Assembly (NCBI GenBank): GCA_000017645.1
Contig: CP000781.1
Location: forward strand, 3,211,501-3,275,500
Direction of reading: 5' to 3'
DNA length: 64,000 nt
Source of the DNA: Xanthobacter autotrophicus Py2
GTDB lineage: Bacteria; Pseudomonadota; Alphaproteobacteria; Rhizobiales; Xanthobacteraceae
Part shown: one piece after another, positions 1 through 64,000 of the stretch
Layout: each line of letters begins with the position of its first letter
Position numbering within the stretch: the first letter of the stretch is position 1
Position numbers and translations under genes: made by a program
The notes under the pieces: model-generated
What the model saw: the letters and a program-made list of their open reading frames with translations, nothing else
The model's database searches: none
Told to the model about the DNA's origin: nothing

Positions 1-1
1 C

Positions 2-592
2 TCCGGTCCAGTCGCCGCCGGCGACACGGTTCGCTGGATCATCGGCGATACGCTGAGCGGCGCGGGCGCGACGAGCCAAGTCCACATCCTGGTGAAGCCC
101 ACCCGCGCCGACCTGATGACGAATCTCATCATCAACACGAACTTGCGCACCTACCACATGGAACTTCGCTCGACCGAGCGCACCTATATGGCTTCGGTGT
201 CCTGGCAGTATCCGCAGGATCAGCTCATCGCGCTGCGGCGCCAGAACGCGCAGGCAGAGGCCGCTAGGCCAGTCGCCACCGGCGTCGACCTCGCCAACAT
301 CAATTTCCGCTATGCGATCGAAGGCGACCGCGCACCTTGGCGACCGCTGCGCGCCTACGATGATGGTCGCCAGGTCTTCATCGAGTTTCCCCGCGGCATC
401 GGCCAGGGCGAAATGCCGCCGCTGTTCGTAGTGGGTCCGGAAGGCAACACCTCCGAACTCGTGAACTACCGCGTTCGCGCAAACTACATGATCGTCGACC
501 GCCTGTTCGCGGCCGCCGAGCTGCGCTTCGGCGCAGGCGACCGCCAGAAACGCGTCCGGATCGTCCGCACCGATGGGAGGCCCGCGTCGTGA
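2..592 (+). CDS. trbG: TrbG/VirB9-family conjugal transfer protein, 5' truncated by window edge
   Basis: This is the C-terminal part of a TrbG protein, the VirB9-like outer-membrane-proximal subunit of a mating-pair-formation type IV secretion channel. The frame is open from base 2, so the gene begins outside the window. Visible family features are the GDTVRWIIGDT segment, the VHILVKPTR stretch, and a C-terminal beta-rich half ending in NYMIVDRLFAAAELR, the usual TrbG ending. The GTG at 92 is an internal valine, not a start. The stop overlaps the GTG start of trbI by four bases, which indicates translational coupling. It is the surviving left end of a trb cluster of the IncP/Tn4371-like kind. 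Confidence 0.9.
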   Translation, partial: SGPVAAGDTVRWIIGDTLSGAGATSQVHILVKPTRADLMTNLIINTNLRTYHMELRSTERTYMASVSWQYPQDQLIALRRQNAQAEAARPVATGVDLANINFRYAIEGDRAPWRPLRAYDDGRQVFIEFPRGIGQGEMPPLFVVGPEGNTSELVNYRVRANYMIVDRLFAAAELRFGAGDRQKRVRIVRTDGRPAS

Positions 593-1794
593 GTGAGCCT
601 GGCCCCCGGAAAGAAGAACAGGAGGCGCCGCTGACCGGGCCGGCCGACGACGCTGCCGCCCCAATGCGGCTTCGTGCGGAAGCGCCGCGCGTCACGCGCC
701 TCTCGCGCAAGGTGCTTGCCGGCATCGGCCTTCTGGCGAGCGTCGGGATCGGCGGCGCGTTGATCTATGCGCTCCAAACCCGCGAGGGGGGGACGCCCGC
801 CGAGGAACTCCACTCGACCGACAATCGCTCGACTGCCGACGGCCTTTCCGGATTGCCGCGCGATTATAGCGGCGTTCCGCAGCTTGGCCCGCCGCTCCCG
901 GGCGACCTCGGGCGCCCCATCCTGGGCGCGCAGAATCGTGGTCAGCCGTTGCCAGCCCAAGCCAATCCTGGTCTTAGCGCCGAGGAGCAGCGCCGTTTGC
1001 AGGAGATCGAGACTGCGCGCGTCAGCAGGCTTTTCACCGGGACGGAGAACCGTCCAATGGCGTCGACGGGCCCCGCGGCTGCGACGATCGCGCCACCGCC
1101 GGCGCCTGACCTCGCCGGCCTCGGCCTCGCGCCACCACCTGCCACACCATCAGCGCAAGATCGACAGCTTGCATTCCTCAATGCGGCCGCCGATCGGCGC
1201 ACGGTGGCACAGGATCGCGTTGCGGCGCCGGCGTCCCCCTATATCCTTCAGGCGGGCGCCGTGATCGCCGCCGCGCTCATCACGGGCATCCGCTCCGATC
1301 TTCCGGGCCAGATCACCGCGCAGGTGACGGAGAACATCTACGACAGCCCGACAGGGCGCATCCTGCTGGTGCCGCAAGGGACGCGGATCATCGGCCAGTA
1401 CGACAACAATGTTCAGTTCGGCCAGAGCCGTGTGCTCCTGGTCTGGAATCGGCTGATCCTCCCGAACGGGCGCTCGATCGTCCTCGAGCGTCAGCCCGGC
1501 GCCGACGCTGAAGGCTATGCGGGCCTTCAGGATGGCATCGACTATCATTGGTGGGAACTGGCAAAGGCGGCGGGACTATCCACGCTGCTGAGCATTGGCG
1601 CCGAGCTCGCCACCAACGACGACGACCGCCTGATTCAGGCGATCCGCAACGGCGGGCAAGACACCATCAACGATGCGGGCCAACAGATCGTCCGCCGCCA
1701 GCTCAACGTCGCGCCGACGTTGACCATACGGCCGGGCTTTCCCGTTCGCGTTATCGTCACGCGTGACCTGGTCCTCGAACCCCACGGAGGCTAA
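589..1794 (+). CDS. trbI: TrbI/VirB10-family conjugal transfer protein
   Basis: TrbI is the VirB10-like scaffold that spans from inner to outer membrane in the conjugation channel. The 401-residue product has a cytoplasmic head, one transmembrane helix at about residues 41-62, a proline-rich periplasmic linker (about 75-210), and the conserved C-terminal TrbI domain from about residue 218. The domain shows LQAGAVIAAALITGIRSDLP, GRILLVPQGTRIIGQY and DYHWWELAKAA. It starts with GTG overlapping the trbG stop. Length and domain order match intact family members, so the channel component looks functional. The rest of the trb operon lies to the left of the window. Confidence 0.95.
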   Translation: MSEPGPRKEEQEAPLTGPADDAAAPMRLRAEAPRVTRLSRKVLAGIGLLASVGIGGALIYALQTREGGTPAEELHSTDNRSTADGLSGLPRDYSGVPQLGPPLPGDLGRPILGAQNRGQPLPAQANPGLSAEEQRRLQEIETARVSRLFTGTENRPMASTGPAAATIAPPPAPDLAGLGLAPPPATPSAQDRQLAFLNAAADRRTVAQDRVAAPASPYILQAGAVIAAALITGIRSDLPGQITAQVTENIYDSPTGRILLVPQGTRIIGQYDNNVQFGQSRVLLVWNRLILPNGRSIVLERQPGADAEGYAGLQDGIDYHWWELAKAAGLSTLLSIGAELATNDDDRLIQAIRNGGQDTINDAGQQIVRRQLNVAPTLTIRPGFPVRVIVTRDLVLEPHGG

Positions 1795-1797
1795 CCG

Positions 1798-2058
1798 ATG
1801 GCCAAGCTAAGGCTAGGGCCGCTCGAAGACGACAAGCCGGTGAAACTCTCGGTGGAATTGCCCGCTGCTCTTCACCGCGATCTCATCGCATATGCGGAGA
1901 TCCTTGGCCGCGAAAGCGGCAAAGCCGTCGAGCCCGCCAAGGTCGTCGCACCGATGATCGAGCGTTTCATGGCGACGGATCGCGGTTTCGCGAAACTCCG
2001 CCACGCATCCCGTTCCCGTTCGCGACCGGCGGACAGCGCTCCTCCAAAAGCCGAATGA
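1798..2058 (+). CDS. DUF2274 domain protein downstream of trbI
   Basis: This is an 86-residue basic protein beginning MAKLRLGPLEDDKPVKLS, followed by VELPAALHRDLIAYAEILGR, and an FMATDRGFAKLR segment. This is the pattern of DUF2274 proteins that commonly close trb clusters in alphaproteobacterial integrative elements. The function is unknown; the small size and the phrase LPAALHRDL resemble ribbon-helix-helix-type proteins, but that is only a resemblance. It starts three bases after trbI and is surely co-transcribed. Its last about 30 codons run into the convergent LysR gene on the other strand, so the C-terminal tail (RSRSRPADSAPPKAE) may be an evolved extension. Confidence 0.85.
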   Translation: MAKLRLGPLEDDKPVKLSVELPAALHRDLIAYAEILGRESGKAVEPAKVVAPMIERFMATDRGFAKLRHASRSRSRPADSAPPKAE

Positions 2059-2920
2059 AATGCCCCACTGCAGGGTTGTCGTCGTGGCCCTTCCAATAGG
2101 CGCGATAGACGATATGAGTCGAGCCATTGCCGTCGCGCGCTTCACGATGGACCACGCCCTCATAGTTGGCGCCCATGCACGCTTCGCACATCACGCTGAC
2201 GCCGTAGCCAGCGCCGACCAGGCTCTTGATGTTCTCCAGACTAACATCGTGCCGAACGACCTTAGGCAGATCGCCGGGAGAAGCCAGCTTGGCAACAAGG
2301 ATATCATAGATCTCCGGGCCGGGATCGCGCTCGCACAAGAGGAACCGTTCGCGCTTCAAGTCAGTCCAGTAAACAATCTCGTTGGCGGCGAGAGGATGGT
2401 CCTGAGGCAGGGCAACGATAATGCGCTCGCTCCACAGCATCATCGAGCGGTTGCCGTCCAGTGCGGGCTCGCCGGTAACGATGGCGATGTCGATCTTGCC
2501 GTTCTCGATTCCCTTGGACAGTCGTGCCCGCGAGCCTTCGACCGTGCTGATGTGCACCTGCGGAAAGCGCCGAGAATACTCAATAAGCGTGGCGCGGAGA
2601 TTGCCCGCCGACAACGACGTATAGAATCCGATTGTGATGTGTCCGGCTTCGCCCCGCCCCACCGCCTTGACGCCATCGATCACAACCTCCAGCTCGTGGA
2701 GGACGCGCCGCGCGCCGTGGATGAAGTCGCGCCCAGCCGAGGTCGGTCGCACGCCGCCATTGGTTCGCTCGAAAAGCCTAACGCCGAGTTGATCCTCGAG
2801 ATGCCTGATCCGGCGGCTCAGATTGGATTGCTTCAGTGCGAGCGAATCCGCCGCCTTGCGGAAGCTGCCATGGTGTGCCGCCGCCTCGGCATAGCGTAGA
2901 TGTTTAAGCTCGATCGACAC
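1967..2920 (-). CDS. LysR-family transcriptional regulator
   Basis: This is a LysR-type regulator. The N-terminal winged helix-turn-helix reads IELKHLRYAEAAAHHGSFRK, then NLSRRIRHLEDQLGVRLFER. A periplasmic-binding-protein-like effector domain follows (GHITIGFYTSLSAGN onward). I place the start at the GTG at 2920, which gives the usual family N terminus; the frame stays open to an ATG at 3031, adding 37 residues that do not look like LysR sequence. The last about 20 codons pass the normal family end and overlap the DUF2274 gene tail-to-tail. The target is unknown. Its position at the end of the trb block suggests it is cargo of the mobile element or marks its edge. Confidence 0.85.
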   Translation of the reverse strand: MSIELKHLRYAEAAAHHGSFRKAADSLALKQSNLSRRIRHLEDQLGVRLFERTNGGVRPTSAGRDFIHGARRVLHELEVVIDGVKAVGRGEAGHITIGFYTSLSAGNLRATLIEYSRRFPQVHISTVEGSRARLSKGIENGKIDIAIVTGEPALDGNRSMMLWSERIIVALPQDHPLAANEIVYWTDLKRERFLLCERDPGPEIYDILVAKLASPGDLPKVVRHDVSLENIKSLVGAGYGVSVMCEACMGANYEGVVHREARDGNGSTHIVYRAYWKGHDDNPAVGHFIRLLEERCPPVANGNGMRGGVSRNRDPSP

Positions 2921-3134
2921 GAGAGCGCTCGTTTCGTTGCACTGAAACGGCACAATCACGGAACGCACCGTGTTCAGCATACGTCGAAAGCGCACAGGAG
3001 ACGTCGACCATTCGTGCAGCCGCAACGACATAGCGGAGATGACGCAGTTCGATCCTCAGGGCGCAGTCTCCCTCCCTTTCCATAGAACTCCGAAGGCTTT
3101 GGCTCGTGAAGCTGATGGAGCAGAAATGCCGCTG

Positions 3135-3521
3135 TCAGAGGCTCTGGATCACCTTCTCCAGCTTGCCTCTCACGGTTTGCGCTTTATCGGCGAGCTCACG
3201 GTTCTGAATCGCCTGCATAGAGGCGACAGGATCGACTGCCGCGATTTCAACCTCGCCAAGCCTAAGTTCCTGGACGATGACGTTGCAGGGCAGCATCGTC
3301 CCGACCTTGTCCTCGAGCTTGAGCGCCTCTAACGCGAGCGCCGGGTTGCAGGCCCCGAGGATCGTATAGGGCCGAAAATCCGCGTTCACCTTCCGCTTAA
3401 GGGTTTCCCGGATGTCGATCTGCGTGATGACGCCAAAGCCCTCCGCCTTCAAGGCTTCCGTCGTGCGTGTGAGAGCATCGTCGAATGACGTCGAGAGCGT
3501 TTTTGCAAGGTAGTAGCTCAT
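3135..3521 (-). CDS. DUF302 domain protein
   Basis: This 128-residue protein is a full-length DUF302 domain: SFDDALTRTTEALKAEGFGV near the N terminus, then YTILGACNPALALEAL and MLPCNVIVQE in the middle. It has no signal peptide, so it is probably cytoplasmic. DUF302 proteins recur beside sulfur-oxidation and metal-resistance genes, but their biochemical role is not established to my knowledge. It is the last gene of the seven-gene minus-strand operon that begins at 6703, about 30 bases after the 41-codon gene. The two cysteines, in GACNP and LPCNV, could be functional in a persulfide context; that is inference. Confidence 0.9.
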   Translation of the reverse strand: MSYYLAKTLSTSFDDALTRTTEALKAEGFGVITQIDIRETLKRKVNADFRPYTILGACNPALALEALKLEDKVGTMLPCNVIVQELRLGEVEIAAVDPVASMQAIQNRELADKAQTVRGKLEKVIQSL

Positions 3522-3553
3522 GACCTTGATCCTTTCTGGTTAGACGCTGTCTC

Positions 3554-3679
3554 TTACCGACGGCGTGAAAAGATGTACTTGGCGAGGGCGATCGCCGCGA
3601 GCACGAGAACAATGATGATGACGAGCCAGAAAAAGCCCATGCCCCACATCATTCCTCCACCCATCATGTCTTGCATCAT
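3554..3679 (-). CDS. 41-residue Met-rich membrane peptide
   Basis: This short gene has an ATG overlapping the rhodanese stop codon (ATGA) and ends in TAA at 3554. The product starts MMQDMMGGGMMWGMGFF, continues as one hydrophobic helix (WLVIIIVLVLAAIALAKY) and ends in a basic tail (SRRR), so it should sit in the inner membrane with the C terminus in the cytoplasm. Methionine clusters often bind soft metals such as copper, but nothing here proves that. The tight overlap with its upstream neighbour and about 30 bases to DUF302 argue that it is translated. It resembles tiny membrane proteins often seen in metal or sulfur islands. Confidence 0.7.
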   Translation of the reverse strand: MMQDMMGGGMMWGMGFFWLVIIIVLVLAAIALAKYIFSRRR

Positions 3680-4068
3680 CGGTTGACCTCTTCCACGAGT
3701 CCGCCCGCCTGCTGGAGGGCCGGGAACCCGCCGGCGACATGCGCTACGTTCGTGATGCCCATTTCCTTGAGGGCCTTGGCGCCAAGAGCGGAGCGGTTAC
3801 CTGATCCGCAGTAGAGCACCAGCTTCTTGCCCCCGCCCAGCTCCGGCTTGTGCGTCGGGCTGGTCGGATCGGCCTGGAACTCGAGGAATCCGCGCGGCAC
3901 ATGCACGGCACCCCGGAGCTTACCTGTCTTTTGCAGCTCCTCGGCCTCGCGCACGTCCACAAACATCACGCTGGGGTCGCCCACCAACTTCGCTGCTTCT
4001 GGGCCCGAAAGCGTCTCGATGTCCCGGCTTGCCTCAGCCACTAGATCCTTTGCACTTTTCGTCGTCAT
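3676..4068 (-). CDS. Rhodanese-like sulfurtransferase
   Basis: This is a single-domain rhodanese of 130 residues. It would carry sulfane sulfur as a cysteine persulfide on Cys87 in the loop LVLYCGSGNRS. The upstream VMFVDVREAEEL segment (CH2A-like) and GAVHVPRG also fit the family. I chose the ATG at 4068 because AAGGAG lies seven bases upstream; a longer in-frame start at 4092 would overlap the previous gene. There is no signal peptide, so it is cytoplasmic. It sits between a persulfide dioxygenase and the small membrane gene in the sulfur operon and could pass sulfane sulfur to or from the dioxygenase, as rhodanese/dioxygenase pairs do elsewhere. Confidence 0.92.
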   Translation of the reverse strand: MTTKSAKDLVAEASRDIETLSGPEAAKLVGDPSVMFVDVREAEELQKTGKLRGAVHVPRGFLEFQADPTSPTHKPELGGGKKLVLYCGSGNRSALGAKALKEMGITNVAHVAGGFPALQQAGGLVEEVNR

Positions 4069-4079
4069 GATTGGCTCCT

Positions 4080-4985
4080 TCACTCGTCCCACGGTGCGTC
4101 GAGCGCATCGAGGGGGATCTTGAGATAACGTATGCCGTTTTCCTCGGGCTCAGGCAGCCGACCGCCCTGGATGTTCACCTGCAGGGAGTGCAGGATGAGC
4201 TTCGGCATAGGCAGCTCGCGGTCGCGCTTCTCGCGCAGGGCCACGAACTCCTCTTCCGTTCTTGCCTTTACGAGGTGCGTGTTCCTGGCCCTCTGCTCAG
4301 CCACTGTGCTTTCCCATTCCGGCTTTCGACCGCCAGGGCAGTAGTCGTGCCCGGTGAACAAGCGGGTGTCGTCGGGCAGCGCCATGATGCGTTGAATACT
4401 GTTCCACAGCACCTTTGCTGAGCCGCCAGGGAAGTCGGCCCGGGCTGTGCCGCCATCCGGCATGAAGATAGTGTCGTGGATGAAGGCGGCGTCGCCGACC
4501 ACGTAGGCGATCGAGGCGAGCGTGTGCCCCGGCGTGAACACCACCTCGACGTCCATGTTGCCGATCTTGAAACGTTCGCCGTCGGCGAAGAGCCGGTTCC
4601 ATTGCGAGCCGTCTGGCGGGAAGCTGTCGGGCAGGTTGTAGATCCCCTTCCAGAGCTTCTGGATCTCGACGACCTTCTCGCCGATGGCGGTCGGGACGGC
4701 TGTCTTGTCCTTGAGGTAGCCGGCCGCCGAGAAATGATCGGCATGCGGATGGGTGTCCAAAATCCACTCCAGCGTGTAGTCCTCCTGGTCGATATGCGCG
4801 AGGAGCTGATCGGCCGAGTGAGTGGCCGTAGCGCCGGACTTCGGATCGAAGTCCAGCACCGGGTCGATTATGGCGGCGCGCTTCGTCTCCGGATCGGCGA
4901 CGACATACTGGACGCTAGACGTGCGCTTCTCGAAGAAGCCCTTCACGACAGGGTTGCCTTTCAGAGGCGAAGACGAGGCGGGCAT
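4080..4985 (-). CDS. MBL-fold persulfide dioxygenase-like hydrolase (BLH type)
   Basis: This is a metallo-beta-lactamase-fold enzyme of 301 residues. The metal ligands are clear in LDTHPHADHFSA (His79, His81, Asp83, His84), FTPGHTLASI and LFTGHDYCPGG. This is the arrangement of ETHE1/BLH proteins, non-heme iron enzymes that oxidise glutathione persulfide to sulfite. It is longer than minimal ETHE1, with an insertion around KLWKGIYNLPDSFPPDG and a C-terminal segment LHSLQVNIQGG, as in bacterial BLH proteins next to BigR. The ATG at 4985 has a good Shine-Dalgarno (AAAGGAGC); the frame's upstream extension is noise. It lies in the operon between the sulfur permease and rhodanese genes. Confidence 0.9.
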   Translation of the reverse strand: MPASSSPLKGNPVVKGFFEKRTSSVQYVVADPETKRAAIIDPVLDFDPKSGATATHSADQLLAHIDQEDYTLEWILDTHPHADHFSAAGYLKDKTAVPTAIGEKVVEIQKLWKGIYNLPDSFPPDGSQWNRLFADGERFKIGNMDVEVVFTPGHTLASIAYVVGDAAFIHDTIFMPDGGTARADFPGGSAKVLWNSIQRIMALPDDTRLFTGHDYCPGGRKPEWESTVAEQRARNTHLVKARTEEEFVALREKRDRELPMPKLILHSLQVNIQGGRLPEPEENGIRYLKIPLDALDAPWDE

Positions 4986-5008
4986 GCAGTTTGCTCCTTT
5001 CGATTGAT

Positions 5009-5815
5009 TCATGGCTGAGTGGCTGTCAGCGCGAGGAGCCCTCGGGCAATAATGTAGAGGCCGACCACGATCACGAGGCCGGCGAAAAGCGTGCCCAGCA
5101 TTTGCTTGCGGCTGGCGACAACTTTTCCAAGTGCCGTCCCGACCAGCCCACCGACGAGCCCCCCGAGCACGAACAGGCCGGAGAGCCACCAGTCGACGAG
5201 CCCTGAGAGCGCGTAGCTGGCGGCCGTCGCCGCCCCGAAGGCCGCCACCCCAACGAGCGAGGTGCCGATGGCGAACGCGAGCGGCATCCGGGTCGCGAGC
5301 ATCAATCCCGGTACGATCAGGAATCCACCGCCGATCCCGAAGAACCCGGAGAACACTCCGACAGTGAAGCCGATCCCGAGAAGAAGAGGCAGGAGCTCTC
5401 GCGCAGTCTCGGACGAGAGGCGTACGTCCGGGTTGCCGCGGCCCTCCCGCCTGCGGAGCATCACGGCGCCGATCACGACCATCACGACGCCGAACAACGC
5501 CAGAAGCTTCTGGCCATCGACGGCTTTGGCGACGGCCGCGCCAGCAAATGCGCCGAGGACACCGGCGGCAGCGAAGACTGCGGCGCACCGCCATTTGACG
5601 TTGCCGGCGCGCCAGTGCGGGAAGAGATTGCCAAGGGCGCTCGCGGAAACAGCGACAGCGCTTGTGCCGATGGCCACGTGGGGCGAGGCCACGCCGACCA
5701 CGTAGACCAGCAGCGGCACGGCAAGGATCGAGCCGCCACCGCCCACGAGCCCGAGAACCAGCCCCACGATGCCGCCCGAGCCTGTGGCCAGGAGAGAGGT
5801 GATGAGGTCGGGCAT
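5009..5815 (-). CDS. TauE/SafE-family sulfite or organosulfur exporter
   Basis: This is a 268-residue integral membrane protein of the TauE/SafE (DUF81) family. It shows the duplicated glycine-rich signatures LGLVGGGGSILAVPLLV near the N terminus and FFGIGGGFLIVPGLML in the middle, and about eight hydrophobic helices. Members move sulfite, sulfoacetate or related anions across the inner membrane. The ATG at 5815 overlaps the stop of the preceding YeeE gene (TAATG), so the two are coupled. In a persulfide-oxidation operon, the likely job is export of sulfite made by the dioxygenases. Substrate is inferred from context. Confidence 0.92.
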   Translation of the reverse strand: MPDLITSLLATGSGGIVGLVLGLVGGGGSILAVPLLVYVVGVASPHVAIGTSAVAVSASALGNLFPHWRAGNVKWRCAAVFAAAGVLGAFAGAAVAKAVDGQKLLALFGVVMVVIGAVMLRRREGRGNPDVRLSSETARELLPLLLGIGFTVGVFSGFFGIGGGFLIVPGLMLATRMPLAFAIGTSLVGVAAFGAATAASYALSGLVDWWLSGLFVLGGLVGGLVGTALGKVVASRKQMLGTLFAGLVIVVGLYIIARGLLALTATQP

Positions 5816-6273
5816 TAGCCGTCTACTCCCGCCGGCCCGCGTCGGAAGGTCACCTGTGGCCAGTCGTCCGGGAGCAACCGGAACAGGGCCATGCCGGTCA
5901 TCATCGCCGTGATGAAGACGAAAACCTGCCAAGGCCCGAAGGTAAGCGCGGTCAAAGCCGGGCCCGGGCAGAGGCCGACCAGGCCCCATCCGACGCCGAA
6001 GAGCACGGCCCCACCGATCAGGCGCGGATCAAGATCGCGGCGGGTCGGGATCTCAAGCCGCCGCGCGAAGACCGGGACACCTCGGCGCTTGGCGAGGAGG
6101 TATCCGAGCGCAGACACTGCGAGGGCGCCGCCCATCACCAAGGCAAGGCTCGGGTCCCAGTTGCCGAAGACGTCGAGGAACCCGAGCACCTTCGCCGGAT
6201 TGACCATCTCGGAGATGACCAGCCCGAGGCCGAAGAGCAGCCCGGAGGCGAAGGCGGAGATGATGAGGGACAT
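5815..6273 (-). CDS. YeeE/YedE-family sulfur transport half-protein (second half)
   Basis: This 152-residue membrane protein (start at 6273, GGAGG upstream) corresponds to the C-terminal half of YeeE/YedE transporters such as the thiosulfate carrier TsuA. It begins with hydrophobic helices around FASGLLFGLGLVISEMVNPA and has the conserved VGWGLVGLCPGPALTAL motif with one key cysteine. It overlaps the stop of the other YeeE half by a few bases. Together the two short proteins make up what is one polypeptide in longer YeeE proteins. The pair probably imports thiosulfate or handles a sulfane-sulfur species; this rests on family knowledge. Confidence 0.9.
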   Translation of the reverse strand: MSLIISAFASGLLFGLGLVISEMVNPAKVLGFLDVFGNWDPSLALVMGGALAVSALGYLLAKRRGVPVFARRLEIPTRRDLDPRLIGGAVLFGVGWGLVGLCPGPALTALTFGPWQVFVFITAMMTGMALFRLLPDDWPQVTFRRGPAGVDG

Positions 6274-6277
6274 GGAG

Positions 6278-6703
6278 TCAGCCTCCGAGAACATGACGCG
6301 TGATGAAGACAGTGGCGATGGCCGTGGCCATGAAGACCGCTGTCGCGGCGAGCGAACGTGGCGAGCCGCGTGCGACGCCGCAAACGCCGTGACCGCTGGT
6401 GCAACCTGCCCCGAGACGGGTGCCGAAGCCGACGATCAGGCCTGCGACGGCCAGAAGCTCTATCGAAGGAGTCAGGGTGATCTGCGGCAGCGCGCCGCCA
6501 AGCGCGGCGTAGAGGAATGGGGCGAGGAAGAGGCCGGCGACGAAAGCCAGGCGCCAGCCGATCTCATTGCGGGCAGGATGAATGAAGCCGCCGAGGATGC
6601 CGCTGACACCCGCGATGCGGCCATTCAGGAAGAGGAACAGAGCCGCGGAGGCGCCGATCAACAGGCCGCCGAGCAGCGCTGATACCGGAGTAAAGTTGTC
6701 CAT
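6278..6703 (-). CDS. YeeE/YedE-family sulfur transport half-protein (first half)
   Basis: This is the first gene of the sulfur operon. The 141-residue membrane protein begins MDNFTPVSALLGGLLIGASA and carries the diagnostic FGTRLGAGCTSGHGVCG signature, whose cysteines relay sulfur through YeeE-type channels. GAAGGA precedes the ATG at 6703. With the following gene it makes a split YeeE/YedE pair, the usual arrangement in bacterial BigR operons. The gene diverges from the ArsR-type repressor, and the approximately 300-base gap between them holds the control region. Confidence 0.92.
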   Translation of the reverse strand: MDNFTPVSALLGGLLIGASAALFLFLNGRIAGVSGILGGFIHPARNEIGWRLAFVAGLFLAPFLYAALGGALPQITLTPSIELLAVAGLIVGFGTRLGAGCTSGHGVCGVARGSPRSLAATAVFMATAIATVFITRHVLGG

Positions 6704-7006
6704 TCCTTCGACCCGATCAAAACATTAGACGATCCCTATTTAGGGTTGCCTTCATATCTGCGCAAGTGCGATGATATGCATCTACGACGGGTGAACGATG
6801 GAAACCGTTGGTGGTATCGGGTTACCATTCACCTCGCGAGTTTATCCAGGCTCGCGCCAACCCGTGACCGTTTCCGGTCGTTCGGGGGCAACAACATGCG
6901 GGAGGAACGGCTCGTTCATAGAGTCGCTGATCCTCCTGCTGCTGAGGAACTGCGCCACGCCTGCGCCCAGTCGCCCACCAAGCAACCTTGATGAGAGCCG
7001 ATGCCC
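6704..7006. promoter_or_regulatory. Divergent control region between sulfur operon and ArsR repressor
   Basis: This stretch separates the minus-strand sulfur operon from the plus-strand repressor gene and has no convincing gene. It is visibly AT-richer than its surroundings. A perfect 5-2-5 palindrome CCCTATTTAGGG lies at 6734-6745, about 30 bases upstream of the operon start. At 6751 the half-site TTCATAT matches the left half of the palindrome at 7007-7020. These are reasonable repressor or polymerase sites for the operon, but no exact -35/-10 pair could be assigned with confidence. Confidence 0.5.
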
Positions 7007-7020
7007 TTCATATGTATGAA
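7007..7020. promoter_or_regulatory. Candidate BigR/SqrR-type operator
   Basis: TTCATATGTATGAA is a perfect inverted repeat with 6-base arms, equivalent to TTC-N8-GAA. As I recall, SqrR recognises ATTC-N8-GAAT, so the spacing fits a persulfide-responsive ArsR protein. The site overlaps a possible ATG start (7012) of the repressor gene, which would suit autorepression. If the true start is the ATG at 7024, the operator is just upstream of translation. Confidence 0.55.
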
Positions 7021-7431
7021 ACTATGAAGATAGAAGAGATGTTCCAAGCGGTAGAGCAAGCGACAGACCTCTTGAAGGCGCTTGCCAGTCGGAACCGCCT
7101 TCTCCTCCTCTGCTACCTTTTGGAGGGCGAGAGGTCGGTCGGCGAACTCGCTCGCCTCATCCAGGCACGGGAGACAGCTGTCTCGCAACAACTGGCGCTG
7201 CTCCGCAAGGATGGCTTGGTTCGCACCCGGCGTGAGGGCCAGACTGTCTACTACACGCTCGCGAGCACAGAGGCCGCCAAAGTCATAGAGACACTCCATG
7301 GAATATATTGCGCGCCGATCGCGGAAGCAGCCGCTGTCGCGCCCGCGGCGGTTGCTGGCAGCGCTAACGACCAGTCACATGTGAAGAACAGCCACACCGG
7401 ACCTGAAAACTCAGATCCTCAGGAGAATTGA
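7012..7431 (+). CDS. ArsR/SmtB-family persulfide-sensing repressor (BigR/SqrR-like)
   Basis: This small winged-helix repressor has the ArsR core LLKALASRNRLLLLCYLLEG, the recognition region ETAVSQQLALLRKDGLVRTR and the wing REGQTVYYTL. Two cysteines sit where BigR/YgaV/SqrR proteins have their sensing pair: one in LLLLCYLLEGE and one in HGIYCAP. In those proteins they form an intramolecular polysulfide bridge that releases DNA. After the domain comes an unusual tail of about 35 residues rich in Ala and Asn. The start could be 7012, 7024 or a TTG at 6988. It most likely represses the divergent sulfur operon and the downstream dioxygenase gene. Confidence 0.88.
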   Translation: MYETMKIEEMFQAVEQATDLLKALASRNRLLLLCYLLEGERSVGELARLIQARETAVSQQLALLRKDGLVRTRREGQTVYYTLASTEAAKVIETLHGIYCAPIAEAAAVAPAAVAGSANDQSHVKNSHTGPENSDPQEN

Positions 7432-7557
7432 TCATGAACTACTGCCGTCGCGATGGCCTCGACGGAAGCCGTCCATAATTCGGCCCTGCACGAAGCAACG
7501 CATGAGGTTCGCCAAAAGCGCGCGCGTCATGGACTCCAAGCCGCCGGGAGCCTGAAC

Positions 7558-8310
7558 ATGAACTTTCGCCAACTGTATGAGCCGGAATCTTCAACCTACA
7601 CTTACCTGTTCGGCTGCCGCGACACAGGAGAAGCCGTGCTTCTCGACCCGGTCCTGGAGACGTTGGACCGGGACCTCTCCGCTCTCCAGGATCTCGGTTT
7701 AAGGCTCGCATACACACTCGAGACGCACATCCATGCCGACCATGTCACATCCGCTTGCCGGTTGCGGAGCATCACTGGATGCAAGGTGGCTTATCCTGAG
7801 CTGGACGGTCTTCCTTGTGCCGACGTGGGCGTGAGCGAGGTCAACCCGCTGTCCGTCGGTCACCTCACATTCAATCCCCTCTATACTCCTGGCCACACCG
7901 ACTCGCATCACAGCTACCTCATCGACGTTCCTGGCGTGACGAGGGTTTTCACAGGCGATGCCCTTCTGATCGACGGGTGCGGACGAACGGACTTTCAGGG
8001 CGGTGACGCGGCCGCGCTCTACCGCTCGATCCACGAGAAGATCTTCACTTTGCCCGGAGAAACTCTCGTCTATCCCGCCCATGACTACCAGCACCGCCAC
8101 GTTAGTACGGTGGAGCAGGAGCGCGAGCGAAACCCGCGTCTTGGCGCCGGCAAAAGCTTGGACGAGTTCATCCAGATCATGAGCGATCTCAACCTGCCAT
8201 ATCCGAAGCGGATCGATATCGCTCTGCCCGCCAATCGAATGTGCGGGGACTGCCCGGATGAGGCCGAGATCATGAGAGCTGAACCGGAAGGACCATCGAT
8301 ACAAGGCTAG
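7558..8310 (+). CDS. ETHE1-like persulfide dioxygenase (MBL fold)
   Basis: This second metallo-beta-lactamase-fold persulfide dioxygenase has 250 residues. Iron ligands are in LETHIHADHVTSACRL (His57, His59, Asp61, His62), YTPGHTDSHH and VYPAHDYQHRHVSTV, with DGCGRTDFQGGD as in ETHE1. The ATG at 7558 is preceded by GGGAG and matches the family N terminus (MNFRQLYEPESSTYTY); the frame's 35 upstream codons are unlikely to be translated. Near the end, PANRMCGDC holds a CGDC pair. It follows the ArsR gene in the same direction. This form is compact, whereas the paralogue at 4080-4985 is longer, so the two may differ in persulfide donor. Confidence 0.92.
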   Translation: MNFRQLYEPESSTYTYLFGCRDTGEAVLLDPVLETLDRDLSALQDLGLRLAYTLETHIHADHVTSACRLRSITGCKVAYPELDGLPCADVGVSEVNPLSVGHLTFNPLYTPGHTDSHHSYLIDVPGVTRVFTGDALLIDGCGRTDFQGGDAAALYRSIHEKIFTLPGETLVYPAHDYQHRHVSTVEQERERNPRLGAGKSLDEFIQIMSDLNLPYPKRIDIALPANRMCGDCPDEAEIMRAEPEGPSIQG

Positions 8311-8355
8311 CTCGCCCTGCTGCATCTTCCGCCGATCTGATCAAGGGGTTCCCTC

Positions 8356-9876
8356 ATGCTTCTTTCACGTCGAACGGTTCTGGCGGGAGCTGGCGTTCTT
8401 GGATTAGGCATTGCGGGCTTTGCTGCTCGCCCTATCCTGTGGCCTAGGAGCGGAACTGACACACAGGCGCTCAAGATCCCACCCCTACTCGACCCGCGGG
8501 CGAGCGGGGGATCTGCCTCGCTTCGCGTGCAGACTGGAACAACCGAGTTCTACCCTGGACGGTTCAGCGAGACGCTCGGATACAATGGGTCTTACCTCGG
8601 CCCGACCATCCGGGTCAGGCGGGGAGATTCCGTCCAGGTCAACGTCAAGAATGAGCTTGCTGAGACCACCACTGTGCACTGGCACGGCCTACTCGTTCCA
8701 GGCCCGCTGGATGGGGGGCCGCACCAGCCTATCAGTCCAGGTCAGACGTGGCGTCCGCTGCTCCCGATCGACCAACCGGCTGCCACCTTGATGTATCACT
8801 CGCACGTTCACGGGCTCACCGCGGAACAGGTTTATCGGGGCCTGGCAGGCGTCTTCATCATTCAGGACGACGAGGAGCAGCGTCTCGGGCTTCCGAACGA
8901 CTATGGAGTGGACGACCTGCCGCTTGTCCTACAGGATCGTCAGTTTGAGGACGGCCTGCTCGTAATGCCAAACGGCATGATGACGCTCATGCAGGGCAGG
9001 CGCGGCGATATCGTTCTGGTAAACGGCACTCCTAACCCCGTGGCTCAGGTGCCTCCACGCCTCGTGCGGCTACGCATGGTGAACGCGTCAAACGCGCGCG
9101 TCTACGATCTTTCATTCGAGGACAAGAGGGCCTTCCACTGGATCGCGACCGAGGGCGGCCTTCTTGAACGACCGGTGCAGTTGCAATCGATACGCCTTGC
9201 TCCCGGGCAGCGCGCCGAACTGCTGGTGGACTTCTCGGATCGAAGCCCCGTGGGGCTGCTAACTACCGCTGATTCCAACTCGAGAATAATGGGCATGATG
9301 CCTATGATGCAAGACTTCGGCCGAGACCGTGTTGCGGGTGGAGCGTTCATCAGGTTTGAGCCGGGCGCGGCTGCTTCGGGAGCCGCATCCGTGCCTAAGC
9401 TGCTCATCGCACAGGAGCGGGTTCAGCCTTCGGCAGCGATACGGCGGCGCCGGCTGGTCCTCAACATGGGTATGGGCGGAATGATGGGCGGCGGCATGAT
9501 GGAAGAACAGATGTCGGGCGACACTAGAACGGAAGCCGGTCCCATGGCTGCCCCGTTCAGCATCAATGGCCGCCCCTTCGACATGCGGCGGATCGATGAG
9601 AGCGTGACCCTTGGCAATACGGAGATTTGGGAAGTCTCGGGCGAGATGATGGCTCACCCGCTCCATATCCACGGCGTCCACTTCGAGGTGCTGAGCAGGG
9701 CGGGAAGGAAGCCAGACGTCCTGGATCAGGGACTCAGAGATACAGTTCTGGTGCGCGAACCCGCGGAGCTGCTCGTCAAGTTTAGCAAGGCCTCGCAGGG
9801 CTACCCCTTCATGTATCACTGCCACATTCTGGAGCACGAGGACAACGGAATGATGGGCCAATTCTCCGTCGAATAG
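8356..9876 (+). CDS. Tat-exported multicopper oxidase, CueO-like
   Basis: This 506-residue multicopper oxidase starts with a twin-arginine signal (SRRTVLAGAGVLGLGIAGFA), so it is exported folded with copper. Copper ligands are HWHG (108-111), MYHSHVHG (148 onward), HPLHIHGVHFEV and YHCHILEHEDNGMM, giving type 1, 2 and 3 sites. The Met-rich insert MGMGGMMGGGMMEEQM before the C-terminal domain is the region CueO uses to bind Cu(I), and LPNDYGVDDLPLVLQDR is also CueO-like. Expected role: periplasmic oxidation of cuprous ions or phenolics. It follows the persulfide dioxygenase gene by 45 bases and could share its transcript; a link between copper and reactive sulfur is inference. Confidence 0.9.
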   Translation: MLLSRRTVLAGAGVLGLGIAGFAARPILWPRSGTDTQALKIPPLLDPRASGGSASLRVQTGTTEFYPGRFSETLGYNGSYLGPTIRVRRGDSVQVNVKNELAETTTVHWHGLLVPGPLDGGPHQPISPGQTWRPLLPIDQPAATLMYHSHVHGLTAEQVYRGLAGVFIIQDDEEQRLGLPNDYGVDDLPLVLQDRQFEDGLLVMPNGMMTLMQGRRGDIVLVNGTPNPVAQVPPRLVRLRMVNASNARVYDLSFEDKRAFHWIATEGGLLERPVQLQSIRLAPGQRAELLVDFSDRSPVGLLTTADSNSRIMGMMPMMQDFGRDRVAGGAFIRFEPGAAASGAASVPKLLIAQERVQPSAAIRRRRLVLNMGMGGMMGGGMMEEQMSGDTRTEAGPMAAPFSINGRPFDMRRIDESVTLGNTEIWEVSGEMMAHPLHIHGVHFEVLSRAGRKPDVLDQGLRDTVLVREPAELLVKFSKASQGYPFMYHCHILEHEDNGMMGQFSVE

Positions 9877-9907
9877 CTATCGGCAATGTTTGGCCCTGTC
9901 CGGCTCA

Positions 9908-10696
9908 TTACGTGAATGCTTCTGCGAAACAACGACGCGACGCCCGTCGACAGCTCGCCCCGAAGAAGGAGTGCATTCTCTCCGCTGGGATGCCGTGCTT
10001 CTTCTGCGTCGTTGTCGTTCCGTGCGCGATCCCGGCGCATACGCGGCCGTGACCCATGTGGTGGAGCACTTCAGTGTTCATGATCGGATGAGCCGCAAAT
10101 GGCGGGTGGTCTGGCGTCTCCAGCCCGTAAGCCTCGTGAGGGCCAACGAGAAGCTTGAGCAGCGCCGCCGCGTCGGGCGGGTGCGCCCATTCCGGCAGCC
10201 CGTCGCGGCGGCGGAAGAATTGGTCGCTAGGCCGCCCTGCGATAAATTTCGGCACGAACCAGTAGCCGCGACGCATCGAAAGCGATACGGAAGCAGCTGT
10301 TCGAGCCACGTCGCAGGCGATATCGGCACCCGAATTGCCGCCGCCGACCACCAGGACGCGCCTGCTCTGCACCTCATCGGCCGAGCGGGAGGTCACCGAA
10401 TGGCGGATAGCGCCGCCGAACGCCTCGGCACCCGGCAGCTCCGGGATGATCGGGTCCCATAGCGTTCCAGATGCGCAAACAAGGGCAGCGTATTCGCGAG
10501 ACTGGCCGCCCGAGTGGAACCGTTTGCTCGATGCCATGACCAGGTTGTTGCGCAACGGCGCCCGCATCACTGCCTCGAATGGCACCCGCGCCCGACTCGA
10601 GGAGATGAGATGGCCGATTTTTATCGGGTCACCCCGCCGGGAGGCGACGGAGGCCGCGCTTCGGGAATGGCGTGAACGCAGAAACGCGTGATCCAT
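9908..10696 (-). pseudogene. Flavin-containing monooxygenase remnant
   Basis: The reading frame contains the central part of an FMO/CzcO-type flavoprotein: AALVCASGTLWDPIIPELPG, the NADPH-binding RRVLVVGGGNSGADIACDV, and PKFIAGRPSDQFF. The N-terminal FAD-binding GxGxxG motif and the C-terminal third are missing. After HPIMNTEVLHHMGHGRV the sequence loses family likeness, and the N-terminal 60 residues also look random. I read this as a decayed, truncated gene left between the oxidase and the mercury module. A short active protein from this frame is improbable. Confidence 0.75.
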
Positions 10697-10844
10697 TCTA
10701 ATAATGCGTTAGACGCACGACTCACGGAGACACTTCCTCAAAACAGATAGACCGCTGTCGGCCAACAGATGCCCTCAGCAGTGGCGCTCGCGATCGTACT
10801 GCGGCGGTGAGGGACGATAGGCGGCGACTTTTCGGCGACCCTAG

Positions 10845-11109
10845 CGTAGTAAGCCCTCTCCGGCCTATGCTCGCCGTAGCAGGGCTGCTCTACGAACGAG
10901 CGTAGTAGATTTGGCTAGCCGAAGGTACTTTTGGCGGGATCTTCGTGCCTGCGGTCGCAATATCAGAGTGCTCCAGCGGAAACGTAGTTATCAGTTTCAT
11001 CTACGCTGGGACGCCAAATCCCGCCTTTTCTTCGCGGCGGCACGACCTCGCACTCCAGACTACGATCACTGCTGATGGCATCGTCGTAGGCAGGTGAGTT
11101 GTGGCGTAG
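10845..11109. repeat. Cluster of nine CGTAG/CTACG motifs
   Basis: In 265 bases the pentamer CGTAG occurs on either strand nine times: plus strand at 10845, 10875, 10901, 10983, 11095 and 11105; minus strand (CTACG) at 10890, 11001 and 11070. The 8-mer GCGTAGTA occurs twice. Chance would give about one. It lies in the non-coding gap between the FMO remnant and merR and overlaps the first hairpin repeat. It could be an array of binding sites for a recombinase, replication or partition protein. The function is unknown. Confidence 0.6.
10961..11016 (+). repeat. Hairpin-forming 56-bp direct repeat, copy 1 (left of mer module)
   Basis: This segment matches 16611-16666 at 51 of 56 positions, in the same orientation. 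Its core has outer arms CCAGCG and CGCTGG, then GAAAC and GTTTC around a short centre with GTTATCA, so it can fold into a stepped hairpin. Outside it, GGCGGGAT (10933-10940) and ATCCCGCC (11018-11025) form a further perfect inverted repeat. Together with copy 2 it brackets the mercury genes. It may be an attachment or end sequence of the mobile unit that carried them. Confidence 0.75.
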
Positions 11110-11135
11110 AAAATTCGCCACCTGTTCCAGACTGG

Positions 11136-11558
11136 CTACTTGTGTCCGGCGAACAGCGTCTCGATAAGCGGACATTCCGGCAGCGTGCCGTCGGCGCATT
11201 GCGCGACCACGTCCTTAAGCACCCGCTCCATCCGTCTTAGGTCGGCTATCTTCGCCCGCACATCGTCGAGGTGCGTGGCGGCCACAACCCGCGCTTCCGC
11301 GCAGGGCTGGTCCCGCTCGTCGACGAGGCGCAAGAGTTCGCGGATCTCGTCGAGCGAGAAGCCGAGCTCGCGCGCCCGCAGCACGAACCGAAGGCGCCGC
11401 TCATGCGAGGTGTCGTAGCTGCGATAGCCGCTCGCTGTGCGCGGCGGGTCGGGTAGAAGGCCGACCTTCTCGTAATAGCGCACGGTCTCCAGGTTGCAGC
11501 CCGTCCGCTGGGCGAGCTCGGCCCGTTGCAGGCCCTTCACCACGGCGTGATCGCGCAT
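11136..11558 (-). CDS. merR: Mercury-responsive regulator MerR
   Basis: This is a 140-residue MerR with an N-terminal winged helix (RAELAQRTGCNLETVRYYEK, then GLLPDPPRTASGYRSYD), a long dimerisation helix and the metal site at the C terminus. Three cysteines match the Hg(II) ligands of MerR: Cys86 in RDQPCAEAR, Cys121 and Cys129 in QCADGTLPECPLI. The ATG at 11558 was chosen to give the normal family length; the frame is open much further upstream over the promoter. It is transcribed away from merT, and the two share the operator at 11572-11602. It should repress without mercury and activate with it by DNA underwinding. Confidence 0.95.
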   Translation of the reverse strand: MRDHAVVKGLQRAELAQRTGCNLETVRYYEKVGLLPDPPRTASGYRSYDTSHERRLRFVLRARELGFSLDEIRELLRLVDERDQPCAEARVVAATHLDDVRAKIADLRRMERVLKDVVAQCADGTLPECPLIETLFAGHK

Positions 11559-11571
11559 CGCAAAAACCCTC

Positions 11572-11602
11572 TTGACCCTGTAGTGACTACAGACCGCATG
11601 GT
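11572..11602 (+). promoter_or_regulatory. MerR-type promoter/operator for merTPF-merBA
   Basis: On the plus strand, TTGACC (11572-11577) is a good -35. A perfect 7-1-7 dyad CTGTAGTGACTACAG (11578-11592) lies in the spacer, and CATGGT (11597-11602) is a weak -10. The 19-base spacer is the overlong spacing typical of MerR-activated promoters. It sits between merR and merT, 42 bases before the merT ATG. Confidence 0.85.
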
Positions 11603-11643
11603 ACGGCACAGATAGTATTTCGGCAAGGATAGAGAGGTCGGAC

Positions 11644-12069
11644 ATGGACACCGCGCGACCAGGAACAGTAGCGGTCACATCGGGCGAAGCGGGCGTCGCC
11701 GCGTCGGAGCGGAGCGAGGTCGGACGGCAGCGCTTGGTCGCCGTCGGCGGCATTCTCGGCGCGCTTGCCGCCTCCTCCTGCTGCATCGTGCCACTCGTCT
11801 TGTTCAGCCTCGGCATCGGTGGCGCCTGGATTGGCAATCTGACGGCGCTCGCACCCTACAAGCCATTGTTCGTCGCCGGGACGACGGGTGTTCTCGGCTA
11901 CGGCTTCTACCTCGTCTACTGGAAGCCGCGGCAAGCCTGCGCCGATGACGCGGCCTGTGCACGCCCGATCCCCAGCCGCCTCGTGCAAATCGCGCTTTGG
12001 ATCGCAACGGTCCTCGTCGCGGCTGCCTTCGCCTTCGACTATGTCGCGCCGCTGCTGCTTCGCGCCTGA
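11644..12069 (+). CDS. merT: Mercuric ion transporter MerT
   Basis: This inner-membrane protein of 141 residues brings Hg(II) from MerP to MerA. After an unusually long hydrophilic N-terminal leader of about 28 residues, helix 1 carries the vicinal cysteines Cys46-Cys47 (LAASSCCIVPLVLFSLG). Two further helices follow. The second loop holds another cysteine pair, Cys99 and Cys105 (RQACADDAACARP), thought to pass mercury to the reductase. It is the first gene downstream of the mer promoter, about 20 bases before merP. Confidence 0.94.
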   Translation: MDTARPGTVAVTSGEAGVAASERSEVGRQRLVAVGGILGALAASSCCIVPLVLFSLGIGGAWIGNLTALAPYKPLFVAGTTGVLGYGFYLVYWKPRQACADDAACARPIPSRLVQIALWIATVLVAAAFAFDYVAPLLLRA

Positions 12070-12089
12070 GCAAAGAGGAGATCCATTCC

Positions 12090-12386
12090 ATGAAGACCTA
12101 TTTGAGCGCTCTCGCCCTGATCGCCTCGGTGATGACGGCGCCGGCTGCGTTTGCTGCCGAACGTACGATCACCTTCGCCGTCGACAACATGACCTGCGCC
12201 TCCTGTCCCTACATCGTAAAGACCTCGATGGCAGCGGTGCCCGGGGTGACGAAGGTGGCGGTCTCGTTCGAGGCGAAGACCGCCACCGTGACCTTCGATG
12301 ACGGGAAAACGAACCCCGACGCCATCGCGGCGGCCAGCATGAACGCCGGCTATCCCGCCCGCCCGACGCAGCAGCAAGGCAGTTGA
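12090..12386 (+). CDS. merP: Periplasmic mercury-binding protein MerP
   Basis: This 98-residue product has a cleavable Sec signal (MKTYLSALALIASVMTAPAA, likely cut after AFA) and a single heavy-metal-associated domain. The binding motif is DNMTCASCPYIV with Cys36 and Cys39. It scavenges Hg(II) in the periplasm and hands it to MerT or MerF. AGAGGAG precedes the ATG at 12090; the frame's earlier start lies inside merT and is not real. Spacing to merF is one base, so they are co-translated. Confidence 0.95.
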   Translation: MKTYLSALALIASVMTAPAAFAAERTITFAVDNMTCASCPYIVKTSMAAVPGVTKVAVSFEAKTATVTFDDGKTNPDAIAAASMNAGYPARPTQQQGS

Positions 12387-12387
12387 C

Positions 12388-12627
12388 ATGAATGACCGTG
12401 CCCTGATCCGCACCGGCACCGCCGGCGCCACTGTTGCCGCGATCTGCTGCGCGATGCCTGTCCTCGCGGTGCTCCTGCCGCTGGTTGGTCTGAGCGCGTG
12501 GATGGCACGCGCGGATCTAGTGCTGTTTCCACTGCTGGCGGCGAGCCTCGGGCTCATCGCGTGGGGCGTTTATCGGCGCCGCACCAGAGCCGCCTGTTGC
12601 GAGACGAGAATCACGAAGAAGGCCTGA
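12388..12627 (+). CDS. merF: Mercury transporter MerF
   Basis: MerF is a small (79-residue) two-helix inner-membrane mercury transporter. It shows both vicinal cysteine pairs expected: Cys20-Cys21 in helix 1 (VAAICCAMPVLAVLLPL) and Cys70-Cys71 near the C terminus (TRAACCETR). Having merF as well as merT gives two uptake routes in one operon, a fairly common arrangement. It begins one base after merP and ends four bases before the MerB-MerA gene. Confidence 0.92.
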   Translation: MNDRALIRTGTAGATVAAICCAMPVLAVLLPLVGLSAWMARADLVLFPLLAASLGLIAWGVYRRRTRAACCETRITKKA

Positions 12628-12631
12628 AGCA

Positions 12632-14935
12632 ATGAACGATTGCTGCGCATCCACCGCGTCCCGGGACAAGGTTGCGGCTTCCGCATCCGCGACACTGCCG
12701 AGCTATGCCGTGCGGCCAGGTGTGACGTTCCCGGACTGGCCGGTGGTTTCGTCGCTCGTGGTCAAAGACGCCCTGCTGGCAATGGTCGGGTCCGGCCATG
12801 TGCTCAACCGCTGGAGCGGCTACGACCCGGCCACGGACCGCGTTCGCGTTGTGCTGCTTCAGCTTTACGCCGAACACGGACGAGCTCCGACGCCCGGTGC
12901 GCTTGCCAAGTGTGCGGCGCTGAGCGAGACGGCCATCCAGCCGCTGCTCCAAGATCTCCGCCGTCGCGACCTGGTCGTTCTCGACGGCGACAAGATCGTC
13001 GGCGCCTATCCTTTCACCGACCGCGACACCGGCCACCGGGTCACACTGGATGGACGCACTCTCAATGCCATGTGCGCGGTCGACGCGCTCGGCATCGGTG
13101 CCATGACCGGCCACGACATCGCGATCGCATCGAGCTGCCGCTACTGTGGCGCGCCAATCCGGATCGCCACGCGAGATCGAGGCAGGGCGTTGGCCCAGGT
13201 CGAGCCGCGGACGGCCTTCGTGTGGCTCAGCGTCCGTTATGAAGGCGCGTGCGCTGCGAACTCACTATGCGCGGCAACGTCATTCTTCTGTTCGGACGAT
13301 CACCTCGCCGCGTGGCGTCAGGAGCGTCGATCCGCCGAACCGGGATTCCGGCTGTCAATCGAGGAAGCCCTGGAAGCAGGTCGAGCGATCTTCGGGCCGA
13401 GCCTTGCCGGTGTGACCGCCGGCGAACGTGCGGTCGACCTCGCTGCCGAGGCGCGTGGAGCATTTCCATCATCGGTCGATACCGTGTCGAAAAACACGCC
13501 GACGGCAGGCCGGCGGGTTGCCTCGAACGGGCGCAATGGCGGTGGCTACGATCTCGTCGTCATCGGCGCCGGCTCGGCCGGCTTCTCGGCCGCGATCACA
13601 GCCGCCGACCAAGGCGCGCAGGTAGCGCTCATAGGGAGCGGCACCATCGGCGGCACCTGCGTCAATATCGGCTGCGTGCCGTCGAAGACGCTGATCCGCG
13701 CCGCCGAGACGCTCCACAATGCTCGGGCGGCAGCGCGCTTCGCCGGCATCTCGGCCGAGGCCGAAGTGACCGACTGGCGGGGAACCGTTCGCCAGAAGGA
13801 CGCGCTCGTTTCCGGGTTGCGCCAGGCCAAGTACATTGACCTCCTCCCGGCCTATAACGGCATCGCCTATCGCGAAGGGCCGGCGCGCCTCATGGACCGT
13901 GGCGTCGAGGTGGACGGCACGCGCATTCCCGCCGGCAAGATCATCATCGCGACCGGCGCGCGGCCGGCGGTTCCTGCCATCCCCGGCATCGAGACCGTGC
14001 CGTATCTCACCAGCACGACGGCGCTCGACCTCGAGGAGCTGCCGCGGTCGCTGCTTGTGATCGGCGGCGGCTATATCGGAGCGGAGCTCGCCCAGATGTT
14101 CGTCCGCGCCGGCGTCAAGGTGACGCTCGTGTGCCGGTCCCGCTTGCTCCCCGAGACCGAGCCCGAGATCAGCGCGGCCCTGACGGCGTATTTCGCAGAC
14201 GAGGGGATCACCGTGACCTCCGGTATTGCCTACCGCGCCATTCGGAAGACTGAGGACGGTGTCTCGCTCATTGTTGCGCGCGACGGCCAGGACACGACGA
14301 TCGAGGCGGACCGGGTACTGATCACCACCGGCCGCACACCCAATATTGAAAGCCTGGGGCTCGCCGAACACGAGATCGCCGTCTCGTCTAGGGGCGCCAT
14401 CGTCATTGATGATCGGATGCGCACGACCCGCGCCGGCATCTATGCCGCCGGCGACGTCACCGGCCGCGACCAGTTCGTTTACATGGCCGCCTACGGCGCA
14501 AAGCTCGCGGCGAAGAACGCCCTCAATGGCGACAGCTTGCGCTACGACAACAGCGCCATGCCCGCCGTCGTGTTCACCGACCCGCAGGTGGCGAGTGTCG
14601 GGCTGACGGAGGCCGCGGCTCGAACGGCGGGGTATGCCGTCCGTGCCTCGACGATCGGTCTCGACCAGGTGCCGCGCGCGCTCGCCGCGCGCGACACCCG
14701 CGGGCTCATCAAGCTTGTCGCCGACGCCGGCAGCGGCCGGCTGCTCGGCGCGCATATCCTGGCGCCGGAGGGTGCTGACAGCATTCAGACCGCGGCGCTC
14801 GCGATCCGGCACCGCCTCACCATCGACGACCTCGCGGATACGATCTTTCCGTATCTCACCACAGTCGAGGGCCTGAAGCTCGCGGCGCTGTCGTTCAGCA
14901 AGGACGTCGCGAAGCTGTCGTGCTGCGCGGGCTGA
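12632..14935 (+). CDS. merBA: MerB-MerA fusion: organomercurial lyase / mercuric reductase
   Basis: This 767-residue protein joins two enzymes. Residues about 65-260 are a MerB alkylmercury lyase domain: the catalytic set is Cys148 and Asp151 in NAMCAVDALG and Cys213 in NSLCAATSFF, with structural Cys169 in ASSCRYCG. The spacings (3, 21, 65) match MerB Cys96, Asp99, Cys117 and Cys159. Residues about 305-767 are MerA: FAD-binding VIGAGSAGFSA, redox pair Cys343/Cys348 in GGTCVNIGCVPSK, NADPH-binding VIGGGYIGAEL, and the C-terminal Cys764-Cys765 that hands Hg(II) to the active site. The usual N-terminal NmerA metal domain is absent. One chain should cleave C-Hg bonds and reduce the released Hg(II) to Hg(0). 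I recall such proteins being named MerBA. Confidence 0.93.
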   Translation: MNDCCASTASRDKVAASASATLPSYAVRPGVTFPDWPVVSSLVVKDALLAMVGSGHVLNRWSGYDPATDRVRVVLLQLYAEHGRAPTPGALAKCAALSETAIQPLLQDLRRRDLVVLDGDKIVGAYPFTDRDTGHRVTLDGRTLNAMCAVDALGIGAMTGHDIAIASSCRYCGAPIRIATRDRGRALAQVEPRTAFVWLSVRYEGACAANSLCAATSFFCSDDHLAAWRQERRSAEPGFRLSIEEALEAGRAIFGPSLAGVTAGERAVDLAAEARGAFPSSVDTVSKNTPTAGRRVASNGRNGGGYDLVVIGAGSAGFSAAITAADQGAQVALIGSGTIGGTCVNIGCVPSKTLIRAAETLHNARAAARFAGISAEAEVTDWRGTVRQKDALVSGLRQAKYIDLLPAYNGIAYREGPARLMDRGVEVDGTRIPAGKIIIATGARPAVPAIPGIETVPYLTSTTALDLEELPRSLLVIGGGYIGAELAQMFVRAGVKVTLVCRSRLLPETEPEISAALTAYFADEGITVTSGIAYRAIRKTEDGVSLIVARDGQDTTIEADRVLITTGRTPNIESLGLAEHEIAVSSRGAIVIDDRMRTTRAGIYAAGDVTGRDQFVYMAAYGAKLAAKNALNGDSLRYDNSAMPAVVFTDPQVASVGLTEAAARTAGYAVRASTIGLDQVPRALAARDTRGLIKLVADAGSGRLLGAHILAPEGADSIQTAALAIRHRLTIDDLADTIFPYLTTVEGLKLAALSFSKDVAKLSCCAG

Positions 14936-15137
14936 TAGAGATTCATTCAGGCAATACTCGTTTTCAAGCGCAAGAACTGCCGCGCGCTTCTGTCATCGAC
15001 CTGATACCTGCCACCTCGCCGCAGACCAAGAGAACGGTGACGAGCGCGACCCGGATAGGCACGCTGATGCCGCTTGCTCTCGCGGGAATCGGCGCCGCGT
15101 TCGGATGGGCGGCAGCAGGCATAAGTAGGAGAGACGA

Positions 15138-16484
15138 ATGGCGGAGCAATACGACCTCGTAGTCATAGGAACCGGCACGGCTGCCATGGTCGCTGCCATG
15201 CGCGTGCGCGCTGCCGGCTGGAGTGTGGCGATCATCGACTACCGGCCTTTCGGCGGCACCTGCGCCCTACGCGGCTGCGACCCGAAAAAGATGCTTGTCG
15301 GCGGTGCCTCGGCCCTCGACCACGCCCGGCGCATGCGGGGCAACGGCGTTGCCGGCGACGTCCATATCGACTGGCCCGAACTGATTGCCTTCAAGCGCAC
15401 CTTCACCGATCCAGTCCCTGAAAAACATGAACACCGCTACGATGAAAAGGGCATCCATACGTACCGCGGGCACGCGCGCTTCACGGGCCGGAACAGCCTG
15501 ACGGTGGACGGCGAGAGCCTTGAAGCCCGCCACGTCCTTATCGCTGCGGGTGCCGAGCCGATAAGGCTAGGGATTCCCGGTGAAGAGTACTTCGCCACCA
15601 ACGAAGACTTCTTGGCCATGGAGCGACTGCCACGCCGGATCGTGCTGGTTGGCGGCGGGTATATTGCGTCGGAGTTCTCCCACATCGCTGCGCGTGCGGG
15701 TGTGCAGGTGACGATTCTCCAGCGTGGCAAACGGATGCTTGGACACTTTGACCCGGACCTCGTGGGCTGGCTCATGGACAAGTTCCGGGAGATCCGGGTG
15801 GATGTGCGCTTGCGGACCACGGTAAGCGCGATCGAGAAGGACCATGCGGGCTTTGTCGTCCGCGCTTCCTCAGAAGGCGGAGACGCGACCTTCGACGCCG
15901 ACCTCGTTGTCCATTCGGCCGGCCGCGCGCCTGCGCTCGACGCGCTTGATCTTGAGGCCGGCGGCGTCGCCGCGGAGAAGGGCCGGCTCAAGCTGAATGA
16001 GTACCTGCAGAGCGTCTCTAACGCAGCCGTATATGCCGCCGGCGATGCGGCACAGGAGGGGCCGCCGCTGACTCCCGTCTCCAGCCACGACGCCAAGATG
16101 GTCGCCGCTAACCTCCTGGAGGGCAATCGGCATAGACCCGACTATCGCGGCGTGCCAAGCGTCGCCTTCACGATCCCGCCGATCGCCGCCGTCGGGCTGA
16201 GCGAGGAACAAGCACGTCAGCAGGACCTGAAATTTCAGACGAAGTCCCAGAAGGCGTCCGACTGGTTTACGGCCCGCCAGGCCGTAGAGAAGACCTATGG
16301 CTTCAAGGTGATGGTGGAGGACGATACGGGGCGCATCATCGGCGCTCATCTTGTCGGGCCGCACGCCGATGAAGTGATCAACCTGTTTGCCCTGGCGATC
16401 CGCCACGACCTGACGGCCGACAATCTGAAGACGACAATGTTCGCGTATCCCACTGGCGCCTCGGATATCGGCTACATGCTCTGA
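15138..16484 (+). CDS. Glutathione-reductase-like pyridine nucleotide-disulfide oxidoreductase
   Basis: This is a 448-residue flavoprotein of the disulfide reductase family. FAD-binding VIGTGTAAMVAAMRV lies at the N terminus, the redox pair is Cys42/Cys47 in GGTCALRGCDPKK, and NAD(P)-binding VLVGGGYIASEF is central. The C-terminal dimer-interface motif that is HPT..E in glutathione reductase reads AYPTGASDIGYML, so the active-site His is Tyr437. It may therefore not be a classical glutathione reductase. It lies 200 bases after merBA in the same direction and inside the repeat-bounded mercury module, suggesting thiol maintenance or metal reduction. The substrate is unknown. The ATG at 15138 has GGAGAGACGA upstream. 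Confidence 0.88.
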   Translation: MAEQYDLVVIGTGTAAMVAAMRVRAAGWSVAIIDYRPFGGTCALRGCDPKKMLVGGASALDHARRMRGNGVAGDVHIDWPELIAFKRTFTDPVPEKHEHRYDEKGIHTYRGHARFTGRNSLTVDGESLEARHVLIAAGAEPIRLGIPGEEYFATNEDFLAMERLPRRIVLVGGGYIASEFSHIAARAGVQVTILQRGKRMLGHFDPDLVGWLMDKFREIRVDVRLRTTVSAIEKDHAGFVVRASSEGGDATFDADLVVHSAGRAPALDALDLEAGGVAAEKGRLKLNEYLQSVSNAAVYAAGDAAQEGPPLTPVSSHDAKMVAANLLEGNRHRPDYRGVPSVAFTIPPIAAVGLSEEQARQQDLKFQTKSQKASDWFTARQAVEKTYGFKVMVEDDTGRIIGAHLVGPHADEVINLFALAIRHDLTADNLKTTMFAYPTGASDIGYML

Positions 16485-16610
16485 ATGCTGGTATCAACGG
16501 CAAGCATGTCGCCGAGCGCCTTCAACTTGTTTGCAGCACCCCAAAGTCGTCGCAGGGAGATGGCGTGCAGGATCGCATTTTAGGCGGCGTTGGCGTTTTG
16601 TGGGATACGC

Positions 16611-16666
16611 TCTCATAGTGCCCCAGCGGAAACATAGTTATCAGTTTCATCTACGCTGGGGCGCCA
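16611..16666 (+). repeat. Hairpin-forming 56-bp direct repeat, copy 2 (right of mer module)
   Basis: This is the partner of 10961-11016, with 51 of 56 bases identical and the same orientation. In this copy the outer arms are a perfect 9-bp inverted repeat, GCCCCAGCG and CGCTGGGGC, with inner arms GAAAC and GTTTC. It lies 127 bases after the flavoprotein gene and about 150 bases before the IS3-family element. The distance between copies is 5650 bases and the enclosed DNA is the whole mercury module. Confidence 0.75.
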
Positions 16667-16693
16667 TTAAATCAACGACTTAGCCATAGCCTA

Positions 16694-16724
16694 CCGTTTC
16701 AGTTCCGCGATCTGAAACGGTTTT
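16694..16724 (+). terminator. Candidate rho-independent terminator after the mer module
   Basis: CCGTTTCAG (16694-16702) and CTGAAACGG (16712-16720) form a perfect 9-bp stem with a 9-base loop, followed at once by TTTT. It would stop plus-strand transcripts leaving the mercury genes. The stem is not very GC-rich and the T-run is short, so strength is uncertain; it may also belong to the mobile end sequence. Confidence 0.5.
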
Positions 16725-16816
16725 GGCTGCAGTGTGCGATTGGGCCGCATTGGCCACGACCCTCCGCGAAGCGCTTTCCAAGCCGCCAGGGATGATGCGC
16801 TGGGCTCAGGGCTCAT

Positions 16817-16841
16817 TGGCCTGCTGCCGGTTCTGTGGACA
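16817..16841 (+). repeat. IS3-family element, left terminal inverted repeat
   Basis: This 25-base end starts TGGCCTGCTGCCGG and matches the reverse complement of 18030-18054 at 23 positions. It lies five bases from the end of orfB, as expected for the right (transposase 3') end of a compact IS3-type element. Confidence 0.85.
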
Positions 16842-16846
16842 CGCGG

Positions 16847-17707
16847 TTAAGCTAATTTAGCTCGCTGCTCGAACTCGACGGGGCTCAGGTAGCCCAGTGT
16901 CGAGTGCCGGCGTCGGCGATTGTAGAAGCGCTCGATGTAGTCGAACACATCCGCTCTCGCGTCATCCCTCATCCTGTAGACCTTGCGGGCTGTGCGCTCG
17001 GTTTTCTGCGACGAGAAGAAGCTCTCCATCGCCGCATTGTCCCAGACGTTGCCCGACCGGCTCATCGAGCAGGTGATGCCATGGTCGGCCATCAGGCCCT
17101 GGAACCGCTCGCTCGTATATTGGCTGCCCTGGTCGCTGTGGTGCAGCAGGCTGTCCGTCTTGCCGCGGCGCCAGACCGCCATGATGAGGGCATCGGCGAC
17201 GAGCTGTGCCGTCATCTCCGCCTTCATCGCCCAGCCGACGACACGTCGTGAGAACAGGTCGACGACCGCGGTAACGTAGAGCCAACCCTCCGCGGTCCAG
17301 ATGTAGGTGAAGTCCGCCACCCATTTCTGGTTTGGAGCCGACGCCTCGAAGGCGCGGTCGAGAAGATTGTCCGAAGCGGCCGCCCGCACGCCGACATCCT
17401 TCGGCAGCCCACGACGGCGCGGCCGGGCCCGCAACCCATGCTCACGCATGATCCGTTCGACCCGGTGCAGCCCGCAGGAGAACCCTTCCGCCAGCACATC
17501 GTGCCAGACGCGTCGCGCGCCATAGGTTCGATCGCTGCTCTTGAAGCTCCGATCGATCGCCGTCGCGAGCACGTCATCGTGTCGGGCATGCGCACTGGGG
17601 CTGCGGTTGAGCCAAGCACGCAAGCCCGACCGGGAGATGTCCAGAGCGTCGCATAGCCATGCCACCGGCCAGATGTTCCGGTGCTTCGCGATGAAGGCGA
17701 ACCTCAT
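16847..17707 (-). CDS. IS3-family transposase OrfB (rve integrase domain)
   Basis: This 286-residue catalytic subunit has an N-terminal HTH_21-like segment (ARHDDVLATAIDRSFKSS, then TYGARRVWHDV). The DDE integrase core follows: first Asp in NQKWVADFTYI, second in LLHHSDQGSQYTS, and Glu in NVWDNAAMESFFSSQKTE. The C-terminal FYNRRRRHSTLGYLSPVEFE is standard for the family. Its ATG overlaps the orfA stop as ATGA and lies in the -1 frame relative to orfA, so it is made either by coupling or as an OrfAB fusion after slippage at the A-run (CTA AAA AGG) near the end of orfA. It appears intact. Confidence 0.95.
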   Translation of the reverse strand: MRFAFIAKHRNIWPVAWLCDALDISRSGLRAWLNRSPSAHARHDDVLATAIDRSFKSSDRTYGARRVWHDVLAEGFSCGLHRVERIMREHGLRARPRRRGLPKDVGVRAAASDNLLDRAFEASAPNQKWVADFTYIWTAEGWLYVTAVVDLFSRRVVGWAMKAEMTAQLVADALIMAVWRRGKTDSLLHHSDQGSQYTSERFQGLMADHGITCSMSRSGNVWDNAAMESFFSSQKTERTARKVYRMRDDARADVFDYIERFYNRRRRHSTLGYLSPVEFEQRAKLA

Positions 17708-17994
17708 GTCGCTTCCCTCGCGAAGAAGGCCGCGGCCCTTTTTAGGATGTCGCGCTCCGCCTTCAGCTTGGTCACTTCCCTGCGCAGCCGGTCAATCTCG
17801 AGCTGCTCGGGTCTCGTCTGCCCATGGCCAGGAAAGGCATGCTGAGCATCCGCTTTCGCCTCGCGGATCCATTTGCGCAGCACATTCTCGTGGACATCCA
17901 GGTCGCGGGCCGCCTGCGCAACCGCAACACCCCGATCCTGCACCAATCTCACAGCCTCAAGCTTGAACTCGCGGCTGAACCTCCGTCGTTGCAT
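17704..17994 (-). CDS. IS3-family transposase OrfA (HTH_8 / leucine zipper)
   Basis: This is a 96-residue DNA-binding protein: the helix-turn-helix starts RRRFSREFKLEAVRLVQD and continues VAQAARDLDVHENVLRKWI. A C-terminal coiled coil, LEIDRLRREVTKLKAERDIL, mediates pairing with OrfB. The ATG at 17994 is preceded by GGAGAGCAGGA. The frame remains open upstream through the IS end into the neighbouring gene, but that part is not translated as transposase. It binds the terminal repeats of the element. Confidence 0.94.
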   Translation of the reverse strand: MQRRRFSREFKLEAVRLVQDRGVAVAQAARDLDVHENVLRKWIREAKADAQHAFPGHGQTRPEQLEIDRLRREVTKLKAERDILKRAAAFFAREAT

Positions 17995-18029
17995 TCCTGC
18001 TCTCCAGTCCGTTGAACACCTTATCTCGG

Positions 18030-18054
18030 TGTCCACGAAACCGGCAGCAGGCCA
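18030..18054 (+). repeat. IS3-family element, right terminal inverted repeat
   Basis: This end carries the orfA promoter side. Read inward on the minus strand it begins TGGCCTGCTGCCGGTT and ends GTGGACA, mirroring 16817-16841 with two mismatches. Confidence 0.85.
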
Positions 18055-18092
18055 CGAGCGGCAACGTCGATGCCGGCGGGGATGCCCCCGCC

Positions 18093-19151
18093 TCAGTTCG
18101 CGCTCGAGGGAAGCGCTGCCCTTGCCGCGCTGACCGGCAGCTTCGCGCGCAGGTAGCCGCTCCACGCCGCTTCGGTCGGAAACGCCTCCGGCGAGCGGAT
18201 GCCGTCGCGCACCCCGTGGGTCCGCGCCATCTCCTCCGGGGACATGCCGTCGTCCACCAGCCCGAGTTGCTGGAACAGGCTCAGGGCATAGCCGGGAATC
18301 CATCGGCGGATGTCGTGCCAGGGCACCTCGGCAAAGCTTTCCGGCGCGAGGTTCATGAGCGTCGTCATGCAGCTCTCGCGCAGGGTCGAGTAGAAGATCG
18401 GGCGCGCGTCCACCCGGTTGATGAAGGCGAGGATGCGCTCGAAATAGAGGCGGATCGCCGCCGCGTCCCGATGGATCGGAAAGATCTGCACCTCGTCGGG
18501 CGGCGTGCGCGCGAGGCGGCTCCAGATCAGGTCCCGCTCGCTGCCGAGTTCCGGATAGATGGGATCCCGGCGGAAGAAGCCGGCGACGGCATCGAAGCTG
18601 GCGCCCTTGGCCTGCCGGGCCTCGATGGAGACCACCACGTGCCGTCCGTCGGCGAAGCCGAAGGAGAGCATGACGTGGGCGAGCGCCTTCATGTCCCCGA
18701 ACGGCTGGATGATGAGGTCAGCGCCGGTGAGGGTCGACAGGTCGAAGGTGGCCGTGGTCCACCGCGGCACCGACTCCGCGCCGGGCCGGTGCAGCGCATC
18801 GCGGAAATTGCGGATGGTGACCTTGTCGCCGTCAATCGTCGCCGTGGGATTGTGCTGCTGGAGCGCGACCCAGTCCTGCTCGATCGGCTCCGTGCTGAAG
18901 AACGCGATGCCGAGCGTGGCGATGGCGGCGAGCGCCAGCACCCGGCGGATGTCGCGGCCGAGGCCGGGAGCGAACCACAGGGCGATTACGGCGAGGGGGA
19001 AGGCGAAGCTCCCGACCTGCCGGACGTCAGCCGGCCAGGCGATCCAGTAATGGATGGCGAGCCCGAAATAGAGACTGGCCGCGACGACCACAACGCCCGC
19101 CACCACGCCCAGGGCGCGCCGGATGGCCCGCGCAACTGCCGTCACCATCAC
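18093..19151 (-). CDS. DUF4105 (Lnb N-terminal-like) membrane protein
   Basis: This 352-residue protein begins with two to three transmembrane helices (about residues 10-100: GVVAGVVVVAASLYFGLAI, VGSFAFPLAVIALWFAPGL and a third). A periplasmic DUF4105 domain follows, with RNFRDALHRPGAESVPRW, MLSFGFADGRHVVVSIEARQ, and a late cysteine in FYSTLRESCMTTL. The domain is papain-like; a Cys/His pair in the family suggests peptidase or acyltransferase activity, but no reaction is proven for this type. The gene is high-GC chromosomal sequence and is intact although the IS sits only 38 bases past its stop. Confidence 0.88.
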   Translation of the reverse strand: MMVTAVARAIRRALGVVAGVVVVAASLYFGLAIHYWIAWPADVRQVGSFAFPLAVIALWFAPGLGRDIRRVLALAAIATLGIAFFSTEPIEQDWVALQQHNPTATIDGDKVTIRNFRDALHRPGAESVPRWTTATFDLSTLTGADLIIQPFGDMKALAHVMLSFGFADGRHVVVSIEARQAKGASFDAVAGFFRRDPIYPELGSERDLIWSRLARTPPDEVQIFPIHRDAAAIRLYFERILAFINRVDARPIFYSTLRESCMTTLMNLAPESFAEVPWHDIRRWIPGYALSLFQQLGLVDDGMSPEEMARTHGVRDGIRSPEAFPTEAAWSGYLRAKLPVSAARAALPSSAN

Positions 19152-19327
19152 CGAAACCCTTTCGAAGCCATCATCTCGCGCCCGCTATACACCGAACCGT
19201 GCGTCCATCCTGCCGCCATTCTGGCTCGCTGGGCTCCTCGGCTGCGAGGGAGCATCCGCTCAGCCGCACGTGAGGGCCGCTCCTGTCCCGGTCCAAGAAA
19301 AGCACAGCTCAGAGGCGCCGACGTGCA

Positions 19328-19534
19328 TTACGGCTTCCGCGTCGCCCGAACCAGGGCGGCAATGGAGAGCAGCACGGCTGATGCGGCAATTCCGGCCGTC
19401 ACGACGCCAGCTGGCGTCCAGCGGGCCGTGGCCTGGAGCGTGATGCTCTTGCCGACTTTCAGCTCCCATGCCGCCTTCATTTCCTCGGGGTGATAGGGCG
19501 TGGAAGGCTCCTGGCGGTCTGCCTCGTCTGTCAT
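19328..19534 (-). CDS. Small single-helix membrane protein, hypothetical
   Basis: This 68-residue protein has an acidic N terminus (MTDEADRQEPSTPYHPEEMK), a middle part WELKVGKSITLQ, one hydrophobic helix (GVVTAGIAASAVLLSIAAL) and a basic tail VRATRKP, which predicts an inner-membrane protein with the tail in the cytoplasm. I recognise no family. Composition looks like real coding sequence and the gene is co-directional with DUF4105, 176 bases upstream of it. Confidence 0.55.
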   Translation of the reverse strand: MTDEADRQEPSTPYHPEEMKAAWELKVGKSITLQATARWTPAGVVTAGIAASAVLLSIAALVRATRKP

Positions 19535-19682
19535 GTCCGGTCCCTCGGGCGCATGCCCGGACCATTACCATTTTGCTCGATGAAGATCACTTCGGCGGTC
19601 ATGAGAGCGCTGCGGACGGTCAGGCTTCAGCGGATGCGCGGATCGAACGCGTGGCGCTGCGGGATGTCGAAGGGCGGGAATG

Positions 19683-19874
19683 TCAGGCGTCTGGCCGTTT
19701 AAGATCCAGCGCCCGGTCGTGGCGCCAGGTGAGAATGAAGGGCTCGCCGCCGAATTCCCCGCGCTCCGCCGTAAGCACGGCGGCGGGCGGCCCCTCGGCG
19801 ATCAGGATGCCGTCCTTCATCAAGGCGAGGCGGTCGCAGAAGTAGGCGGCGAGGGTGAGGCGCCAACCCTTGGC
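19683..19874 (-). pseudogene. ABC transporter ATPase C-terminal fragment
   Basis: The minus frame from 19874 to the TGA at 19683 reads RLTLAAYFCDRLALMKDGIL, then IAEGPPAAVLTAERGEF, which is the end of a siderophore/heme/cobalamin-type ABC ATPase just after its switch histidine. An in-frame stop lies immediately upstream, so the nucleotide-binding core is gone. About 130 bases further upstream there is no recognisable ABC sequence. This is debris of a deleted metal-uptake locus. Confidence 0.7.
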
Positions 19875-20009
19875 TTACTCGATAGAGTACGCTGGACAGG
19901 CTTAGCGCGCCGGCTGCGACGCCGATGCCATGGCGCGCCAAGTCCCGCACCGCCGGCGGCAGGCGCGTCAGGGTTCGAATGGCAGCAGGCCGGGCCGCCG
20001 GCTCCTCGC

Positions 20010-20729
20010 TCAGGCGAGCGTATCGACGAAGCGCACGAAGCCCTCCAGCGACTCGCGCTCGGTTTCGAGGCGGTTCTCAGGGGCGGTGGCGTCCGCGTAT
20101 CCGAGCGCCATGCCGCACACCACCATCTGTGTGTCCGGAATGGCGAGGCGCCTGGCGATGACTGCTCCGTAGGTGTTGAAGGCGGCCTGCGGGCAGGTGT
20201 CGAGGCCGAAGCTGCGGGCGGCGATCATGATGGTCTGGAGGAACATGCCGTAGTCGAGCCAGGAACCGCGCTCCAGGTCCCGATCGATGGTGAAGACGAG
20301 CCCCACCGGGGCATCGAAGAACAGGAAGTTGCGGGCGTGCTGCTGTCGCATGCGCTCGATGTCGCGCTTGGCAATGCCCAGCGTGCCGTAGAGGTCCCAG
20401 CCCACCTTGCGGCGGCGTCCAAGATAGGGCTCGCGCCATTGGCGGGGATAGTAGGCGTAGTCCTCGCGGCCGGGATCCCCGGCCAGCGACAGGGCGTGAA
20501 GCTCCCGTGTGAGGGCGGCGAGGGGTTCCCCCCGCAGCACCGCCACCTGCCAGGGCTGGATGTTGGAGCCGGACGGCGCGCGGGCGCCGAGTTCCAGGAT
20601 GCGGGCCAAGATTTCGTCCGGCACCGACGTAGGCAGGAAGGCGCGCACCGAGCGGCGCGAGCGGATGGCCTCTTCGGCGGTGGGCGTGGAGGCTTCCAAA
20701 GCAGCGGGAGGGGAAAGGGGTGCGTTCAT
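20010..20729 (-). CDS. Nitroreductase-family flavoprotein
   Basis: This 239-residue FMN enzyme of the nitroreductase superfamily has the N-terminal AIRSRRSVRAFLP with the FMN-phosphate-binding arginines, APSGSNIQPWQVAVL (the Ser/Asn/Gln substrate pocket) and a C-terminal RLAIPDTQMVVCGMALGYAD. It is probably cytoplasmic and NAD(P)H-dependent; substrates could be nitroaromatics, quinones or a flavin. Family members cannot be assigned more finely from sequence alone. It stands alone between two decayed regions, which suggests that neighbours were lost. Confidence 0.92.
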   Translation of the reverse strand: MNAPLSPPAALEASTPTAEEAIRSRRSVRAFLPTSVPDEILARILELGARAPSGSNIQPWQVAVLRGEPLAALTRELHALSLAGDPGREDYAYYPRQWREPYLGRRRKVGWDLYGTLGIAKRDIERMRQQHARNFLFFDAPVGLVFTIDRDLERGSWLDYGMFLQTIMIAARSFGLDTCPQAAFNTYGAVIARRLAIPDTQMVVCGMALGYADATAPENRLETERESLEGFVRFVDTLA

Positions 20730-20849
20730 TTTCCGAATAGGTCCACGGGGGTTGCCATATGGAGAGTGGCGAGCTTGTAGCCGCGCTTGAAATCGAGGAT
20801 GTGCTTTTCCATCTACGCCCGCTCGCGCTTCTCGTCATGGTCCCGGTTG

Positions 20850-21010
20850 GCCTTCGGGAAGGGTGGAACGCTTGACGCCCGGCTTCTGCGTGAGCCCCGT
20901 CTGGGGGGCAGCAGGTCCCGGGCGCGATCTCGCCTGACAGGATCTTGTCCTCGATGGTGCGGGCCACGCGGCGGAAGGCGGGTTCCACCGGCACCGGGTC
21001 ACGCCCGAGC
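20850..21010 (-). pseudogene. GntR-family regulator N-terminal remnant
   Basis: One minus frame reads VEPAFRRVARTIEDKILSGE, then IAPGTCCPP, and a shifted frame continues as TQKPGVKRSTLPEG. Together these match the start of a FadR/GntR winged helix (IxxxILSGxxxPGxxLPxExxLAxxxGVSRxTVREG) broken by a frameshift. Nothing of the effector domain remains. A short frame, MEKHILDFKRGYKLATLHMA, between it and the nitroreductase overlaps the nitroreductase start but is not recognisable. Confidence 0.6.
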
Positions 21011-21157
21011 GACATCTGGGAGCGTTCTCCCGGCCGCGCGGGCTTCCTCCAAATCGCGTGGCATCTTGCTTTGCTGCTTCCCGGTCTTGGTCGTCGTCGC
21101 CTCATCGCCAAAGCGCTCGATGAGATGGTGATGCGAGCGATCACGTTGTTACGGGTG

Positions 21158-21448
21158 TCACGCCTGCGACAAGTAATCGGGAAACCTCCGCTGGAAGTCC
21201 GGATAGTAATGCGGGATAACCCCCATATCGAACCGTCCGAGGATCTGCTCCTTCGCTTCCCGGTCCAGCAGGAAGCGGAATGCGGCCTCGATACACTTGA
21301 CCGGGCTATGCGCACCCGCCGTCAACTCCTGATAGGTGGCCGGCGCCATGGTGACCACGTGGCGGGTCTCCCCCGCGTCGTCGCGCACCACCACCGCGAA
21401 TTTCAGGGGATCCCCGCCGGCGCTCTGCCGCACCTCGATCATTGCCAT
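21158..21448 (-). CDS. Conserved hypothetical protein, 96 residues
   Basis: This is a compact soluble protein with a beta-rich first half (MIEVRQSAGGDPLKFAVVVR, DDAGETRHVVTM) and a helical second half with one cysteine (SPVKCIEAAFRFLLDRE). It ends PHYYPDFQRRFPDYLSQA. I have the impression of a widespread small proteobacterial family with the phrase FRFLLDRE.KE.ILGRFD, but no function is known to me. It is transcribed divergently from the gene at 21571; the 122-base gap may hold both promoters. Confidence 0.72.
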   Translation of the reverse strand: MAMIEVRQSAGGDPLKFAVVVRDDAGETRHVVTMAPATYQELTAGAHSPVKCIEAAFRFLLDREAKEQILGRFDMGVIPHYYPDFQRRFPDYLSQA

Positions 21449-21570
21449 GCCTTCCGTTGCCCCATGGGGATATTCTGCATGCCGTGCGGCGCGTGATCAC
21501 CTGCCGGGCGGGTCGCCACATGGTGGCATTGTTTTTGATTGCCGCGCCATGACGCGACAGGGACACACGG

Positions 21571-21906
21571 ATGGGTTCCATGCAGAGCAAGCCTGACAGC
21601 GGCGATTACCTCGCCCTTTTCAGCCGGTACAAGGAAGACTTCGGGGATGTCTACATGGACCCCGAGGACGAGCGGTTCCGGCTGCTGTTCGATCAGATCT
21701 GCCGCATGCTCACCCAGCCCTCCGCGTTCAATCTCAGCCTGCCCGAGCAATTCCGCACCACCGCCTTCCGCTATCTCGAAGGCGACCCGCACACGGTCGC
21801 GCACATGACAACCGTCGAGAACCGCCACTTCATGCTGAGCGACGTGTTCGACTATATCCACCTGGTCCAGACCATGGGCGGCTCCTGGGACCAGCGCGGG
21901 CGGTAG
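21571..21906 (+). CDS. Hypothetical protein, 111 residues
   Basis: This small acidic, mainly helical protein includes YLALFSRYKEDFGDVYMDPE, LLFDQICRMLTQPSAFN and HFMLSDVFDYIHLVQTMGG. There is no signal peptide or membrane segment and no motif I can name. Codon usage and the absence of an overlapping better frame support it as real. It is divergent from the 96-residue gene. The start could be ATG 21571 or the ATG three codons later. Confidence 0.6.
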   Translation: MGSMQSKPDSGDYLALFSRYKEDFGDVYMDPEDERFRLLFDQICRMLTQPSAFNLSLPEQFRTTAFRYLEGDPHTVAHMTTVENRHFMLSDVFDYIHLVQTMGGSWDQRGR

Positions 21907-21947
21907 GCGCCCGTCGGACCACAGGCGCCCCATGGCTTCTGCCGGGG

Positions 21948-22754
21948 TCAGCGCAGCAGGGCGTCCAGCGTCTCGCATTCGGCGGGGCTCAGGCGAAATT
22001 CGAAGATGGCCAGGTCCTGGCTCATGTGGTCCTGCGAGGTGGTGCCGGTCAGGCACACCATGTCCATCTGGGTCAGGTAGCGGAAAAACACCTGGGCCGG
22101 GGTGCGGCCATGTCTGGCGGCCATTGCGACGAGGCTCGGCTGGGCCAGGACCTCGGGATTGGCGGTCAGGGTCCAGAAGCTCTGATAGAGAATGCCGTTG
22201 GTGCCGCAAAAGGCCCGAAGCCGCCGGTCGTACTTGGTCTTGGCGTAAAAGCGGTTCTGGACCAGCGCGGGCTTGATCCGGGCCTGCCGGAACAGGGTTT
22301 CGAGCCGCCGCAGGTCATAGCAGTTGCTGATGCCCAGTTGGCGGACGCGACCTTGCTCGCACAGGCCCTCCATGGCCCGCCACACCTCCAGCGTATCCCT
22401 GTCTTCGGGATAGGGGGAATGCAGGACGAGGCCATCGAGATAGTCGGTGCGCAGGTTGGCGAGCGAGGCCTGGAAGGACTGCCGCACCTGCTCGCCCAGG
22501 CTGGCCTTGGGATCTTAGGGGATGGCGTCGGGGTCCTGCCCCGCTACGGCGGTGAACTTGGTTTGCAGATAGATGTCCGCGCGGGTGAGCCCAGGTCCCA
22601 ACACGGCGGCCAGTCCCTCGCCCACGCCCGGCTCATGGTAATGCTTGGGCTGACAGGCGGTGTCGATGCCGCGAAAGCCCGAACGCAGGGCCAATTCCAC
22701 CAATTCCGCGGTGCGTTCCTTTTTCCAGGCCGTGCCGTAGAGGATCCGGGGCAT
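21948..22754 (-). pseudogene. Aldo/keto reductase interrupted by a nonsense codon
   Basis: Both parts lie in the same frame: MPRILYGTAWKKERTAELVE through FTAVAGQDPDAIP, then TAA at 22515-22517, then DPKASLGEQVRQSFQASL to the end (SPAECETLDALLR). Family landmarks are present on both sides: GFRGIDTACQPKHYHE with Asp and Tyr of the catalytic tetrad, LQTKF with Lys, and DGLVLHSPYPED with His. Relatives have Tyr at the stop position (PYDPKA), so a single base change to TAA explains it. Apart from this the gene is full length and undecayed, so the loss looks recent. A sequencing error is possible. Confidence 0.85.
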
Positions 22755-22908
22755 GACGACCCCGCGCGCGGAGACGATGCGGCTCTGGTCTTCGCCGCCG
22801 TCCTTCGAGACTCGATCTGCCGCAGGCATGCTCAGGCCTCCACGGGCGCGAGAACCGGGGTCGGTTTTGCTGGAAACCGCTGTGGTGTCATCATTTTCGT
22901 CCCCGCTC

Positions 22909-24072
22909 TCAGGCCGCCCCGGTAAAGACCGTCAGCACCCCGGTGTAGCCGTAGAGATGGTGGCGGGCGATCTCGCCGCCGGCGAAGAAGCCGATGAGGG
23001 GCACCGGGCCCAGGGCCTCGCTGACCATCTGGAATTCCGCGTTGCGGTGGCCGAAATGGGGGCCGCCCCGCCCGGAACAGCTGATGTACAGGGCGCCCCT
23101 GATGCCGCCTGCGGCCTCCGCCTGGGCCCGGACCTCGCCGACGATGCGCAGCAGGTCGTGCTTCGCCGCCTCCGCGTTACGCTTGCAGAAGGCGAGCTTC
23201 ATGCCCGCCGCGATCTGCTCCGCCACCACCAGGACGCCGCTCTGGCGGCCGACACCCAGCAGATGGCGCACCTCGGTATTGGTGCCGAACTGGCCGGGCT
23301 TGGCGGACACGTCCTCGTCGGCGGCGATCAGCCCCGCGAGGGTCTGGGCCAGTTCGTTGCGCAACTCCGGGTCGGGGATGTCGAGGCTCAGCCCCAGGTC
23401 CTCCAGCACGCAGTCCAGGGCCCGGGCCTTGTCCAGGGTCACCAGATAATTGCCTTCGGCGCGGGTGATGGTGCGCTGGGGGCCGACGGGCTGGCAGCCC
23501 TGGGTCACCCGGGACAGCACCGGAACCTCAGGGCCGAAAGCCACCCCGGAGAGCCCGCCGAGGAACACCTCGTCGGCGAAGCACAGGGGCTGGTTCCGCG
23601 CCGAGGACAGGCCACCGAACAGGTAGCCGGTGGTGGTCTTCCCGCTCAGGTCCTTGAGCTGGATCGGCAGGTCGGCGCTTCCGCCGTCCGCATGGACCAG
23701 GGCGGTGAAGGCCTCGAAGCCGTTCGAGCCGGCTTCCGGGAGCGCCTGCAGCGGCTTTGGGCTGGAAAACAGCTTGAAGGAGTCCGGTGGCAGATCGGCC
23801 AGCATGAGCACCATGGCCGGCTCGTCGAAATATTCCACCCCTTCCGCGCCAACGCCGACACCCACCGTGCCCACCCAATGGACCCCCGGCATGTGCTCGC
23901 GCAGCGCCTCCATGATGTTGCCCGCCGCCTGGGTGTAATGGTCGGTGAGGTAGCACCAGCCCAGATTGGGCTTGGGCGCATTCTGAAGCTGAAAGCGGAC
24001 CTGGCCCCAGCAGGACCCGAGGGCGATTTCCCATTTGGCATCGCCGGCATGGGCACAGATGAACTTGCTCAT
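22909..24072 (-). CDS. FIST-domain sensory protein (FIST_N + FIST_C)
   Basis: This 387-residue soluble protein has FIST N-terminal (about 25-210) and C-terminal (about 225-365) domains. Typical pieces are HWVGTVGVGVGAEGVEYFDE, TTTGYLFGGLSSARN, LYISCSGRGGPHFG and PLIGFFAGGEIARHH. FIST domains are thought to sense small molecules, perhaps amino acids, and are usually found with signalling or chemotaxis domains. Here the protein stands alone with no kinase or receptor next to it. The ATG at 24072 gives the normal family start; the frame's 149-codon upstream extension is not protein-like. Confidence 0.9.
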   Translation of the reverse strand: MSKFICAHAGDAKWEIALGSCWGQVRFQLQNAPKPNLGWCYLTDHYTQAAGNIMEALREHMPGVHWVGTVGVGVGAEGVEYFDEPAMVLMLADLPPDSFKLFSSPKPLQALPEAGSNGFEAFTALVHADGGSADLPIQLKDLSGKTTTGYLFGGLSSARNQPLCFADEVFLGGLSGVAFGPEVPVLSRVTQGCQPVGPQRTITRAEGNYLVTLDKARALDCVLEDLGLSLDIPDPELRNELAQTLAGLIAADEDVSAKPGQFGTNTEVRHLLGVGRQSGVLVVAEQIAAGMKLAFCKRNAEAAKHDLLRIVGEVRAQAEAAGGIRGALYISCSGRGGPHFGHRNAEFQMVSEALGPVPLIGFFAGGEIARHHLYGYTGVLTVFTGAA

Positions 24073-24566
24073 ATGAGGATATCTGCACAAAAGGGGTGGG
24101 TCTGAAAGGGACGGTGCACACTGCCCGCCGGAAGGCGGGGAGCGGTCATGAACTGGTGCGGATCGCCATGGGGGGCGAACCCGCTGTTCCGGCAATCCTG
24201 TGAAGAGAATCCTGTGTCGGAGAATGACAAGATCACGTTCATTCCTTGAGACGAAGCAATCGTCGTGCCGGCAATCGCCATCGAGAGTTCTCCCCGGGCC
24301 GCCCCTCCATGCGCGTGAAGCTGGGCCTGCCCTCAGTCTTGCCGGCAGGGGCAGGGCGGCCGCGCGGATGTTCGCATATGGAGTTGCCGGGGCCGGCGAC
24401 GCGGGCCAAGGCCTTGCCTGCAACGTGCCATCCACCCCTCTGGCACGCCCGGTGCTTGCGCCTGCGGTGAAGGCCTGATCACGGCACGGAGCACCCGGTC
24501 CATGGCGATTTCCGAACAATCAGGGGAGCATGTCGCGTCGCGCCCGGCGCCGGTGGGGGCTCGTCC
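24073..24566. other. Intergenic region, no gene seen
   Basis: These about 490 bases separate the minus-strand FIST gene from the plus-strand mtnC-like gene. Frames here lack protein-like composition. A short direct repeat AATCCTGTG occurs twice near 24190-24215. Promoters for both flanking genes must lie here, but I could not pick out a convincing -35/-10 pair. Confidence 0.5.
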
Positions 24567-25232
24567 ATGACCATAAAGGCCATCCTGACCGACATCGAGG
24601 GCGCCGCCGGTCCCGCGTCCTTCCTGAAGGACATTTTGCTGCCTTATGCCCGGGAGCATCTCGGCGCCTTCATCGCGGCCCACGCCGAGGATGACGGCAT
24701 CGAGGAGGCGCTGGAGGAAGCCGGGCGCCTCATGGGCGGCTTCTCGCTCAAGCCCGACGAGGCCGAGGCGCTGCTGCAGCGCTGGATGAAGCAGGGCCGC
24801 AATCCGACACCCCTCAAGATCATCCAGGGCCGGATCTGGCAGCAGGGCTATGAGGCCGGCGCCTTCACCGCCGAGATCTTCCCCGATGTGGCGCCGAGCC
24901 TGGGCGCCTGGAAGAATGCCGGGATCCGCCTGTTCACCTATTCGTCCAGCTCCGAGCTGGCGCAGAGGCTGTGGCTCGGGTCGGCGGGGGCGGAGGTGTT
25001 CGAGGGCTTCTTCGATACCCGCGTCGGCCAGAAGCTGGAGGAGGAATCCTACAAGGCCATCGCCGAGCAACTGGCTCTGCCGGCTGCGGAAATTCTGGTG
25101 CTGTCCGGGAATGAGGATGAGCTGGATGCCGCCAAGGCCGCCGGCCTTGCCACCGCGCTGATCGCGCGCGAGGGCGGCGGGGGCGGCAACCATCCGGTGG
25201 CCGCCGATTTCGCGTCGGTGACCATTGGATAG
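24567..25232 (+). CDS. mtnC: MtnC-like enolase-phosphatase (HAD superfamily), divergent
   Basis: This 221-residue protein resembles acireductone synthase MtnC of methionine salvage. The HAD motif I region AILTDIEGAAGPASFLKDIL keeps Asp and Glu; the cap is followed by LFTYSSSSELAQRLW (motif II), GQKLEEESYKAI (motif III Lys) and LSGNEDELDAAKAAGL (motif IV). MtnC normally has DIEGTT, YSSGS and LSDxxxELDAA, so motif I has lost Thr and motif IV has Gly where a metal-binding Asp is expected. It may be a weak or repurposed enzyme. No other salvage gene is nearby. The ferredoxin gene follows in the same direction after about 60 bases. Confidence 0.78.
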   Translation: MTIKAILTDIEGAAGPASFLKDILLPYAREHLGAFIAAHAEDDGIEEALEEAGRLMGGFSLKPDEAEALLQRWMKQGRNPTPLKIIQGRIWQQGYEAGAFTAEIFPDVAPSLGAWKNAGIRLFTYSSSSELAQRLWLGSAGAEVFEGFFDTRVGQKLEEESYKAIAEQLALPAAEILVLSGNEDELDAAKAAGLATALIAREGGGGGNHPVAADFASVTIG

Positions 25233-25294
25233 GGCGAATGGCGGTGGGCGCGGCGCATTTCACCGATTGAAAGCTGGGACAGGGCACGCTTTAC

Positions 25295-25624
25295 ATGGCA
25301 CGCTTCACCGTACAGACGCGCAACGGCGATCAGATGGAGGTGACGGGCCGCGACGGCGCCACCCTGTTGAAGGCCATGCGCAAGGCAGGCGTGGAAGAGG
25401 TGGTCGCCCAGTGTGGCGGCGGCTGCGCCTGCGCCACCTGCCATGTCTATGTGACGCCGCCCGAAGGGGGCGCGCTGCCGCCGGTCGGGCCGGCAGAGGC
25501 GCGGATGCTGGCGACGAGCCGTTATCGCACCCTTAACTCCCGATTGTCCTGCCAGCTCAAGCTGGAGCCGGGTCTCGAACAGATGCTCGTGGTGATCGCG
25601 CCCGACGACGGCGGCGATTTCTGA
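25295..25624 (+). CDS. Adrenodoxin-type [2Fe-2S] ferredoxin
   Basis: This 109-residue ferredoxin has cluster ligands Cys40, Cys46 and Cys49 in QCGGGCACATCHVYV and Cys86 in RLSCQLKLEP, the Cx5Cx2C...C pattern of adrenodoxin/FdxB-type proteins. The C-terminal EPGLEQMLVVIAP is also typical. It carries single electrons to a cytochrome P450, a Rieske oxygenase or Fe-S assembly; no such partner gene is adjacent. The extra Cys44 (GGGC) inside the loop is slightly unusual. It follows the mtnC-like gene and converges on the VIT1-like gene. Confidence 0.93.
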   Translation: MARFTVQTRNGDQMEVTGRDGATLLKAMRKAGVEEVVAQCGGGCACATCHVYVTPPEGGALPPVGPAEARMLATSRYRTLNSRLSCQLKLEPGLEQMLVVIAPDDGGDF

Positions 25625-25639
25625 GCGCGGGGCGTCCCA

Positions 25640-26311
25640 TCAGGACAGGAAGTGGCCCATGGCGATGCCCGCCAGAGCGGCGGCGGCGGCGATCCCCAAA
25701 GTCTCCAATGTGGCGCGCACAATGGAGCGTTTGGCCACCAGCCCGCGGCCGATGCCGAGCGCCACCAGCAGCACGGTGGTGAGCGCGAGGGAGACGACGC
25801 GGGCGCTGTCCATGGGCAGGAAGGCGAAGGGCAGCACCGGCGTGAACCCGGCGAACAGGTCTGAAATGAACATCCAGAAGGCATGGGACGTGGGGCTCGC
25901 CCCGTCGTCGGCCTCGGCGAGTTCCGTGCGTAGGCCCGCCACCGCACGCGGCGCGCGGGCGAAGGCGTCGGCCACCAGCGTCACATCCTGGGGCGCCATG
26001 CCGCTGCGGGCGAGCGCCGAGGTGATGGCCTGCGCCTCGGTCTGCGCGACGAGGGGATCAACCGGTCCGTCGCGCCGGGCCCGGCGGGCGTCACGGACGG
26101 ATTCGGCATCCAGATAGCTGCCCGCCATCATGGAGACCGCCGCGGCCGCCGCACCCGTGGCTCCTGCGATCAGCACCGTCTGCGGATCATTGGTGCTCAT
26201 GGCGACGCCGAACACGAGGCCGAAGATGGAGACGGTGCCGTCCTCCATGCCGAACACCACGTCGCCGATGGAGGCCTTGAGCGAGGCAAGGATGCGCGCG
26301 GCTGCCGACAT
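25640..26311 (-). CDS. VIT1/CCC1-family transporter
   Basis: This 223-residue membrane protein starts LKASIGDVVFGMEDGTVSIF, then GLVFGVAMSTND, as in VIT1/CCC1 iron/manganese transporters. A GAAAAAVSMMAGSYLDAES helix follows, then a hydrophilic metal-binding-like segment with DARRARRDGPVDPL and a C-terminal half with three helices. Family members move Fe(II) or Mn(II) out of the cytosol. The ATG at 26311 was chosen because the preceding 200-codon open frame has no protein character. It lies convergent to the ferredoxin gene. Confidence 0.85.
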   Translation of the reverse strand: MSAAARILASLKASIGDVVFGMEDGTVSIFGLVFGVAMSTNDPQTVLIAGATGAAAAAVSMMAGSYLDAESVRDARRARRDGPVDPLVAQTEAQAITSALARSGMAPQDVTLVADAFARAPRAVAGLRTELAEADDGASPTSHAFWMFISDLFAGFTPVLPFAFLPMDSARVVSLALTTVLLVALGIGRGLVAKRSIVRATLETLGIAAAAALAGIAMGHFLS

Positions 26312-26648
26312 GCATGTTGTCCTTGGGGCGATCCTGAGTGTTGCGCCCATGGTGCCCCTTTCCCCGCGCAGAGGTAAGAGGTACGCCGGCGAGGCGAAAA
26401 GCCTCGTTCCCACGCGGCGGACTTGCGCGCCGCGGGTTGGCTGGAATCGAATTTCTGGCGAGGTGACGCGGCAGGCACAGGCGCGGCCGCCGGACGAGAT
26501 GCCCATGGACGAAAGGCCCAAGCCGGCGCGCGTCCATGAGACGGCCCGGCACTCAAGGCCCGGGAGCGGGCGGTGTTCAGGCTCGGAGGATGGGTGGTGG
26601 CGCCGGGGCAGGGCAAGCCCCGGCGCCACTATCGTGGATAGCCGGTGA

Positions 26649-28874
26649 TCAGGCCGGCTTGAACGCCTGCCCGGCGAAGGGCAGGCGATGGACCGGCCGG
26701 CCGGTGGCGGCGAGCACGGCGTTCGCCACAGCGGGGGCAAGGGGCGGCACGCCCGGCTCGCCCACGCCAGTCGGCGCCGCGGCCGATGCGACCAGATGCA
26801 CCTCCACCTTCGGCATCTCGGACATGCGCAGGGGCGCATAGGTGTCGAAGTTGGCCTGCTCCACGGCGCCCTTGTCGAGGGTGATGGCATCATGGAGGGC
26901 GGCGCCGAGGCCGAAGCCGATGCCGCCCTCGATCTGGGCCCGCACCACATCTGGATTGACCACCACGCCGCAATCCACAGCCGCCACCACGCGCTCCACC
27001 TTCACGCCGGAATCGGCGAGGGAAATCTCCGCCACCTCCGCCACATAGGTGTTGAAGCTCTTGTGGGCGGCGATGCCGCGGGTGCGGCCCGCGGGCAGCG
27101 GCGTGCCCCAGCCGGCCTTGTCGGCGGCGAGGCGGATGACGGCCTTCAGCCGTTCATCCGTGGCATGAGCGAGGCGGAAGGCCACCGGGTCCTGTTCCGC
27201 CGCGCGGGCGAGCTGGTCCATCATCACCTCCACCGCATAGGCGGTGTGGGTGTGGCCCACCGAGCGCCACCACAGCACCGGCACGCCCGCCTTCATGGTG
27301 GTGAGCTCCACCTTCATGTTGGGGATGTCGTAGGCGCCATGGGTGCCCTCGATCGAGGTCTCGTCGACGCCATTCTTCACCATGACCTGCTCGAAGAAGG
27401 TCCCGGCGAGGATGGACTGGCCGACCACGTGGTGATGCCAGGCCACTGGCTTGCCCGACGCGTCCACCGCCGCGCGCACCTTGTGGACATAGACCGGCCG
27501 GTAATAACCGGACTTCATGTCGTCCTCTCGGGTCCACACCAGCTTCACCGGCACGCCCTTGCCGTGGGCCTTGGCGATGGCCACCGCCTCCACCACGAAG
27601 TCCGAGCTGGCGAGCGCGCGGCGGCCGAAGCTGCCGCCGGCCCACAGGGTGTGGATCTCCACCTTGTCCGGCGTGACGCCGGCGGTGCGGGCCGCGTTGG
27701 GCAGGTCCGCCGAGGGGAACTGGCAGCCGGTCCAGATGGTGACCGCGCCGTCCTTCACCTGCGCCGCCGCGTTCATGGGCTCCATGGGGGCGTGGGCGAG
27801 GTAGGGGAACTCGAACTCGGCCTCCACCAGCTTCACGCCCGGGGCCTTGAGCGCCGCCTCCACGTCGCCGTGGGCCTCCACCGGCAGGCCGGGCTTGGTG
27901 AGCGCGCCGCGATAGTCGGCGAGGATGTCGGCGGTGCTGCGGGTCTCGGCTTTGCTCTCGTCCCAGTCCACCTTGAGGGCGTCGCGGCCCTTGATGGCGG
28001 CGTGGGTGGTGGTGGCCAGCACGGCGACGCCCTGCGGCACCATCACCACGTCCTTCACGCCTTTCACCGCCTTCGCGGCGGTGGCGTCGAAGCTCTTCGG
28101 CGTGGCGCCGAAGCGCGGCGGATGGGCGACCACCGCCACCAGCATGTCCGGCAGCTTGAGATCCTGGGTGTAGATGCGGGCGCCCGTGGTCTTGGCCACA
28201 TTGTCCACCCGGTGGACGCCCTCCTTGCCGATGAGGGTGAAGGCGGAAACCTCCTTCAGCTTCGGCTCGGCTGGCACCTGCTCCTTGGCGGCGGCCTCGG
28301 CGAGCGCGCCGAAGCCGGCGCTGCGGCTGCCGGCGCTCACCACGCCGTTCGAGACCTTGACGGTCGAAGGATCGACGCCCCACTGCCGGGCGGCGGCGGC
28401 CACCAGCATGGCGCGGGCGGCGGCACCAGCGTTGCGGTAGACGGTGTAGCTAGCGGCGATGGAGGTGGAGCCGCCGGTGCCCTGGGCGCCACCGAACAAG
28501 GCGTTGCCGTAGGTCTTGGCGTCGGCCGGTGCGAACTGCGTGGTCACCTTGGACCAGTCCGCATCCATCTCGTCGGCCGCGAGGGTCGCCAGGCCGGTGG
28601 CGATGCCCTGGCCCTTGTCGAGATGCTTGACGATGACGGTGACTGTCCCGTCCGGCGCGATCCTGACGAAGGGGTTGAAGGCCTGACCGGCTGTGTCTGC
28701 GCCGGCCGGAGCGGCGTGCGCCATCTCGGGCCTCAGCCCGAGCACGAGGCCGATGCCGGCCCCGCCCATGGCAGCGAGGACGAAGCGGCGGGAGAGCGGC
28801 GTCTGTGCCGCGCCGGACAGCGCGGCGGCAAGGCCGGACACGACGCCCGGCTCCAGCTTCTGTAGCATGTGCAT
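26649..28874 (-). CDS. Molybdopterin-binding large subunit, isoquinoline 1-oxidoreductase-like
   Basis: This 741-residue molybdenum hydroxylase subunit of the xanthine dehydrogenase family is of the IorB type. It has a Tat signal ([20 protein letters not shown]), substrate/moco regions such as [36 protein letters not shown] and [15 protein letters not shown], and the base-catalyst Glu in [19 protein letters not shown]. Such enzymes hydroxylate N-heterocycles or oxidise aldehydes in the periplasm. Its partner is the small 2Fe-2S subunit three bases upstream; no FAD subunit is encoded, as in Ior and AldFGH-like two-subunit enzymes that pass electrons to cytochromes. Substrate unknown. Confidence 0.92.
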
Positions 28875-28877
28875 GGA

Positions 28878-29339
28878 TCAGGCCTCCAGCCGGCGGGCCG
28901 CGTCGTGGATCGCGGCGCGGATGCGGTGGTAGGTGGCGCAGCGGCAGACATTGCCGTCCATCGCCGCGTCAATGTCGGGATCGGTAGGCTTCTTGTTCTC
29001 GGCCAGCAGCGCCACGGCGGACATGATCTGCCCGGACTGGCAATAGCCGCACTGGACCACGTCGAGGCTGACCCAGGCGGCGCGGACCGCCTCGGCCTCG
29101 CGGCCCTGGATGCCTTCGATGGTGACGACCTTGCCGTCGCCGACATCGCCGAGCGCGGTCTGGCAGGACCTCACCGGGGTGCCGTCGAGATGCACGGTGC
29201 AGGCGCCGCACAGGGCCTGGCCGCAGCCGAACTTGGTGCCGACGAGATCAAGCTCGTCGCGCAGGACCCAGAGCAGCGGGGTATCGGGATCGGCGTCGAC
29301 GGTGCGCGCCTGTCCGTTCACTGTGAGTGTGACGGCCAT
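28878..29339 (-). CDS. Molybdenum hydroxylase small subunit, two [2Fe-2S] clusters
   Basis: This 153-residue electron-transfer subunit has a plant-type ferredoxin cluster bound by Cys39, Cys44, Cys47 and Cys59 ([16 protein letters not shown]) and a second cluster by Cys97, Cys100, Cys132 and Cys134 ([21 protein letters not shown]). The ATG at 29339 has GAGG upstream and gives the family start [10 protein letters not shown]; 29 earlier codons are rejected. It lacks its own signal and would be exported with the Tat-tagged large subunit. It is first in the two-gene operon. Confidence 0.94.
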
Positions 29340-29736
29340 GGGTACCTCGTTGTTGCGAGAGGCACAGCCGCATCTGTGCTTGATAGGAGAAGAAGGCGCG
29401 CACGCGACGCGCCTCAAAGGCGCCATGGCGTCGCCCCGACGCAGATGGCTCCACAGCGATATGCTAGCCCGCTTTCTTGACGGATTCCAGAGTGCTGCGG
29501 CTTCACGATCCGGGGAGCGTGCGCGGAAGGGCCACTTGTCGTTTCCGGGATCCTGTGGAAGTTACGCGCGATAAATCGAGAAAATTGATCGCTCAATTCG
29601 GAGATCGGCATGGTGGCCGCGCGGTGCAATCCCCTGGCAGACCCGTTTCGCGCAGCGGCCAATTCCGTGCATGAGCGGGATGCTGCCCGCTTCGCGCGGC
29701 CAAGCGGGACGGGGACGAACACCGGCGGGAGCTCGC
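29340..29736. promoter_or_regulatory. Divergent intergenic region between hydroxylase and biotin operons
   Basis: About 400 bases without a gene. It must contain the promoters for the minus-strand hydroxylase pair and the plus-strand bio operon. I looked for an alphaproteobacterial BioR box (TTATCTATAA-like) and saw none; the nearest AT-rich stretch is around 29570-29600 (GATAAATCGAGAAAATTGATC). A GGGAG Shine-Dalgarno lies seven bases before the bioF ATG. Confidence 0.45.
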
Positions 29737-30900
29737 ATGGAGGCGCATGAGGCGGCGCTCGCGGCGCTCCGCCGCCGGGGCCGGCTGCGGACGCTGGCAC
29801 CCGCGCAGGGGGCCGATTTCGCCTCCAACGACTATCTTGGCCTCGCGCAATCCGAAGAGTTGCGGCAGGCGACGGCCTCCGCCCTCGCCCGTGGCGTGCC
29901 GCTCGGGGCCGGCGGATCGCGCCTGCTGCGCGGCAACCACCCGGAGCACGAGGCCCTTGAAGCCGAGGCGGCGGCCTTCTTCGGCGCCGAGGCGGCGCTG
30001 TTCTTCGCCGGCGGGTTCGCCGCCAACGCCGCGCTGGTCTCCACCCTGCCGCGCCGGGGCGACCTGGTGGTCTATGACGAGCTCATCCACGCCAGCGTCC
30101 ATGAGGGGCTCGCCGGGGCGTCATCGGCCGAGCGCGTCGAGGCGGTGGCGACGCCACATGCCGATGCCCATGCGGTGGACGATGCCATCCGCGCCTGGCG
30201 CGCCAAGGGCGGGCGGGGCCGCGCCTGGATCGCGGCGGAAACCCTCTACAGCATGGACGGCGATTTCGCCCCGATGGACGATCTCATGGCCGTCGCCGAG
30301 CGGCACGACGCCATGCTGCTTCTGGATGAGGCCCACGCCACCGGCGTCTATGGGCCGGCGGGGCGGGGGCTTGCTGCCCATCTGGAAGGGCGCGCCAACG
30401 TGGTGACGCTGCACACCTGCGGCAAGGCGCTGGGCGTGATGGGTGCCCTGGTATGCCTGCCGCGCGGGCTGAAGGACTATATGGTCAACCGGTCGCGCCC
30501 CTTCATCTACGCCACCGCGCCGTCGCCGCTGCTGGCTGCCACCGTGCGGGCGGCGCTGACTCTGGTCGAGGCGGCGCAGGACCGGCGGGACCGCCTGATG
30601 GCGCGCATCGCCCACGCGCAGCGCGCGCTGGCGGGGATCGGCCTGCCGGCAACCTCTTCGCAGATCCAGAAGGTGATTCTGGGCTCGGACCGGCGCGCGA
30701 CCGCCGTCGCCACCGCCTTGCAGGCACAGGGGTTCGACGTGCGCGCGATCCGGCCGCCCACCGTGCCGGAGGGCACCGCGCGCTTGCGCGTGGCGCTCAC
30801 GCTCAACGTGTCCGAAACCGACCTGGATGGTCTGGTGGACGCGCTCGCGCAGGCCCTTGCGGCGGAGCCGGGTACGAAGGCCGTGAGGTCCGCCCCATGA
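29737..30900 (+). CDS. bioF: 8-amino-7-oxononanoate synthase BioF
   Basis: BioF condenses pimeloyl-ACP (or CoA) with L-alanine to 8-amino-7-oxononanoate, the first ring-building step of biotin synthesis. The 387-residue PLP enzyme has [11 protein letters not shown] at the start, [45 protein letters not shown] (Asp binding the pyridine N) and [13 protein letters not shown] with the PLP-lysine. The ATG at 29737 gives the usual N terminus; 22 upstream codons in frame are rejected. Its stop overlaps the bioD start by four bases. Confidence 0.96.
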
Positions 30901-31538
30901 CGGGCTACATCGTCACCGGGACGGATACCGGCATCGGCAAGACCATGTTCGCCGCCGCCCTCGCCGGCGCGCTGGATGCCGCTTATTGGAAGCCGGTGCA
31001 GTCCGGCCTTGAGGGAGAGACGGATTCCCAGGTGGTGCAGCGGCTGTCGGGCCTTGCGCCCGATCGCATCCTGCCGGAGGCCTACCGGCTCGCGATGCCG
31101 GCCTCCCCCCACCGGGCGGCGGAGGCCGAGGGCATCGCCATCGATCCCGATGCGCTGGTGCTTCCTGCGACCACGCGGCCGCTGGTGGTCGAGGGGGCCG
31201 GCGGACCCTTGGTGCCGCTCACCCGCCGCCGGCTTTTCGCCGATGTGTTCGCCGCGTGGGGATTGCCGGTGATCCTGTGCGCCCGCACCAGCCTCGGCAC
31301 CATCAACCACACCTTGCTCGCCATCGAGGCCCTGTCGCGGAGGGGCATCGCGCTCCACGGCGTCGCCTTCATCGGCGATGCCAACGAGGACAGCGAGCAG
31401 ATCATCGCGGACCTCGGCGGAACGCGCCGCCTCGGGCGCCTGCCGCACCTGCCCGAGGTGACGCCCGTCGCGCTCAAGGCCGCCTTCGCGGCGGCCTTCA
31501 CCCTTGATGATTTCCGCCGAGAGGACCTCCGGCCATGA
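30897..31538 (+). CDS. bioD: Dethiobiotin synthase BioD
   Basis: BioD closes the ureido ring of dethiobiotin from diaminopelargonic acid, CO2 and ATP. The 213-residue protein has the P-loop [48 protein letters not shown] and the [16 protein letters not shown] region. It starts at the ATG overlapping the bioF stop (ATGA) and its own stop overlaps the bioA start, so bioF, bioD and bioA are translationally coupled. It is slightly shorter than the E. coli enzyme, as is usual in alphaproteobacteria. Confidence 0.95.
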
Positions 31539-32800
31539 CCGCAAGCCCTTCTCCCGTCTGGCATCCCTTCACCCAGCACGCGCTTGCGCCTGAGCCGCCG
31601 GTGGTGGTGCGGGGGAATGGCGCGTGGCTGGAGACCGCCAGCGGCGGGCGCATTCTGGACGCTATTTCCTCGTGGTGGGTCATCACCCATGGCCATTGCC
31701 ATCCGCGCATCGTCGCCGCCATCGCGGAGCAGGCCGGGCAGCTCGACCAGGTGATCTTCGCCGGCCACACCCATCCCGCCGCCGAGGCGCTGGCGCGCGG
31801 CCTCGTGGCCATGACGCCGGAGGGGCTCGATCACGTCTTCTTCTCGGACAGCGGCTCCACCGCGGTCGAGGTCGCGCTCAAGATGGCGGCGGGCTACTGG
31901 CGCCACACCGGCGAGCAGCGCACCCGCATCCTGGCGCTGGAGCACGGCTATCACGGCGATACCATCGGCACCATGTCGGTGGGCGCGCGGGGCGTCTACA
32001 ACGCGGCCTACGAGCCGTTCCTGTTCGAGGTGACGCGGCTGCCGTTTCCTGAGAAGGGCCGCGAGCAGGCGACCCTGGACGCGCTGGAAGCCGCCTGCCG
32101 GGAGGCGCCGGCCGCGCTGTTGGTGGAGCCACTGATCCTCGGTGCCGGCGGCATGTACATCTATGGGCCCGGGGTGCTGGCCGAAATGGCGGCGATCTGT
32201 GCCCGCCACGGTGTACTCTTCATCGCCGACGAGGTGATGACCGGATTCGGACGCACCGGCACCCTGTTTGCCTGTGAGCAGGCGGGTGTGGTTCCGGATA
32301 TCGCCTGCTACGCCAAGGGCCTCACCGGCGGCTCGCTGCCGCTGGCCGTCACCCTGTGCCGGAGCGCCATCTTCGATGCCCATTATTCCACCGATCGGGC
32401 GCGCACCTTCTTCCATTCCAGCTCGTTCACGGCCAATCCCATCGCCTGCGCGGCGGCGGTCGCCAACCTGAAGATCTGGGCGGAGGAGCCGGTTCGCGGG
32501 CGCATCACCGCGCTTGGGGACGCGCAGGAGGAGCGCCTCGCGAACTTCCGCGACGACCGGCGCTTTGCCAACGTGCGCCGCATCGGGACTATCGCTGCGC
32601 TGGACCTCGTGGCGCCCGATCCCGGCTATCTCGCGGATGTGGGGCCGCGGCTCGCCGCCTTCTTCCGGGACGAGGGGCTGCTCATCCGCCCGCTGGGCAA
32701 CACGCTGTATGTGATGCCGCCCTATTGCACCACGGCCGAGGACCTCGACCTCGTCTACGGGGCCATCGCCACCGCCGCCGACCGCTTCGGGCGGGCTTGA
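31535..32800 (+). CDS. bioA: Adenosylmethionine-8-amino-7-oxononanoate aminotransferase BioA
   Basis: BioA transfers an amino group (classically from S-adenosylmethionine) to 8-amino-7-oxononanoate to give 7,8-diaminopelargonate. The 421-residue class III aminotransferase opens with [18 protein letters not shown]. It has [64 protein letters not shown] and the PLP-lysine in [13 protein letters not shown]. All features are those of BioA. It ends two bases before the bioZ ATG. Confidence 0.96.
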
Positions 32801-32802
32801 GC

Positions 32803-33792
32803 ATGACACGGACACCCGTGGCGGGAACCCGCATCGCCGGCTTCGGCCACTACGCACCAGAGCAGGTGGTGACGAGCGTTGAGATCGAGCGTGGGCTGGG
32901 CCTTACGGAGGGGTGGATCGTCGGCCGCACCGGCATCCGTGAACGGCGGGTGGCGGCGCCGCACGAGGCGGTGAGCGACCTTGCCTTCGCGGCCGCCGAA
33001 AAGGCGCTGGCCGATGCGGGGATCCCCAAGGCCGCCATCGGCCTGACCCTGCTGGCCACTAGCACGCCGGATCACCTGCTGCCGCCCACCGCGCCGCTGC
33101 TCGCCCACCGCCTCGGCCTGCCGGCGAGCGGCGCGGTGGACCTGACGGGGGCCTGCGCCGGCTTCCTCTATGCTCTGGTGCTGGCCGATGGCTTCGTGCG
33201 GACCACGGGACGCGCGGTGCTGGTGGCGGCGGCCAACATCCTGTCGCGCCGTGTGGATCCATCGGATCCATCGACAGCGGCGCTGTTTGCCGATGCGGCC
33301 GGCGCGGTGGTGCTGGCCCCATCCCCCCGGGAGGGGGCCGGTGTGGTCGGGTCTTGCCTTGCCTCCGACGGATCGGGCTACGACCTCATCCAGATCCCCG
33401 ACAGCGGCAGCCGCCTGTCGGCGACGGGGCAGGCGGGGGCCGGGCGGATGGTGATGCGGGAGGGGCGCACGGTGTTTTCCCGGGCGGTGGCCATGATGGC
33501 CTCCTCCTGCCGCACCGCGCTGGAGGAGGCCGGGCTCACCCTGGACGATGTGACCCATTTCCTGCCGCACCAGGCCAACGCCCGCATCATCACGGCGGTG
33601 GCGGAGCGGCTCGGCATCAGCCCGGAGCGGACCCTGTCGAGCGTCGCCGACTATGGCAATTCGTCCGCCGCCACCGTGCCCTTCACGCTGTCGGCGCTGC
33701 GCGCCACCCGCGCCTATGGCGCGGGCGACGTGCTGCTGATTGCCGCCGCCGGCGCCGGCCTCACGGGCGGCGCGGCTGTTTTTCGATTCTAG
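32803..33792 (+). CDS. bioZ: BioZ-type 3-oxopimeloyl-ACP synthase (KAS III family)
   Basis: This 329-residue KAS III-like condensing enzyme has the catalytic triad Cys118 in DLTGACAGFLYAL, His in THFLPHQANARI and Asn in VADYGNSSAATV. Position directly after bioA in a bioFDA operon points to BioZ, which, as described in rhizobia and Agrobacterium, condenses a glutaryl thioester with malonyl-ACP so that pimelate is made without BioC/BioH. The ATG at 32803 follows the bioA stop by two bases; the frame is open further upstream only as a shadow of bioA. A housekeeping FabH is the alternative, less likely here. Confidence 0.88.
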   Translation: MTRTPVAGTRIAGFGHYAPEQVVTSVEIERGLGLTEGWIVGRTGIRERRVAAPHEAVSDLAFAAAEKALADAGIPKAAIGLTLLATSTPDHLLPPTAPLLAHRLGLPASGAVDLTGACAGFLYALVLADGFVRTTGRAVLVAAANILSRRVDPSDPSTAALFADAAGAVVLAPSPREGAGVVGSCLASDGSGYDLIQIPDSGSRLSATGQAGAGRMVMREGRTVFSRAVAMMASSCRTALEEAGLTLDDVTHFLPHQANARIITAVAERLGISPERTLSSVADYGNSSAATVPFTLSALRATRAYGAGDVLLIAAAGAGLTGGAAVFRF

Positions 33793-33798
33793 CTCGGC

Positions 33799-34350
33799 TC
33801 AGGGCTTGAACGCGGCGCAGGCGATGCGCGCGCCGGCACCACCGATGGGCTGGGTGGTGTGGTCGTCCGGGCCGGCGTGAACCACCAGCGCGAATCCGGT
33901 GGGGCCAAGCAGGCCGTTGGCGCCGGTGAGGCCCACCGGGCTCGTCACCTCGGCCGATACCGAGCCATCGGCGACGGCGAAGATGTTGGGCAGGTCGCCG
34001 TCGTCGGGACCGTTGGGATTGAGCAGGCCGTGGGCCTTGCCACCGTGGTTCACATGGGCCTTCGAGGCCAGGAACTTCTCGGTGTCGGAGCAGTCGGCCA
34101 CGGCGTGGAAGTGGATGCCGTGCCAGCCAGCCGGGATGGCACCGGGCTGAAGCACGAGGCGCACGATGGTGACGCGGTCCGTGCCGGTGGCGGTGGCGGT
34201 GCCGATGGGCTTGCCGCTATTGCCGACGAGGTCCGCCTTCACCACGGTGGGCGTCGGGGCGGCGGGTGCCGGTGCGGGGGTCTGGGCCAGGGCGGCCGGC
34301 GCGCCGGCGACCAGGATCGAAGCTGCGAGAAGCCAGTGTTTCGAGCCCAT
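33799..34350 (-). CDS. sodC: Periplasmic Cu,Zn superoxide dismutase SodC
   Basis: This 183-residue exported enzyme dismutates superoxide in the periplasm. It has a Sec signal (HWLLAASILVAGAPAALAQ) and a Pro/Ala-rich linker. Copper and zinc ligands sit in GWHGIHFHAVADCSD, HVNHGGKAHG and VVHAGPDDHTTQ, and the disulfide partner in GGAGARIACAAF. The gene converges on bioZ with only six bases between the stops, so the transcripts must overlap. Confidence 0.95.
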   Translation of the reverse strand: MGSKHWLLAASILVAGAPAALAQTPAPAPAAPTPTVVKADLVGNSGKPIGTATATGTDRVTIVRLVLQPGAIPAGWHGIHFHAVADCSDTEKFLASKAHVNHGGKAHGLLNPNGPDDGDLPNIFAVADGSVSAEVTSPVGLTGANGLLGPTGFALVVHAGPDDHTTQPIGGAGARIACAAFKP

Positions 34351-34623
34351 GGGGTGCCTTCCTTGTGCTGCGGCGCGCTTGGCGCGCGTTTCTCGAACTG
34401 CGGCGTGCTTATATCACCGGCTCGGGCCGCAGGTCTCGAAAATGGCGAGGGCAGGGACTGCCTGCAGGAGGGGAGGCGCTGGTATCCGGGACGTGACAGG
34501 GCTGGCCGCATGAGCTGCGATCTGTGAGAGCGCCCGACCGTCCTCGCGATCGGCAGAAGGGATTGCCGCCTTCCGCAGCCATGGAACCACGACGGCAAAT
34601 GAGGGGACCCGGCCGCCGTCCGG

Positions 34624-36048
34624 CTACGCCACGGCGCTCCGGCCCGTCGCGCGGACTGGCGCCGCCGCCGCAAGCCCGTCGCGGACTGTGGTGAAGAAGT
34701 CGGTGGGCCCCATCTGGCCGCCCTTCAGCACCACCTCCAGCCCGTCATAGAGGGGATCGTCCGACCACGCCCGGCACAGGGGCGCGCCGGGGGCAAGGCC
34801 TGAGGCGATATCGAGGGCGAAGGCGTTGAGCGCCTCCATCACCTCGCCGGAGCTGTCGCCTCCCGCCACCATGATGCGGCGGACCAGCCGGGCCTCCACC
34901 ATGCGCCGCATGATCTCGGCCAGCACTGTGCCGACCGTCCGCGCCGCCTCCGCGCGAGTGAGGCCGAGGGTGCTTGCCGTATGGTCGAAGGCGAGGACGT
35001 GGGGATCGTCCGGGCCTTCGGCGCTGTAGATCACCGGGCTCTCGCCGCGCCCGAGCGCCGCACGGGCGACCTCCAGCGTGCGGGCGATCTCGGCCTCGCG
35101 CAGCGTCGGGTCGAGGGCGCGGGACAGGTCCAGCCGCTCGGTGTGGAAGCCGTGGGCCCGCGCCCAGCCGATCTGGGCGGCGGTGACCGGGGAGCAACTG
35201 CCGCTCACCACCGCGATCTGCGGCACGCCCGCCGCCGCCGGCAGGCCGGGCTGCGCCGGCAGCAGGCCGAGCCGCCGCCAGTGGGCGGCCAGCGCATATT
35301 GCAGGCCGGAAGAGGAGGCGCTGAACAGGCCCTCGCCCCGGTTCTCCCAGATGAGGCGGCCGGCCTCGGTCAGCGTGTCCTCGTCCATCACGTCGATGAG
35401 CACAACCGGGGTGTCGTCGCCCTCCAGCATGGCGCGGCGGGTGTCGGCGGCGTCGGCGCGGATCTGGGCCATGTCGATGAGGTCGATGCGCCGTGCGGTC
35501 TGGCGGGCGAGGTGGCGGCCAAGGTCCGCCTCGTCCATGGGCGTCACCGGATGGCGCGACATTGTGGGGTGGCGGTCGAGCCGGTAGGTGGTGCCGTTCA
35601 CGGTGACGAACAGGGTGCCGAACACCTGGAACCGGCCGAGGCGCGGCACGCCCACCACCATGGGGCTCCAGCGCCCGCCCATGGCCCCCACCCCCAGATC
35701 CACGGCACGGCCGATGGAGCCCACGTGGGGGGCGGAATCGAAGGTGGAGCAGACCTTGTAGTGCAGGATCGGCGCGCCCAAGGACTTGAGCCGGGCGAAC
35801 ACGGCGGGCAGCTCGGCGTCCATCCACGCGGGCGCGCGCCCGCGCGACGAGCCGGCGAGGCCGACGCAGCGGACGCCGGGAAAGCGGGCGAGCATCTCGT
35901 CCGTGGGCAGGCGCAGGAACAGCACGGACGGCACGCCCGCCGCCGTGATGGCTTCCAGCGCATCGGTGGAGCCGGTGAAGTCGTCGCCGTAATAGGCCAG
36001 CAGCAGGCCGGCGGGCCATGAGGCGGCAGAAGAGGCGCCCGCCGTCAT
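34624..36048 (-). CDS. oiaK: Four-carbon acid sugar kinase family protein, probable 3-oxo-isoapionate kinase
   Basis: This 474-residue kinase of the former DUF1537 family has an N-terminal substrate domain (LLLAYYGDDFTGSTDALEAI) and a C-terminal nucleotide-binding domain (VVSGSCSPVTAAQIGWA, RIMVAGGDSSGEVMEA, LKGGQMGPTDFF). Members phosphorylate four-carbon or branched acid sugars. Next to a RuBisCO-like protein and an ApnO-like oxidoisomerase, the best fit is OiaK, which phosphorylates 3-oxo-isoapionate at O4 in D-apionate breakdown. Its ATG overlaps the RLP stop (ATGA), so the two enzymes are made together. The specificity call rests on the neighbourhood. Confidence 0.85.
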   Translation of the reverse strand: MTAGASSAASWPAGLLLAYYGDDFTGSTDALEAITAAGVPSVLFLRLPTDEMLARFPGVRCVGLAGSSRGRAPAWMDAELPAVFARLKSLGAPILHYKVCSTFDSAPHVGSIGRAVDLGVGAMGGRWSPMVVGVPRLGRFQVFGTLFVTVNGTTYRLDRHPTMSRHPVTPMDEADLGRHLARQTARRIDLIDMAQIRADAADTRRAMLEGDDTPVVLIDVMDEDTLTEAGRLIWENRGEGLFSASSSGLQYALAAHWRRLGLLPAQPGLPAAAGVPQIAVVSGSCSPVTAAQIGWARAHGFHTERLDLSRALDPTLREAEIARTLEVARAALGRGESPVIYSAEGPDDPHVLAFDHTASTLGLTRAEAARTVGTVLAEIMRRMVEARLVRRIMVAGGDSSGEVMEALNAFALDIASGLAPGAPLCRAWSDDPLYDGLEVVLKGGQMGPTDFFTTVRDGLAAAAPVRATGRSAVA

Positions 36049-37289
36049 CGCCAGAACCCGAGGGCGCTGCGCAGGGCAGGGCTGCGGGTTGCCTCGTCCT
36101 CGAGGCTGGCGCCGGCCATGGCGGCGCGCCAGGCGGCCCTTAGGGCTTCGACACCCGCCGGCACCCCCGCCGGATGACCGAAGATGCCACCCCCTGCCGT
36201 GTGGATGAGGTCGGCGCAGCCGATGGCCGCGTAAGTCTCGGCCGCCTGCCGCCCGGTCTGGCCGGAGGAAAACACCGGCATGGCTCCCATGGGCGCCGCA
36301 TGGTTGAGGGGCGAGAGCACCGCCCGCGCGGCGGCGATGACGCTGGCGTTGGCCTCCGAGAACTTGTTGTCGAGCCCGTTCACATGCAGGTGGTCCACGC
36401 CGGCGAGCCGCCACAGCTGCTGCCAGGGGGCATAGTCCCATCCCAGCGACGGGCAGCGGTAGAGATAGCCCCAGCCGGCGCGATGGCCGTGGATGGGCAA
36501 CTGAGTGTGGCGGCGGATCTCGCGCACCCCCACGAGGCCGATGGAATTCAGGCAGACCATGACGCAGGTGCCGCCCTCGGCCAGCACCAGGTCGTGGCGG
36601 CGGCGCATCTCGTCGAGGTCGCCGGTGATGTTGAAGGCCACCATCACCTTGCGCCCGCGCCGGTCGGCGGCGTCGTTCACCACCCGCATCACCGCCTTCA
36701 CCCGCGCCTCGAACGGGCAGCGGGCGCCGTCAGCCTGGAGTTCGTCGTCCTTGATGAAGTCGATGTCGCCGGCGATCAGCTCACGCACCTGCTGGGCGGT
36801 CTCTTCCGGCGTGAGGCCGATGGACGGCTTGATGATGGTGCCGATGATCGGCCCCTGCGCCACGCCGGCCAGCTTGCGGGTGCCGGCGATGCCGAAGGCC
36901 GGGCCGGCGAAGGCATTGGTGAAGGACGGGGGCAGCTTCAGGTCGATGAGGCGCAGGCCGGAGACCTGGTGCAGTTCGAACAGGTTGCCGGCGATGGTGG
37001 ACATGAGGTTCGGCAGGGAGGGGCCGAAATTCTCCACCGGCCAGGACAGTTCGAGAATGGCGCGGGTGTAGCGGTCGGAGGCCATGCCGCCCGGCAGGCT
37101 GGGGATGTCCGCCGTGTCGAGGATGTCGAGCCGCTCCACGCGCGCGCCGGAGCGTTCCTTCAGCTCCGCGGTCTCGGTGGCGAGCGCCACGAAGGTGCCG
37201 CTGGATTGCTCGCCGGCGATGACCTCGGCGGTGCGGGCCGGGTCGCCGCCGGTCTCCATCCAGTAGGTGGCATAGACGCGTTCGCTCAT
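36045..37289 (-). CDS. RuBisCO-like protein, probable 3-oxo-isoapionate-4-phosphate processing enzyme
   Basis: This 414-residue form IV RuBisCO-like protein keeps Lys154 in TIIKPSIGL (RuBisCO Lys175), the carbamate/metal site Lys180-Asp182-Glu183 in DIDFIKDDELQ, His269-Arg270 in HGHRAGWG, Lys309 on loop 6 (GLDNKFSEAN), and phosphate-binding FSSGQTG and AGGGIFGHP. RuBisCO Lys177 is Ser156, so carboxylation of RuBP is not expected. With the kinase and ApnO-like genes it fits OiaT (transcarboxylase/hydrolase giving 3-phosphoglycerate and glycolate) or OiaX (decarboxylase). I favour OiaT from memory of Xanthobacter work. Start at 37289; 58 upstream codons in frame are rejected. Confidence 0.86.
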   Translation of the reverse strand: MSERVYATYWMETGGDPARTAEVIAGEQSSGTFVALATETAELKERSGARVERLDILDTADIPSLPGGMASDRYTRAILELSWPVENFGPSLPNLMSTIAGNLFELHQVSGLRLIDLKLPPSFTNAFAGPAFGIAGTRKLAGVAQGPIIGTIIKPSIGLTPEETAQQVRELIAGDIDFIKDDELQADGARCPFEARVKAVMRVVNDAADRRGRKVMVAFNITGDLDEMRRRHDLVLAEGGTCVMVCLNSIGLVGVREIRRHTQLPIHGHRAGWGYLYRCPSLGWDYAPWQQLWRLAGVDHLHVNGLDNKFSEANASVIAAARAVLSPLNHAAPMGAMPVFSSGQTGRQAAETYAAIGCADLIHTAGGGIFGHPAGVPAGVEALRAAWRAAMAGASLEDEATRSPALRSALGFWR

Positions 37290-37414
37290 GGCGGAGGATT
37301 CCTGCAGCCGTCTGTGTGTAGCGCGGCCCGGCCGCCGCTGCCACGCAGGGGAGGGGCCGGGCCGTGAGGCGGGGCGGGGCCGCGTCCCTTTAAGGGAGGA
37401 CCCCGTCCGAGCAA

Positions 37415-38245
37415 TCAGGTGATGCGGCGGATGCTCTCGGCGATTTCCGGCTTGTCGAGGCACTTGATCCAGTCGTCGCGCATGAGGCGCGGCTTGCCGA
37501 ACTGGATGGCCTTGTTGCAGGCGTCCGAGAACACGCCGGGGATCTCCTTGAAGATCACCGCGGCGAGAATGTTCATGTGGCCCAGCAGGAAGTCACGGGC
37601 GCACTCCTCCGGCACGCCCCGGCGCACGGTCTCGTCCATGGCCTCGCGCATCACGTCGAGCAGCGTGGCGCAGATGGTCTCCGACAGGCCGGGTTCCAGG
37701 ATCGCCATCTGGTCCACGGTGAGGCGATAGGAGCGCAGGATCGGGGCATAGATGGCCTTGGCCACCGCCTCGCCCAGGGCGAACGCCTCGTCCGGCCCCT
37801 GCATGAGGGCGGAGGTGATGGACTGCTTGGCTCCCGCGCCGCCGAAGAAGTCACGCCGCGCCGCCGGATCGGTCTCGTCGTTGAAGATGAGCGGGTGGCA
37901 GGGGTGGGAGACGAAATAGATCAGGTCCGGCCGGTCCGGCAGGTGGCCGGCGAAGGGCGCCGCCGCGTCGAGCAGCATCACCATGGTTCCCGCCTTCAGC
38001 TTGGGCGAGATGCTGTGCGCGACCTTGCCGATGAGGGTGTCGGGCACGGCCAGGATGACCACGTCGGCGCCGTCGAGGGCGGCGTCGATCTCGGTGCAGT
38101 CGACGCCCACCTCATCCTTGAGGCGCTTGCGGCCGATGTCGCTGACCTCCACATGGGCGACCTGAAAGTCGGACTTGGCGAGGTTCTTCGACAGGCGCAC
38201 GCCCATCTTCCCGCCGGCCCCGAACAGGGCGATCTTCGCGTTCAT
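37415..38245 (-). CDS. apnO: NAD-dependent phosphogluconate-dehydrogenase-like protein, probable D-apionate oxidoisomerase
   Basis: This 276-residue Rossmann protein begins MNAKIALFGAGGKMGVRLSK, with a GxGGxMG dinucleotide motif. DVVILAVPDTLIGKVAHSI and IYFVSHPCHPLIFNDE follow, and an all-helical C-terminal domain with GPDEAFALGEAVAKAIYAPI. That architecture matches ApnO, which oxidises and rearranges D-apionate to 3-oxo-isoapionate. It is upstream of the RLP and kinase genes on the same strand (126-base gap) and downstream of the MFS gene, so the operon order fits transporter, step 1, step 3, step 2. Chemistry is assigned from context and family resemblance. Confidence 0.85.
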   Translation of the reverse strand: MNAKIALFGAGGKMGVRLSKNLAKSDFQVAHVEVSDIGRKRLKDEVGVDCTEIDAALDGADVVILAVPDTLIGKVAHSISPKLKAGTMVMLLDAAAPFAGHLPDRPDLIYFVSHPCHPLIFNDETDPAARRDFFGGAGAKQSITSALMQGPDEAFALGEAVAKAIYAPILRSYRLTVDQMAILEPGLSETICATLLDVMREAMDETVRRGVPEECARDFLLGHMNILAAVIFKEIPGVFSDACNKAIQFGKPRLMRDDWIKCLDKPEIAESIRRIT

Positions 38246-38286
38246 TCCGGTATCTCCAACACTCCGGGACAGGGTCCCCGATGAAT

Positions 38287-38307
38287 GGGGCCGGTTCGCC
38301 CGGCCCC
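38287..38307. other. Strong hairpin between MFS and apnO genes
   Basis: GGGGCCGG and CCGGCCCC form a perfect 8-bp GC stem with a 5-base TTCGC loop in the 69-base gap between the MFS stop and the apnO start. On the plus strand it is followed by a T-run, but the operon runs on the minus strand where no T-run follows. It may limit or stabilise part of the minus-strand transcript, so that enzyme and transporter genes are expressed at different levels. Confidence 0.5.
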
Positions 38308-38314
38308 CTGTTTT

Positions 38315-39655
38315 TCAGGCCGAGCGGGCGGCCATCGCCGCTGCGTCCGGCACGGCGTCCCGCTGCCGCGACACCACCAGGGTGAGGACGGCGGAGAGCA
38401 TCATGAAGCCGCCCACCACCAGCATGGCGACCTGGAACGAGCCTGTCGCGTCCTTCACCGCTCCGGTGATGAAGGGGGCCGCAAACCCGGCCACGTTGCC
38501 CACCGTGTTGATGAGGGCGATGCCTGCCGCAGCGCCCGCCCCCGACAGGAAGCGTGCCGGGATGGCCCAGAAGTTGGGCAGGGCCGAGAAGATGGCACAG
38601 GCCGTGATGGTGATCACCGCCACCGTGGCGGCGGGCGAGTTCATGAACAGCGCCGCCGGGATGGACAGGGCGCCGATGAGCGCCGGCAGGCCCACGTGCC
38701 AGGGCTTCACCCCGGTCTTCGCCGCATGCCGGCTCCACAGCAGCAGGGCCGCGGCCGCAGGCAGGTAGGGAATGGCGGTGATGAGGCCCTTCTGCATCAC
38801 GTCGAACTTGGTGCCGAACTGGGCCTCGAAGCCGCCGATGATGGTGGGCAGGAAGAAGGCCAGCGCGTAAAGGCCGTAGATCAGCCCGAAGTAGATGAAG
38901 GACAAAAGCCACACCCGCCCGTTCAGCAACGCGCCGGAGGCAAGGATGTTGTGCTTGCCGGCCTTGGCCTTCTCTTCCTTGGCAAGCTCGCCGGTGAGCC
39001 ACTCGCGCTCGGCGGTGGTGAGCCATTTGGCGTCGGCGGGTCGGTCCACCAGGTAGAACCAGGCGACGATGCCGACCAGGATGGCCGGAATGGCGACGCC
39101 GAAGAACATGATGCGCCAGCCGGCAAGGCCCATCATGCCGTCCGCGCCCAGCAGCAGCGAGGCGAAGGGCGCGCCGATGACGATGGTGAGCGGCTGCGCC
39201 ACATAGAACAGGGCCAGCACCTTGTTGCGGTGGCGGGCCGGCACCCAGAGGCTCAGATAGAGGATGGCGCCGGGGAAGAAGCCCGCCTCGGCGACGCCGA
39301 GCAGGAAGCGCAATATATAGAGGCCTTCCACGCTGCTCACCCAGGTGAACAGCAGGGCGACGATGCCCCAGGTCACCATGATGCGGGCGAGCCAGCGGCG
39401 GGCGCCGAACTTGTGCAGGGCCAGGTTGCTCGGCACTTCCAGCAGGATGTAGCCGAGGAAAAAGATGCCCGCCGCGAACCCGAACTGGGACGCGGTGAGG
39501 CCGAGATCGCGCGACATGCCGTTGGGTCCGGCGAAGGACACGGCGGTGCGATCCAGGAAGTTGATGAAGAACATCAGGCCGATGAACGGCGTCAGCCGCC
39601 ACGAGACCTTGGAAATGGCCGACCGCTCGACGGCGGACACCTCGGGCTCCGTCAT
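38315..39655 (-). CDS. MFS transporter, anion:cation symporter family, probable D-apionate importer
   Basis: This 446-residue, 12-helix major facilitator starts with TPFIGLMFFINFLDRTAVSF, the ACS-family N terminus (phthalate, tartrate, glucarate permeases). Further marks are EVPSNLALHKFGARRWLARI (loop 2-3), AEAGFFPGAILYLSLWVP and a central hydrophilic loop ADAKWLTTAEREWL. As first gene of the apnO-RLP-kinase operon it should bring in the acid sugar substrate as an anion with protons. The LysR regulator is divergent, 230 bases away. Confidence 0.9.
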   Translation of the reverse strand: MTEPEVSAVERSAISKVSWRLTPFIGLMFFINFLDRTAVSFAGPNGMSRDLGLTASQFGFAAGIFFLGYILLEVPSNLALHKFGARRWLARIMVTWGIVALLFTWVSSVEGLYILRFLLGVAEAGFFPGAILYLSLWVPARHRNKVLALFYVAQPLTIVIGAPFASLLLGADGMMGLAGWRIMFFGVAIPAILVGIVAWFYLVDRPADAKWLTTAEREWLTGELAKEEKAKAGKHNILASGALLNGRVWLLSFIYFGLIYGLYALAFFLPTIIGGFEAQFGTKFDVMQKGLITAIPYLPAAAALLLWSRHAAKTGVKPWHVGLPALIGALSIPAALFMNSPAATVAVITITACAIFSALPNFWAIPARFLSGAGAAAGIALINTVGNVAGFAAPFITGAVKDATGSFQVAMLVVGGFMMLSAVLTLVVSRQRDAVPDAAAMAARSA

Positions 39656-39815
39656 GGGATTTCCTCCAGGAAATGGGGCAGATCTTGCGGCATCTGCGCT
39701 TCTTGTTCTTCTTGCCCCGGCGGGAGCACGGCACGCGGGCCGCCAAGCCGGGGTATCGACGCTCGCAATTAGGCGCCCGGCAGCGGTCCGAACAATCGAT
39801 TTGTTGTCCTTGAGT

Positions 39816-39832
39816 TGTGAGCTAAACTCACA
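39816..39832. promoter_or_regulatory. Candidate LysR operator upstream of the RLP operon
   Basis: TGTGAGCTAAACTCACA is a perfect inverted repeat with 6-base arms and a 5-base centre, overlapped by GAGTT-N8-AACTC. It has the T-N11-A form of a LysR box and lies in the divergent gap, 53 bases before the LysR ATG and 160 bases before the MFS ATG. It is the only clear dyad in that gap. Confidence 0.6.
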
Positions 39833-39885
39833 TCATCGATGCTGCGACGCAGCAATAAAGAACGTGAACGCAGGACCTTGGCTCC

Positions 39886-40812
39886 ATGTCGCAGATCGGC
39901 AACCAGCCCTTGCCCTCACTGGTGGCGTTGCGGGCGTTCGAGGCCACGGCCCGCCATCGCAGCATGACCCGCGCGGCCGAGGAATTGTGCGTCACCCACG
40001 GCGCCGTGAGCCGCCACATCAAGGCGCTGGAGGCGACGCTGGGCGTGCCTTTGGTCGCGCGCGGCGGTGGCGCCAGCGAGCCGACGCCCGAGGGGCAGCG
40101 GCTCGCCGAGGGCCTGTCCACCGCCTTCGGCCTCATCCACGCCACCCTCGACCGGCTGCGGCCCGGCCCGCTCACGCTCTCCTGCTCCGCCTCCATCATG
40201 CTGTGCTGGCTGATCCCGCGCATGGCGGGCTTCCATCGCCGCAATCCGGACGTGCAGGTGGAGCTGAACATGAATTACGACAAGGTGGATTTCAGCCGCG
40301 ACAACATCTCCGTCGCCATCCGCTCCAGCACCATCGTGCCGCCACGGGATGCCATCATCCGCGAGCTGGGAACGGAATGGATCGGGCCGGTGTGTTCGCC
40401 CGATTATCTTGCCGGCCGGGACCTCGCCGCACCGGAAGATCTTGGAAGTGCGCATCTTCTGTCCACGAATACGCGTCCCGAGGCGTGGCGCGACTGGGCG
40501 CAGGCCACTGGCAATGGCGACCTCGGCCTGAAGGCGCAGCGCAGCTTCGAGCACTTCTACCTGCTGATCCAGGCCGCCGCCTGCGGCCTCGGGGTGGCGG
40601 TGGTGCCGCACATGCTGGCCCTGAGCGAGTTGCAGTCCGGCCGCCTCGTCGCGCCCTTCGGCTTCGTGCCCGGCGGGCGGCACCTCAGGATGTGGATCGC
40701 GCCCCAGGTGGCCTTCCGATCCGATCTCAAGGCGCTGGAATCCTGGCTCCTGGGGGAAATGCGCAGCTTCGGCCGGCCGCCGGACCCGGCGCTCGCGTCA
40801 GTCCGGCCGTGA
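39886..40812 (+). CDS. LysR-family regulator, GcvA-like, of the RLP operon
   Basis: This 308-residue LysR protein has the winged HTH LVALRAFEATARHRSMTRAA, then HGAVSRHIKALEATLG. The effector domain contains LSCSASIMLCWLIPRMAGFH and AAACGLGVAVVPHMLALSEL, like the GcvA/TrpI branch. Divergent orientation to the MFS-apnO-RLP-kinase operon, with a dyad between them, makes it the likely activator responding to the acid sugar or an intermediate. Start ATG 39886 gives a full-length protein. Confidence 0.92.
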   Translation: MSQIGNQPLPSLVALRAFEATARHRSMTRAAEELCVTHGAVSRHIKALEATLGVPLVARGGGASEPTPEGQRLAEGLSTAFGLIHATLDRLRPGPLTLSCSASIMLCWLIPRMAGFHRRNPDVQVELNMNYDKVDFSRDNISVAIRSSTIVPPRDAIIRELGTEWIGPVCSPDYLAGRDLAAPEDLGSAHLLSTNTRPEAWRDWAQATGNGDLGLKAQRSFEHFYLLIQAAACGLGVAVVPHMLALSELQSGRLVAPFGFVPGGRHLRMWIAPQVAFRSDLKALESWLLGEMRSFGRPPDPALASVRP

Positions 40813-40863
40813 TGGCGCGGCGTCTCTGGTCACGCCCGCGCGGCGATTGAGCGTCGTCAAGGC

Positions 40864-41883
40864 CTATCGGGTGCCGATCCTGCTTTTGCGCAGGCGGGTG
40901 GGCGGCGCCGAGGTCCAGCGCCGCACGGCGCGGGTGAAGCTGGCGCCGGAGCCGTAGCCCATCTCCGTCGCGACCTCCTGTACCCGGTTGGTGCTGGCCG
41001 TCAGCAGCGCGATGGCGCGGGCCGCGCGCTCCTGCTCGATCAGCCGAGACAGGCTGGTGCCCTCGGCGGTGAGGCGGCGTTGCAGGGTGCGCGGGCTCAT
41101 GAAGGCGAAGCGGGCCACTTCGGCAAGGGTCGGCTCGCCGCCGCGAGCCAGCAGCAGCGGCAGGACGGCGCGGATGGAGCCGGCAAGCGTGCCGTCGCCG
41201 CGGATCACGCCGCACCCCTCCGTCACCTGCTGCGCGAGGGGAATGCGGCTCTGGGCATAGGGTTCGTCAAGCGCCTGATCGCTGAAGGTGACGGCCACCG
41301 CGCCGGTGAGAGTGGGGCTGACGGCGCAGCTGAAATGGGGTTCCAGCAGCGAGAGCCCGAGAACCGGATGGGGCGTGAGTTCCACACGCTCGAGGGCGGG
41401 CCTGTCCTTGCCATCGCGGGTCACCACGCTGGCGATCAGGGACGCCACGAATTGCTGGGTGATGAAGAGGGCTTCATCATCGAGCGGTACGCGGAAGACG
41501 TGGCGGACCGTGGCTCCGCCGGCGTGGGGGGTGAAGGTGAACACCTCGTGGGAGCCGTGGTGGAAGAAGGCGCGGGCCACCAGGTGAAAGGCTTCCCGCG
41601 GCGTCCGTGACGCTCGCACCAACTCCCCGATGAGGCCGATCTGATCGACGCCGGCATGCTCCACCACGCGGCAGCCGATATCGGGCCCCTCGGCATGTGC
41701 CACGGAGCGCAGGAATTCGATGCCCACCTGCAGCGGAATCGGCTGGTCGGGGTCGCCGACGAGCGTGGGCGGCAGTCCGGCCTCCCGCAGCAGGAGGTCC
41801 AGCGGACGCCCGTTGTCCCTGAGCCAGATCATGAACGGGAAGGCGGCAGCCACCCGCACCAGAGGAAGAGTTGTCGTCGCCAT
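40864..41883 (-). CDS. AraC-family regulator with Arabinose_bd-type N domain
   Basis: This 339-residue regulator has an N-terminal ligand domain of the OruR/ArgR-like Arabinose_bd type (FPFMIWLRDNGRPLDLLLRE, then IGCRVVEHAGVDQIGLIGEL) and a C-terminal pair of HTH motifs (ARFAFMSPRTLQRRLTAEG, then VQEVATEMGYGSGASFTRAV). The start at 41883 gives MATTTLPLVRVAAAFPFMIW; 95 earlier codons in frame are rejected. It is convergent with the LysR gene. No obvious target operon lies next to it, so its regulon is unknown. Confidence 0.9.
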   Translation of the reverse strand: MATTTLPLVRVAAAFPFMIWLRDNGRPLDLLLREAGLPPTLVGDPDQPIPLQVGIEFLRSVAHAEGPDIGCRVVEHAGVDQIGLIGELVRASRTPREAFHLVARAFFHHGSHEVFTFTPHAGGATVRHVFRVPLDDEALFITQQFVASLIASVVTRDGKDRPALERVELTPHPVLGLSLLEPHFSCAVSPTLTGAVAVTFSDQALDEPYAQSRIPLAQQVTEGCGVIRGDGTLAGSIRAVLPLLLARGGEPTLAEVARFAFMSPRTLQRRLTAEGTSLSRLIEQERAARAIALLTASTNRVQEVATEMGYGSGASFTRAVRRWTSAPPTRLRKSRIGTR

Positions 41884-42172
41884 GTCCGTGTCGGTGTTGC
41901 TCTCGGTCTCGGTCTGACCGGTGCTGAGGCTATGGTTGACGCGGTGGCGCGCAAGATCAAGGATTCGTGTGGCGCCGCCGGCGACGGGCGGCAACGCGGA
42001 AACCCTGCCCTTAACCTCATGCATTCTTGGCCGGAGGCGGCGGGTGTCATGCCGCCTCGCCGCCGGGCTCGGACCGTCCCGAGGTGGGCGGGAGCCGCCT
42101 CTGGCTCCCGCCGGATCCGTCTGGAGGTCGTGCAACCGGGTGCAACGATCAGACCGGTGAAGACGCAAGAGG

Positions 42173-42604
42173 TCAGAGGAGCGTTTTCCCCTCCGGTGGC
42201 TGGACCTCGATGACCTTCAACTCGTGGCGGCGACCGTCACGGGCCGTCCAGCAGATGGACTGGCCTTTGGAGAGCCCGATCAGGGCGGCGCCGATGGGCG
42301 TCATCACCGACACCCTGGCGGCGGCGATGTCCGCGTCTTCCGGATAGACCAGTGTCACGGTGCGCGCGTTGCCGCCCGCTTCGTAGGTGACTTTGGAGCC
42401 CATCTGCACGGCGGTGGCGGGGACGCGGCCGATGGGGACCAGACGCGCCCGGTCCAGCTCGGCGAGAAGCTCCTCCGCCACGTCGGGAATGCGGTCGAGC
42501 GCGGCTGTAGCGAGGCCAGCGAGGCGTTCGTGGTCCGGATGGCTCAGAACGAGCGCGGGCAGGCGAGGGGACCTCGATTGAGATCTGGATTGCTTTTTCA
42601 TCAT
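42173..42604 (-). CDS. rnk: Rnk/GreA-B C-terminal-domain protein
   Basis: This 143-residue protein is like Rnk, regulator of nucleoside diphosphate kinase. A short helical N-terminal part (LVLSHPDHERLAGLATAALD, DVAEELLAELDRARLV) precedes a Gre-fold C-terminal domain: VQMGSKVTYEAGGNARTVTL, VYPEDADIAAARVSVMTPIG and AALIGLSKGQSI. Rnk binds RNA polymerase in the secondary channel but lacks the long coiled coil of GreA, so it does not cleave RNA. The ATG at 42604 follows TGAC; a TTG five codons earlier is less likely. It faces away from another Gre-type gene. Confidence 0.88.
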   Translation of the reverse strand: MMKKQSRSQSRSPRLPALVLSHPDHERLAGLATAALDRIPDVAEELLAELDRARLVPIGRVPATAVQMGSKVTYEAGGNARTVTLVYPEDADIAAARVSVMTPIGAALIGLSKGQSICWTARDGRRHELKVIEVQPPEGKTLL

Positions 42605-42998
42605 GGGTGTCGTCGTCAAAGGACTGCCGGCATCGCGCGGCCACGGTCGAGCGGCAGCGCGGGCAAGGCTTGGGGAATGGGAAGGCTTGGGGCGCCGTCA
42701 TCGGGTGCCGTGCAGGCGCACGGCGAGACATCATCACCCCGGCGCCCGGGGCGCGGAGGCCGAGCGCGGGGCTACTGTCCTGCGATGGGGCAGGTGCGGC
42801 GGAAGGTGTGGGTCGTCGCGCTCATGGGGCGATCACAGCCTGTCTGCTTACGTTATGTCAAGTGCCATAGCCGGCGGGCCGCTCGGCGCCGGTGCAACCG
42901 GTTCACTGAAGCGATGGGAGACAGTTGGGGCAAACGGGCGACTTTGCGGGTCCCGCGTTGTATGTTCGTGGGTCTTGCCACTCTGGATCCCGTTCAGC
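42605..42998. promoter_or_regulatory. Divergent region between two Gre-type genes
   Basis: About 390 bases with no convincing gene; frames here are low quality. It should contain promoters for the rnk-like gene (minus) and the greA-like gene (plus). The AT-richer patch around 42840-42865 (GCTTACGTTATGTCAAGTGC) is a possible plus-strand -10 region. No clear operator was seen. Confidence 0.4.
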
Positions 42999-43475
42999 AT
43001 GTCCGTCGCCTTTACGCGCGAAAACGACCTCGAAGCGACCGCCGCCGACCTGCCGGACCGGCCGATCTCGCCGCATCCCAATCTGGTGACCCCCACCGGG
43101 ATGGCGGCGCTGGATGCGGCCCTCGGCGAGGCCCGGGCCGCCTATGCGCTGGCGCAGATGGGTGACGTGCAGGCCGACCGGATGGCCATGGCGCGCGCGA
43201 CCCGCGACCTGCGCTACTACAGCGCCCGCCGGGCCAGCGCCCAACTCATTGAAGCTGTTGCTCATCCTCAGTCGGTCCAGTTCGGAGCCACCGTCACCAT
43301 CTCTCGCGAGGATGGCCGCCGCCAGGTCTTTCGCATCGTCGGCGAGGACGAGGCCGACCCGGCCAAGGGTTCGGTGTCCTATGTCTCGCCGCTGGCGAAA
43401 GCCCTGATGAGCAAGGTCGTGGGGGATGTGGCTCTGGTGGCCGGCCGCGAGGTGGAGGTGCTGGAGATCGCTTGA
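42999..43475 (+). CDS. GreA/GreB-family transcription elongation factor
   Basis: This 158-residue GreA-like factor has an N-terminal coiled coil (MAALDAALGEARAAYALAQM through RATRDLRYYSARRASAQLIE) and a C-terminal FKBP-like domain (VQFGATVTISREDGRRQVF, DPAKGSVSYVSPLAKALMS). Such proteins enter the RNA polymerase secondary channel and rescue backtracked complexes. The start at 42999 gives MSVAFTREND; earlier in-frame codons are noise. It is slightly divergent from housekeeping GreA, so it may be an accessory paralogue. Confidence 0.88.
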   Translation: MSVAFTRENDLEATAADLPDRPISPHPNLVTPTGMAALDAALGEARAAYALAQMGDVQADRMAMARATRDLRYYSARRASAQLIEAVAHPQSVQFGATVTISREDGRRQVFRIVGEDEADPAKGSVSYVSPLAKALMSKVVGDVALVAGREVEVLEIA

Positions 43476-44002
43476 GGGCGCATGTTCAGCAGCGCACCGT
43501 GAATTTCCGCGCGCTCCGCTCCATTGGCCAGTGTCCTCCAGTCCCGACGAACCCGTAAGGGGGCGCGATATCGGAACCTTGGGTGCAGAGCCGCGGCTTG
43601 TTGCAACCGGTTGCGACGACGCTCAAGGCAGAAGTCCACCGGGACGAACACCGAAAGACGAGCATCTCAAATAGAGGAAATGTATCGTCTTCCGGATGCT
43701 CAAGCATATCCCGAGCAGGGAAGCCGCAGGGCATGCCGGCGCAACAGAGGGCCGGCGCATCAATTCCGTAGGCTGAGCGGAATGGCTACGGCACCACCTG
43801 AGCCGTGATCCTCTGTCAGGCGGCGGCGGGCGGACGCCTTGCGACCGTAGCGGGTAACGAGAACCGCGTGGTCATCTCCTCCGCGACGGCCGGCCCCCAC
43901 CATGGCGGTGAGGGGGCGAGGAGCGACCGTGGCGCGTCAGGTGCGTCCGGCGGGGCGTCGGGCTAGGCTGGCGCATCTTTGCGCAACCGAGAAGCATCCA
44001 CT
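43476..44002. other. Intergenic region, no gene seen
   Basis: About 525 bases between the Gre-type gene and the luciferase-like gene, both on the plus strand. All frames are short and without recognisable protein sequence. The base composition around 43600-43760 is lower in GC than the flanking genes, which may mark an old insertion scar. No terminator-like stem with T-run was picked out. Confidence 0.45.
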
Positions 44003-45025
44003 TTGAAGAAGATCGGCTTTCTCTCGTTCGGACACTGGACGCCCTCGCCCCAGTCGCAGACGCGCTCGGCCGCCGATGCGCTGCTCCAATCCATCGAGCT
44101 GGCGGTGGCGGCGGAGGATCTGGGCGCCGACGGCGCCTATTTCCGCGTCCATCATTTTGCCCGCCAGCTGGCCGCGCCCTTCCCGCTGCTCGCCGCCGTG
44201 GGCGCGCGCACGCGGCGGATCGAGATCGGCACCGCCGTCATCGACATGCGCTATGAGAACCCGCTCTACATGGCGGAGGATGCCGGCGCGGCCGACCTCA
44301 TTGCCGGCGGGAGGCTGCAACTCGGCATCAGCCGGGGCTCGCCGGAGCAGGTCATCGAGGGGTGGCGGCACTTCGGCTATGCGCCGCCGGACGGCCAGAC
44401 CGACGCCGACATGGCCCGCCGCCATGCCGAGGTCTTCCTTCAGGTGCTTGAGGGCGAGGGCTTCGCGAAGCCCAACCCGCGGCCCATGTTCCCCAACCCG
44501 CCCGGCCTGCTGCGGCTGGAACCCCATTCCGAGGGGCTGCGCGAGCGCATCTGGTGGGGCGCCAGCTCCAACGCCACCGCAGTGTGGGCGGCGAAGCTGG
44601 GCCTGAACCTGCAGAGTTCCACCCTGAAGAACGACGAGACCGGCGAACCCTTCCACATCCAGCAGGCCGCTCAGATCCGCGCCTATCGTGCCGCGTGGGT
44701 GGAGGCGGGCCACGCCCGTGCGCCCCGCATCTCGGTCAGCCGCTCCATCTTCGCTTTGGTGGACGATCGCGACCGCGCCTATTTCGGCCGGGGCGGAAAG
44801 GACGAGGATTCCGTCGGCTTCATCGACGAGAAGACCCGCGCCATCTTCGGCCGCAGCTACGCCGACGAGCCGGACGCGCTCATCCGGCAGCTTGCCGCTG
44901 ACGAGGCCATCGCCGAAGCGGACACGCTGCTGCTCACCGTGCCGAACCAGTTGGGCGTCGACTACAACGCGCACGTGATCGAGGCCATCCTCACCCATGT
45001 GGCGCCCGCGCTGGGCTGGCGTTGA
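44003..45025 (+). CDS. LLM-class (luciferase-like) flavin-dependent oxidoreductase
   Basis: This 340-residue TIM-barrel flavoprotein of the bacterial-luciferase-like family has KKIGFLSFGHWTPSPQSQTR at the start, AEDLGADGAYFRVHHFARQL, RRIEIGTAVIDMRYENPLYM and LIAGGRLQLGISRGSPEQVI. It probably uses FMNH2 or F420 to oxidise a small substrate, but the substrate cannot be read from sequence. The start is a TTG at 44003 or 43979; the family N terminus (M-KKIGFLSFGHW) favours 44003. It stands alone on the plus strand. Confidence 0.9.
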   Translation: MKKIGFLSFGHWTPSPQSQTRSAADALLQSIELAVAAEDLGADGAYFRVHHFARQLAAPFPLLAAVGARTRRIEIGTAVIDMRYENPLYMAEDAGAADLIAGGRLQLGISRGSPEQVIEGWRHFGYAPPDGQTDADMARRHAEVFLQVLEGEGFAKPNPRPMFPNPPGLLRLEPHSEGLRERIWWGASSNATAVWAAKLGLNLQSSTLKNDETGEPFHIQQAAQIRAYRAAWVEAGHARAPRISVSRSIFALVDDRDRAYFGRGGKDEDSVGFIDEKTRAIFGRSYADEPDALIRQLAADEAIAEADTLLLTVPNQLGVDYNAHVIEAILTHVAPALGWR

Positions 45026-45265
45026 GGCGGGTTCGCAGAGGGCTTGGGGCACAACGGGTGCGACGGCTGTCGCATTCGTCGTTCCGGGGCGCCCGATGGG
45101 CGGGTGACCATGGATGGGGGTGGTGGCGCCAAATTCGCAGCGATCCTGGCGATGGAGATAGGCAAGATCGAGTTCGAGACGCTGCGGCTGTGAATGCCTG
45201 GGCAGTCTGTCGCGCGCCGGGAGCAGACCCTCGCTGCGCCTCCCAGTCCGGACATTGGCCGAAGG

Positions 45266-45979
45266 TCAGAACGACGCCTTTCCGATCGAGGCGCCTCCGT
45301 CCACATGCAACGTCTGGCCGGTGATGAAGGCTGCATCGTCTGACATCAGGAAGGCGACGGCGGCGGCGATTTCCTGCGGGGTTCCGAACCGCTTCATCGG
45401 CACGCCGGAGAGGTAGCGCGCCTCGCCCGCGCTTCCCGGCGCGTTGTTGGCGCGGAACAGTTCGGTCTCGGTCGGCCCCGGCGCAACCGCATTGACGGTG
45501 ATGCCGGAGGTCGCAAGCTCCAGCGCCCAACTGCGGGTGAAGCTCACCAGCGCCGCCTTGGCTGCGGCGTAGGAGGTGCGCTCGACGGCGCCGAGGATGG
45601 TGAGGCTGGAGATATTGACGATGCGTCCCCAGCCGCGCGCGGTCATGCCCGGCACCGCCGCCTGGACGGCGGCGAGCGCAGGATGGAGATTGGTCCGCAG
45701 CACCTCGTCGAGGGTTTCGGCCTCGATCGCCCCGAGTGGCTCGGCGCGCACCAGCCCGACATTGTTGACGATGCCGTCGACCGGATCGGCAGCGACGATC
45801 TGCGCCAGCCGCCTGCCCGCATCCTGCGTGCTGAGATCGAGCGCGTGGAGCGTTCCGGGAAAGCCGTCGCTGCGGTGTCGCGCGATGCCGATGATGCGAT
45901 GGCCCTGCGCCGCGAGGCGCAGGGAGAGTGCGAGGCCGATGCCCTTGCTGGCGCCGGTGATGAGGAAGGTCCGTTGCAT
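45266..45979 (-). CDS. Short-chain dehydrogenase/reductase
   Basis: This 237-residue classical SDR has the cofactor motif TFLITGASKGIGLALSLRLA, NNVGLV (NNAG-type), active-site Ser in VNISSLTILG, Tyr and Lys in TSYAAAKAALVSF, and the C-terminal ITGQTLHVDGGASIG. It resembles FabG-type reductases; substrate unknown. It is the last gene of a minus-strand run GST, enoyl-CoA hydratase, peroxiredoxin, SDR, all with short gaps, that lies next to the LysR gene at 48313. Confidence 0.93.
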   Translation of the reverse strand: MQRTFLITGASKGIGLALSLRLAAQGHRIIGIARHRSDGFPGTLHALDLSTQDAGRRLAQIVAADPVDGIVNNVGLVRAEPLGAIEAETLDEVLRTNLHPALAAVQAAVPGMTARGWGRIVNISSLTILGAVERTSYAAAKAALVSFTRSWALELATSGITVNAVAPGPTETELFRANNAPGSAGEARYLSGVPMKRFGTPQEIAAAVAFLMSDDAAFITGQTLHVDGGASIGKASF

Positions 45980-46026
45980 GGGTGGGTTCTCCCCCCGCTC
46001 TCATGGGCGGGGCATGTCTGGGCGGA

Positions 46027-46704
46027 TCAGGCGGCGGTGGCACCCGCGGCGCGGCGAAGGGCGGGCAGCATGTCCGCCGGTTCGGGCCGGCGGGTATAGT
46101 CCGGATTGACCTCGGCATAGAGGATGGTGCCGTCCTGGCCGACCACGAAACGGGCCGGCATGGGGAGGGTCCAGCTCGGGTCGCCGTTGAAGGACGGCAG
46201 GTCGTTCTTCAAGGACTTGTAGAGCTCGACCAGATAATCCGGCAGCGCGAACCGCAGACCGAACGCCGCGGCGACCTCGTTACGAGGGTCCGACAGGATC
46301 GGGAACGACAGCTTGTTCTGGCGGACCGACTTGCGGCTGTTGACCGGATTCTGTGGCGAGATCGCGATCAGGTTCGCGCCCAGCGCCTGGAGCTGCGGAA
46401 GCGCCTCCTGAAGCGCCTGCAATTCCATATTGCAATAGGGGCACCAGACGCCGCGATAGAAGGTGATGACCAGCGGCCCCTTGGCGAGAAGGTCGGCCGA
46501 CGACACCTCATTCCCCTCGGGGTCCGCAAGGGTGAAGGCGGGAATCTTCTCGCCGGCCTTTAGCGCCTGCCGTGCCGCGCCGGAGGCGATGAGTTCAGCG
46601 GTGGCGCGGCGCATGGTTTCGATCACCGCGGGTGGCACGTTGTAGGGCGGTTTGCCCGTTTCGAAATCGGCCTTGAAGGCGTCAAGCTTCGCCTGGAGGG
46701 ACAT
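46027..46704 (-). CDS. Peroxiredoxin-like AhpC/TSA-family protein
   Basis: This 225-residue thioredoxin-fold peroxidase has the catalytic site FYRGVWCPYCNMELQAL with Cys88 and Cys91, so the peroxidatic Cys is part of a CPYC pair as in the alkyl-hydroperoxide/PRX-like2 branch. A helical N-terminal extension of about 50 residues (MSLQAKLDAFKADFETGKPP) precedes it. The ATG at 46704 has AAGGAG upstream. It reduces peroxides using a thiol partner; together with the neighbouring GST and SDR it suggests a response to oxidants or reactive electrophiles. Confidence 0.92.
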   Translation of the reverse strand: MSLQAKLDAFKADFETGKPPYNVPPAVIETMRRATAELIASGAARQALKAGEKIPAFTLADPEGNEVSSADLLAKGPLVITFYRGVWCPYCNMELQALQEALPQLQALGANLIAISPQNPVNSRKSVRQNKLSFPILSDPRNEVAAAFGLRFALPDYLVELYKSLKNDLPSFNGDPSWTLPMPARFVVGQDGTILYAEVNPDYTRRPEPADMLPALRRAAGATAA

Positions 46705-46756
46705 GGGGGTGCTCCTTGTCGGGTGGTATGGCGTGTGCGACGAGGACAGCCGGCCG

Positions 46757-47524
46757 TCAGCCGGCCGCCATCGAGCGGGCGACCTCGGCGGCGCTGATGC
46801 CTTCGAGCGCGAGGCCATAGCCGGTGCCCTCGTCGATGATCCGACGCAGCTTCTGCGTCAGCGCGATGCGGGTGTAGCTGCTGGTGAGCGGCGGCAGAGC
46901 AGCGATCCCTTCGGCGATTTCGTGGGCACGGATGAGCAGCTGGTCAGCAGGGACGATCTCGTTGACCACGCCCCAGTTCTTCGCCGTCGCGGCGTCGAGC
47001 ACCTGCCGGGTGAGGATGAAATAGCGGCCGCGCACGCTGCCGATCACTTCCGGCCAGAGCAGATTGACGCCGTCGCCCGGTACGATCCCGAAGTCGAAAT
47101 GCGGCTTGTCCTGGAACACGGTTTCCGGCGTGGCGAGGATGATGTCGGTGAGCAGCGCATATTCGCTGTGCAGCAGAACGGGGCCGTTGAGCGCGGTGAT
47201 CATCGGCACCTCGATGTCGAGGATGTTCATGAGCACCTTCTTGCCCTCGCGATAGATCTTGTCGTAGCCGCGCGGCGAGAAGAAATCGAAGCCCTCGGGG
47301 CTGATCGCATCCATGAACGCGTCGCCCGATCCGGTCAGGATGACCACCCGGTTGTCCGGGTCGGCGCCGATCTGGTGAAACAGCTCGACGAACTGTTCAT
47401 GGGTATGGCCGTTGAAGACCAGCTTTCCACCATCGGTGTGGAAGCGGACTTCGAGCACGCCGCTGTCCGAGCGGGTGAGCTGGGCATTGGGGAAGGCGTC
47501 CTTGTAAGCGCTGAAGCGGGACAT
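46757..47524 (-). CDS. Enoyl-CoA hydratase/isomerase family protein
   Basis: This 255-residue crotonase-fold protein has VLEVRFHTDGGKLVFNGHTH near the start, DNRVVILTGSGDAFMDAI, PMITALNGPVLLHSEYALL and GIVPGDGVNLLWPEVIGSVR. The oxyanion-hole region is recognisable, but the usual AxG.AxGGG block reads NGPVLLHSEYAL and no clear hydratase Glu pair is seen. It may be a C-C hydrolase or isomerase rather than a hydratase. The ATG at 47524 has AAGGAG upstream. It sits in the SDR-Prx-GST run. Confidence 0.87.
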   Translation of the reverse strand: MSRFSAYKDAFPNAQLTRSDSGVLEVRFHTDGGKLVFNGHTHEQFVELFHQIGADPDNRVVILTGSGDAFMDAISPEGFDFFSPRGYDKIYREGKKVLMNILDIEVPMITALNGPVLLHSEYALLTDIILATPETVFQDKPHFDFGIVPGDGVNLLWPEVIGSVRGRYFILTRQVLDAATAKNWGVVNEIVPADQLLIRAHEIAEGIAALPPLTSSYTRIALTQKLRRIIDEGTGYGLALEGISAAEVARSMAAG

Positions 47525-47573
47525 GGGATGGCTCCTTGGTGTGTTCGCAGGGGCGAATGGATCGGGGGGAAGA

Positions 47574-48206
47574 TCACGCCGCCGGGACGAGGGCCTCGAC
47601 ACGGGTGATCGCGCGTTGCACGGCGGGCCGCGTGGCGATCTGGTCGTACCAGCGGGAGAGGTTGGGGCGGGCGTCCAGAGTGACGCCGGGAAATGCGCGT
47701 CGCCACAGCCAGCCGAAGTGGGCGATGTCGGCGATGGTGAAATCGTCGCCAGCGGTAAAGCGCTGGGTCGCCAGCTTGGCTTCGAGAAGATCGAGGATGC
47801 GTTCCGCCTCGGCGGCGAAGCGGGTCTCGGCGATGGGCTGGGGCTCGGGCGACGAGCGCTTGAAGAAGCCGGCATTGCCGAACGCCGGGCTCAGGCCAGA
47901 CGCGTGGAAGAACAAGTGTTCGAACACGCGCGCCCGTCCGCTTCCCTCAGCCGGCAGCAGCATGCCGGTCTTTTCCGCGAGATGAACCAGGATCGCCGCG
48001 CTCTCGGCCAGCACGAATGCGGCATCGCCGTCGCGCTCGACCATCACCGGCACCTTGCCGTTGGGGTTCAGTTCGAGGAAGGCGGCGTTCTTCTGCTCGC
48101 CCTTTCGGACGTTGACCGGCTTCAGCTCATAGGCAAGGTCCATCTCTTCCAGCGCGATGGGGACCTTGACGCTGTTGGGCGTGGCGAATGCGTAGACTTC
48201 GATCAT
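47574..48206 (-). CDS. Glutathione S-transferase
   Basis: This 210-residue GST has a thioredoxin-like N-terminal domain (MIEVYAFATPNSVKVPIALE, Ser12 or Asn11 as candidate catalytic residue; NPNGKVPVMVERDG, LAESAAILVHLAEK) and a helical C-terminal domain (TAGDDFTIADIAHFGWLWRR, the N-capping box). It is close to the YghU/Ure2p-like or beta/theta-type bacterial GSTs. First gene of the minus-strand run; divergent to the LysR gene at 48313 across a 106-base gap. Confidence 0.92.
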   Translation of the reverse strand: MIEVYAFATPNSVKVPIALEEMDLAYELKPVNVRKGEQKNAAFLELNPNGKVPVMVERDGDAAFVLAESAAILVHLAEKTGMLLPAEGSGRARVFEHLFFHASGLSPAFGNAGFFKRSSPEPQPIAETRFAAEAERILDLLEAKLATQRFTAGDDFTIADIAHFGWLWRRAFPGVTLDARPNLSRWYDQIATRPAVQRAITRVEALVPAA

Positions 48207-48312
48207 GTTCAGCTCCGCGAACAGCGTCTGGGTCTGTTCGTGAGCCTGTTATGATCATTCCTGGAAAGTTGCGGCAGGCCGGTTGAAGCGATAACGTTCA
48301 TTCTCAGGAGGA

Positions 48313-49197
48313 ATGAGTGTGGATCGACTTCAGGCCATGCAGGTGTTCGTGACCGTGGTGGAGGCGGGATCGTTCTCCGCTGCCGCACGGCAGATCGGTG
48401 TCGGACAACCAGCCATCTCCAAGACCATCGCCCAGCTTGAGGAGCGCCTTCAGGTGCGCCTGCTCGTGCGCTCGACCCACAGCCTCGCGCCGACCGATGC
48501 GGGCGTGCGCTTCTATGAACGGGCGCGCGCGGCGATCCGAGAGGCGGATGAGGCCGAACTCGAAGCGCGGGGCGCCGGCGCGGGCCTGTCGGGACGTCTG
48601 CGCGTCTCGGCCGCCACGACCTTCGCGCGTCTGCTCATCGTTCCGCGCCTGCCGGAATTCCTAGCGCGCCATCCCGACATCGAAATCGACGTGCTGCTCG
48701 ATGACCGGGTCATTGATCTTGTCTCAGAGGGCATCGACATGGCTCTGCGGATGGGGGAATTGACCGATTCCGCCGCTATCGCCCGGCAGATCGCCCGCAG
48801 CCGGCGTTCCGTGATCGCGACGCCCGCCTATCTCTCGCGCGCCGGCACGCCCCTGGTCCCGGCCGATCTCGCGACCCACGAGGCGATCGTCTACAGCCAG
48901 CTCGGCGCCAGCTGGACCTTCCGCCGGAACGGCACCGAGGCGTCCGTCGCGGTCCGCGGACGCGTGCGTCTAAGCGCGGCGGAAGGCATCCGCGCGGCCG
49001 TGCTCGCCGACTTGGGGCTGACGGTCAATTCCGACTGGATGTTCGCCCCCGAGATCGAGAGCGGCGCGGTCCGGCGCGTGCTGGAGGACTGGGAGCTTCC
49101 GCCCGTCGATCTGTGGGCGGTGTTCCCGACCGGGCGCCTCGCCAGCGCCAAGGCGCGCGCGTTTGCGGATTATGTGGAGAGCATCCTGGCCCAATAG
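48313..49197 (+). CDS. LysR-family regulator of the GST-ECH-Prx-SDR set
   Basis: This 294-residue LysR protein of the CrgA/DsdC-like branch has the HTH RLQAMQVFVTVVEAGSFSAA, then QPAISKTIAQLEERLQ. The effector domain has GRLRVSAATTFARLLIVPRL, LVSEGIDMALRMGELTDS and a C terminus typical of this group. AGGAGG lies just before the ATG at 48313. The divergent arrangement with the GST gene indicates it controls that operon, probably in response to an electrophile or aromatic. An ATGATCAT palindrome lies in the gap at about 48250. Confidence 0.92.
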   Translation: MSVDRLQAMQVFVTVVEAGSFSAAARQIGVGQPAISKTIAQLEERLQVRLLVRSTHSLAPTDAGVRFYERARAAIREADEAELEARGAGAGLSGRLRVSAATTFARLLIVPRLPEFLARHPDIEIDVLLDDRVIDLVSEGIDMALRMGELTDSAAIARQIARSRRSVIATPAYLSRAGTPLVPADLATHEAIVYSQLGASWTFRRNGTEASVAVRGRVRLSAAEGIRAAVLADLGLTVNSDWMFAPEIESGAVRRVLEDWELPPVDLWAVFPTGRLASAKARAFADYVESILAQ

Positions 49198-49368
49198 GGC
49201 TATTCGCGATGTACCGCGCAGCGCCATAATTTGTCGTTGGTCGGTGATCCGGAAGCGGACGTTTCCGCCACGGCGGGCCGCTTCCTCGATGCCGCGCGGC
49301 TCGATGAGACGACGCGCGCGAAGTTCGCTCGCGGCAATGCGATCGACGTCATGCACATGAAGGCCTGA
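49198..49368 (+). pseudogene. Amidohydrolase C-terminal remnant
   Basis: Directly after the LysR stop, the same frame reads NLSLVGDPEADVSATAGRFL, then DAARLDETTRAKFARGNAID and TGA. This is the end of an amidohydrolase_2-type protein (FLxxxxLDxxxRxKIxxGNAxxL). No start and no catalytic part are present. It is most likely the leftover of a deleted metabolic gene once controlled by the LysR protein. Confidence 0.55.
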
Positions 49369-49491
49369 GGCGGCTGGCGCGCCGGCGCCACGACAGCGCG
49401 CGCCTCGACGGTACGCGTCTTCCAAGACCATGATATCGTTGTGGGCGGTGCAGATTATTGCCCATCCGCTTCACCAAAATCCCACGACTGA

Positions 49492-50544
49492 TCAGCACGG
49501 ATCCTCGTGAGGCTCCGGCACCGCCAACACACTGCGCCGGTATTCTGATGGCGAGCATCCCATCCAGCGGATGAAGGCTCGGGTAAAGCTGCCGTGCGTA
49601 TCGTAGCCGAGGGACAGAGAGATCGCGAGGATCGACATCTGCGTCTCGACGAGGAGGCGGATGGCCCGCGCGCGGCGCGCCTCTTCGACGATCTCGCGAT
49701 ACGTGAATCCCTTCTCGCGCAAGCGTCGCTGCAATCCTTGCACTCCGAGGCCGGCGAGGTGCGCGGCGCCGTCGATGTCGCTCTGGCCATCGAGGAGGCG
49801 GAGCGCGACAATGGCGGATAGCGCGCGTGCCGGTTCCGGCGCGTCGGAGAGAATGACGTCGGCAAGCACGTCCCGCAGAGTGACGATTCGCGTCCTTCCT
49901 GTGATCCTGTTGATGCGTCGGCGGCTCAGTTCGCTCGCCTTCAGGGCAAGGCCAGAGCCTGGCCGCTCGCAACGCAGATCCACCTGCAAGCGGTCCTCCA
50001 CCTGCTTCGCTTCCGGGTCGCGTGCATATTCAACTTCCGCCCAGTCGGGTCGCCATCGGGCGCCGAGATAAAGGCGAACGAAGGTGAGCATGGGCGGGAG
50101 GAGGTGGTCACAATGCTGCACCTTGCTCACGTCAAAAGTGGGCGTTGCAAACCGCTGGATACGGTGCCCGCCGTCCCGGACCAGTTCCAGCCGCGCGCCG
50201 CTCTGGTGGGCCCAGCTCGTCGCTATCGCGCGGCGCAGGCCCTCGCCGAGCGTTGGGGCCGCGGCCGCATGCTCGATCCAGAGGCCATAGCCCCTGTGGG
50301 TCATCTCCTCGCCCACGTCCAGGCCGAATGTGCGGTAGTCCAGGGCCGCGGCGCCCCGTGCGAACAGGCCCATCATCGAATGGAGCGGTATGGGCGTTTG
50401 CGGGGCGTCCCGTAGAGCCATCGGCAGGTGCTCCCGGGCGAACATGTCGATGAGAGCCTGTTCGCCGGCCTGCCTTTCGATCTGCTCGGGCAAGGCGCCG
50501 AAGCCCTTTGCGCGGACGAGGACGATTGAACCCGGACCACGCAT
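49492..50544 (-). CDS. AraC-family regulator
   Basis: This 350-residue AraC regulator has an Arabinose_bd-like N-terminal half (ALRDAPQTPIPLHSMMGLFA, YRTFGLDVGEEMTHRGYGLW) and a C-terminal DNA-binding half (GAAHLAGLGVQGLQRRLREK, then LAISLSLGYDTHGSFTRAFI). It is divergent from the exported phosphatase and arylsulfatase genes at 50800 and is their likely regulator. The 255-base gap between the genes would hold its binding sites; I did not find a clear direct repeat there. Confidence 0.9.
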   Translation of the reverse strand: MRGPGSIVLVRAKGFGALPEQIERQAGEQALIDMFAREHLPMALRDAPQTPIPLHSMMGLFARGAAALDYRTFGLDVGEEMTHRGYGLWIEHAAAAPTLGEGLRRAIATSWAHQSGARLELVRDGGHRIQRFATPTFDVSKVQHCDHLLPPMLTFVRLYLGARWRPDWAEVEYARDPEAKQVEDRLQVDLRCERPGSGLALKASELSRRRINRITGRTRIVTLRDVLADVILSDAPEPARALSAIVALRLLDGQSDIDGAAHLAGLGVQGLQRRLREKGFTYREIVEEARRARAIRLLVETQMSILAISLSLGYDTHGSFTRAFIRWMGCSPSEYRRSVLAVPEPHEDPC

Positions 50545-50799
50545 CGAAACCTCGTCGAGTGACGCAAAATGCGAAGAGCGCCGGGATGATATGGCCTAGA
50601 TCAAAGACACGTTCAGGCTTCTCTAGCAAACGACAGCCGGAGACTGGAAGTCCGAAGCAGAGGGAAAGTTGGTTTCGACGCCGCTGTCCATGCGTGCCGC
50701 ACCATGGTGGGGCATCCGCGATGCGCGGCCCATTACTTCGTTGACGCAAGTTTCGTTCGGGTGGAAGTTTTCCATCCAAGGAGTAAAAGAGACTCAAGC

Positions 50800-51786
50800 A
50801 TGAAGCTCCTCGCCCGCGCCTTGGTTATCACGGCACTGCTTCTGTTTTCGTCTGGATCCGTTCTGGCGGAAGTGCTCCCGTCGTGGAACGACGGGTCCGC
50901 GAAGGCGGCGATCCAGGGCTTCGTCAAGCGGGTAACCGATCCGGCCAGCAAGGATTTCGTGCGTCCTGAGGCGCGCATCGCCGTTTTCGACAATGACGGC
51001 ACGCTGTGGGTCGAGCAGCCCATGTACACGCAGCTGGCCTTCGCCCTCGACCGGCTGAAGGAACTGGCGCCGAAGCATCCGGAGTGGCAGAGCAACCCGA
51101 CGCTGAAGGCAGCCATCGAAGGTGACCTCAAAGCCGTCGCCGCTGCCGGCGACAAGGGGCTTCTGGAACTGGTCATGGTCACCCATGCCGGCATGACGCC
51201 GGACGAATTCCAGAAAGTTGTCACCGACTGGCTCGCCAAGGCCGAGCACCCGCGCTTCAAGAAGCCGTATACCGAACTCGTTTACCAGCCCATGCTGGAA
51301 CTGCTGGCCTATCTGCGCGAGAACGGCTTCACGACCTACATCGTCTCCGGTGGCGGCATCGAGTTCATGCGGCCCTGGTCGGAGAAGGTCTATGGGATCC
51401 TCCCCGCCCAGGTGGTTGGATCGAGCATCAAGACCCGGTTCAAGAGTGTGGATGGCAAGCCGACCCTGGTGCGAGAACCGGCGTTGAACTTCATCGACGA
51501 CGGCGCCGGCAAACCGGTGGGCATCAACCAGCACATCGGCCAACGCCCCATCGCCGCCTTTGGCAATTCCGACGGCGACCTTGAGATGCTGCAATGGACG
51601 ACCGCCGGCGACGGTGCCCGCTTCGGGCTGATCGTTCACCACACCGATGCCGAGCGCGAATACGCCTATGACCGCAAGTCGGCGTTCGGACATCTCGACA
51701 GGGCGCTCGATGCGGCGGCAAGCCAGGGCTGGACGGTCGTGGACATGAAGTCCGACTGGAAGACGATCTTCCCGCCGGCGAAGTGA
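50800..51786 (+). CDS. Exported HAD-superfamily phosphatase-like protein
   Basis: This 328-residue protein has a Sec signal (KLLARALVITALLLFSSGSV, cut after LAE). The HAD motifs are RIAVFDNDGTLWVEQ (Asp64, Asp66), TTYIVSGGGIEFMRPW (motif II), a Lys in FKKPYTELV or later, and AFGNSDGDLEMLQWT (motif IV). It should be a periplasmic phosphatase. It resembles secreted HAD proteins often encoded beside arylsulfatases. The ATG at 50800 is weakly spaced from AAGGAG; the longer in-frame start lacks the signal peptide. The sulfatase starts 44 bases after its stop. Confidence 0.9.
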   Translation: MKLLARALVITALLLFSSGSVLAEVLPSWNDGSAKAAIQGFVKRVTDPASKDFVRPEARIAVFDNDGTLWVEQPMYTQLAFALDRLKELAPKHPEWQSNPTLKAAIEGDLKAVAAAGDKGLLELVMVTHAGMTPDEFQKVVTDWLAKAEHPRFKKPYTELVYQPMLELLAYLRENGFTTYIVSGGGIEFMRPWSEKVYGILPAQVVGSSIKTRFKSVDGKPTLVREPALNFIDDGAGKPVGINQHIGQRPIAAFGNSDGDLEMLQWTTAGDGARFGLIVHHTDAEREYAYDRKSAFGHLDRALDAAASQGWTVVDMKSDWKTIFPPAK

Positions 51787-51830
51787 ACGCCTCACCGCAG
51801 CTTACGTCTCCAACTGCACTGGAAACGACA

Positions 51831-53501
51831 ATGAGAACAGCAATCTCGACCACGCTGGCCGCCGCGGTGGCGGCAACGCTCATCGTTTGGGGCCCCGCAG
51901 CCCAGGCCCAAGGCACCGCGCCTGCCGCAGCCCAGGCCAAGAAGCCGAACATCCTGCTGATCGTCTCCGACGATACCGGCTGGGGCGACCTCGGCGCCTT
52001 TCTCGGCGGCGCGCGCCGCGGCATGCCGACGCCCAACATGGACGAACTGGCGGCCGAGGGCATGGTGTTCACCAACTTCTACGGCCAGCCGAGCTGCACG
52101 CCCGGCCGGGCCGCGATCCAGACCGGGCGCATCCCCAACCGCTCCGGCATGACCACCGTGGCCTTCCAGGGCCAGGGCGGCGGCCTGCCGAAGGCCGAAT
52201 GGACACTGGCCTCCGTGCTCAAGCAGGGCGGCTATAAGACCTATTTCACCGGGAAATGGCATCTCGGCGAGGCGGACTATGCGCTGCCCAACGCCCAGGG
52301 CTATGACGTGATGAAGTACGCCTTCCTCTACCACCTGAACGCCTACACCTATCCGGATCCCAAATGGTTCCCCGGCATGAGCCCCGATTTGCGGCACATG
52401 TTCGATACCGTCACGAAGGGCGCGCTATCCGGCAACGCCGGCGGCCCGGTGAAGGAAGACTTCAAGGTCAACGGCGAGTATGTGGACACGCCCGACAAGG
52501 GCGTGGTCGGCATTCCCTTCCTTGACGCCTACGTCGAGAAGGCCGCGGTCGAGTTTCTGGAGGAGGCCGCCAAGGCGCCCAACACGCCGTTCTTCATCAA
52601 TGTCAACTTCATGAAGAACCACCAGCCGAACCTGCCGGCGCCCGAATTCGTGGGCAAGTCCCTTTCCAAGTCCAAGTATGCGGATTCGGTGGTGGAGCTG
52701 GACGCGCGGATCGGCAACGTGCTGAAGAAGCTCGACCAGCTCGGCCTCGCCGACAACACGCTGGTGGTCTACACCGTGGATAACGGCGCCTGGCAGGACG
52801 TCTATCCCGATGCCGGCTACACCCCGTTCCGCGGCACCAAGGGCACCGTGCGCGAAGGCGGCAACCTCGTCCCGTCCATGGCCCGCTGGCCGGGCAAGAT
52901 CAAGGCCGCGACCAAGAGCGACGACATCATGGGCGGCCTGGACCTGATGGCCACCTTCGCCTCCGTCGCCGGCGTGAAGCTGCCGGAGAAGGACCGCGAG
53001 GGACAGCCCATCATCTTCGACAGCTACGACATGACTCCGGTCTGGCTCGGCAAGGGTGCGGATCTGCGGCACGAGTGGTTCTACTTCACCGAGAACGAGC
53101 TCACCCCCGGGGCCGTGCGGGTCGACAACTTCAAATATGTCTTCAACCTGCGCGGCGATAACGGCGCCTATACGGGCGGCCTCGCAGTGGACACGAACCA
53201 GGGCTGGAAGGGGCCGGAGAAGTACGTGGCGACCGTGCCGCAGGTGTTCGACCTGCCGGCCGATCCGCAGGAGCGCTACGACATCTTCATGACCACCTTC
53301 ACCGAGAGCACCTGGGCGGCGATCCCGTTCAACGTGGCGGTCGAGAAGCTCATGAAGACCTATGTGCAATATCCGCCCCGCAAGGCCCAGAGCGAGGCCT
53401 ATTCTGGCCCGATCACCCTGTCCCAGTATGAGCGCTTCAAGTTCGTGCAGGATGCGCTGAAGGAACAAGGTTTCAAGCTGCCCCTGCCCACCGGCAACTG
53501 A
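51831..53501 (+). CDS. Exported arylsulfatase-family enzyme
   Basis: This 556-residue sulfatase has a Sec signal (MRTAISTTLAAAVAATLIVW, cut after AQA), metal-binding ILLIVSDDTGWGDLGAF and the formylglycine signature CTPGR at Cys89 (PSCTPGRAAIQTGRIPN). FTGKWHLGEADYALP and TVDNGAWQDVYPDAG also match. Cys is converted to formylglycine by a separate enzyme not in this window. It should cleave sulfate esters in the periplasm. It is coupled to the HAD phosphatase gene; a GTG at 51783 would overlap that gene, but the ATG at 51831 leaves the signal peptide at the N terminus. Confidence 0.93.
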   Translation: MRTAISTTLAAAVAATLIVWGPAAQAQGTAPAAAQAKKPNILLIVSDDTGWGDLGAFLGGARRGMPTPNMDELAAEGMVFTNFYGQPSCTPGRAAIQTGRIPNRSGMTTVAFQGQGGGLPKAEWTLASVLKQGGYKTYFTGKWHLGEADYALPNAQGYDVMKYAFLYHLNAYTYPDPKWFPGMSPDLRHMFDTVTKGALSGNAGGPVKEDFKVNGEYVDTPDKGVVGIPFLDAYVEKAAVEFLEEAAKAPNTPFFINVNFMKNHQPNLPAPEFVGKSLSKSKYADSVVELDARIGNVLKKLDQLGLADNTLVVYTVDNGAWQDVYPDAGYTPFRGTKGTVREGGNLVPSMARWPGKIKAATKSDDIMGGLDLMATFASVAGVKLPEKDREGQPIIFDSYDMTPVWLGKGADLRHEWFYFTENELTPGAVRVDNFKYVFNLRGDNGAYTGGLAVDTNQGWKGPEKYVATVPQVFDLPADPQERYDIFMTTFTESTWAAIPFNVAVEKLMKTYVQYPPRKAQSEAYSGPITLSQYERFKFVQDALKEQGFKLPLPTGN

Positions 53502-53607
53502 GGCGGGCGAGGCGGGGCATCCTCCAGAGCTGCCCCGCCCCTCGCGACCGCCGCTGAACCTGCCCGACCAGGGTGTCTGTTCCGGCAGGTTCCGCTACAC
53601 GAGCGCC

Positions 53608-54135
53608 GTGCGCGGCCATAGACCGCCCCGGCACGGCCAATCCAAGAGTGTCCACCATGTGTCGTTCCGCCGGTTGTTTGGCGTCTGCGCATCAGCGCTC
53701 GCGGCCGGCATTCTCACAGCCGGACTGATCGCCATGGCGAGCGCGGTGTCCGCCCCGCGCCAATCCGCGCTCGCGCCCAGCGGGATCGGAGCGCTGCGCG
53801 AAGCGGCCCCGCCTTGTTTCGTCGGCTCCACGGCTTGTGCGGACTGCCATGCGGCGGAACCTCCCGCCTGGCTCTCATCCCAGCATGCCCACGCCATGGC
53901 CCGCGCCTAACCGCAGACTGCCGACCGTAGCTTCGATCAGGTCCGCGCCGCGCCGCGGCTCAAGCGGATGCCGCTGGTCGTGCTCGGCGCCGACCGGCCA
54001 TGGCGACCGCTGCTCCCCAAGCTCATTGCAGATGGCGTGCTGCCTACGAACATCCCTCCCGATTTCGGCTATGTGACCGACAGGGCGCAGAAGGTGGCAC
54101 AGGCAATCCGCAGGGACTCGGGCGCGGAAGGATAG
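53608..54135 (+). pseudogene. Composite remnant: cytochrome c start joined to alpha/beta-hydrolase end
   Basis: One frame reads an N-terminal anchor (GVCASALAAGILTAGLIAMA) and a heme motif CADCH in CFVGSTACADCHAAEPPAW, as in multiheme TPR cytochromes. TAA follows at HAMARA. The same frame then continues with PQTADRSFDQ and changes to LKRMPLVVLGADRPWRPLLP, then IPPDFGYVTDRAQK, which is the end of an alpha/beta hydrolase. Two unrelated genes have been joined and a stop added. Neither half can be functional. Confidence 0.6.
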
Positions 54136-54264
54136 GAATGAGGTGTCTGGGCGACGGACGGGGGGGGGGCATGCGACGGGCCATTGTGTGCCGCTCCCGT
54201 GTACCAGTGAGCGACCCGAAATTCCGTGATTTTCAACAAACTATGGCCGGGCAATGGGTTGGGA

Positions 54265-54339
<75 letters not shown>

Positions 54340-54613
54340 GCACCGGGTGGGCCTTGGAATTTTCCAAGAGAATAATCCACCGGCCCGGAAGGCGACGGGC
54401 ATCGCCGTCGTCAGGCGGCTTCCTCTGCCACATGCGGGGGGGACGTGCAAGGGGGCGATGCATCATGAGGGGCGAAGATGTGACTTCTCCCCAGATGTGG
54501 ACGGGTTGCACGTCTGAGCAGCCGCAGCGATGCATTTTTGCGCGTGCACACGGCTTGAGCGTTTCCGTTTCCCCGGCTAGCCTCCACATCACGAGGCCAG
54601 TTCGGGGGACGTG

Positions 54614-55780
54614 ATGGCTGCGGATAAGGCGCGGAAGGAAACCATCGGCGCTGTCCGGCGCTCGTTCGCCCCGTGGACCGATCCCACCAAGACGCCGCTT
54701 ATTCGCTTCGAGAATGTGGTGAAGCGCTTCGGCGACTTCACCGCGGTGGATCACGTCAGCCTCGACATCTACGAGCGCGAGTTCTTCGCGCTGCTCGGCC
54801 CCTCCGGCTGCGGCAAGACGACACTCATGCGCATGCTCGCCGGCTTTGAGGAGCCCACCGAAGGCCGCCTGACCCTCGCGGGCGAGGATCTGGCCGGCGT
54901 GCCGCCCTATCGGCGGCCAGTGAACATGATGTTCCAGTCCTACGCCCTGTTTCCGCACATGAATGTGCAGGACAACATCGCGTTCGGCCTCAAGCAGGAC
55001 AAGATGGGCAAGGGCGAGATCGACGCCCGCGTCGAGGAGATGTTGAAGCTCGTCAAGCTGGAGAAGTTCGCCAAGCGCAAGCCGCACCAGCTCTCCGGCG
55101 GCCAGCGCCAGCGCGTGGCCCTCGCCCGGTCGCTCGCCAAGCGGCCCAAGGTGCTGCTGCTGGACGAGCCGCTGGGCGCCCTCGACAAGAAGCTGCGCGA
55201 GGAAACCCAGTTCGAGCTGATGGACCTGCAGATGGACCTCGGCATGACCTTCCTGATCGTGACCCACGACCAGGAAGAGGCCATGACGGTGGCCGATCGC
55301 ATCGCGGTGATGAATAATGGCGTGCTGGTGCAGGTGGCACCGCCCTCGGTGATCTACGAGCAGCCCTCCACCCGCTACGTGGCCGACTTCATCGGCGAGG
55401 TGAACCTCATCGAGGGCAAGATCACCAAGGCGGGCCCGGACGAGACCCGCATCTCCTCGCCGGTGACGCCCTTTCCGCTGGTGGTGACGCAGACCGTGGA
55501 CTGCAAGGCCGGCGACACCGCCTGCATCGCCATCCGTCCCGAGAAGTTGCGCATCACGCTGGAGCCGCCGGTCGACCCGACCGAGAATGTCTTCGAGGGC
55601 GAGATCTGGGACATCGGCTATCTGGGCGACCTCTCCATCTACCATGTGGAACTGGCCTGCGGGCAGCGCATCAAGGTCTCGCAGCCCAACCTGTCGCGCA
55701 TGGTGGCACGCCCCATCTCGTGGGACGACAAGGTCTGGGTGACCTTTGCGCCCCATGCCGGCGTGGTGCTCATGGGCTAG
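54614..55780 (+). CDS. potG: Putrescine/polyamine ABC importer ATPase
   Basis: This 388-residue ATPase of the PotA/PotG type has Walker A GPSGCGKTTLMRMLAG (about 62-77), the Q-loop NMMFQSYALFPHM, signature QLSGGQRQRVALARSLA, Walker B VLLLDEPLGALD and the switch His in IVTHDQEEAM. A C-terminal TOBE domain (IAIRPEKLRI onward) closes it. It powers uptake of putrescine or spermidine through the two permeases encoded next. The ATG at 54614 follows GGGGGAC; a GTG one codon earlier is also possible. Family specificity is from resemblance to PotG. Confidence 0.93.
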   Translation: MAADKARKETIGAVRRSFAPWTDPTKTPLIRFENVVKRFGDFTAVDHVSLDIYEREFFALLGPSGCGKTTLMRMLAGFEEPTEGRLTLAGEDLAGVPPYRRPVNMMFQSYALFPHMNVQDNIAFGLKQDKMGKGEIDARVEEMLKLVKLEKFAKRKPHQLSGGQRQRVALARSLAKRPKVLLLDEPLGALDKKLREETQFELMDLQMDLGMTFLIVTHDQEEAMTVADRIAVMNNGVLVQVAPPSVIYEQPSTRYVADFIGEVNLIEGKITKAGPDETRISSPVTPFPLVVTQTVDCKAGDTACIAIRPEKLRITLEPPVDPTENVFEGEIWDIGYLGDLSIYHVELACGQRIKVSQPNLSRMVARPISWDDKVWVTFAPHAGVVLMG

Positions 55781-55923
55781 GGGTTGCGCACTGGTCGCGC
55801 GACGGGCTGAGCCTGCGCGGCGCTTGAGCGTGACCCGCCTGGCATCGGTGGCAGGCCGGGGCCGATGGTATGAGTTGAGGGTTCTGACGCGTTTTCATCG
55901 GGCGGAAGCGCCGGGAGGCAACC

Positions 55924-56841
55924 ATGGCGATGGCCGGGGAGAAGGGACGGGGCCGCTGGTTCGTGATCGCGGTGCCCTATCTGTGGCTCCTCGCGCTGTT
56001 CCTTGCGCCCTTCCTCATCGTATTCAAGATCTCGCTGTCGCAGGACGTGGTGGCCCAGCCGCCCTACGCGCCGACCCTCGACCTGGCGCAGGGCTGGGCG
56101 GGCTTCACCGAATTCCTGTCGGGCCTGTCCTTCGCGAACTATGCCTATGTGCTGGATTTTTCGAATGAGTTCCTGGAGGCTTACGGCTCCAGCCTGATCA
56201 TCGCCTCGATCTCCACCGTGCTTCTGCTGCTGGTGGGGTACCCAGTCGCCTACGCCATGGCGCGGGCGCCGCGCTCCATCCAGCCGACGCTGCTGATGCT
56301 GGTGATCCTGCCGTTCTGGACCTCCTTCCTCATCCGCGTCTATGCGTGGATCGGCATCCTGTCGCAGGAAGGGCTGCTCAATCAGGCCCTGATGGCGCTG
56401 GGGGTGATCCACACGCCGCTGGAGATCCTGAACACCAACCTCGCCGTCTATATCGGCATCGTCTATTCCTACCTGCCTTTCATGGTGCTGCCGCTTTACG
56501 CGGCACTGGAAAAGCTCGACCTCACGCTGCTGGAGGCCGCCGCCGATCTCGGCTGCCCGCCGGCCAAGGCGTTCTGGACCATCACCTTTCCGCTCTCCCT
56601 GCCGGGCGTGGCGGCCGGCGCCCTGCTGTGCTTCATCCCGGCGGTGGGAGAGTTCGTCATTCCCGACCTCCTGGGCGGCTCGGACACGCTGATGATCGGC
56701 AAGTCGCTATGGACCGAGTTCACCGTGAACCGGTCCTGGACGGTCTCGTCCGCGGTGGCGGTGCTGCTGCTGCTCGTGCTGGTGATCCCCATCGTGATCT
56801 ACCAGAACATCCAGCAGCGCGAGCTGGAGGCGGGCAAATGA
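55924..56841 (+). CDS. potH: Polyamine ABC importer permease, PotH/PotB-like
   Basis: This 305-residue permease has six helices and the EAA coupling motif EAAADLGCPPAKAFWTITFP facing the ATPase. Its N terminus (WLLALFLAPFLIVFKISLSQ) and FCF-like ending (LVLVIPIVIYQNIQQRELEA) are typical of PotH/PotB. GGGAGG precedes the ATG at 55924. The stop overlaps the start of the second permease (ATGA), so they are made together. A 143-base gap to potG has no other gene. Confidence 0.93.
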   Translation: MAMAGEKGRGRWFVIAVPYLWLLALFLAPFLIVFKISLSQDVVAQPPYAPTLDLAQGWAGFTEFLSGLSFANYAYVLDFSNEFLEAYGSSLIIASISTVLLLLVGYPVAYAMARAPRSIQPTLLMLVILPFWTSFLIRVYAWIGILSQEGLLNQALMALGVIHTPLEILNTNLAVYIGIVYSYLPFMVLPLYAALEKLDLTLLEAAADLGCPPAKAFWTITFPLSLPGVAAGALLCFIPAVGEFVIPDLLGGSDTLMIGKSLWTEFTVNRSWTVSSAVAVLLLLVLVIPIVIYQNIQQRELEAGK

Positions 56842-57656
56842 GAAAAGGCCTTACCTGGTTCAACATCACGTCCATCGTGCTGGGCTTCGCCTTCCTCTAC
56901 ATCCCCATCCTGTTGCTGGTGATCTATTCCTTCAACGCCTCGCGGCTGGTCACCGTGTGGGCCGGCTTCTCCACCCAATGGTATTGGGCGCTGCTTGAGA
57001 ACGAGCAGCTCATGGATGCGGCCTGGGTCACCCTGCGCATCGCCTTCTTCTCATCGCTGGTGTCCACCGTGCTCGGAACCATGGCGGCGCTGACCCTCAC
57101 CCGCTACGGCCGCTTTCCCGGGCGCACCCTGTTCTCCGGCATGATCTACGCCCCCCTGGTCATGCCCGAGGTGATCACCGGCCTGTCCCTGCTGCTGCTG
57201 TTCGTGGCGGTGAATTTCGATCGCGGCTTCTGGACCGTGCTCCTGGCCCACATCACCTTCACCATGTGCTTCGTGGCGGTGGTGGTGCAGTCGCGCCTCG
57301 TCACCTTCGACCGGGCGCTGGAGGAGGCGGCCCTCGACCTCGGCTGCCCGCCGTTCAAGACCTTCTTCAAGATCACGCTGCCCCTGATCCTGCCGGCGGT
57401 GGTGTCCGGCTTCATGCTGGCTTTCACCCTGTCGCTGGATGACCTGGTCATCGCCAGCTTCACCACCGGGCCGGGGGCGACCACGCTGCCCATGCGCATC
57501 TATTCGCAGGTGCGCCTCGGCGTTACGCCGGAGATCAACGCGGTCTGCACCATCCTCATCGCCATCGTGACGGTGGTGGTGATCATCGCGTCGGTCATGA
57601 CCAAGCGGGCGGAGAACCAGCGTCAGGCAGAAGAGCGCGCGGCCATGACGGGCTAG
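56838..57656 (+). CDS. potI: Polyamine ABC importer permease, PotI/PotC-like
   Basis: This 272-residue second permease has YIPILLLVIYSFNASRLVTV at the N terminus (PotC/PotI type), and the EAA motif EEAALDLGCPPFKTFFKITL, then PLILPAVVSGF. Six helices are visible. It starts at the ATG that overlaps the potH stop; the longer open frame is a shadow of potH. The usual periplasmic binding protein (PotF/PotD) is not encoded downstream; a hairpin terminator follows at once. Confidence 0.93.
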   Translation: MRKGLTWFNITSIVLGFAFLYIPILLLVIYSFNASRLVTVWAGFSTQWYWALLENEQLMDAAWVTLRIAFFSSLVSTVLGTMAALTLTRYGRFPGRTLFSGMIYAPLVMPEVITGLSLLLLFVAVNFDRGFWTVLLAHITFTMCFVAVVVQSRLVTFDRALEEAALDLGCPPFKTFFKITLPLILPAVVSGFMLAFTLSLDDLVIASFTTGPGATTLPMRIYSQVRLGVTPEINAVCTILIAIVTVVVIIASVMTKRAENQRQAEERAAMTG

Positions 57657-57662
57657 GTGCTG

Positions 57663-57689
57663 CCGGCGGCGGCGCCGCCGGAGGGTTTT
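57663..57689 (+). terminator. Rho-independent terminator after the polyamine importer
   Basis: CCGGCGGC (57663-57670) and GCCGCCGG (57674-57681) make a perfect 8-bp GC stem with a 3-base loop, then AGGG and TTTT. It lies seven bases after the potI stop and would end the potG-potH-potI transcript. The next gene is on the opposite strand. Confidence 0.75.
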
Positions 57690-57758
57690 GGCATTCTGAG
57701 GCAAGCGAGAGCGCGCCGCACTTCATCGGCGCGCCGCGCTCCGGTCTCCCGGGTGTGC

Positions 57759-58223
57759 CTACCGCGTGGAAAAGCGAACCAGCTCGGTGCCGGTGAGGTC
57801 GATGAGGATCAGCTTGCGCTTCAGCGGATCGATCCGCCAGGCCCGCGTCCGTTCCAGCGCCAGCAGGAACTTCTGTTCCTGCGCCATCACGGCGGGCGCG
57901 CAGGCCATGCGGCTGGAGGACAGGCCGCCGAACAGCAGGGCCGGGCCCGCGAGCTTGGCCTTACCGCTATAGGTGTTGCAGCCGCCCGAGCCGGAGACTG
58001 CGCCATCGGCGCCGAGCACGAGAGTGGTCTGGATCCGGTCCAGCACGCCCCCGCCGCCGATATCATCCGCCAGCCACGCGCCGACGGGGGTGAGCGGCAT
58101 GTCCTGAGCCAGCGTCGGCCCGCCCCAAAGGGCGGTCAGCAGAAGGCTGGCGCCGAGCATGCGGCGGCGCGTGAGAAGGGCAGGCGCGCCCTTGGACTTA
58201 CCCTTGGACATAGCCATGGCCAT
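57759..58223 (-). CDS. META-domain (HslJ-like) exported protein
   Basis: This 154-residue protein has a signal-like N terminus (TRRRMLGASLLLTALWGGPT, two or three arginines, possibly Tat) and a META domain: TLVLGADGAVSGSGGCNTYS, then SSRMACAPAVMAQEQKFLLA and RAWRIDPLKRKLILI. META/HslJ proteins are periplasmic or outer-membrane lipid-facing proteins of uncertain role. It starts at an ATG overlapping the stop of the large membrane gene upstream (ATGA), so it belongs to the same operon. Confidence 0.87.
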   Translation of the reverse strand: MAMAMSKGKSKGAPALLTRRRMLGASLLLTALWGGPTLAQDMPLTPVGAWLADDIGGGGVLDRIQTTLVLGADGAVSGSGGCNTYSGKAKLAGPALLFGGLSSSRMACAPAVMAQEQKFLLALERTRAWRIDPLKRKLILIDLTGTELVRFSTR

Positions 58224-60289
58224 CACCGTCCCTCCCGCACCCAGGCGGCGGTGAGCGCGCCGAGCAGCAGCAGGAGGCCGGACAGGCCGGCGAACAGCGG
58301 GAACAGGCCGATGCCCCGCACCACCGAGACATCGCGGGTGCGCAGGCCCATCCAGTCCTCGCCGGCGAGGCGGTCGGATGCGGAGACCTGCACCAGGCGC
58401 GGCACCGCGCCGCCGAGGTCCGCGAGCCGCCACACCCCGCCTCCGGTGGCCGCCGCCACGGGCGCGAGAACATCACGGGTGCTTGTCACCTCGGCAAATT
58501 CCTTCGGGTTCAGCGGTCCGATGTTGGCGAGCGCCGTGAGCGTGCCATTGGCGGCGCGCCACAGGCCCAACTCGTCGGCCGGGGTTGCCGCTCGCCACAG
58601 GCCGGGCTCGGCCTGGGTGAGGGTGAGCGTGCGCAGTGCACCAGATGGGGTAGTGATGGTGGCGGTGGGAACGCTGTCGGCCATGGTCTGGCGTTCCACC
58701 ACGAGATCGCGACCGGAGACGGTGAGCTTCAGGCGCTCTTCCTCCAAGTCAGGTTCCTTCATGAGCCAGTGCGAGAGCCGGCGCAACAGATCAATGTGCG
58801 GGCCGCCGCCCTCATAGCCGCGCGCCCAGAGCCAGATGTGGTCGGACAAAAGCAGCGCCACGCGGCCTTCGCCGACCCGGTCCACCAGCAGCACCGGCTT
58901 GTCGCCGGGGGCGGACATGAGGCTGGTGCCGGAGCGCACCTGGGCGTCGATGACGCGGAAGAAGCGGCTCCAGTGGGGCGGCTCGCTCTCCGAGCCGGGC
59001 AGGGCGCGGGTCACGGGATGGCGCTTGCCCGGATCGGTCAGTCGGGCGTGGTAGGGCGCGTCGGTGGCATCGCCCCGGGGTACGCCGGGCAGAATCTCCT
59101 CCAGCGGCGTGTTGTAGAGCGAGCCGGTGTCGATGAAGTCCGTACCCGCCGCCACCAGAACCGCGCCGCCGGCGCGCACATAGCGCACGATATTGTCGAA
59201 ATAGACCTGCGGCAGCACGCCCTGCTGGGCGTAGCGGTCGAAGATGATCAGGTCGAAATCCTTGATCTTGGTCTGAAACAGTTCGCGGGTCGGGAAGGCG
59301 ATGAGCGAGAGTTCGTTGATGGGGGTGCCGTCCTGCTTCTCCGGCGGGCGCAGGATGGTGAAGTGGACGAGGTCCACATTGGCGTCGCTCTTCAGCAGGT
59401 TGCGCCAGGTGCGCTCGCCGACGTTCGGCTCGCCGGAGACGAGCAGCACGCGCAGCTTGTCGCGCACGCCGTCGATGGCGACGGCGGTGCGGTTGTTCAC
59501 CAGCGTCAGCTCGCCGTCGAGCGCGGGCACCTCGAACTCGGCGATGTTGGGCCCGGCATGGGTGATGTCCACGTCCACGGAGGTGCTACGACCGGCGGTG
59601 ACGGTGGGCCGGGCGATGACCTCGCCGTCGCGGCGGATGGTGACCACCACGCGGGCGCCGGCGGGGGCGCCTTCGTCGGTCACCTTGAATGTCACCGCCT
59701 GCTTCTGGCCGACGATGCCGAAGCGCGGCGTCTTTTCCAGCGCCACCCGGCGGTCGCGCTCGCCGGCATGGCCGGTGATGAGGGCGTGCACCGGCGCGGA
59801 GAAGCCCAGCGCCTGTGGGTTCTCGGGCACGTCATGCACGCGCCCGTCGGTGATCATGATGGCGCCGGCCACCCGCTCCGGCGGCACGTCGGCAAGGCCT
59901 GCGGAGAGGGCGGAGAACAGCCGCGTGCCGTCGGCGGAGCCGTCGCCGGCATCGGCCTCGATGGTGCGCACCTCCACGCCGGAGAGCTTGCCCAGCCGCT
60001 CGGCCAGCGCCGTGCGGGCGGCGTCCGTCTGCTGGGTCCGCTCGCCGAAGGACTGGCTGGCGCTCTTGTCCACCACCACTGCCACCACGGAGGTGAGCGG
60101 TTCGCGCTCCTCCCGCGTGAAGGAGGGGTTGGCGAGGGCGAGCAGCCCCACCGACAGGGCCAGAGCGCGGAACACGGCGCCCCGCGTGCGCGAGGCCAGG
60201 AGCAGCCCCGCCAGCACCAGCGCGACGACGCCCACTGCCATCAGCAGCGGCAGCGACAGGAAGGGGGAGAAGGTGATGCCGTAATTCAT
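58223..60289 (-). CDS. Membrane protein with VWA-like and glutamine-amidotransferase-like regions
   Basis: This 688-residue protein is anchored by two N-terminal helices (LPLLMAVGVVALVLAGLLLA, AVFRALALSVGLLALANPSF) and one near the C terminus (LFPLFAGLSGLLLLLGALTA). A VWA-like segment with VVAVVVDKSASQS and GAIMITDGRVHDV follows the helices. A GATase1-like middle (DLIIFDRYAQQGVLPQVYFD, RAGGAVLVAAGTDFID) lies at about 350-450. Such proteins occur with DUF58/MoxR/BatA genes in alphaproteobacteria and are thought to build a periplasmic chaperone or envelope complex; the role is not known in detail. Overlaps the META gene. Confidence 0.82.
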   Translation of the reverse strand: MNYGITFSPFLSLPLLMAVGVVALVLAGLLLASRTRGAVFRALALSVGLLALANPSFTREEREPLTSVVAVVVDKSASQSFGERTQQTDAARTALAERLGKLSGVEVRTIEADAGDGSADGTRLFSALSAGLADVPPERVAGAIMITDGRVHDVPENPQALGFSAPVHALITGHAGERDRRVALEKTPRFGIVGQKQAVTFKVTDEGAPAGARVVVTIRRDGEVIARPTVTAGRSTSVDVDITHAGPNIAEFEVPALDGELTLVNNRTAVAIDGVRDKLRVLLVSGEPNVGERTWRNLLKSDANVDLVHFTILRPPEKQDGTPINELSLIAFPTRELFQTKIKDFDLIIFDRYAQQGVLPQVYFDNIVRYVRAGGAVLVAAGTDFIDTGSLYNTPLEEILPGVPRGDATDAPYHARLTDPGKRHPVTRALPGSESEPPHWSRFFRVIDAQVRSGTSLMSAPGDKPVLLVDRVGEGRVALLLSDHIWLWARGYEGGGPHIDLLRRLSHWLMKEPDLEEERLKLTVSGRDLVVERQTMADSVPTATITTPSGALRTLTLTQAEPGLWRAATPADELGLWRAANGTLTALANIGPLNPKEFAEVTSTRDVLAPVAAATGGGVWRLADLGGAVPRLVQVSASDRLAGEDWMGLRTRDVSVVRGIGLFPLFAGLSGLLLLLGALTAAWVREGR

Positions 60290-60320
60290 GCGCTGGCGTC
60301 CGCAGCGCGCGCGTCAGTGC

Positions 60321-63152
60321 TCATTGTCCCAGCCTTTCCAGCAGGGCCGGCACATGCACCTGGTCCGCCTTGTAGTTTCCGGTCAGCACATACATCACCA
60401 TGTTGGCGCCGGCGCGGAAGGCGATCTCGCGCTGGCGCGGCTCGCCCGGTGTCAGTGGCAGCAGTGGCTCGCCGCTCTTGGTCACCGCCCAGGCGCCGGC
60501 GAGGTCGTTGGAGGTGATGATCACCGGGGAGACGCCGTCGCCCGCCCGCGCGGGACGATCCGCATCGGCGCCGGCGGTGGGCAGGGCCTCCACCCAGGTG
60601 GTGCCGCCGGTGAAGCGGCCGGGAAAATCCTTCAGCAAATAGAAGGCTTTGGTGAGCACGTGGTCGCGCGGCACCGGCTCCAGCTCGGGAATGTCGAGGC
60701 GCGACAGGATATCCTTCAGCCGCGCCCCGGCGGCCGAGAGCGGCGCGCCGGGGGCGCCGGAAGCCTCGATGGCGTCGCGGGTGTCGAAGATCACCGTGCC
60801 GCCCTGCTTCATGTAAGCGTCGATGCGCGCCAGCACGGCGGGCGAGGGTGCGGCCGTATCGGGCAGGATGGGCCAGTAGAGCAGGGGGAAGAAGGCGAGT
60901 TCGTCCTTGGCGATGTCCACCCCCATGGCCTCGCCGGCCTGCAGGGCGGTGCGCTGGCCGAGGAAGGTGGCGAGCCCGTCGAGCCCGGCGCGGGAAATCT
61001 CGTCGACCTCGCTGTCGCCGGTCACCACATAGGCGAAGCGGGTCTGGAGCGTTGCCTTCAGGGCGAAGGCATCGTCGGCGCGGGCGGGGACCGGAGCACC
61101 GGCAAAGCCGGCCGCGCCAAGCGCCAGCGCGGCGAACAGCGCTGCGGCGGCGCCGCGCCGCACCTTCGGGCCACCCATGCGGCTGAAGCCACCGGCCAGG
61201 AACAGCACCGCCAGCGCATCCAGCAGCAGCAACCCCATGGCGGCCACCAGCACCGGCCCGCGCAGGTCGCGCGGCGCGCTTTCCTGCAAGGGTTCAACGC
61301 GACCGCCGAGGGCGGAGAGGTCCAGCGCTTTCGGCCGGTCTGCGGGCAGCAGCGTGTTCACCGCCACCAGCCCGTCCGGCGGGCCGTAAAAGCCGGGGGG
61401 ATGGTCGGCGGTGGCGCGGCCGGCATAATCGGCGGGAAGGGCGCGGGCGGTGGGCCCGGCGGGACGGAAGGCGCCGAAGCCGTCCAGCACGCGGGCCGGC
61501 GGCAGCGCCGCCACATCCGGGCGGCTTGAGGCGTGGACAGGGGTTTCCGCCGGCGCCGTCTCGGCGGGGGGCGGAGCATCGGACAGGGCGATCACGCGGC
61601 GGAGCATTTCCACAAAGGTGCCGGACAGCGGCAGGTTGGACCAGGAAGTGTCGCCGGTCACATGGAACAGCACCAGCGCGCCCTTGCCCCGGCGTACGCC
61701 GGTGACGAGGGGGGTGCCGTCGGCCAATGTCGCCCAGGCCCGTTCGCCCAGCAAGCCGTCGGGCTCGGCCAGGACCTGCCGCGTCACCGTCACGTCGTCG
61801 GGCAGGCGCAGGTCGCGGAACGGGCCATCAGCCGAGAGGGCGCCCAGCTTCTGCGGCGTCTCCCACGACAGCGAGCCGCCGAGCACGCGGCCGCCGCGCC
61901 GCAGCTTCACCGGCAACAGGTCGTCCTGCGCATTGGCGAGGCGGGGGCCGGCGAAACGCACCAGCACGCCGCCCTCTTCCACGAAGCGATTGAGCCGGGC
62001 GCGGGTGGCGGGGGGGATGGTGCCCACATCGGTGAGCACCAGCACCGGCAGGCGCTGTTCTAGGAAGCGGTTGATGTTCTCGGTGGCCGATCCGGTCTCG
62101 GCCACGCGCAGGTCGGCATAGGGGCCAAGCGCCCGGGAGAGATAATAGGTGGGGGCGAGCAGGGGCTGGCCGGTATCCGTGCTGGTGCCGGAGACGAGGC
62201 CCACGGCGCGGCGCCGCCACCTTTTGTCGAGCAACTGCACCACGCCGGCCGAGCGCTCGCCGGCGATCTCCAGCCGGGCGATCTCGTTGCGGATCTCCAC
62301 CGGCATGTCGAAGCGGGCTTCGGCCTCGGTGGCGCCCTCGGGCAGGGTGAAGGCGGCTTCGCCCAGGGTGAGGCCGCGCATGTCGTGGGCGGTGACCCGC
62401 CCGGCACGGGGGCCGGAGCCTTCGGGGCGCAGCACCTTCACGGTGAGGGCATCCGCGCCGTTCTCGGCCCCGGCCAGGGCGAGGGGGGCGGCGACGCCAC
62501 CGCCCACCACCAACAGCCGGCCGGCGCCATTGAGGGCGGCAAAGCCCTGGGCGAGGTCCGGGTCGGTGTCGAGATCCACCGCGTCGGTGAGGAAGACGAT
62601 GCCGGCCTGCGGCTCGTTGCCGAGCAGGCGCTGGGCCAGCGTCAGCGCGTCCTTGCGGGCCGGGCCGTAGGGCACCGGCTCCAGCGAGCGCAGGCGGTCG
62701 CGGGCGGCGGAAGGGCTGAGCAGGGTGGCCTCGCGCGGCACGTCGCCGGTGGGGATCAGGGCGACGCCGCGCCCGTTGGTCTCCGCCTCGTCGATGAGGG
62801 CGGCGGCGGCGGCGCGGCGCGCCTCCCAGCTCGCGGCGGCCGGCCAACCCTGGTCGATGATCAGCACCAGTGGCCCGCCGGAGGAGGGGCCGGCGGCGGG
62901 CGGGTTCAGGATGGGACCTGCGGCGGCCAGGATGATGAGCGCCGCCAGCAGCAGCCGCAGGGCGGTGAGCCACCACGGGGTGCGGGCCGCGCTCTCCTCC
63001 TTGGGGGTGATGCCGAGCAGCAGCCGCATGGGCGGAAACGCCACTTCCCGAGGCTTGGGCGGCACCACGCGCAGCAGGAACCACAGCAGCGGCAGGGCTA
63101 CGAACGCAGTCAGCAGCAGCGGCGCGGAAAAGGCGAGGGGCAGGCCGAACAT
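60321..63152 (-). CDS. BatA-N / DUF4159 domain membrane protein
   Basis: This 943-residue protein has the Aerotolerance BatA_N domain at the start (GLPLAFSAPLLLTAFVALPL, then RLLLGITPKEESAARTPWW), a degenerate VWA-like region (GGPLVLIIDQGWPAAASWEA), a transmembrane pair near residue 660 (AAMGLLLLDALAVLFLAGGF, then a second helix) and a C-terminal DUF4159 domain (FAYVVTGDSEVDEISRAGLD, FFPLLYWPIL, GGTVIFDTRD, MYVLTGNYKADQ). It sits 31 bases upstream of the 688-residue gene, and its ATG overlaps the stop of the DUF58 gene. The set probably acts with a MoxR ATPase beyond the window. Confidence 0.87.
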   Translation of the reverse strand: MFGLPLAFSAPLLLTAFVALPLLWFLLRVVPPKPREVAFPPMRLLLGITPKEESAARTPWWLTALRLLLAALIILAAAGPILNPPAAGPSSGGPLVLIIDQGWPAAASWEARRAAAAALIDEAETNGRGVALIPTGDVPREATLLSPSAARDRLRSLEPVPYGPARKDALTLAQRLLGNEPQAGIVFLTDAVDLDTDPDLAQGFAALNGAGRLLVVGGGVAAPLALAGAENGADALTVKVLRPEGSGPRAGRVTAHDMRGLTLGEAAFTLPEGATEAEARFDMPVEIRNEIARLEIAGERSAGVVQLLDKRWRRRAVGLVSGTSTDTGQPLLAPTYYLSRALGPYADLRVAETGSATENINRFLEQRLPVLVLTDVGTIPPATRARLNRFVEEGGVLVRFAGPRLANAQDDLLPVKLRRGGRVLGGSLSWETPQKLGALSADGPFRDLRLPDDVTVTRQVLAEPDGLLGERAWATLADGTPLVTGVRRGKGALVLFHVTGDTSWSNLPLSGTFVEMLRRVIALSDAPPPAETAPAETPVHASSRPDVAALPPARVLDGFGAFRPAGPTARALPADYAGRATADHPPGFYGPPDGLVAVNTLLPADRPKALDLSALGGRVEPLQESAPRDLRGPVLVAAMGLLLLDALAVLFLAGGFSRMGGPKVRRGAAAALFAALALGAAGFAGAPVPARADDAFALKATLQTRFAYVVTGDSEVDEISRAGLDGLATFLGQRTALQAGEAMGVDIAKDELAFFPLLYWPILPDTAAPSPAVLARIDAYMKQGGTVIFDTRDAIEASGAPGAPLSAAGARLKDILSRLDIPELEPVPRDHVLTKAFYLLKDFPGRFTGGTTWVEALPTAGADADRPARAGDGVSPVIITSNDLAGAWAVTKSGEPLLPLTPGEPRQREIAFRAGANMVMYVLTGNYKADQVHVPALLERLGQ

Positions 63153-64000
63153 CAGGCAGGGCCTCCCGAGACGAAGGGATGGTCGCCGCCCGTGGAGCGC
63201 CCCTTGCGCGTCATCGCAGGGCCGCCGCCAGCGCCCATGCGGGCGTGCAAAGCGAGCAGCAGCTCGCTCGCCGGCCGGTCGGTGCGGTGCACGGCGAAGC
63301 TCCAGCCCAGCCGCTCGGCGGCGGCGCGGATGCGGGCGCGATGCTCCACCAGCTTCAGGTCATAATCGGTGCGCCAGCTCTCGGCGCGGCCCACGGTGAG
63401 CCGCGCGCCGCCTTCCGGCTCGCGGAACTCGATGCGGCCGGAGAAGGGGAAGGTTTCCTCCGCCGGATCGACGATCTGCACCACATGGCCGTGGGCGCCG
63501 CTGGCAGCCAGCGCATGAAGGGTGGCGGCCACCTCGTCCGCCGGGCTCCAGAAATCGCCCAGCAGGACCACTTCCGAGAGCGGGGAGGGGGAGAAGGCCA
63601 CGGGAAGGCTCGCGGGCAGCACCGGGGCGAGCACCACCGATTCGGCCATGCGCTCCACGATGCGCCGGGTGGCGGAGGGGCGCATCAGCTCGGGAATGCC
63701 CACCCGCTCGCCGCCCTTCACCAGCAACTCTGCGAGGGCGAAGGCGACGATGAGGGCGCGGTCGCGTTTCGGCGCGTGGCCCTTTGAGGCATAAAGCATG
63801 GAAGGGGAGAGGTCCGGCCAGATCCACACGGTGTGGGCGGCCTCCCACTCACGCTCGCGCACATAGAGCACGTCGTCGCGGGCGGAGCGGCGCCAGTCCA
63901 CCCGCTGGGCCGGCTCGCCGTCGACGAAGCGGCGATACTGCCAGAAATTCTCGCCGGAGCCCGCGCGGCGACGGCCGTGTAGGCCGTGCTGCACGCTCAT
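63152..64000 (-). CDS. DUF58 domain protein, 5' end beyond window
   Basis: The visible 282 residues are a DUF58 protein: HGRRRAGSGENFWQYRRFVD, GEPAQRVDWRRSARDDVLYV, REREWEAAHTVWIWPDLSPSM, and a VWA-like fold continuing to SFAVHRTDRPASELL. The ATG at the very edge is probably an internal Met, since relatives have more sequence before HGRRRAG. DUF58 proteins lie with MoxR ATPases in the MoxR-BatA type loci, which are linked to protein maturation or stress tolerance. The stop overlaps the BatA/DUF4159 start by one base. The MoxR gene is expected just to the right. Confidence 0.9.
   Translation of the reverse strand: MSVQHGLHGRRRAGSGENFWQYRRFVDGEPAQRVDWRRSARDDVLYVREREWEAAHTVWIWPDLSPSMLYASKGHAPKRDRALIVAFALAELLVKGGERVGIPELMRPSATRRIVERMAESVVLAPVLPASLPVAFSPSPLSEVVLLGDFWSPADEVAATLHALAASGAHGHVVQIVDPAEETFPFSGRIEFREPEGGARLTVGRAESWRTDYDLKLVEHRARIRAAAERLGWSFAVHRTDRPASELLLALHARMGAGGGPAMTRKGRSTGGDHPFVSGGPA

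Follow-up and report, generated by a model that had tools for sequence, protein, structure and literature searches.

What do the two copies of a short repeat on either side of the mercury resistance genes of Xanthobacter autotrophicus Py2 mark? The window, the whole stretch of 64,000 nucleotides analysed here, carries them at 10961-11016 and 16611-16666, with 51 of 56 bases identical in direct orientation, and a repeat search of the window returned the pair as family D3 (54 nt, 93% identity, spacing 5650). The first-pass annotation had described two 56-bp direct repeats with this match. The alignment confirmed that the pair is genuine, but the unit common to both copies is longer, about 116 bp, with a diverged outer portion (Table 1). 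A stepped hairpin had also been proposed. Both copies can indeed fold in this way, with a folding energy of -15.0 kcal/mol (z -6.4) for the right copy and -8.1 (z -2.25) for the left. However, a covariation test of the aligned arms found two-sided compensated changes in 0 of the 8 predicted pairs, and the inner GAAAC/GTTTC stem is absent from the consensus fold. A functional hairpin was rejected for lack of covariation support. An Rfam search of the window returned one tRNA and no other family, and no match pointing to a viral or phage origin was found. Our data indicate that the repeats are very probably copies of the right-hand arm of a predicted conjugative element inserted at the 3' end of a tRNA-Arg gene, that the left copy likely marks the join to the mercury genes, and that both encode a spare tail of the element's recombinase, which insertion would swap.

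The repeat is the inner part of this unit, the right-hand attachment arm of an element of 47.9 kb (C1:3180210-3228168) that is inserted at the 3' CCA end of a tRNA-Arg gene. It was observed that Hephaestia caeni has nearly the same element, about 1.6 kb shorter, with the mercury module and the two repeats present as well; there it occupies another tRNA-Arg gene (anticodon TCT, against ACG in our genome). Identity between the two is 99.9-100% from the 3' end of the tRNA-Arg gene to position 16668 and diverges from there, and the Hephaestia element stops at the same right-end base. Genomes of the same genus have an empty site: in one of them (G007) the tRNA-Arg gene ends in ..GCGCGCCA followed by TTAAATCAATGACTTAGCC, as compared to ..GGCGCCA followed by TTAAATCAACGACTTAGCC in the window, and a second (G011) is similar. 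The right copy is the exact end of the element. The left copy is also a right arm, but an internal one, standing where a conjugative part of 42.2 kb meets an integrase-less mercury module of 5.65 kb. Relaxase, coupling protein and TrbB/E/L-type genes lie to the left of the window (G000:C1:3191501-3211500), with Pfam matches in L053 to Relaxase, T4SS-DNA_transf, T2SSE, CagE_TrbE_VirB and TrbL, the relaxase being of the Relaxase/DUF3363 type. The element therefore has the conjugation genes of an ICE (relaxase, coupling protein, T4SS) along with an integrase, precise attachment ends and an empty site, and the near-identical composite stands at different tRNA-Arg genes in two genomes. From its gene content it is predicted to be conjugative. 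Among the cargo, the Lactamase_B proteins appear persulfide-dioxygenase-like by eye, and a rhodanese-like gene was also noted by eye.

Table 1. Coordinates of features in the 64,000-nt window.
Feature	Position	Strand	Basis
TrbG/TrbI-type conjugation genes, right part of transfer region	2..1794	+	Pfam TrbI for 589-1794; TrbG for 2-592 by eye only
Cargo: two Lactamase_B metallo-hydrolases, TauE, Sulf_transp-type, ArsR-type regulator, multicopper oxidase, truncated FMO-like gene	3676..10696	.	Pfam, ORFs
Left attachment arm, site 1 (internal right-end arm)	10901..11016	+	Alignment of 29 arms, family D3, similarity with arms at further loci
Site 1 block that codes for spare recombinase tail ..WRPSVDETDNYVSAGAL*	10963..11016	-	Reading-frame analysis of arms
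Core CGCCA of site 1	11012-11016		
Mercury module lacking an integrase (5.65 kb including site 2)	11017..16610	.	ORFs, profile matches
merR ORF, MerR domain in residues 106-228	11136..11837	-	TIGR02051, 132.2 bits, below 150.85 cut-off
merT	11644..12069	+	NF010314, 96.5 bits, below 150 cut-off
merP, MerP match in residues 32-121 of listed ORF	11997..12386	+	TIGR02052, 91.4 bits, just below 92.55 cut-off
merF	12388..12627	+	NF033565, above cut-off
merBA, organomercurial lyase/mercury(II) reductase fusion	12632..14935	+	MerA TIGR02053, above cut-off, residues 306-767
Second FAD/NAD-dependent disulfide reductase, MerA/glutathione-reductase-like	15138..16484	+	Below cut-offs
Right attachment arm (site 2), where the 47.9-kb element ends on the right	16551..16666	+	End of Hephaestia identity, empty site, alignment
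Site 2 block that codes for spare recombinase tail	16613..16666	-	Reading-frame analysis of arms
Host DNA, directly 3' of the tRNA-Arg gene in two uninserted relatives (L109, L119)	16667..16816	.	Empty-site comparison

The mer block had been placed between the repeats with no recombinase gene inside, and the ORFs and profile matches bear this out. The real start of merR is probably internal to its ORF, and plasmid genes related to the lyase-reductase fusion bear the annotation merBA. The module contains no integrase or transfer genes, as in a CIME, and right-type arms bound it on both sides, with no recognised left half-site at 11017. This two-armed form is known from two genomes, both times as part of the whole composite. 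Matches to the mer DNA were found in 3,742 plasmid records, and the site is held by 2 of 72,556, both from Rhizobium. Related mer DNA lies beside such an arm, with no left arm found, in Hyphomicrobium (L024) and in a MAG contig (L034), and a left arm is therefore unnecessary for the presence of mer. The similarity of these two to the mer region begins at 11104 and 11135, and 11017-11103 is not common to them. The cassette idea fared unevenly under the refuting conditions proposed with it: relatives of mer normally lack the site, yet cargo other than mer is bordered by it too. The repeat is the border of a mobile element and not of mer, and the mercury genes likely ride along with that element.

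The suggestion that the repeat is a site-specific recombination border is right, and other cargo is edged by it as well, namely a 2.5-kb module in Methylocystis, a 3-site array in WHTP01000134.1 and islands of 2.9-3.1 kb at tRNA-Arg. The same layout recurs with another module in Methylocystis, where contigs C40 and C46 have a recombinase 95% identical to ours and related transfer DNA, followed by two arms 2.55 kb apart. Integrase-less tRNA-Arg islands with the same right arm were found at L022, G057 and G046, the last of which retains a recombinase remnant. The arm occurs in many genomes, at 1 to 4 copies in those counted. Our genome has a third copy (G000:C1:818977-819094), where 80 kb of sequence contain no tRNA gene, no recombinase and, in both orientations, no second arm, and the arm stretches of G055 and G051 have no tRNA gene or recombinase in 40 kb. 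Arms are frequently found without the recombinase, and co-occurrence of the two (recombinase at E<=1e-100) is weak, with one sample for it and one against: among 101 relatives, 1 of the 6 genomes with an arm also has the recombinase (Fisher p 0.72), whereas among 385 genomes of the class the figure is 2 of 7 (p 0.014). In Hyphomicrobium, a tRNA-Glu recombinase (67 kb) and an arm at 214.7 kb form an uncertain pair that was not counted. For the arm alignment, 31 loci were kept after removal of duplicates (L001, L002, L019, L020, L021, L030, L038, L040, L059, L062), a contig-edge copy (L027) and weak matches (L009, L010); 29 of the 31 were aligned, with L023 and L034 omitted.

Movement in trans had been put forward as one possibility, and the likely actor is a large serine recombinase (Resolvase, Recombinase and Zn_ribbon domains) located elsewhere in the element, where it is the only site-specific integrase found. 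Its ORF runs into the tRNA gene. None of the 18 PF00589 matches of our genome falls inside the element, the nearest lying outside it at C1:2495376 and C1:3374807. A tRNA island of the tyrosine-integrase kind was rejected on this count, and an integron gene cassette on the same count together with the lack of covariation, although an integrase encoded in another part of the genome could still be at work. The recombinase belongs to a family of at least 4,815 homologues (E<=1e-60). Among 40 recombinase loci, which are best matches and not a random draw (L072-L074, with fragment or distant recombinases, were excluded), the 3' end of the gene reaches into the 3' end of a tRNA gene, or comes to within 200 bp of it, at 31 (Ser 12, Arg 10, Glu 4, Asn 3, Trp 1, Thr 1), and no tRNA was recognised alongside at 9.

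The 54-bp core of the arm is protein-coding, and the recombinase gene read across the crossover gives a conserved tail, SVDETDNYVSAGAL-stop. Codon differences between the aligned arms in this frame are 56 synonymous against 29 non-synonymous, a score reached by 0 of 500 column shuffles, and the stop codon is present in 29 of 29. The plus-strand frame scores 52:36 because wobble positions are common to both frames, but it holds an internal TAG. The omitted arm L034 keeps the tail and stop, and L023 is without the stop. One natural full-length recombinase, P0121 (549 aa), ends in GVRSFIRKWRPSVDETDNYVSAGAL, the only protein found with the spare tail, and at the Methylocystis junction L016 the recombinase frame likewise continues into the arm. 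Once the element is integrated, it is the antisense strand of the host tRNA gene that supplies the tail, a C-terminus of the W-R-x(1-4)-[DEG]SN type that was seen in 111 of the 120 best homologues and was absent in 9. Insertion would therefore swap the recombinase C-terminus. The resemblance of the spare tail to the ssrA tags of the hosts is suggestive, the comparison having been devised after the resemblance was noticed, with mechanical ORF ends as controls.

We infer that the recombinase cuts at the common GCGCCA core. Excision to the inner arm would free 42.2 kb, the element alone, and excision to the outer arm 47.9 kb with mer included, by which mer would be mobilised in cis in a CIME-like manner. 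In the circular form the recombinase gene would read ..KWR-PSVDETDNYVSAGAL-stop, and after insertion ..KWR-AGEDSNSRPPDS-stop from the tRNA antisense strand. Speculatively, the spare tail could be an ssrA-like degradation signal, and insertion would then alter the lifetime of the recombinase. An extended and rather doubtful reading takes the attachment site as a protein switch, in which the integrase of the circle has the ssrA-like tail and trades it on insertion for the tRNA-antisense one. The integration state would thus govern integrase lifetime or activity across a family using many tRNAs, and leftover spare tails in tandem would act as seams for the gain or loss of cargo such as mer.

The left copy likely marks the joining point of the integrase-less mercury module, and how the join arose can be read in other ways. 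It is quite possible, if short of probable, that site 1 is an inert scar, left when a second mer-bearing element inserted next to the first and then lost its left part, or by homologous recombination of two elements at their arms, and that the module is now plain cargo. Related mer DNA beside a single right arm in L024 and L034 is in line with this, as is the part from 11017 to 11103 that they do not share. No half-site partner for the recombinase was recognised to the right of site 1, which may therefore be inert. Of 5 arm-to-left-end junctions, only 3 show a clear two-fold symmetry about the core. Against a scar, site 1 still has an intact arm with an intact reading frame. As history, such a scar is compatible with the arm-copy explanation, and the earlier idea that recombination between two element ends left the site fits as well.

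The mer module is unlikely to form a self-contained cassette that lacks an integrase, has ends of its own and is moved in trans, as one of many, by the serine recombinase of a resident element. Units that have no integrase and combine the same right arm with different cargo (L022, G057, G046, Methylocystis, WHTP01000134.1) speak for it, and the left ends of several start with AAYNCCGCC, that of the mer module with AATCCCGCC. However, the left-end resemblance is weak (13 of 22 bases shared with G057, a value equalled by 30 of about 63,900 window positions), and the local-alignment scores of the left ends are not clearly above controls. The two-armed module has been seen only within the whole composite, and the island G046, with its recombinase remnant, is a decayed element rather than a designed cassette. 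It is very improbable that the repeat belongs to the interspersed hairpin elements (REP/MITE), or is the end of an IS, and flanks mer through chance or transposition. Its good folding, its presence in many genomes and a third copy of our own with no recognisable element around it would agree with such an origin. A REP/MITE was rejected on the low copy number in the genomes counted, on the absence of compensatory changes, on coding conservation, and because the repeat coincides exactly with the end of an element and with an empty site. The first-pass interpretation is, overall, partly supported.

The conserved coding tail offers a testable idea of how an integrase could sense insertion, which bears on the control of directionality in large serine recombinases. 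The arm or its tail is also a marker with which composite islands and the seams of their cargo can be mapped in Alphaproteobacteria, and where DNA is to be inserted precisely at the 3' end of a tRNA gene, these integrases are candidate tools. PMC4383910 describes serine integrases at tRNA genes as not known, and PMC3218068 as rare; the tRNA-completed ends of the family described here stand in contrast to both.

SCC elements of staphylococci insert in rlmH through Ccr serine recombinases. As in SCC and the SCCmercury arrays, the element has a large serine recombinase, here a distant relative of CcrB, with recombinase-less neighbours between direct repeats and mercury cargo. Here, however, the target is a tRNA-Arg gene and not rlmH, conjugation genes are present, and the recombinase is not a Ccr by the curated model (CcrB 110.7 bits, cut-off 900), so that an SCC element was rejected. 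The integrase of ICESt1 is a tyrosine recombinase. CIMEs are defined, in the account of PMC5704250, from ICE-CIME tandems of the Streptococcus ICESt1/ICESt3 family. Like these, the present composite has an integrase-less cargo unit beside a conjugative element with att-type repeats between them, forming one unit; unlike them, it has a serine recombinase, a very short core, a site 1 without recognised left half-site and an arm that encodes a recombinase tail. Insertion by a serine recombinase at the end of a tRNA gene is shared with phage phiRSM, described as targeting 13 bp at the tRNA-Ser 3' end (PMC4471427), and with Mycobacterium AICEs, described at tRNA-Leu (PMC3218068), whereas here a large family in Alphaproteobacteria is found beside six tRNA types and the recombinase gene is completed by the tRNA. 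In the integration-dependent immunity of mycobacteriophage BPs, as outlined in PMC4557955, the attachment site lies within a reading frame, the repressor is truncated on insertion and its free form is ssrA-like-tagged. The present arm likewise lies in a reading frame whose C-terminus insertion would alter, with the difference that it is the integrase whose own tail would be exchanged, a host tRNA gene supplying the replacement.

The mer module of the window (merR, merT, merP, merF, merBA and a second reductase; merR, merT and merP score under curated cut-offs) is bracketed by two 56-mers identical at 51 of 56 bases, as the first-pass annotation had described. Each belongs to a shared unit of ~116 bp, here called the arm, which in most copies starts near CGTAGT and ends in the core, ..GCGCCA. 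A hairpin had also been proposed; the folding is possible, but none of eight pairs is compensated in an alignment of 29 arms. The right copy (site 2) is the right end of a predicted conjugative element that begins at the 3' end of a tRNA-Arg gene. In the window genome 47,880 bp separate the tRNA CCA from 16666, and 42,230 bp separate it from the end of the left copy (site 1). Hephaestia caeni (NZ_QXDC01000005.1) matches the window over 1-10000 at 100% (rounded) and over 4603-16668 at 99.99-100%. The leftward match (99.9%) reaches the 3' end of the tRNA-Arg gene, whose anticodon is ACG in the window genome and TCT in Hephaestia, and the two sequences part directly after site 2. A stretch of ~1.57 kb missing from the Hephaestia element overlaps an IS110-type transposase ORF and probably was inserted after the split of both copies. 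In G007, of the same genus, the tRNA-Arg(ACG) gene is followed directly by TTAAATCAATGACTTAGCC, to be compared with the right flank of the window, TTAAATCAACGACTTAGCC; G011 has a similar empty site. Thus, the element lies exactly between the tRNA CCA and the former downstream flank. Among 13 other genomes of the genus, BLAST found the window flank at the tRNA site in these two; at the same tRNA G002 carries another element, whose recombinase is related, and the rest are two loci without a tRNA in the stretch and eight with other DNA there. An IS3-family insertion lies in host DNA ~150 bp right of the element end.

The element carries a relaxase, a coupling protein, trb-type genes and an IS110 transposase. 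None of the genome's 18 tyrosine-integrase matches falls in it; it has one large serine recombinase, whose final codons lie inside the tRNA gene. Of 40 homologous loci, 31 have a recombinase whose 3' end overlaps the end of a tRNA gene or lies at most 200 bp away (Ser 12, Arg 10, Glu 4, Asn 3, Trp 1, Thr 1). The W-R-x(1-4)-[DEG]SN-type ending seen in 111 of the 120 best database homologues is the tRNA T-arm read antisense. The nearest curated models are SCCmec CcrB and CcrC, far under cut-off; among solved structures, YokA, the recombinase of SPbeta, and TP901-1 integrase come closest. Three further recombinases of this family, 54-66% identical, are encoded in the window genome, which indicates several such elements in one chromosome. 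A 59% relative occurs in MT839362.1, a 4.3-kb faecal 'Bacteriophage sp.' record, and a 67%-identical member on plasmids of Enterobacter hormaechei and Klebsiella oxytoca (H33-H38), outside Alphaproteobacteria.

The recombinase frame, on the minus strand, continues past the core and closes within the arm as ..WRPSVDETDNYVSAGAL-stop. Across the 29 aligned arms, codon differences from the consensus in this frame are 56 synonymous and 29 non-synonymous, against 10:80 and 6:82 in the remaining minus frames; one plus frame gives 52:36, shares wobble positions with the recombinase frame and contains TAG. The synonymous fraction of 0.66 was reached in none of 500 column shuffles (mean 0.26, maximum 0.60). 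The stop codon is present in all 29 and, outside the alignment, in L034 and not in L023. The conserved block has a sharp left edge because it begins at this stop codon. The reading at a Methylocystis junction (L016) is GVRSFIRKWRPSVDETDNYVSAGAL, and one natural full-length recombinase with the same ending (P0121, 549 aa) was retrieved with a joined query. This coding conservation, together with the natural endings, argues that the arm is a predicted attachment half-site which doubles as an alternative gene end. At its left-end partner an AAACTG-like motif faces a CAGTTT-like one with a spacing of 27-31 bp (five junctions). Two-fold symmetry is clearly above shuffles in three of the five junctions; neither window site shows such an excess, as would be the case for arms joined to other DNA.

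The first-pass annotation had suggested that the repeats could be borders of a cassette moved in trans or a site left by recombination, and asked whether they flank other cargo and whether mer relatives lack them. Both hold, the first in favour of the cassette idea and the second against it. Plasmids often carry related mer DNA (3,742 records, each covering less than 80% of the query), whereas the arm is nearly absent from them (2 of 72,556 records). In Methylocystis two arms, 2.55 kb apart and enclosing different cargo, come after a related element; G379 has an arm pair 4.7 kb apart adjoining related DNA, in WHTP01000134.1 three arms stand in series, and L022, G057 and G046 are small islands (2.9-3.1 kb) with a tRNA-Arg gene on one side and an arm on the other, one of them keeping a recombinase remnant. 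Thus, composite elements with integrase-less modules recur. On all eight contigs showing both left end and arm (own, Hephaestia, Methylocystis C40 and C46, G103:C82 and the three islands), the arm has the same orientation and lies on the far side; not all are independent, as C40 and C46 may be one element twice and the own and Hephaestia contigs carry the same element. Related mer DNA adjoins an arm in Hyphomicrobium L024 and MAG contig L034; no left arm was found beside it there. Among the loci compared, only these two share the outer half of the right copy, besides Hephaestia. A truncated FMO-like gene adjoining site 1 was possibly cut while the left junction formed.

A degenerate-pattern search of the genome collection gave 25 stretches, titled Alphaproteobacteria (23) or Proteobacteria only (2); the repeat was found in no phages or viral contigs. 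BLAST detected it in 6 of 101 relatives, and a covariance model (E<=1e-5) in 7 of 385 class genomes, three weakly, with 1 to 4 copies per genome. Counting against the link between arm and recombinase, many arms lie in genomes that lack the recombinase, which is present in one of the six and two of the seven, and several arms have no nearby tRNA. Such arms may represent islands in decay, arrays or units moved in trans. In several genomes the arm is followed by a conserved ~90-bp stretch (..ATCGGATGCAC..GTACGGTATCG..), which may be another type of attachment site.

Features of the element, its surroundings and related loci (window positions unless a genome or locus is named)
Feature	Location	Strand	Remarks
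Arm, site 1	10901-11016		
Arm, site 2	16551-16666		
Truncated FMO-like gene	9908-10696		Pfam match to profile positions 140-237 of 532
IS3-family insertion	16817-18054		imperfect 35-bp inverted ends
IS3-family transposase	16847-17707		
Stretch missing from Hephaestia	L053:6298-7864 = G000:C1:3197798-3199364		G000, window genome
Large serine recombinase	G000:C1:3180242-3181939	minus	Resolvase, Recombinase, Zn ribbon
Further recombinases	G000:C1:277988-279592, 587575-589212, 2942717-2944324		at least one beside tRNA-Ser(gga) (L141)
Arms with ~90-bp following stretch	L013, L031, L037, G379:C4 near 402400, G117:C8:21844		apparently reversed in G117

The first-pass observation is confirmed, and its interpretation was partly right. 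Judged from sequence, the best label for the element is composite ICE, with a predicted tRNA-targeting serine integrase and an unexpected coding attachment arm. PMC4383910 describes serine integrases at tRNA genes as not known, PMC3218068, which names phiRSM1 and describes Mycobacterium AICEs, calls integration of this kind rare, PMC8627217 lists serine recombinases on five IMEs and one ICE among 79 Mesorhizobium elements, and PMC5704250 defines CIMEs. Among the titles and abstract beginnings of the papers listed, mostly outside the subscription literature, none was seen to describe the arm, the tail that it encodes or a serine integrase completed by a tRNA gene. This spare tail of the arm resembles an ssrA tag, a likeness that is suggestive. 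The tmRNA-encoded tags are ANDNYAPVAQAA (own), ANDNYAPVAVAA (Methylocystis) and ANDNEALAIAA (Hephaestia). In a comparison devised after the likeness had been noticed, 12, 6 and 49 of 1,989 control C-termini (mechanical ORF ends) scored at least as high as the tail DETDNYVSAGAL against these tags, respectively, and the other homologues gave 0, 1 and 3 such C-termini among 120; no control C-terminus had DNY 6-7 residues before its end. A comparable trick is described for mycobacteriophage BPs, there on the repressor (PMC4557955).
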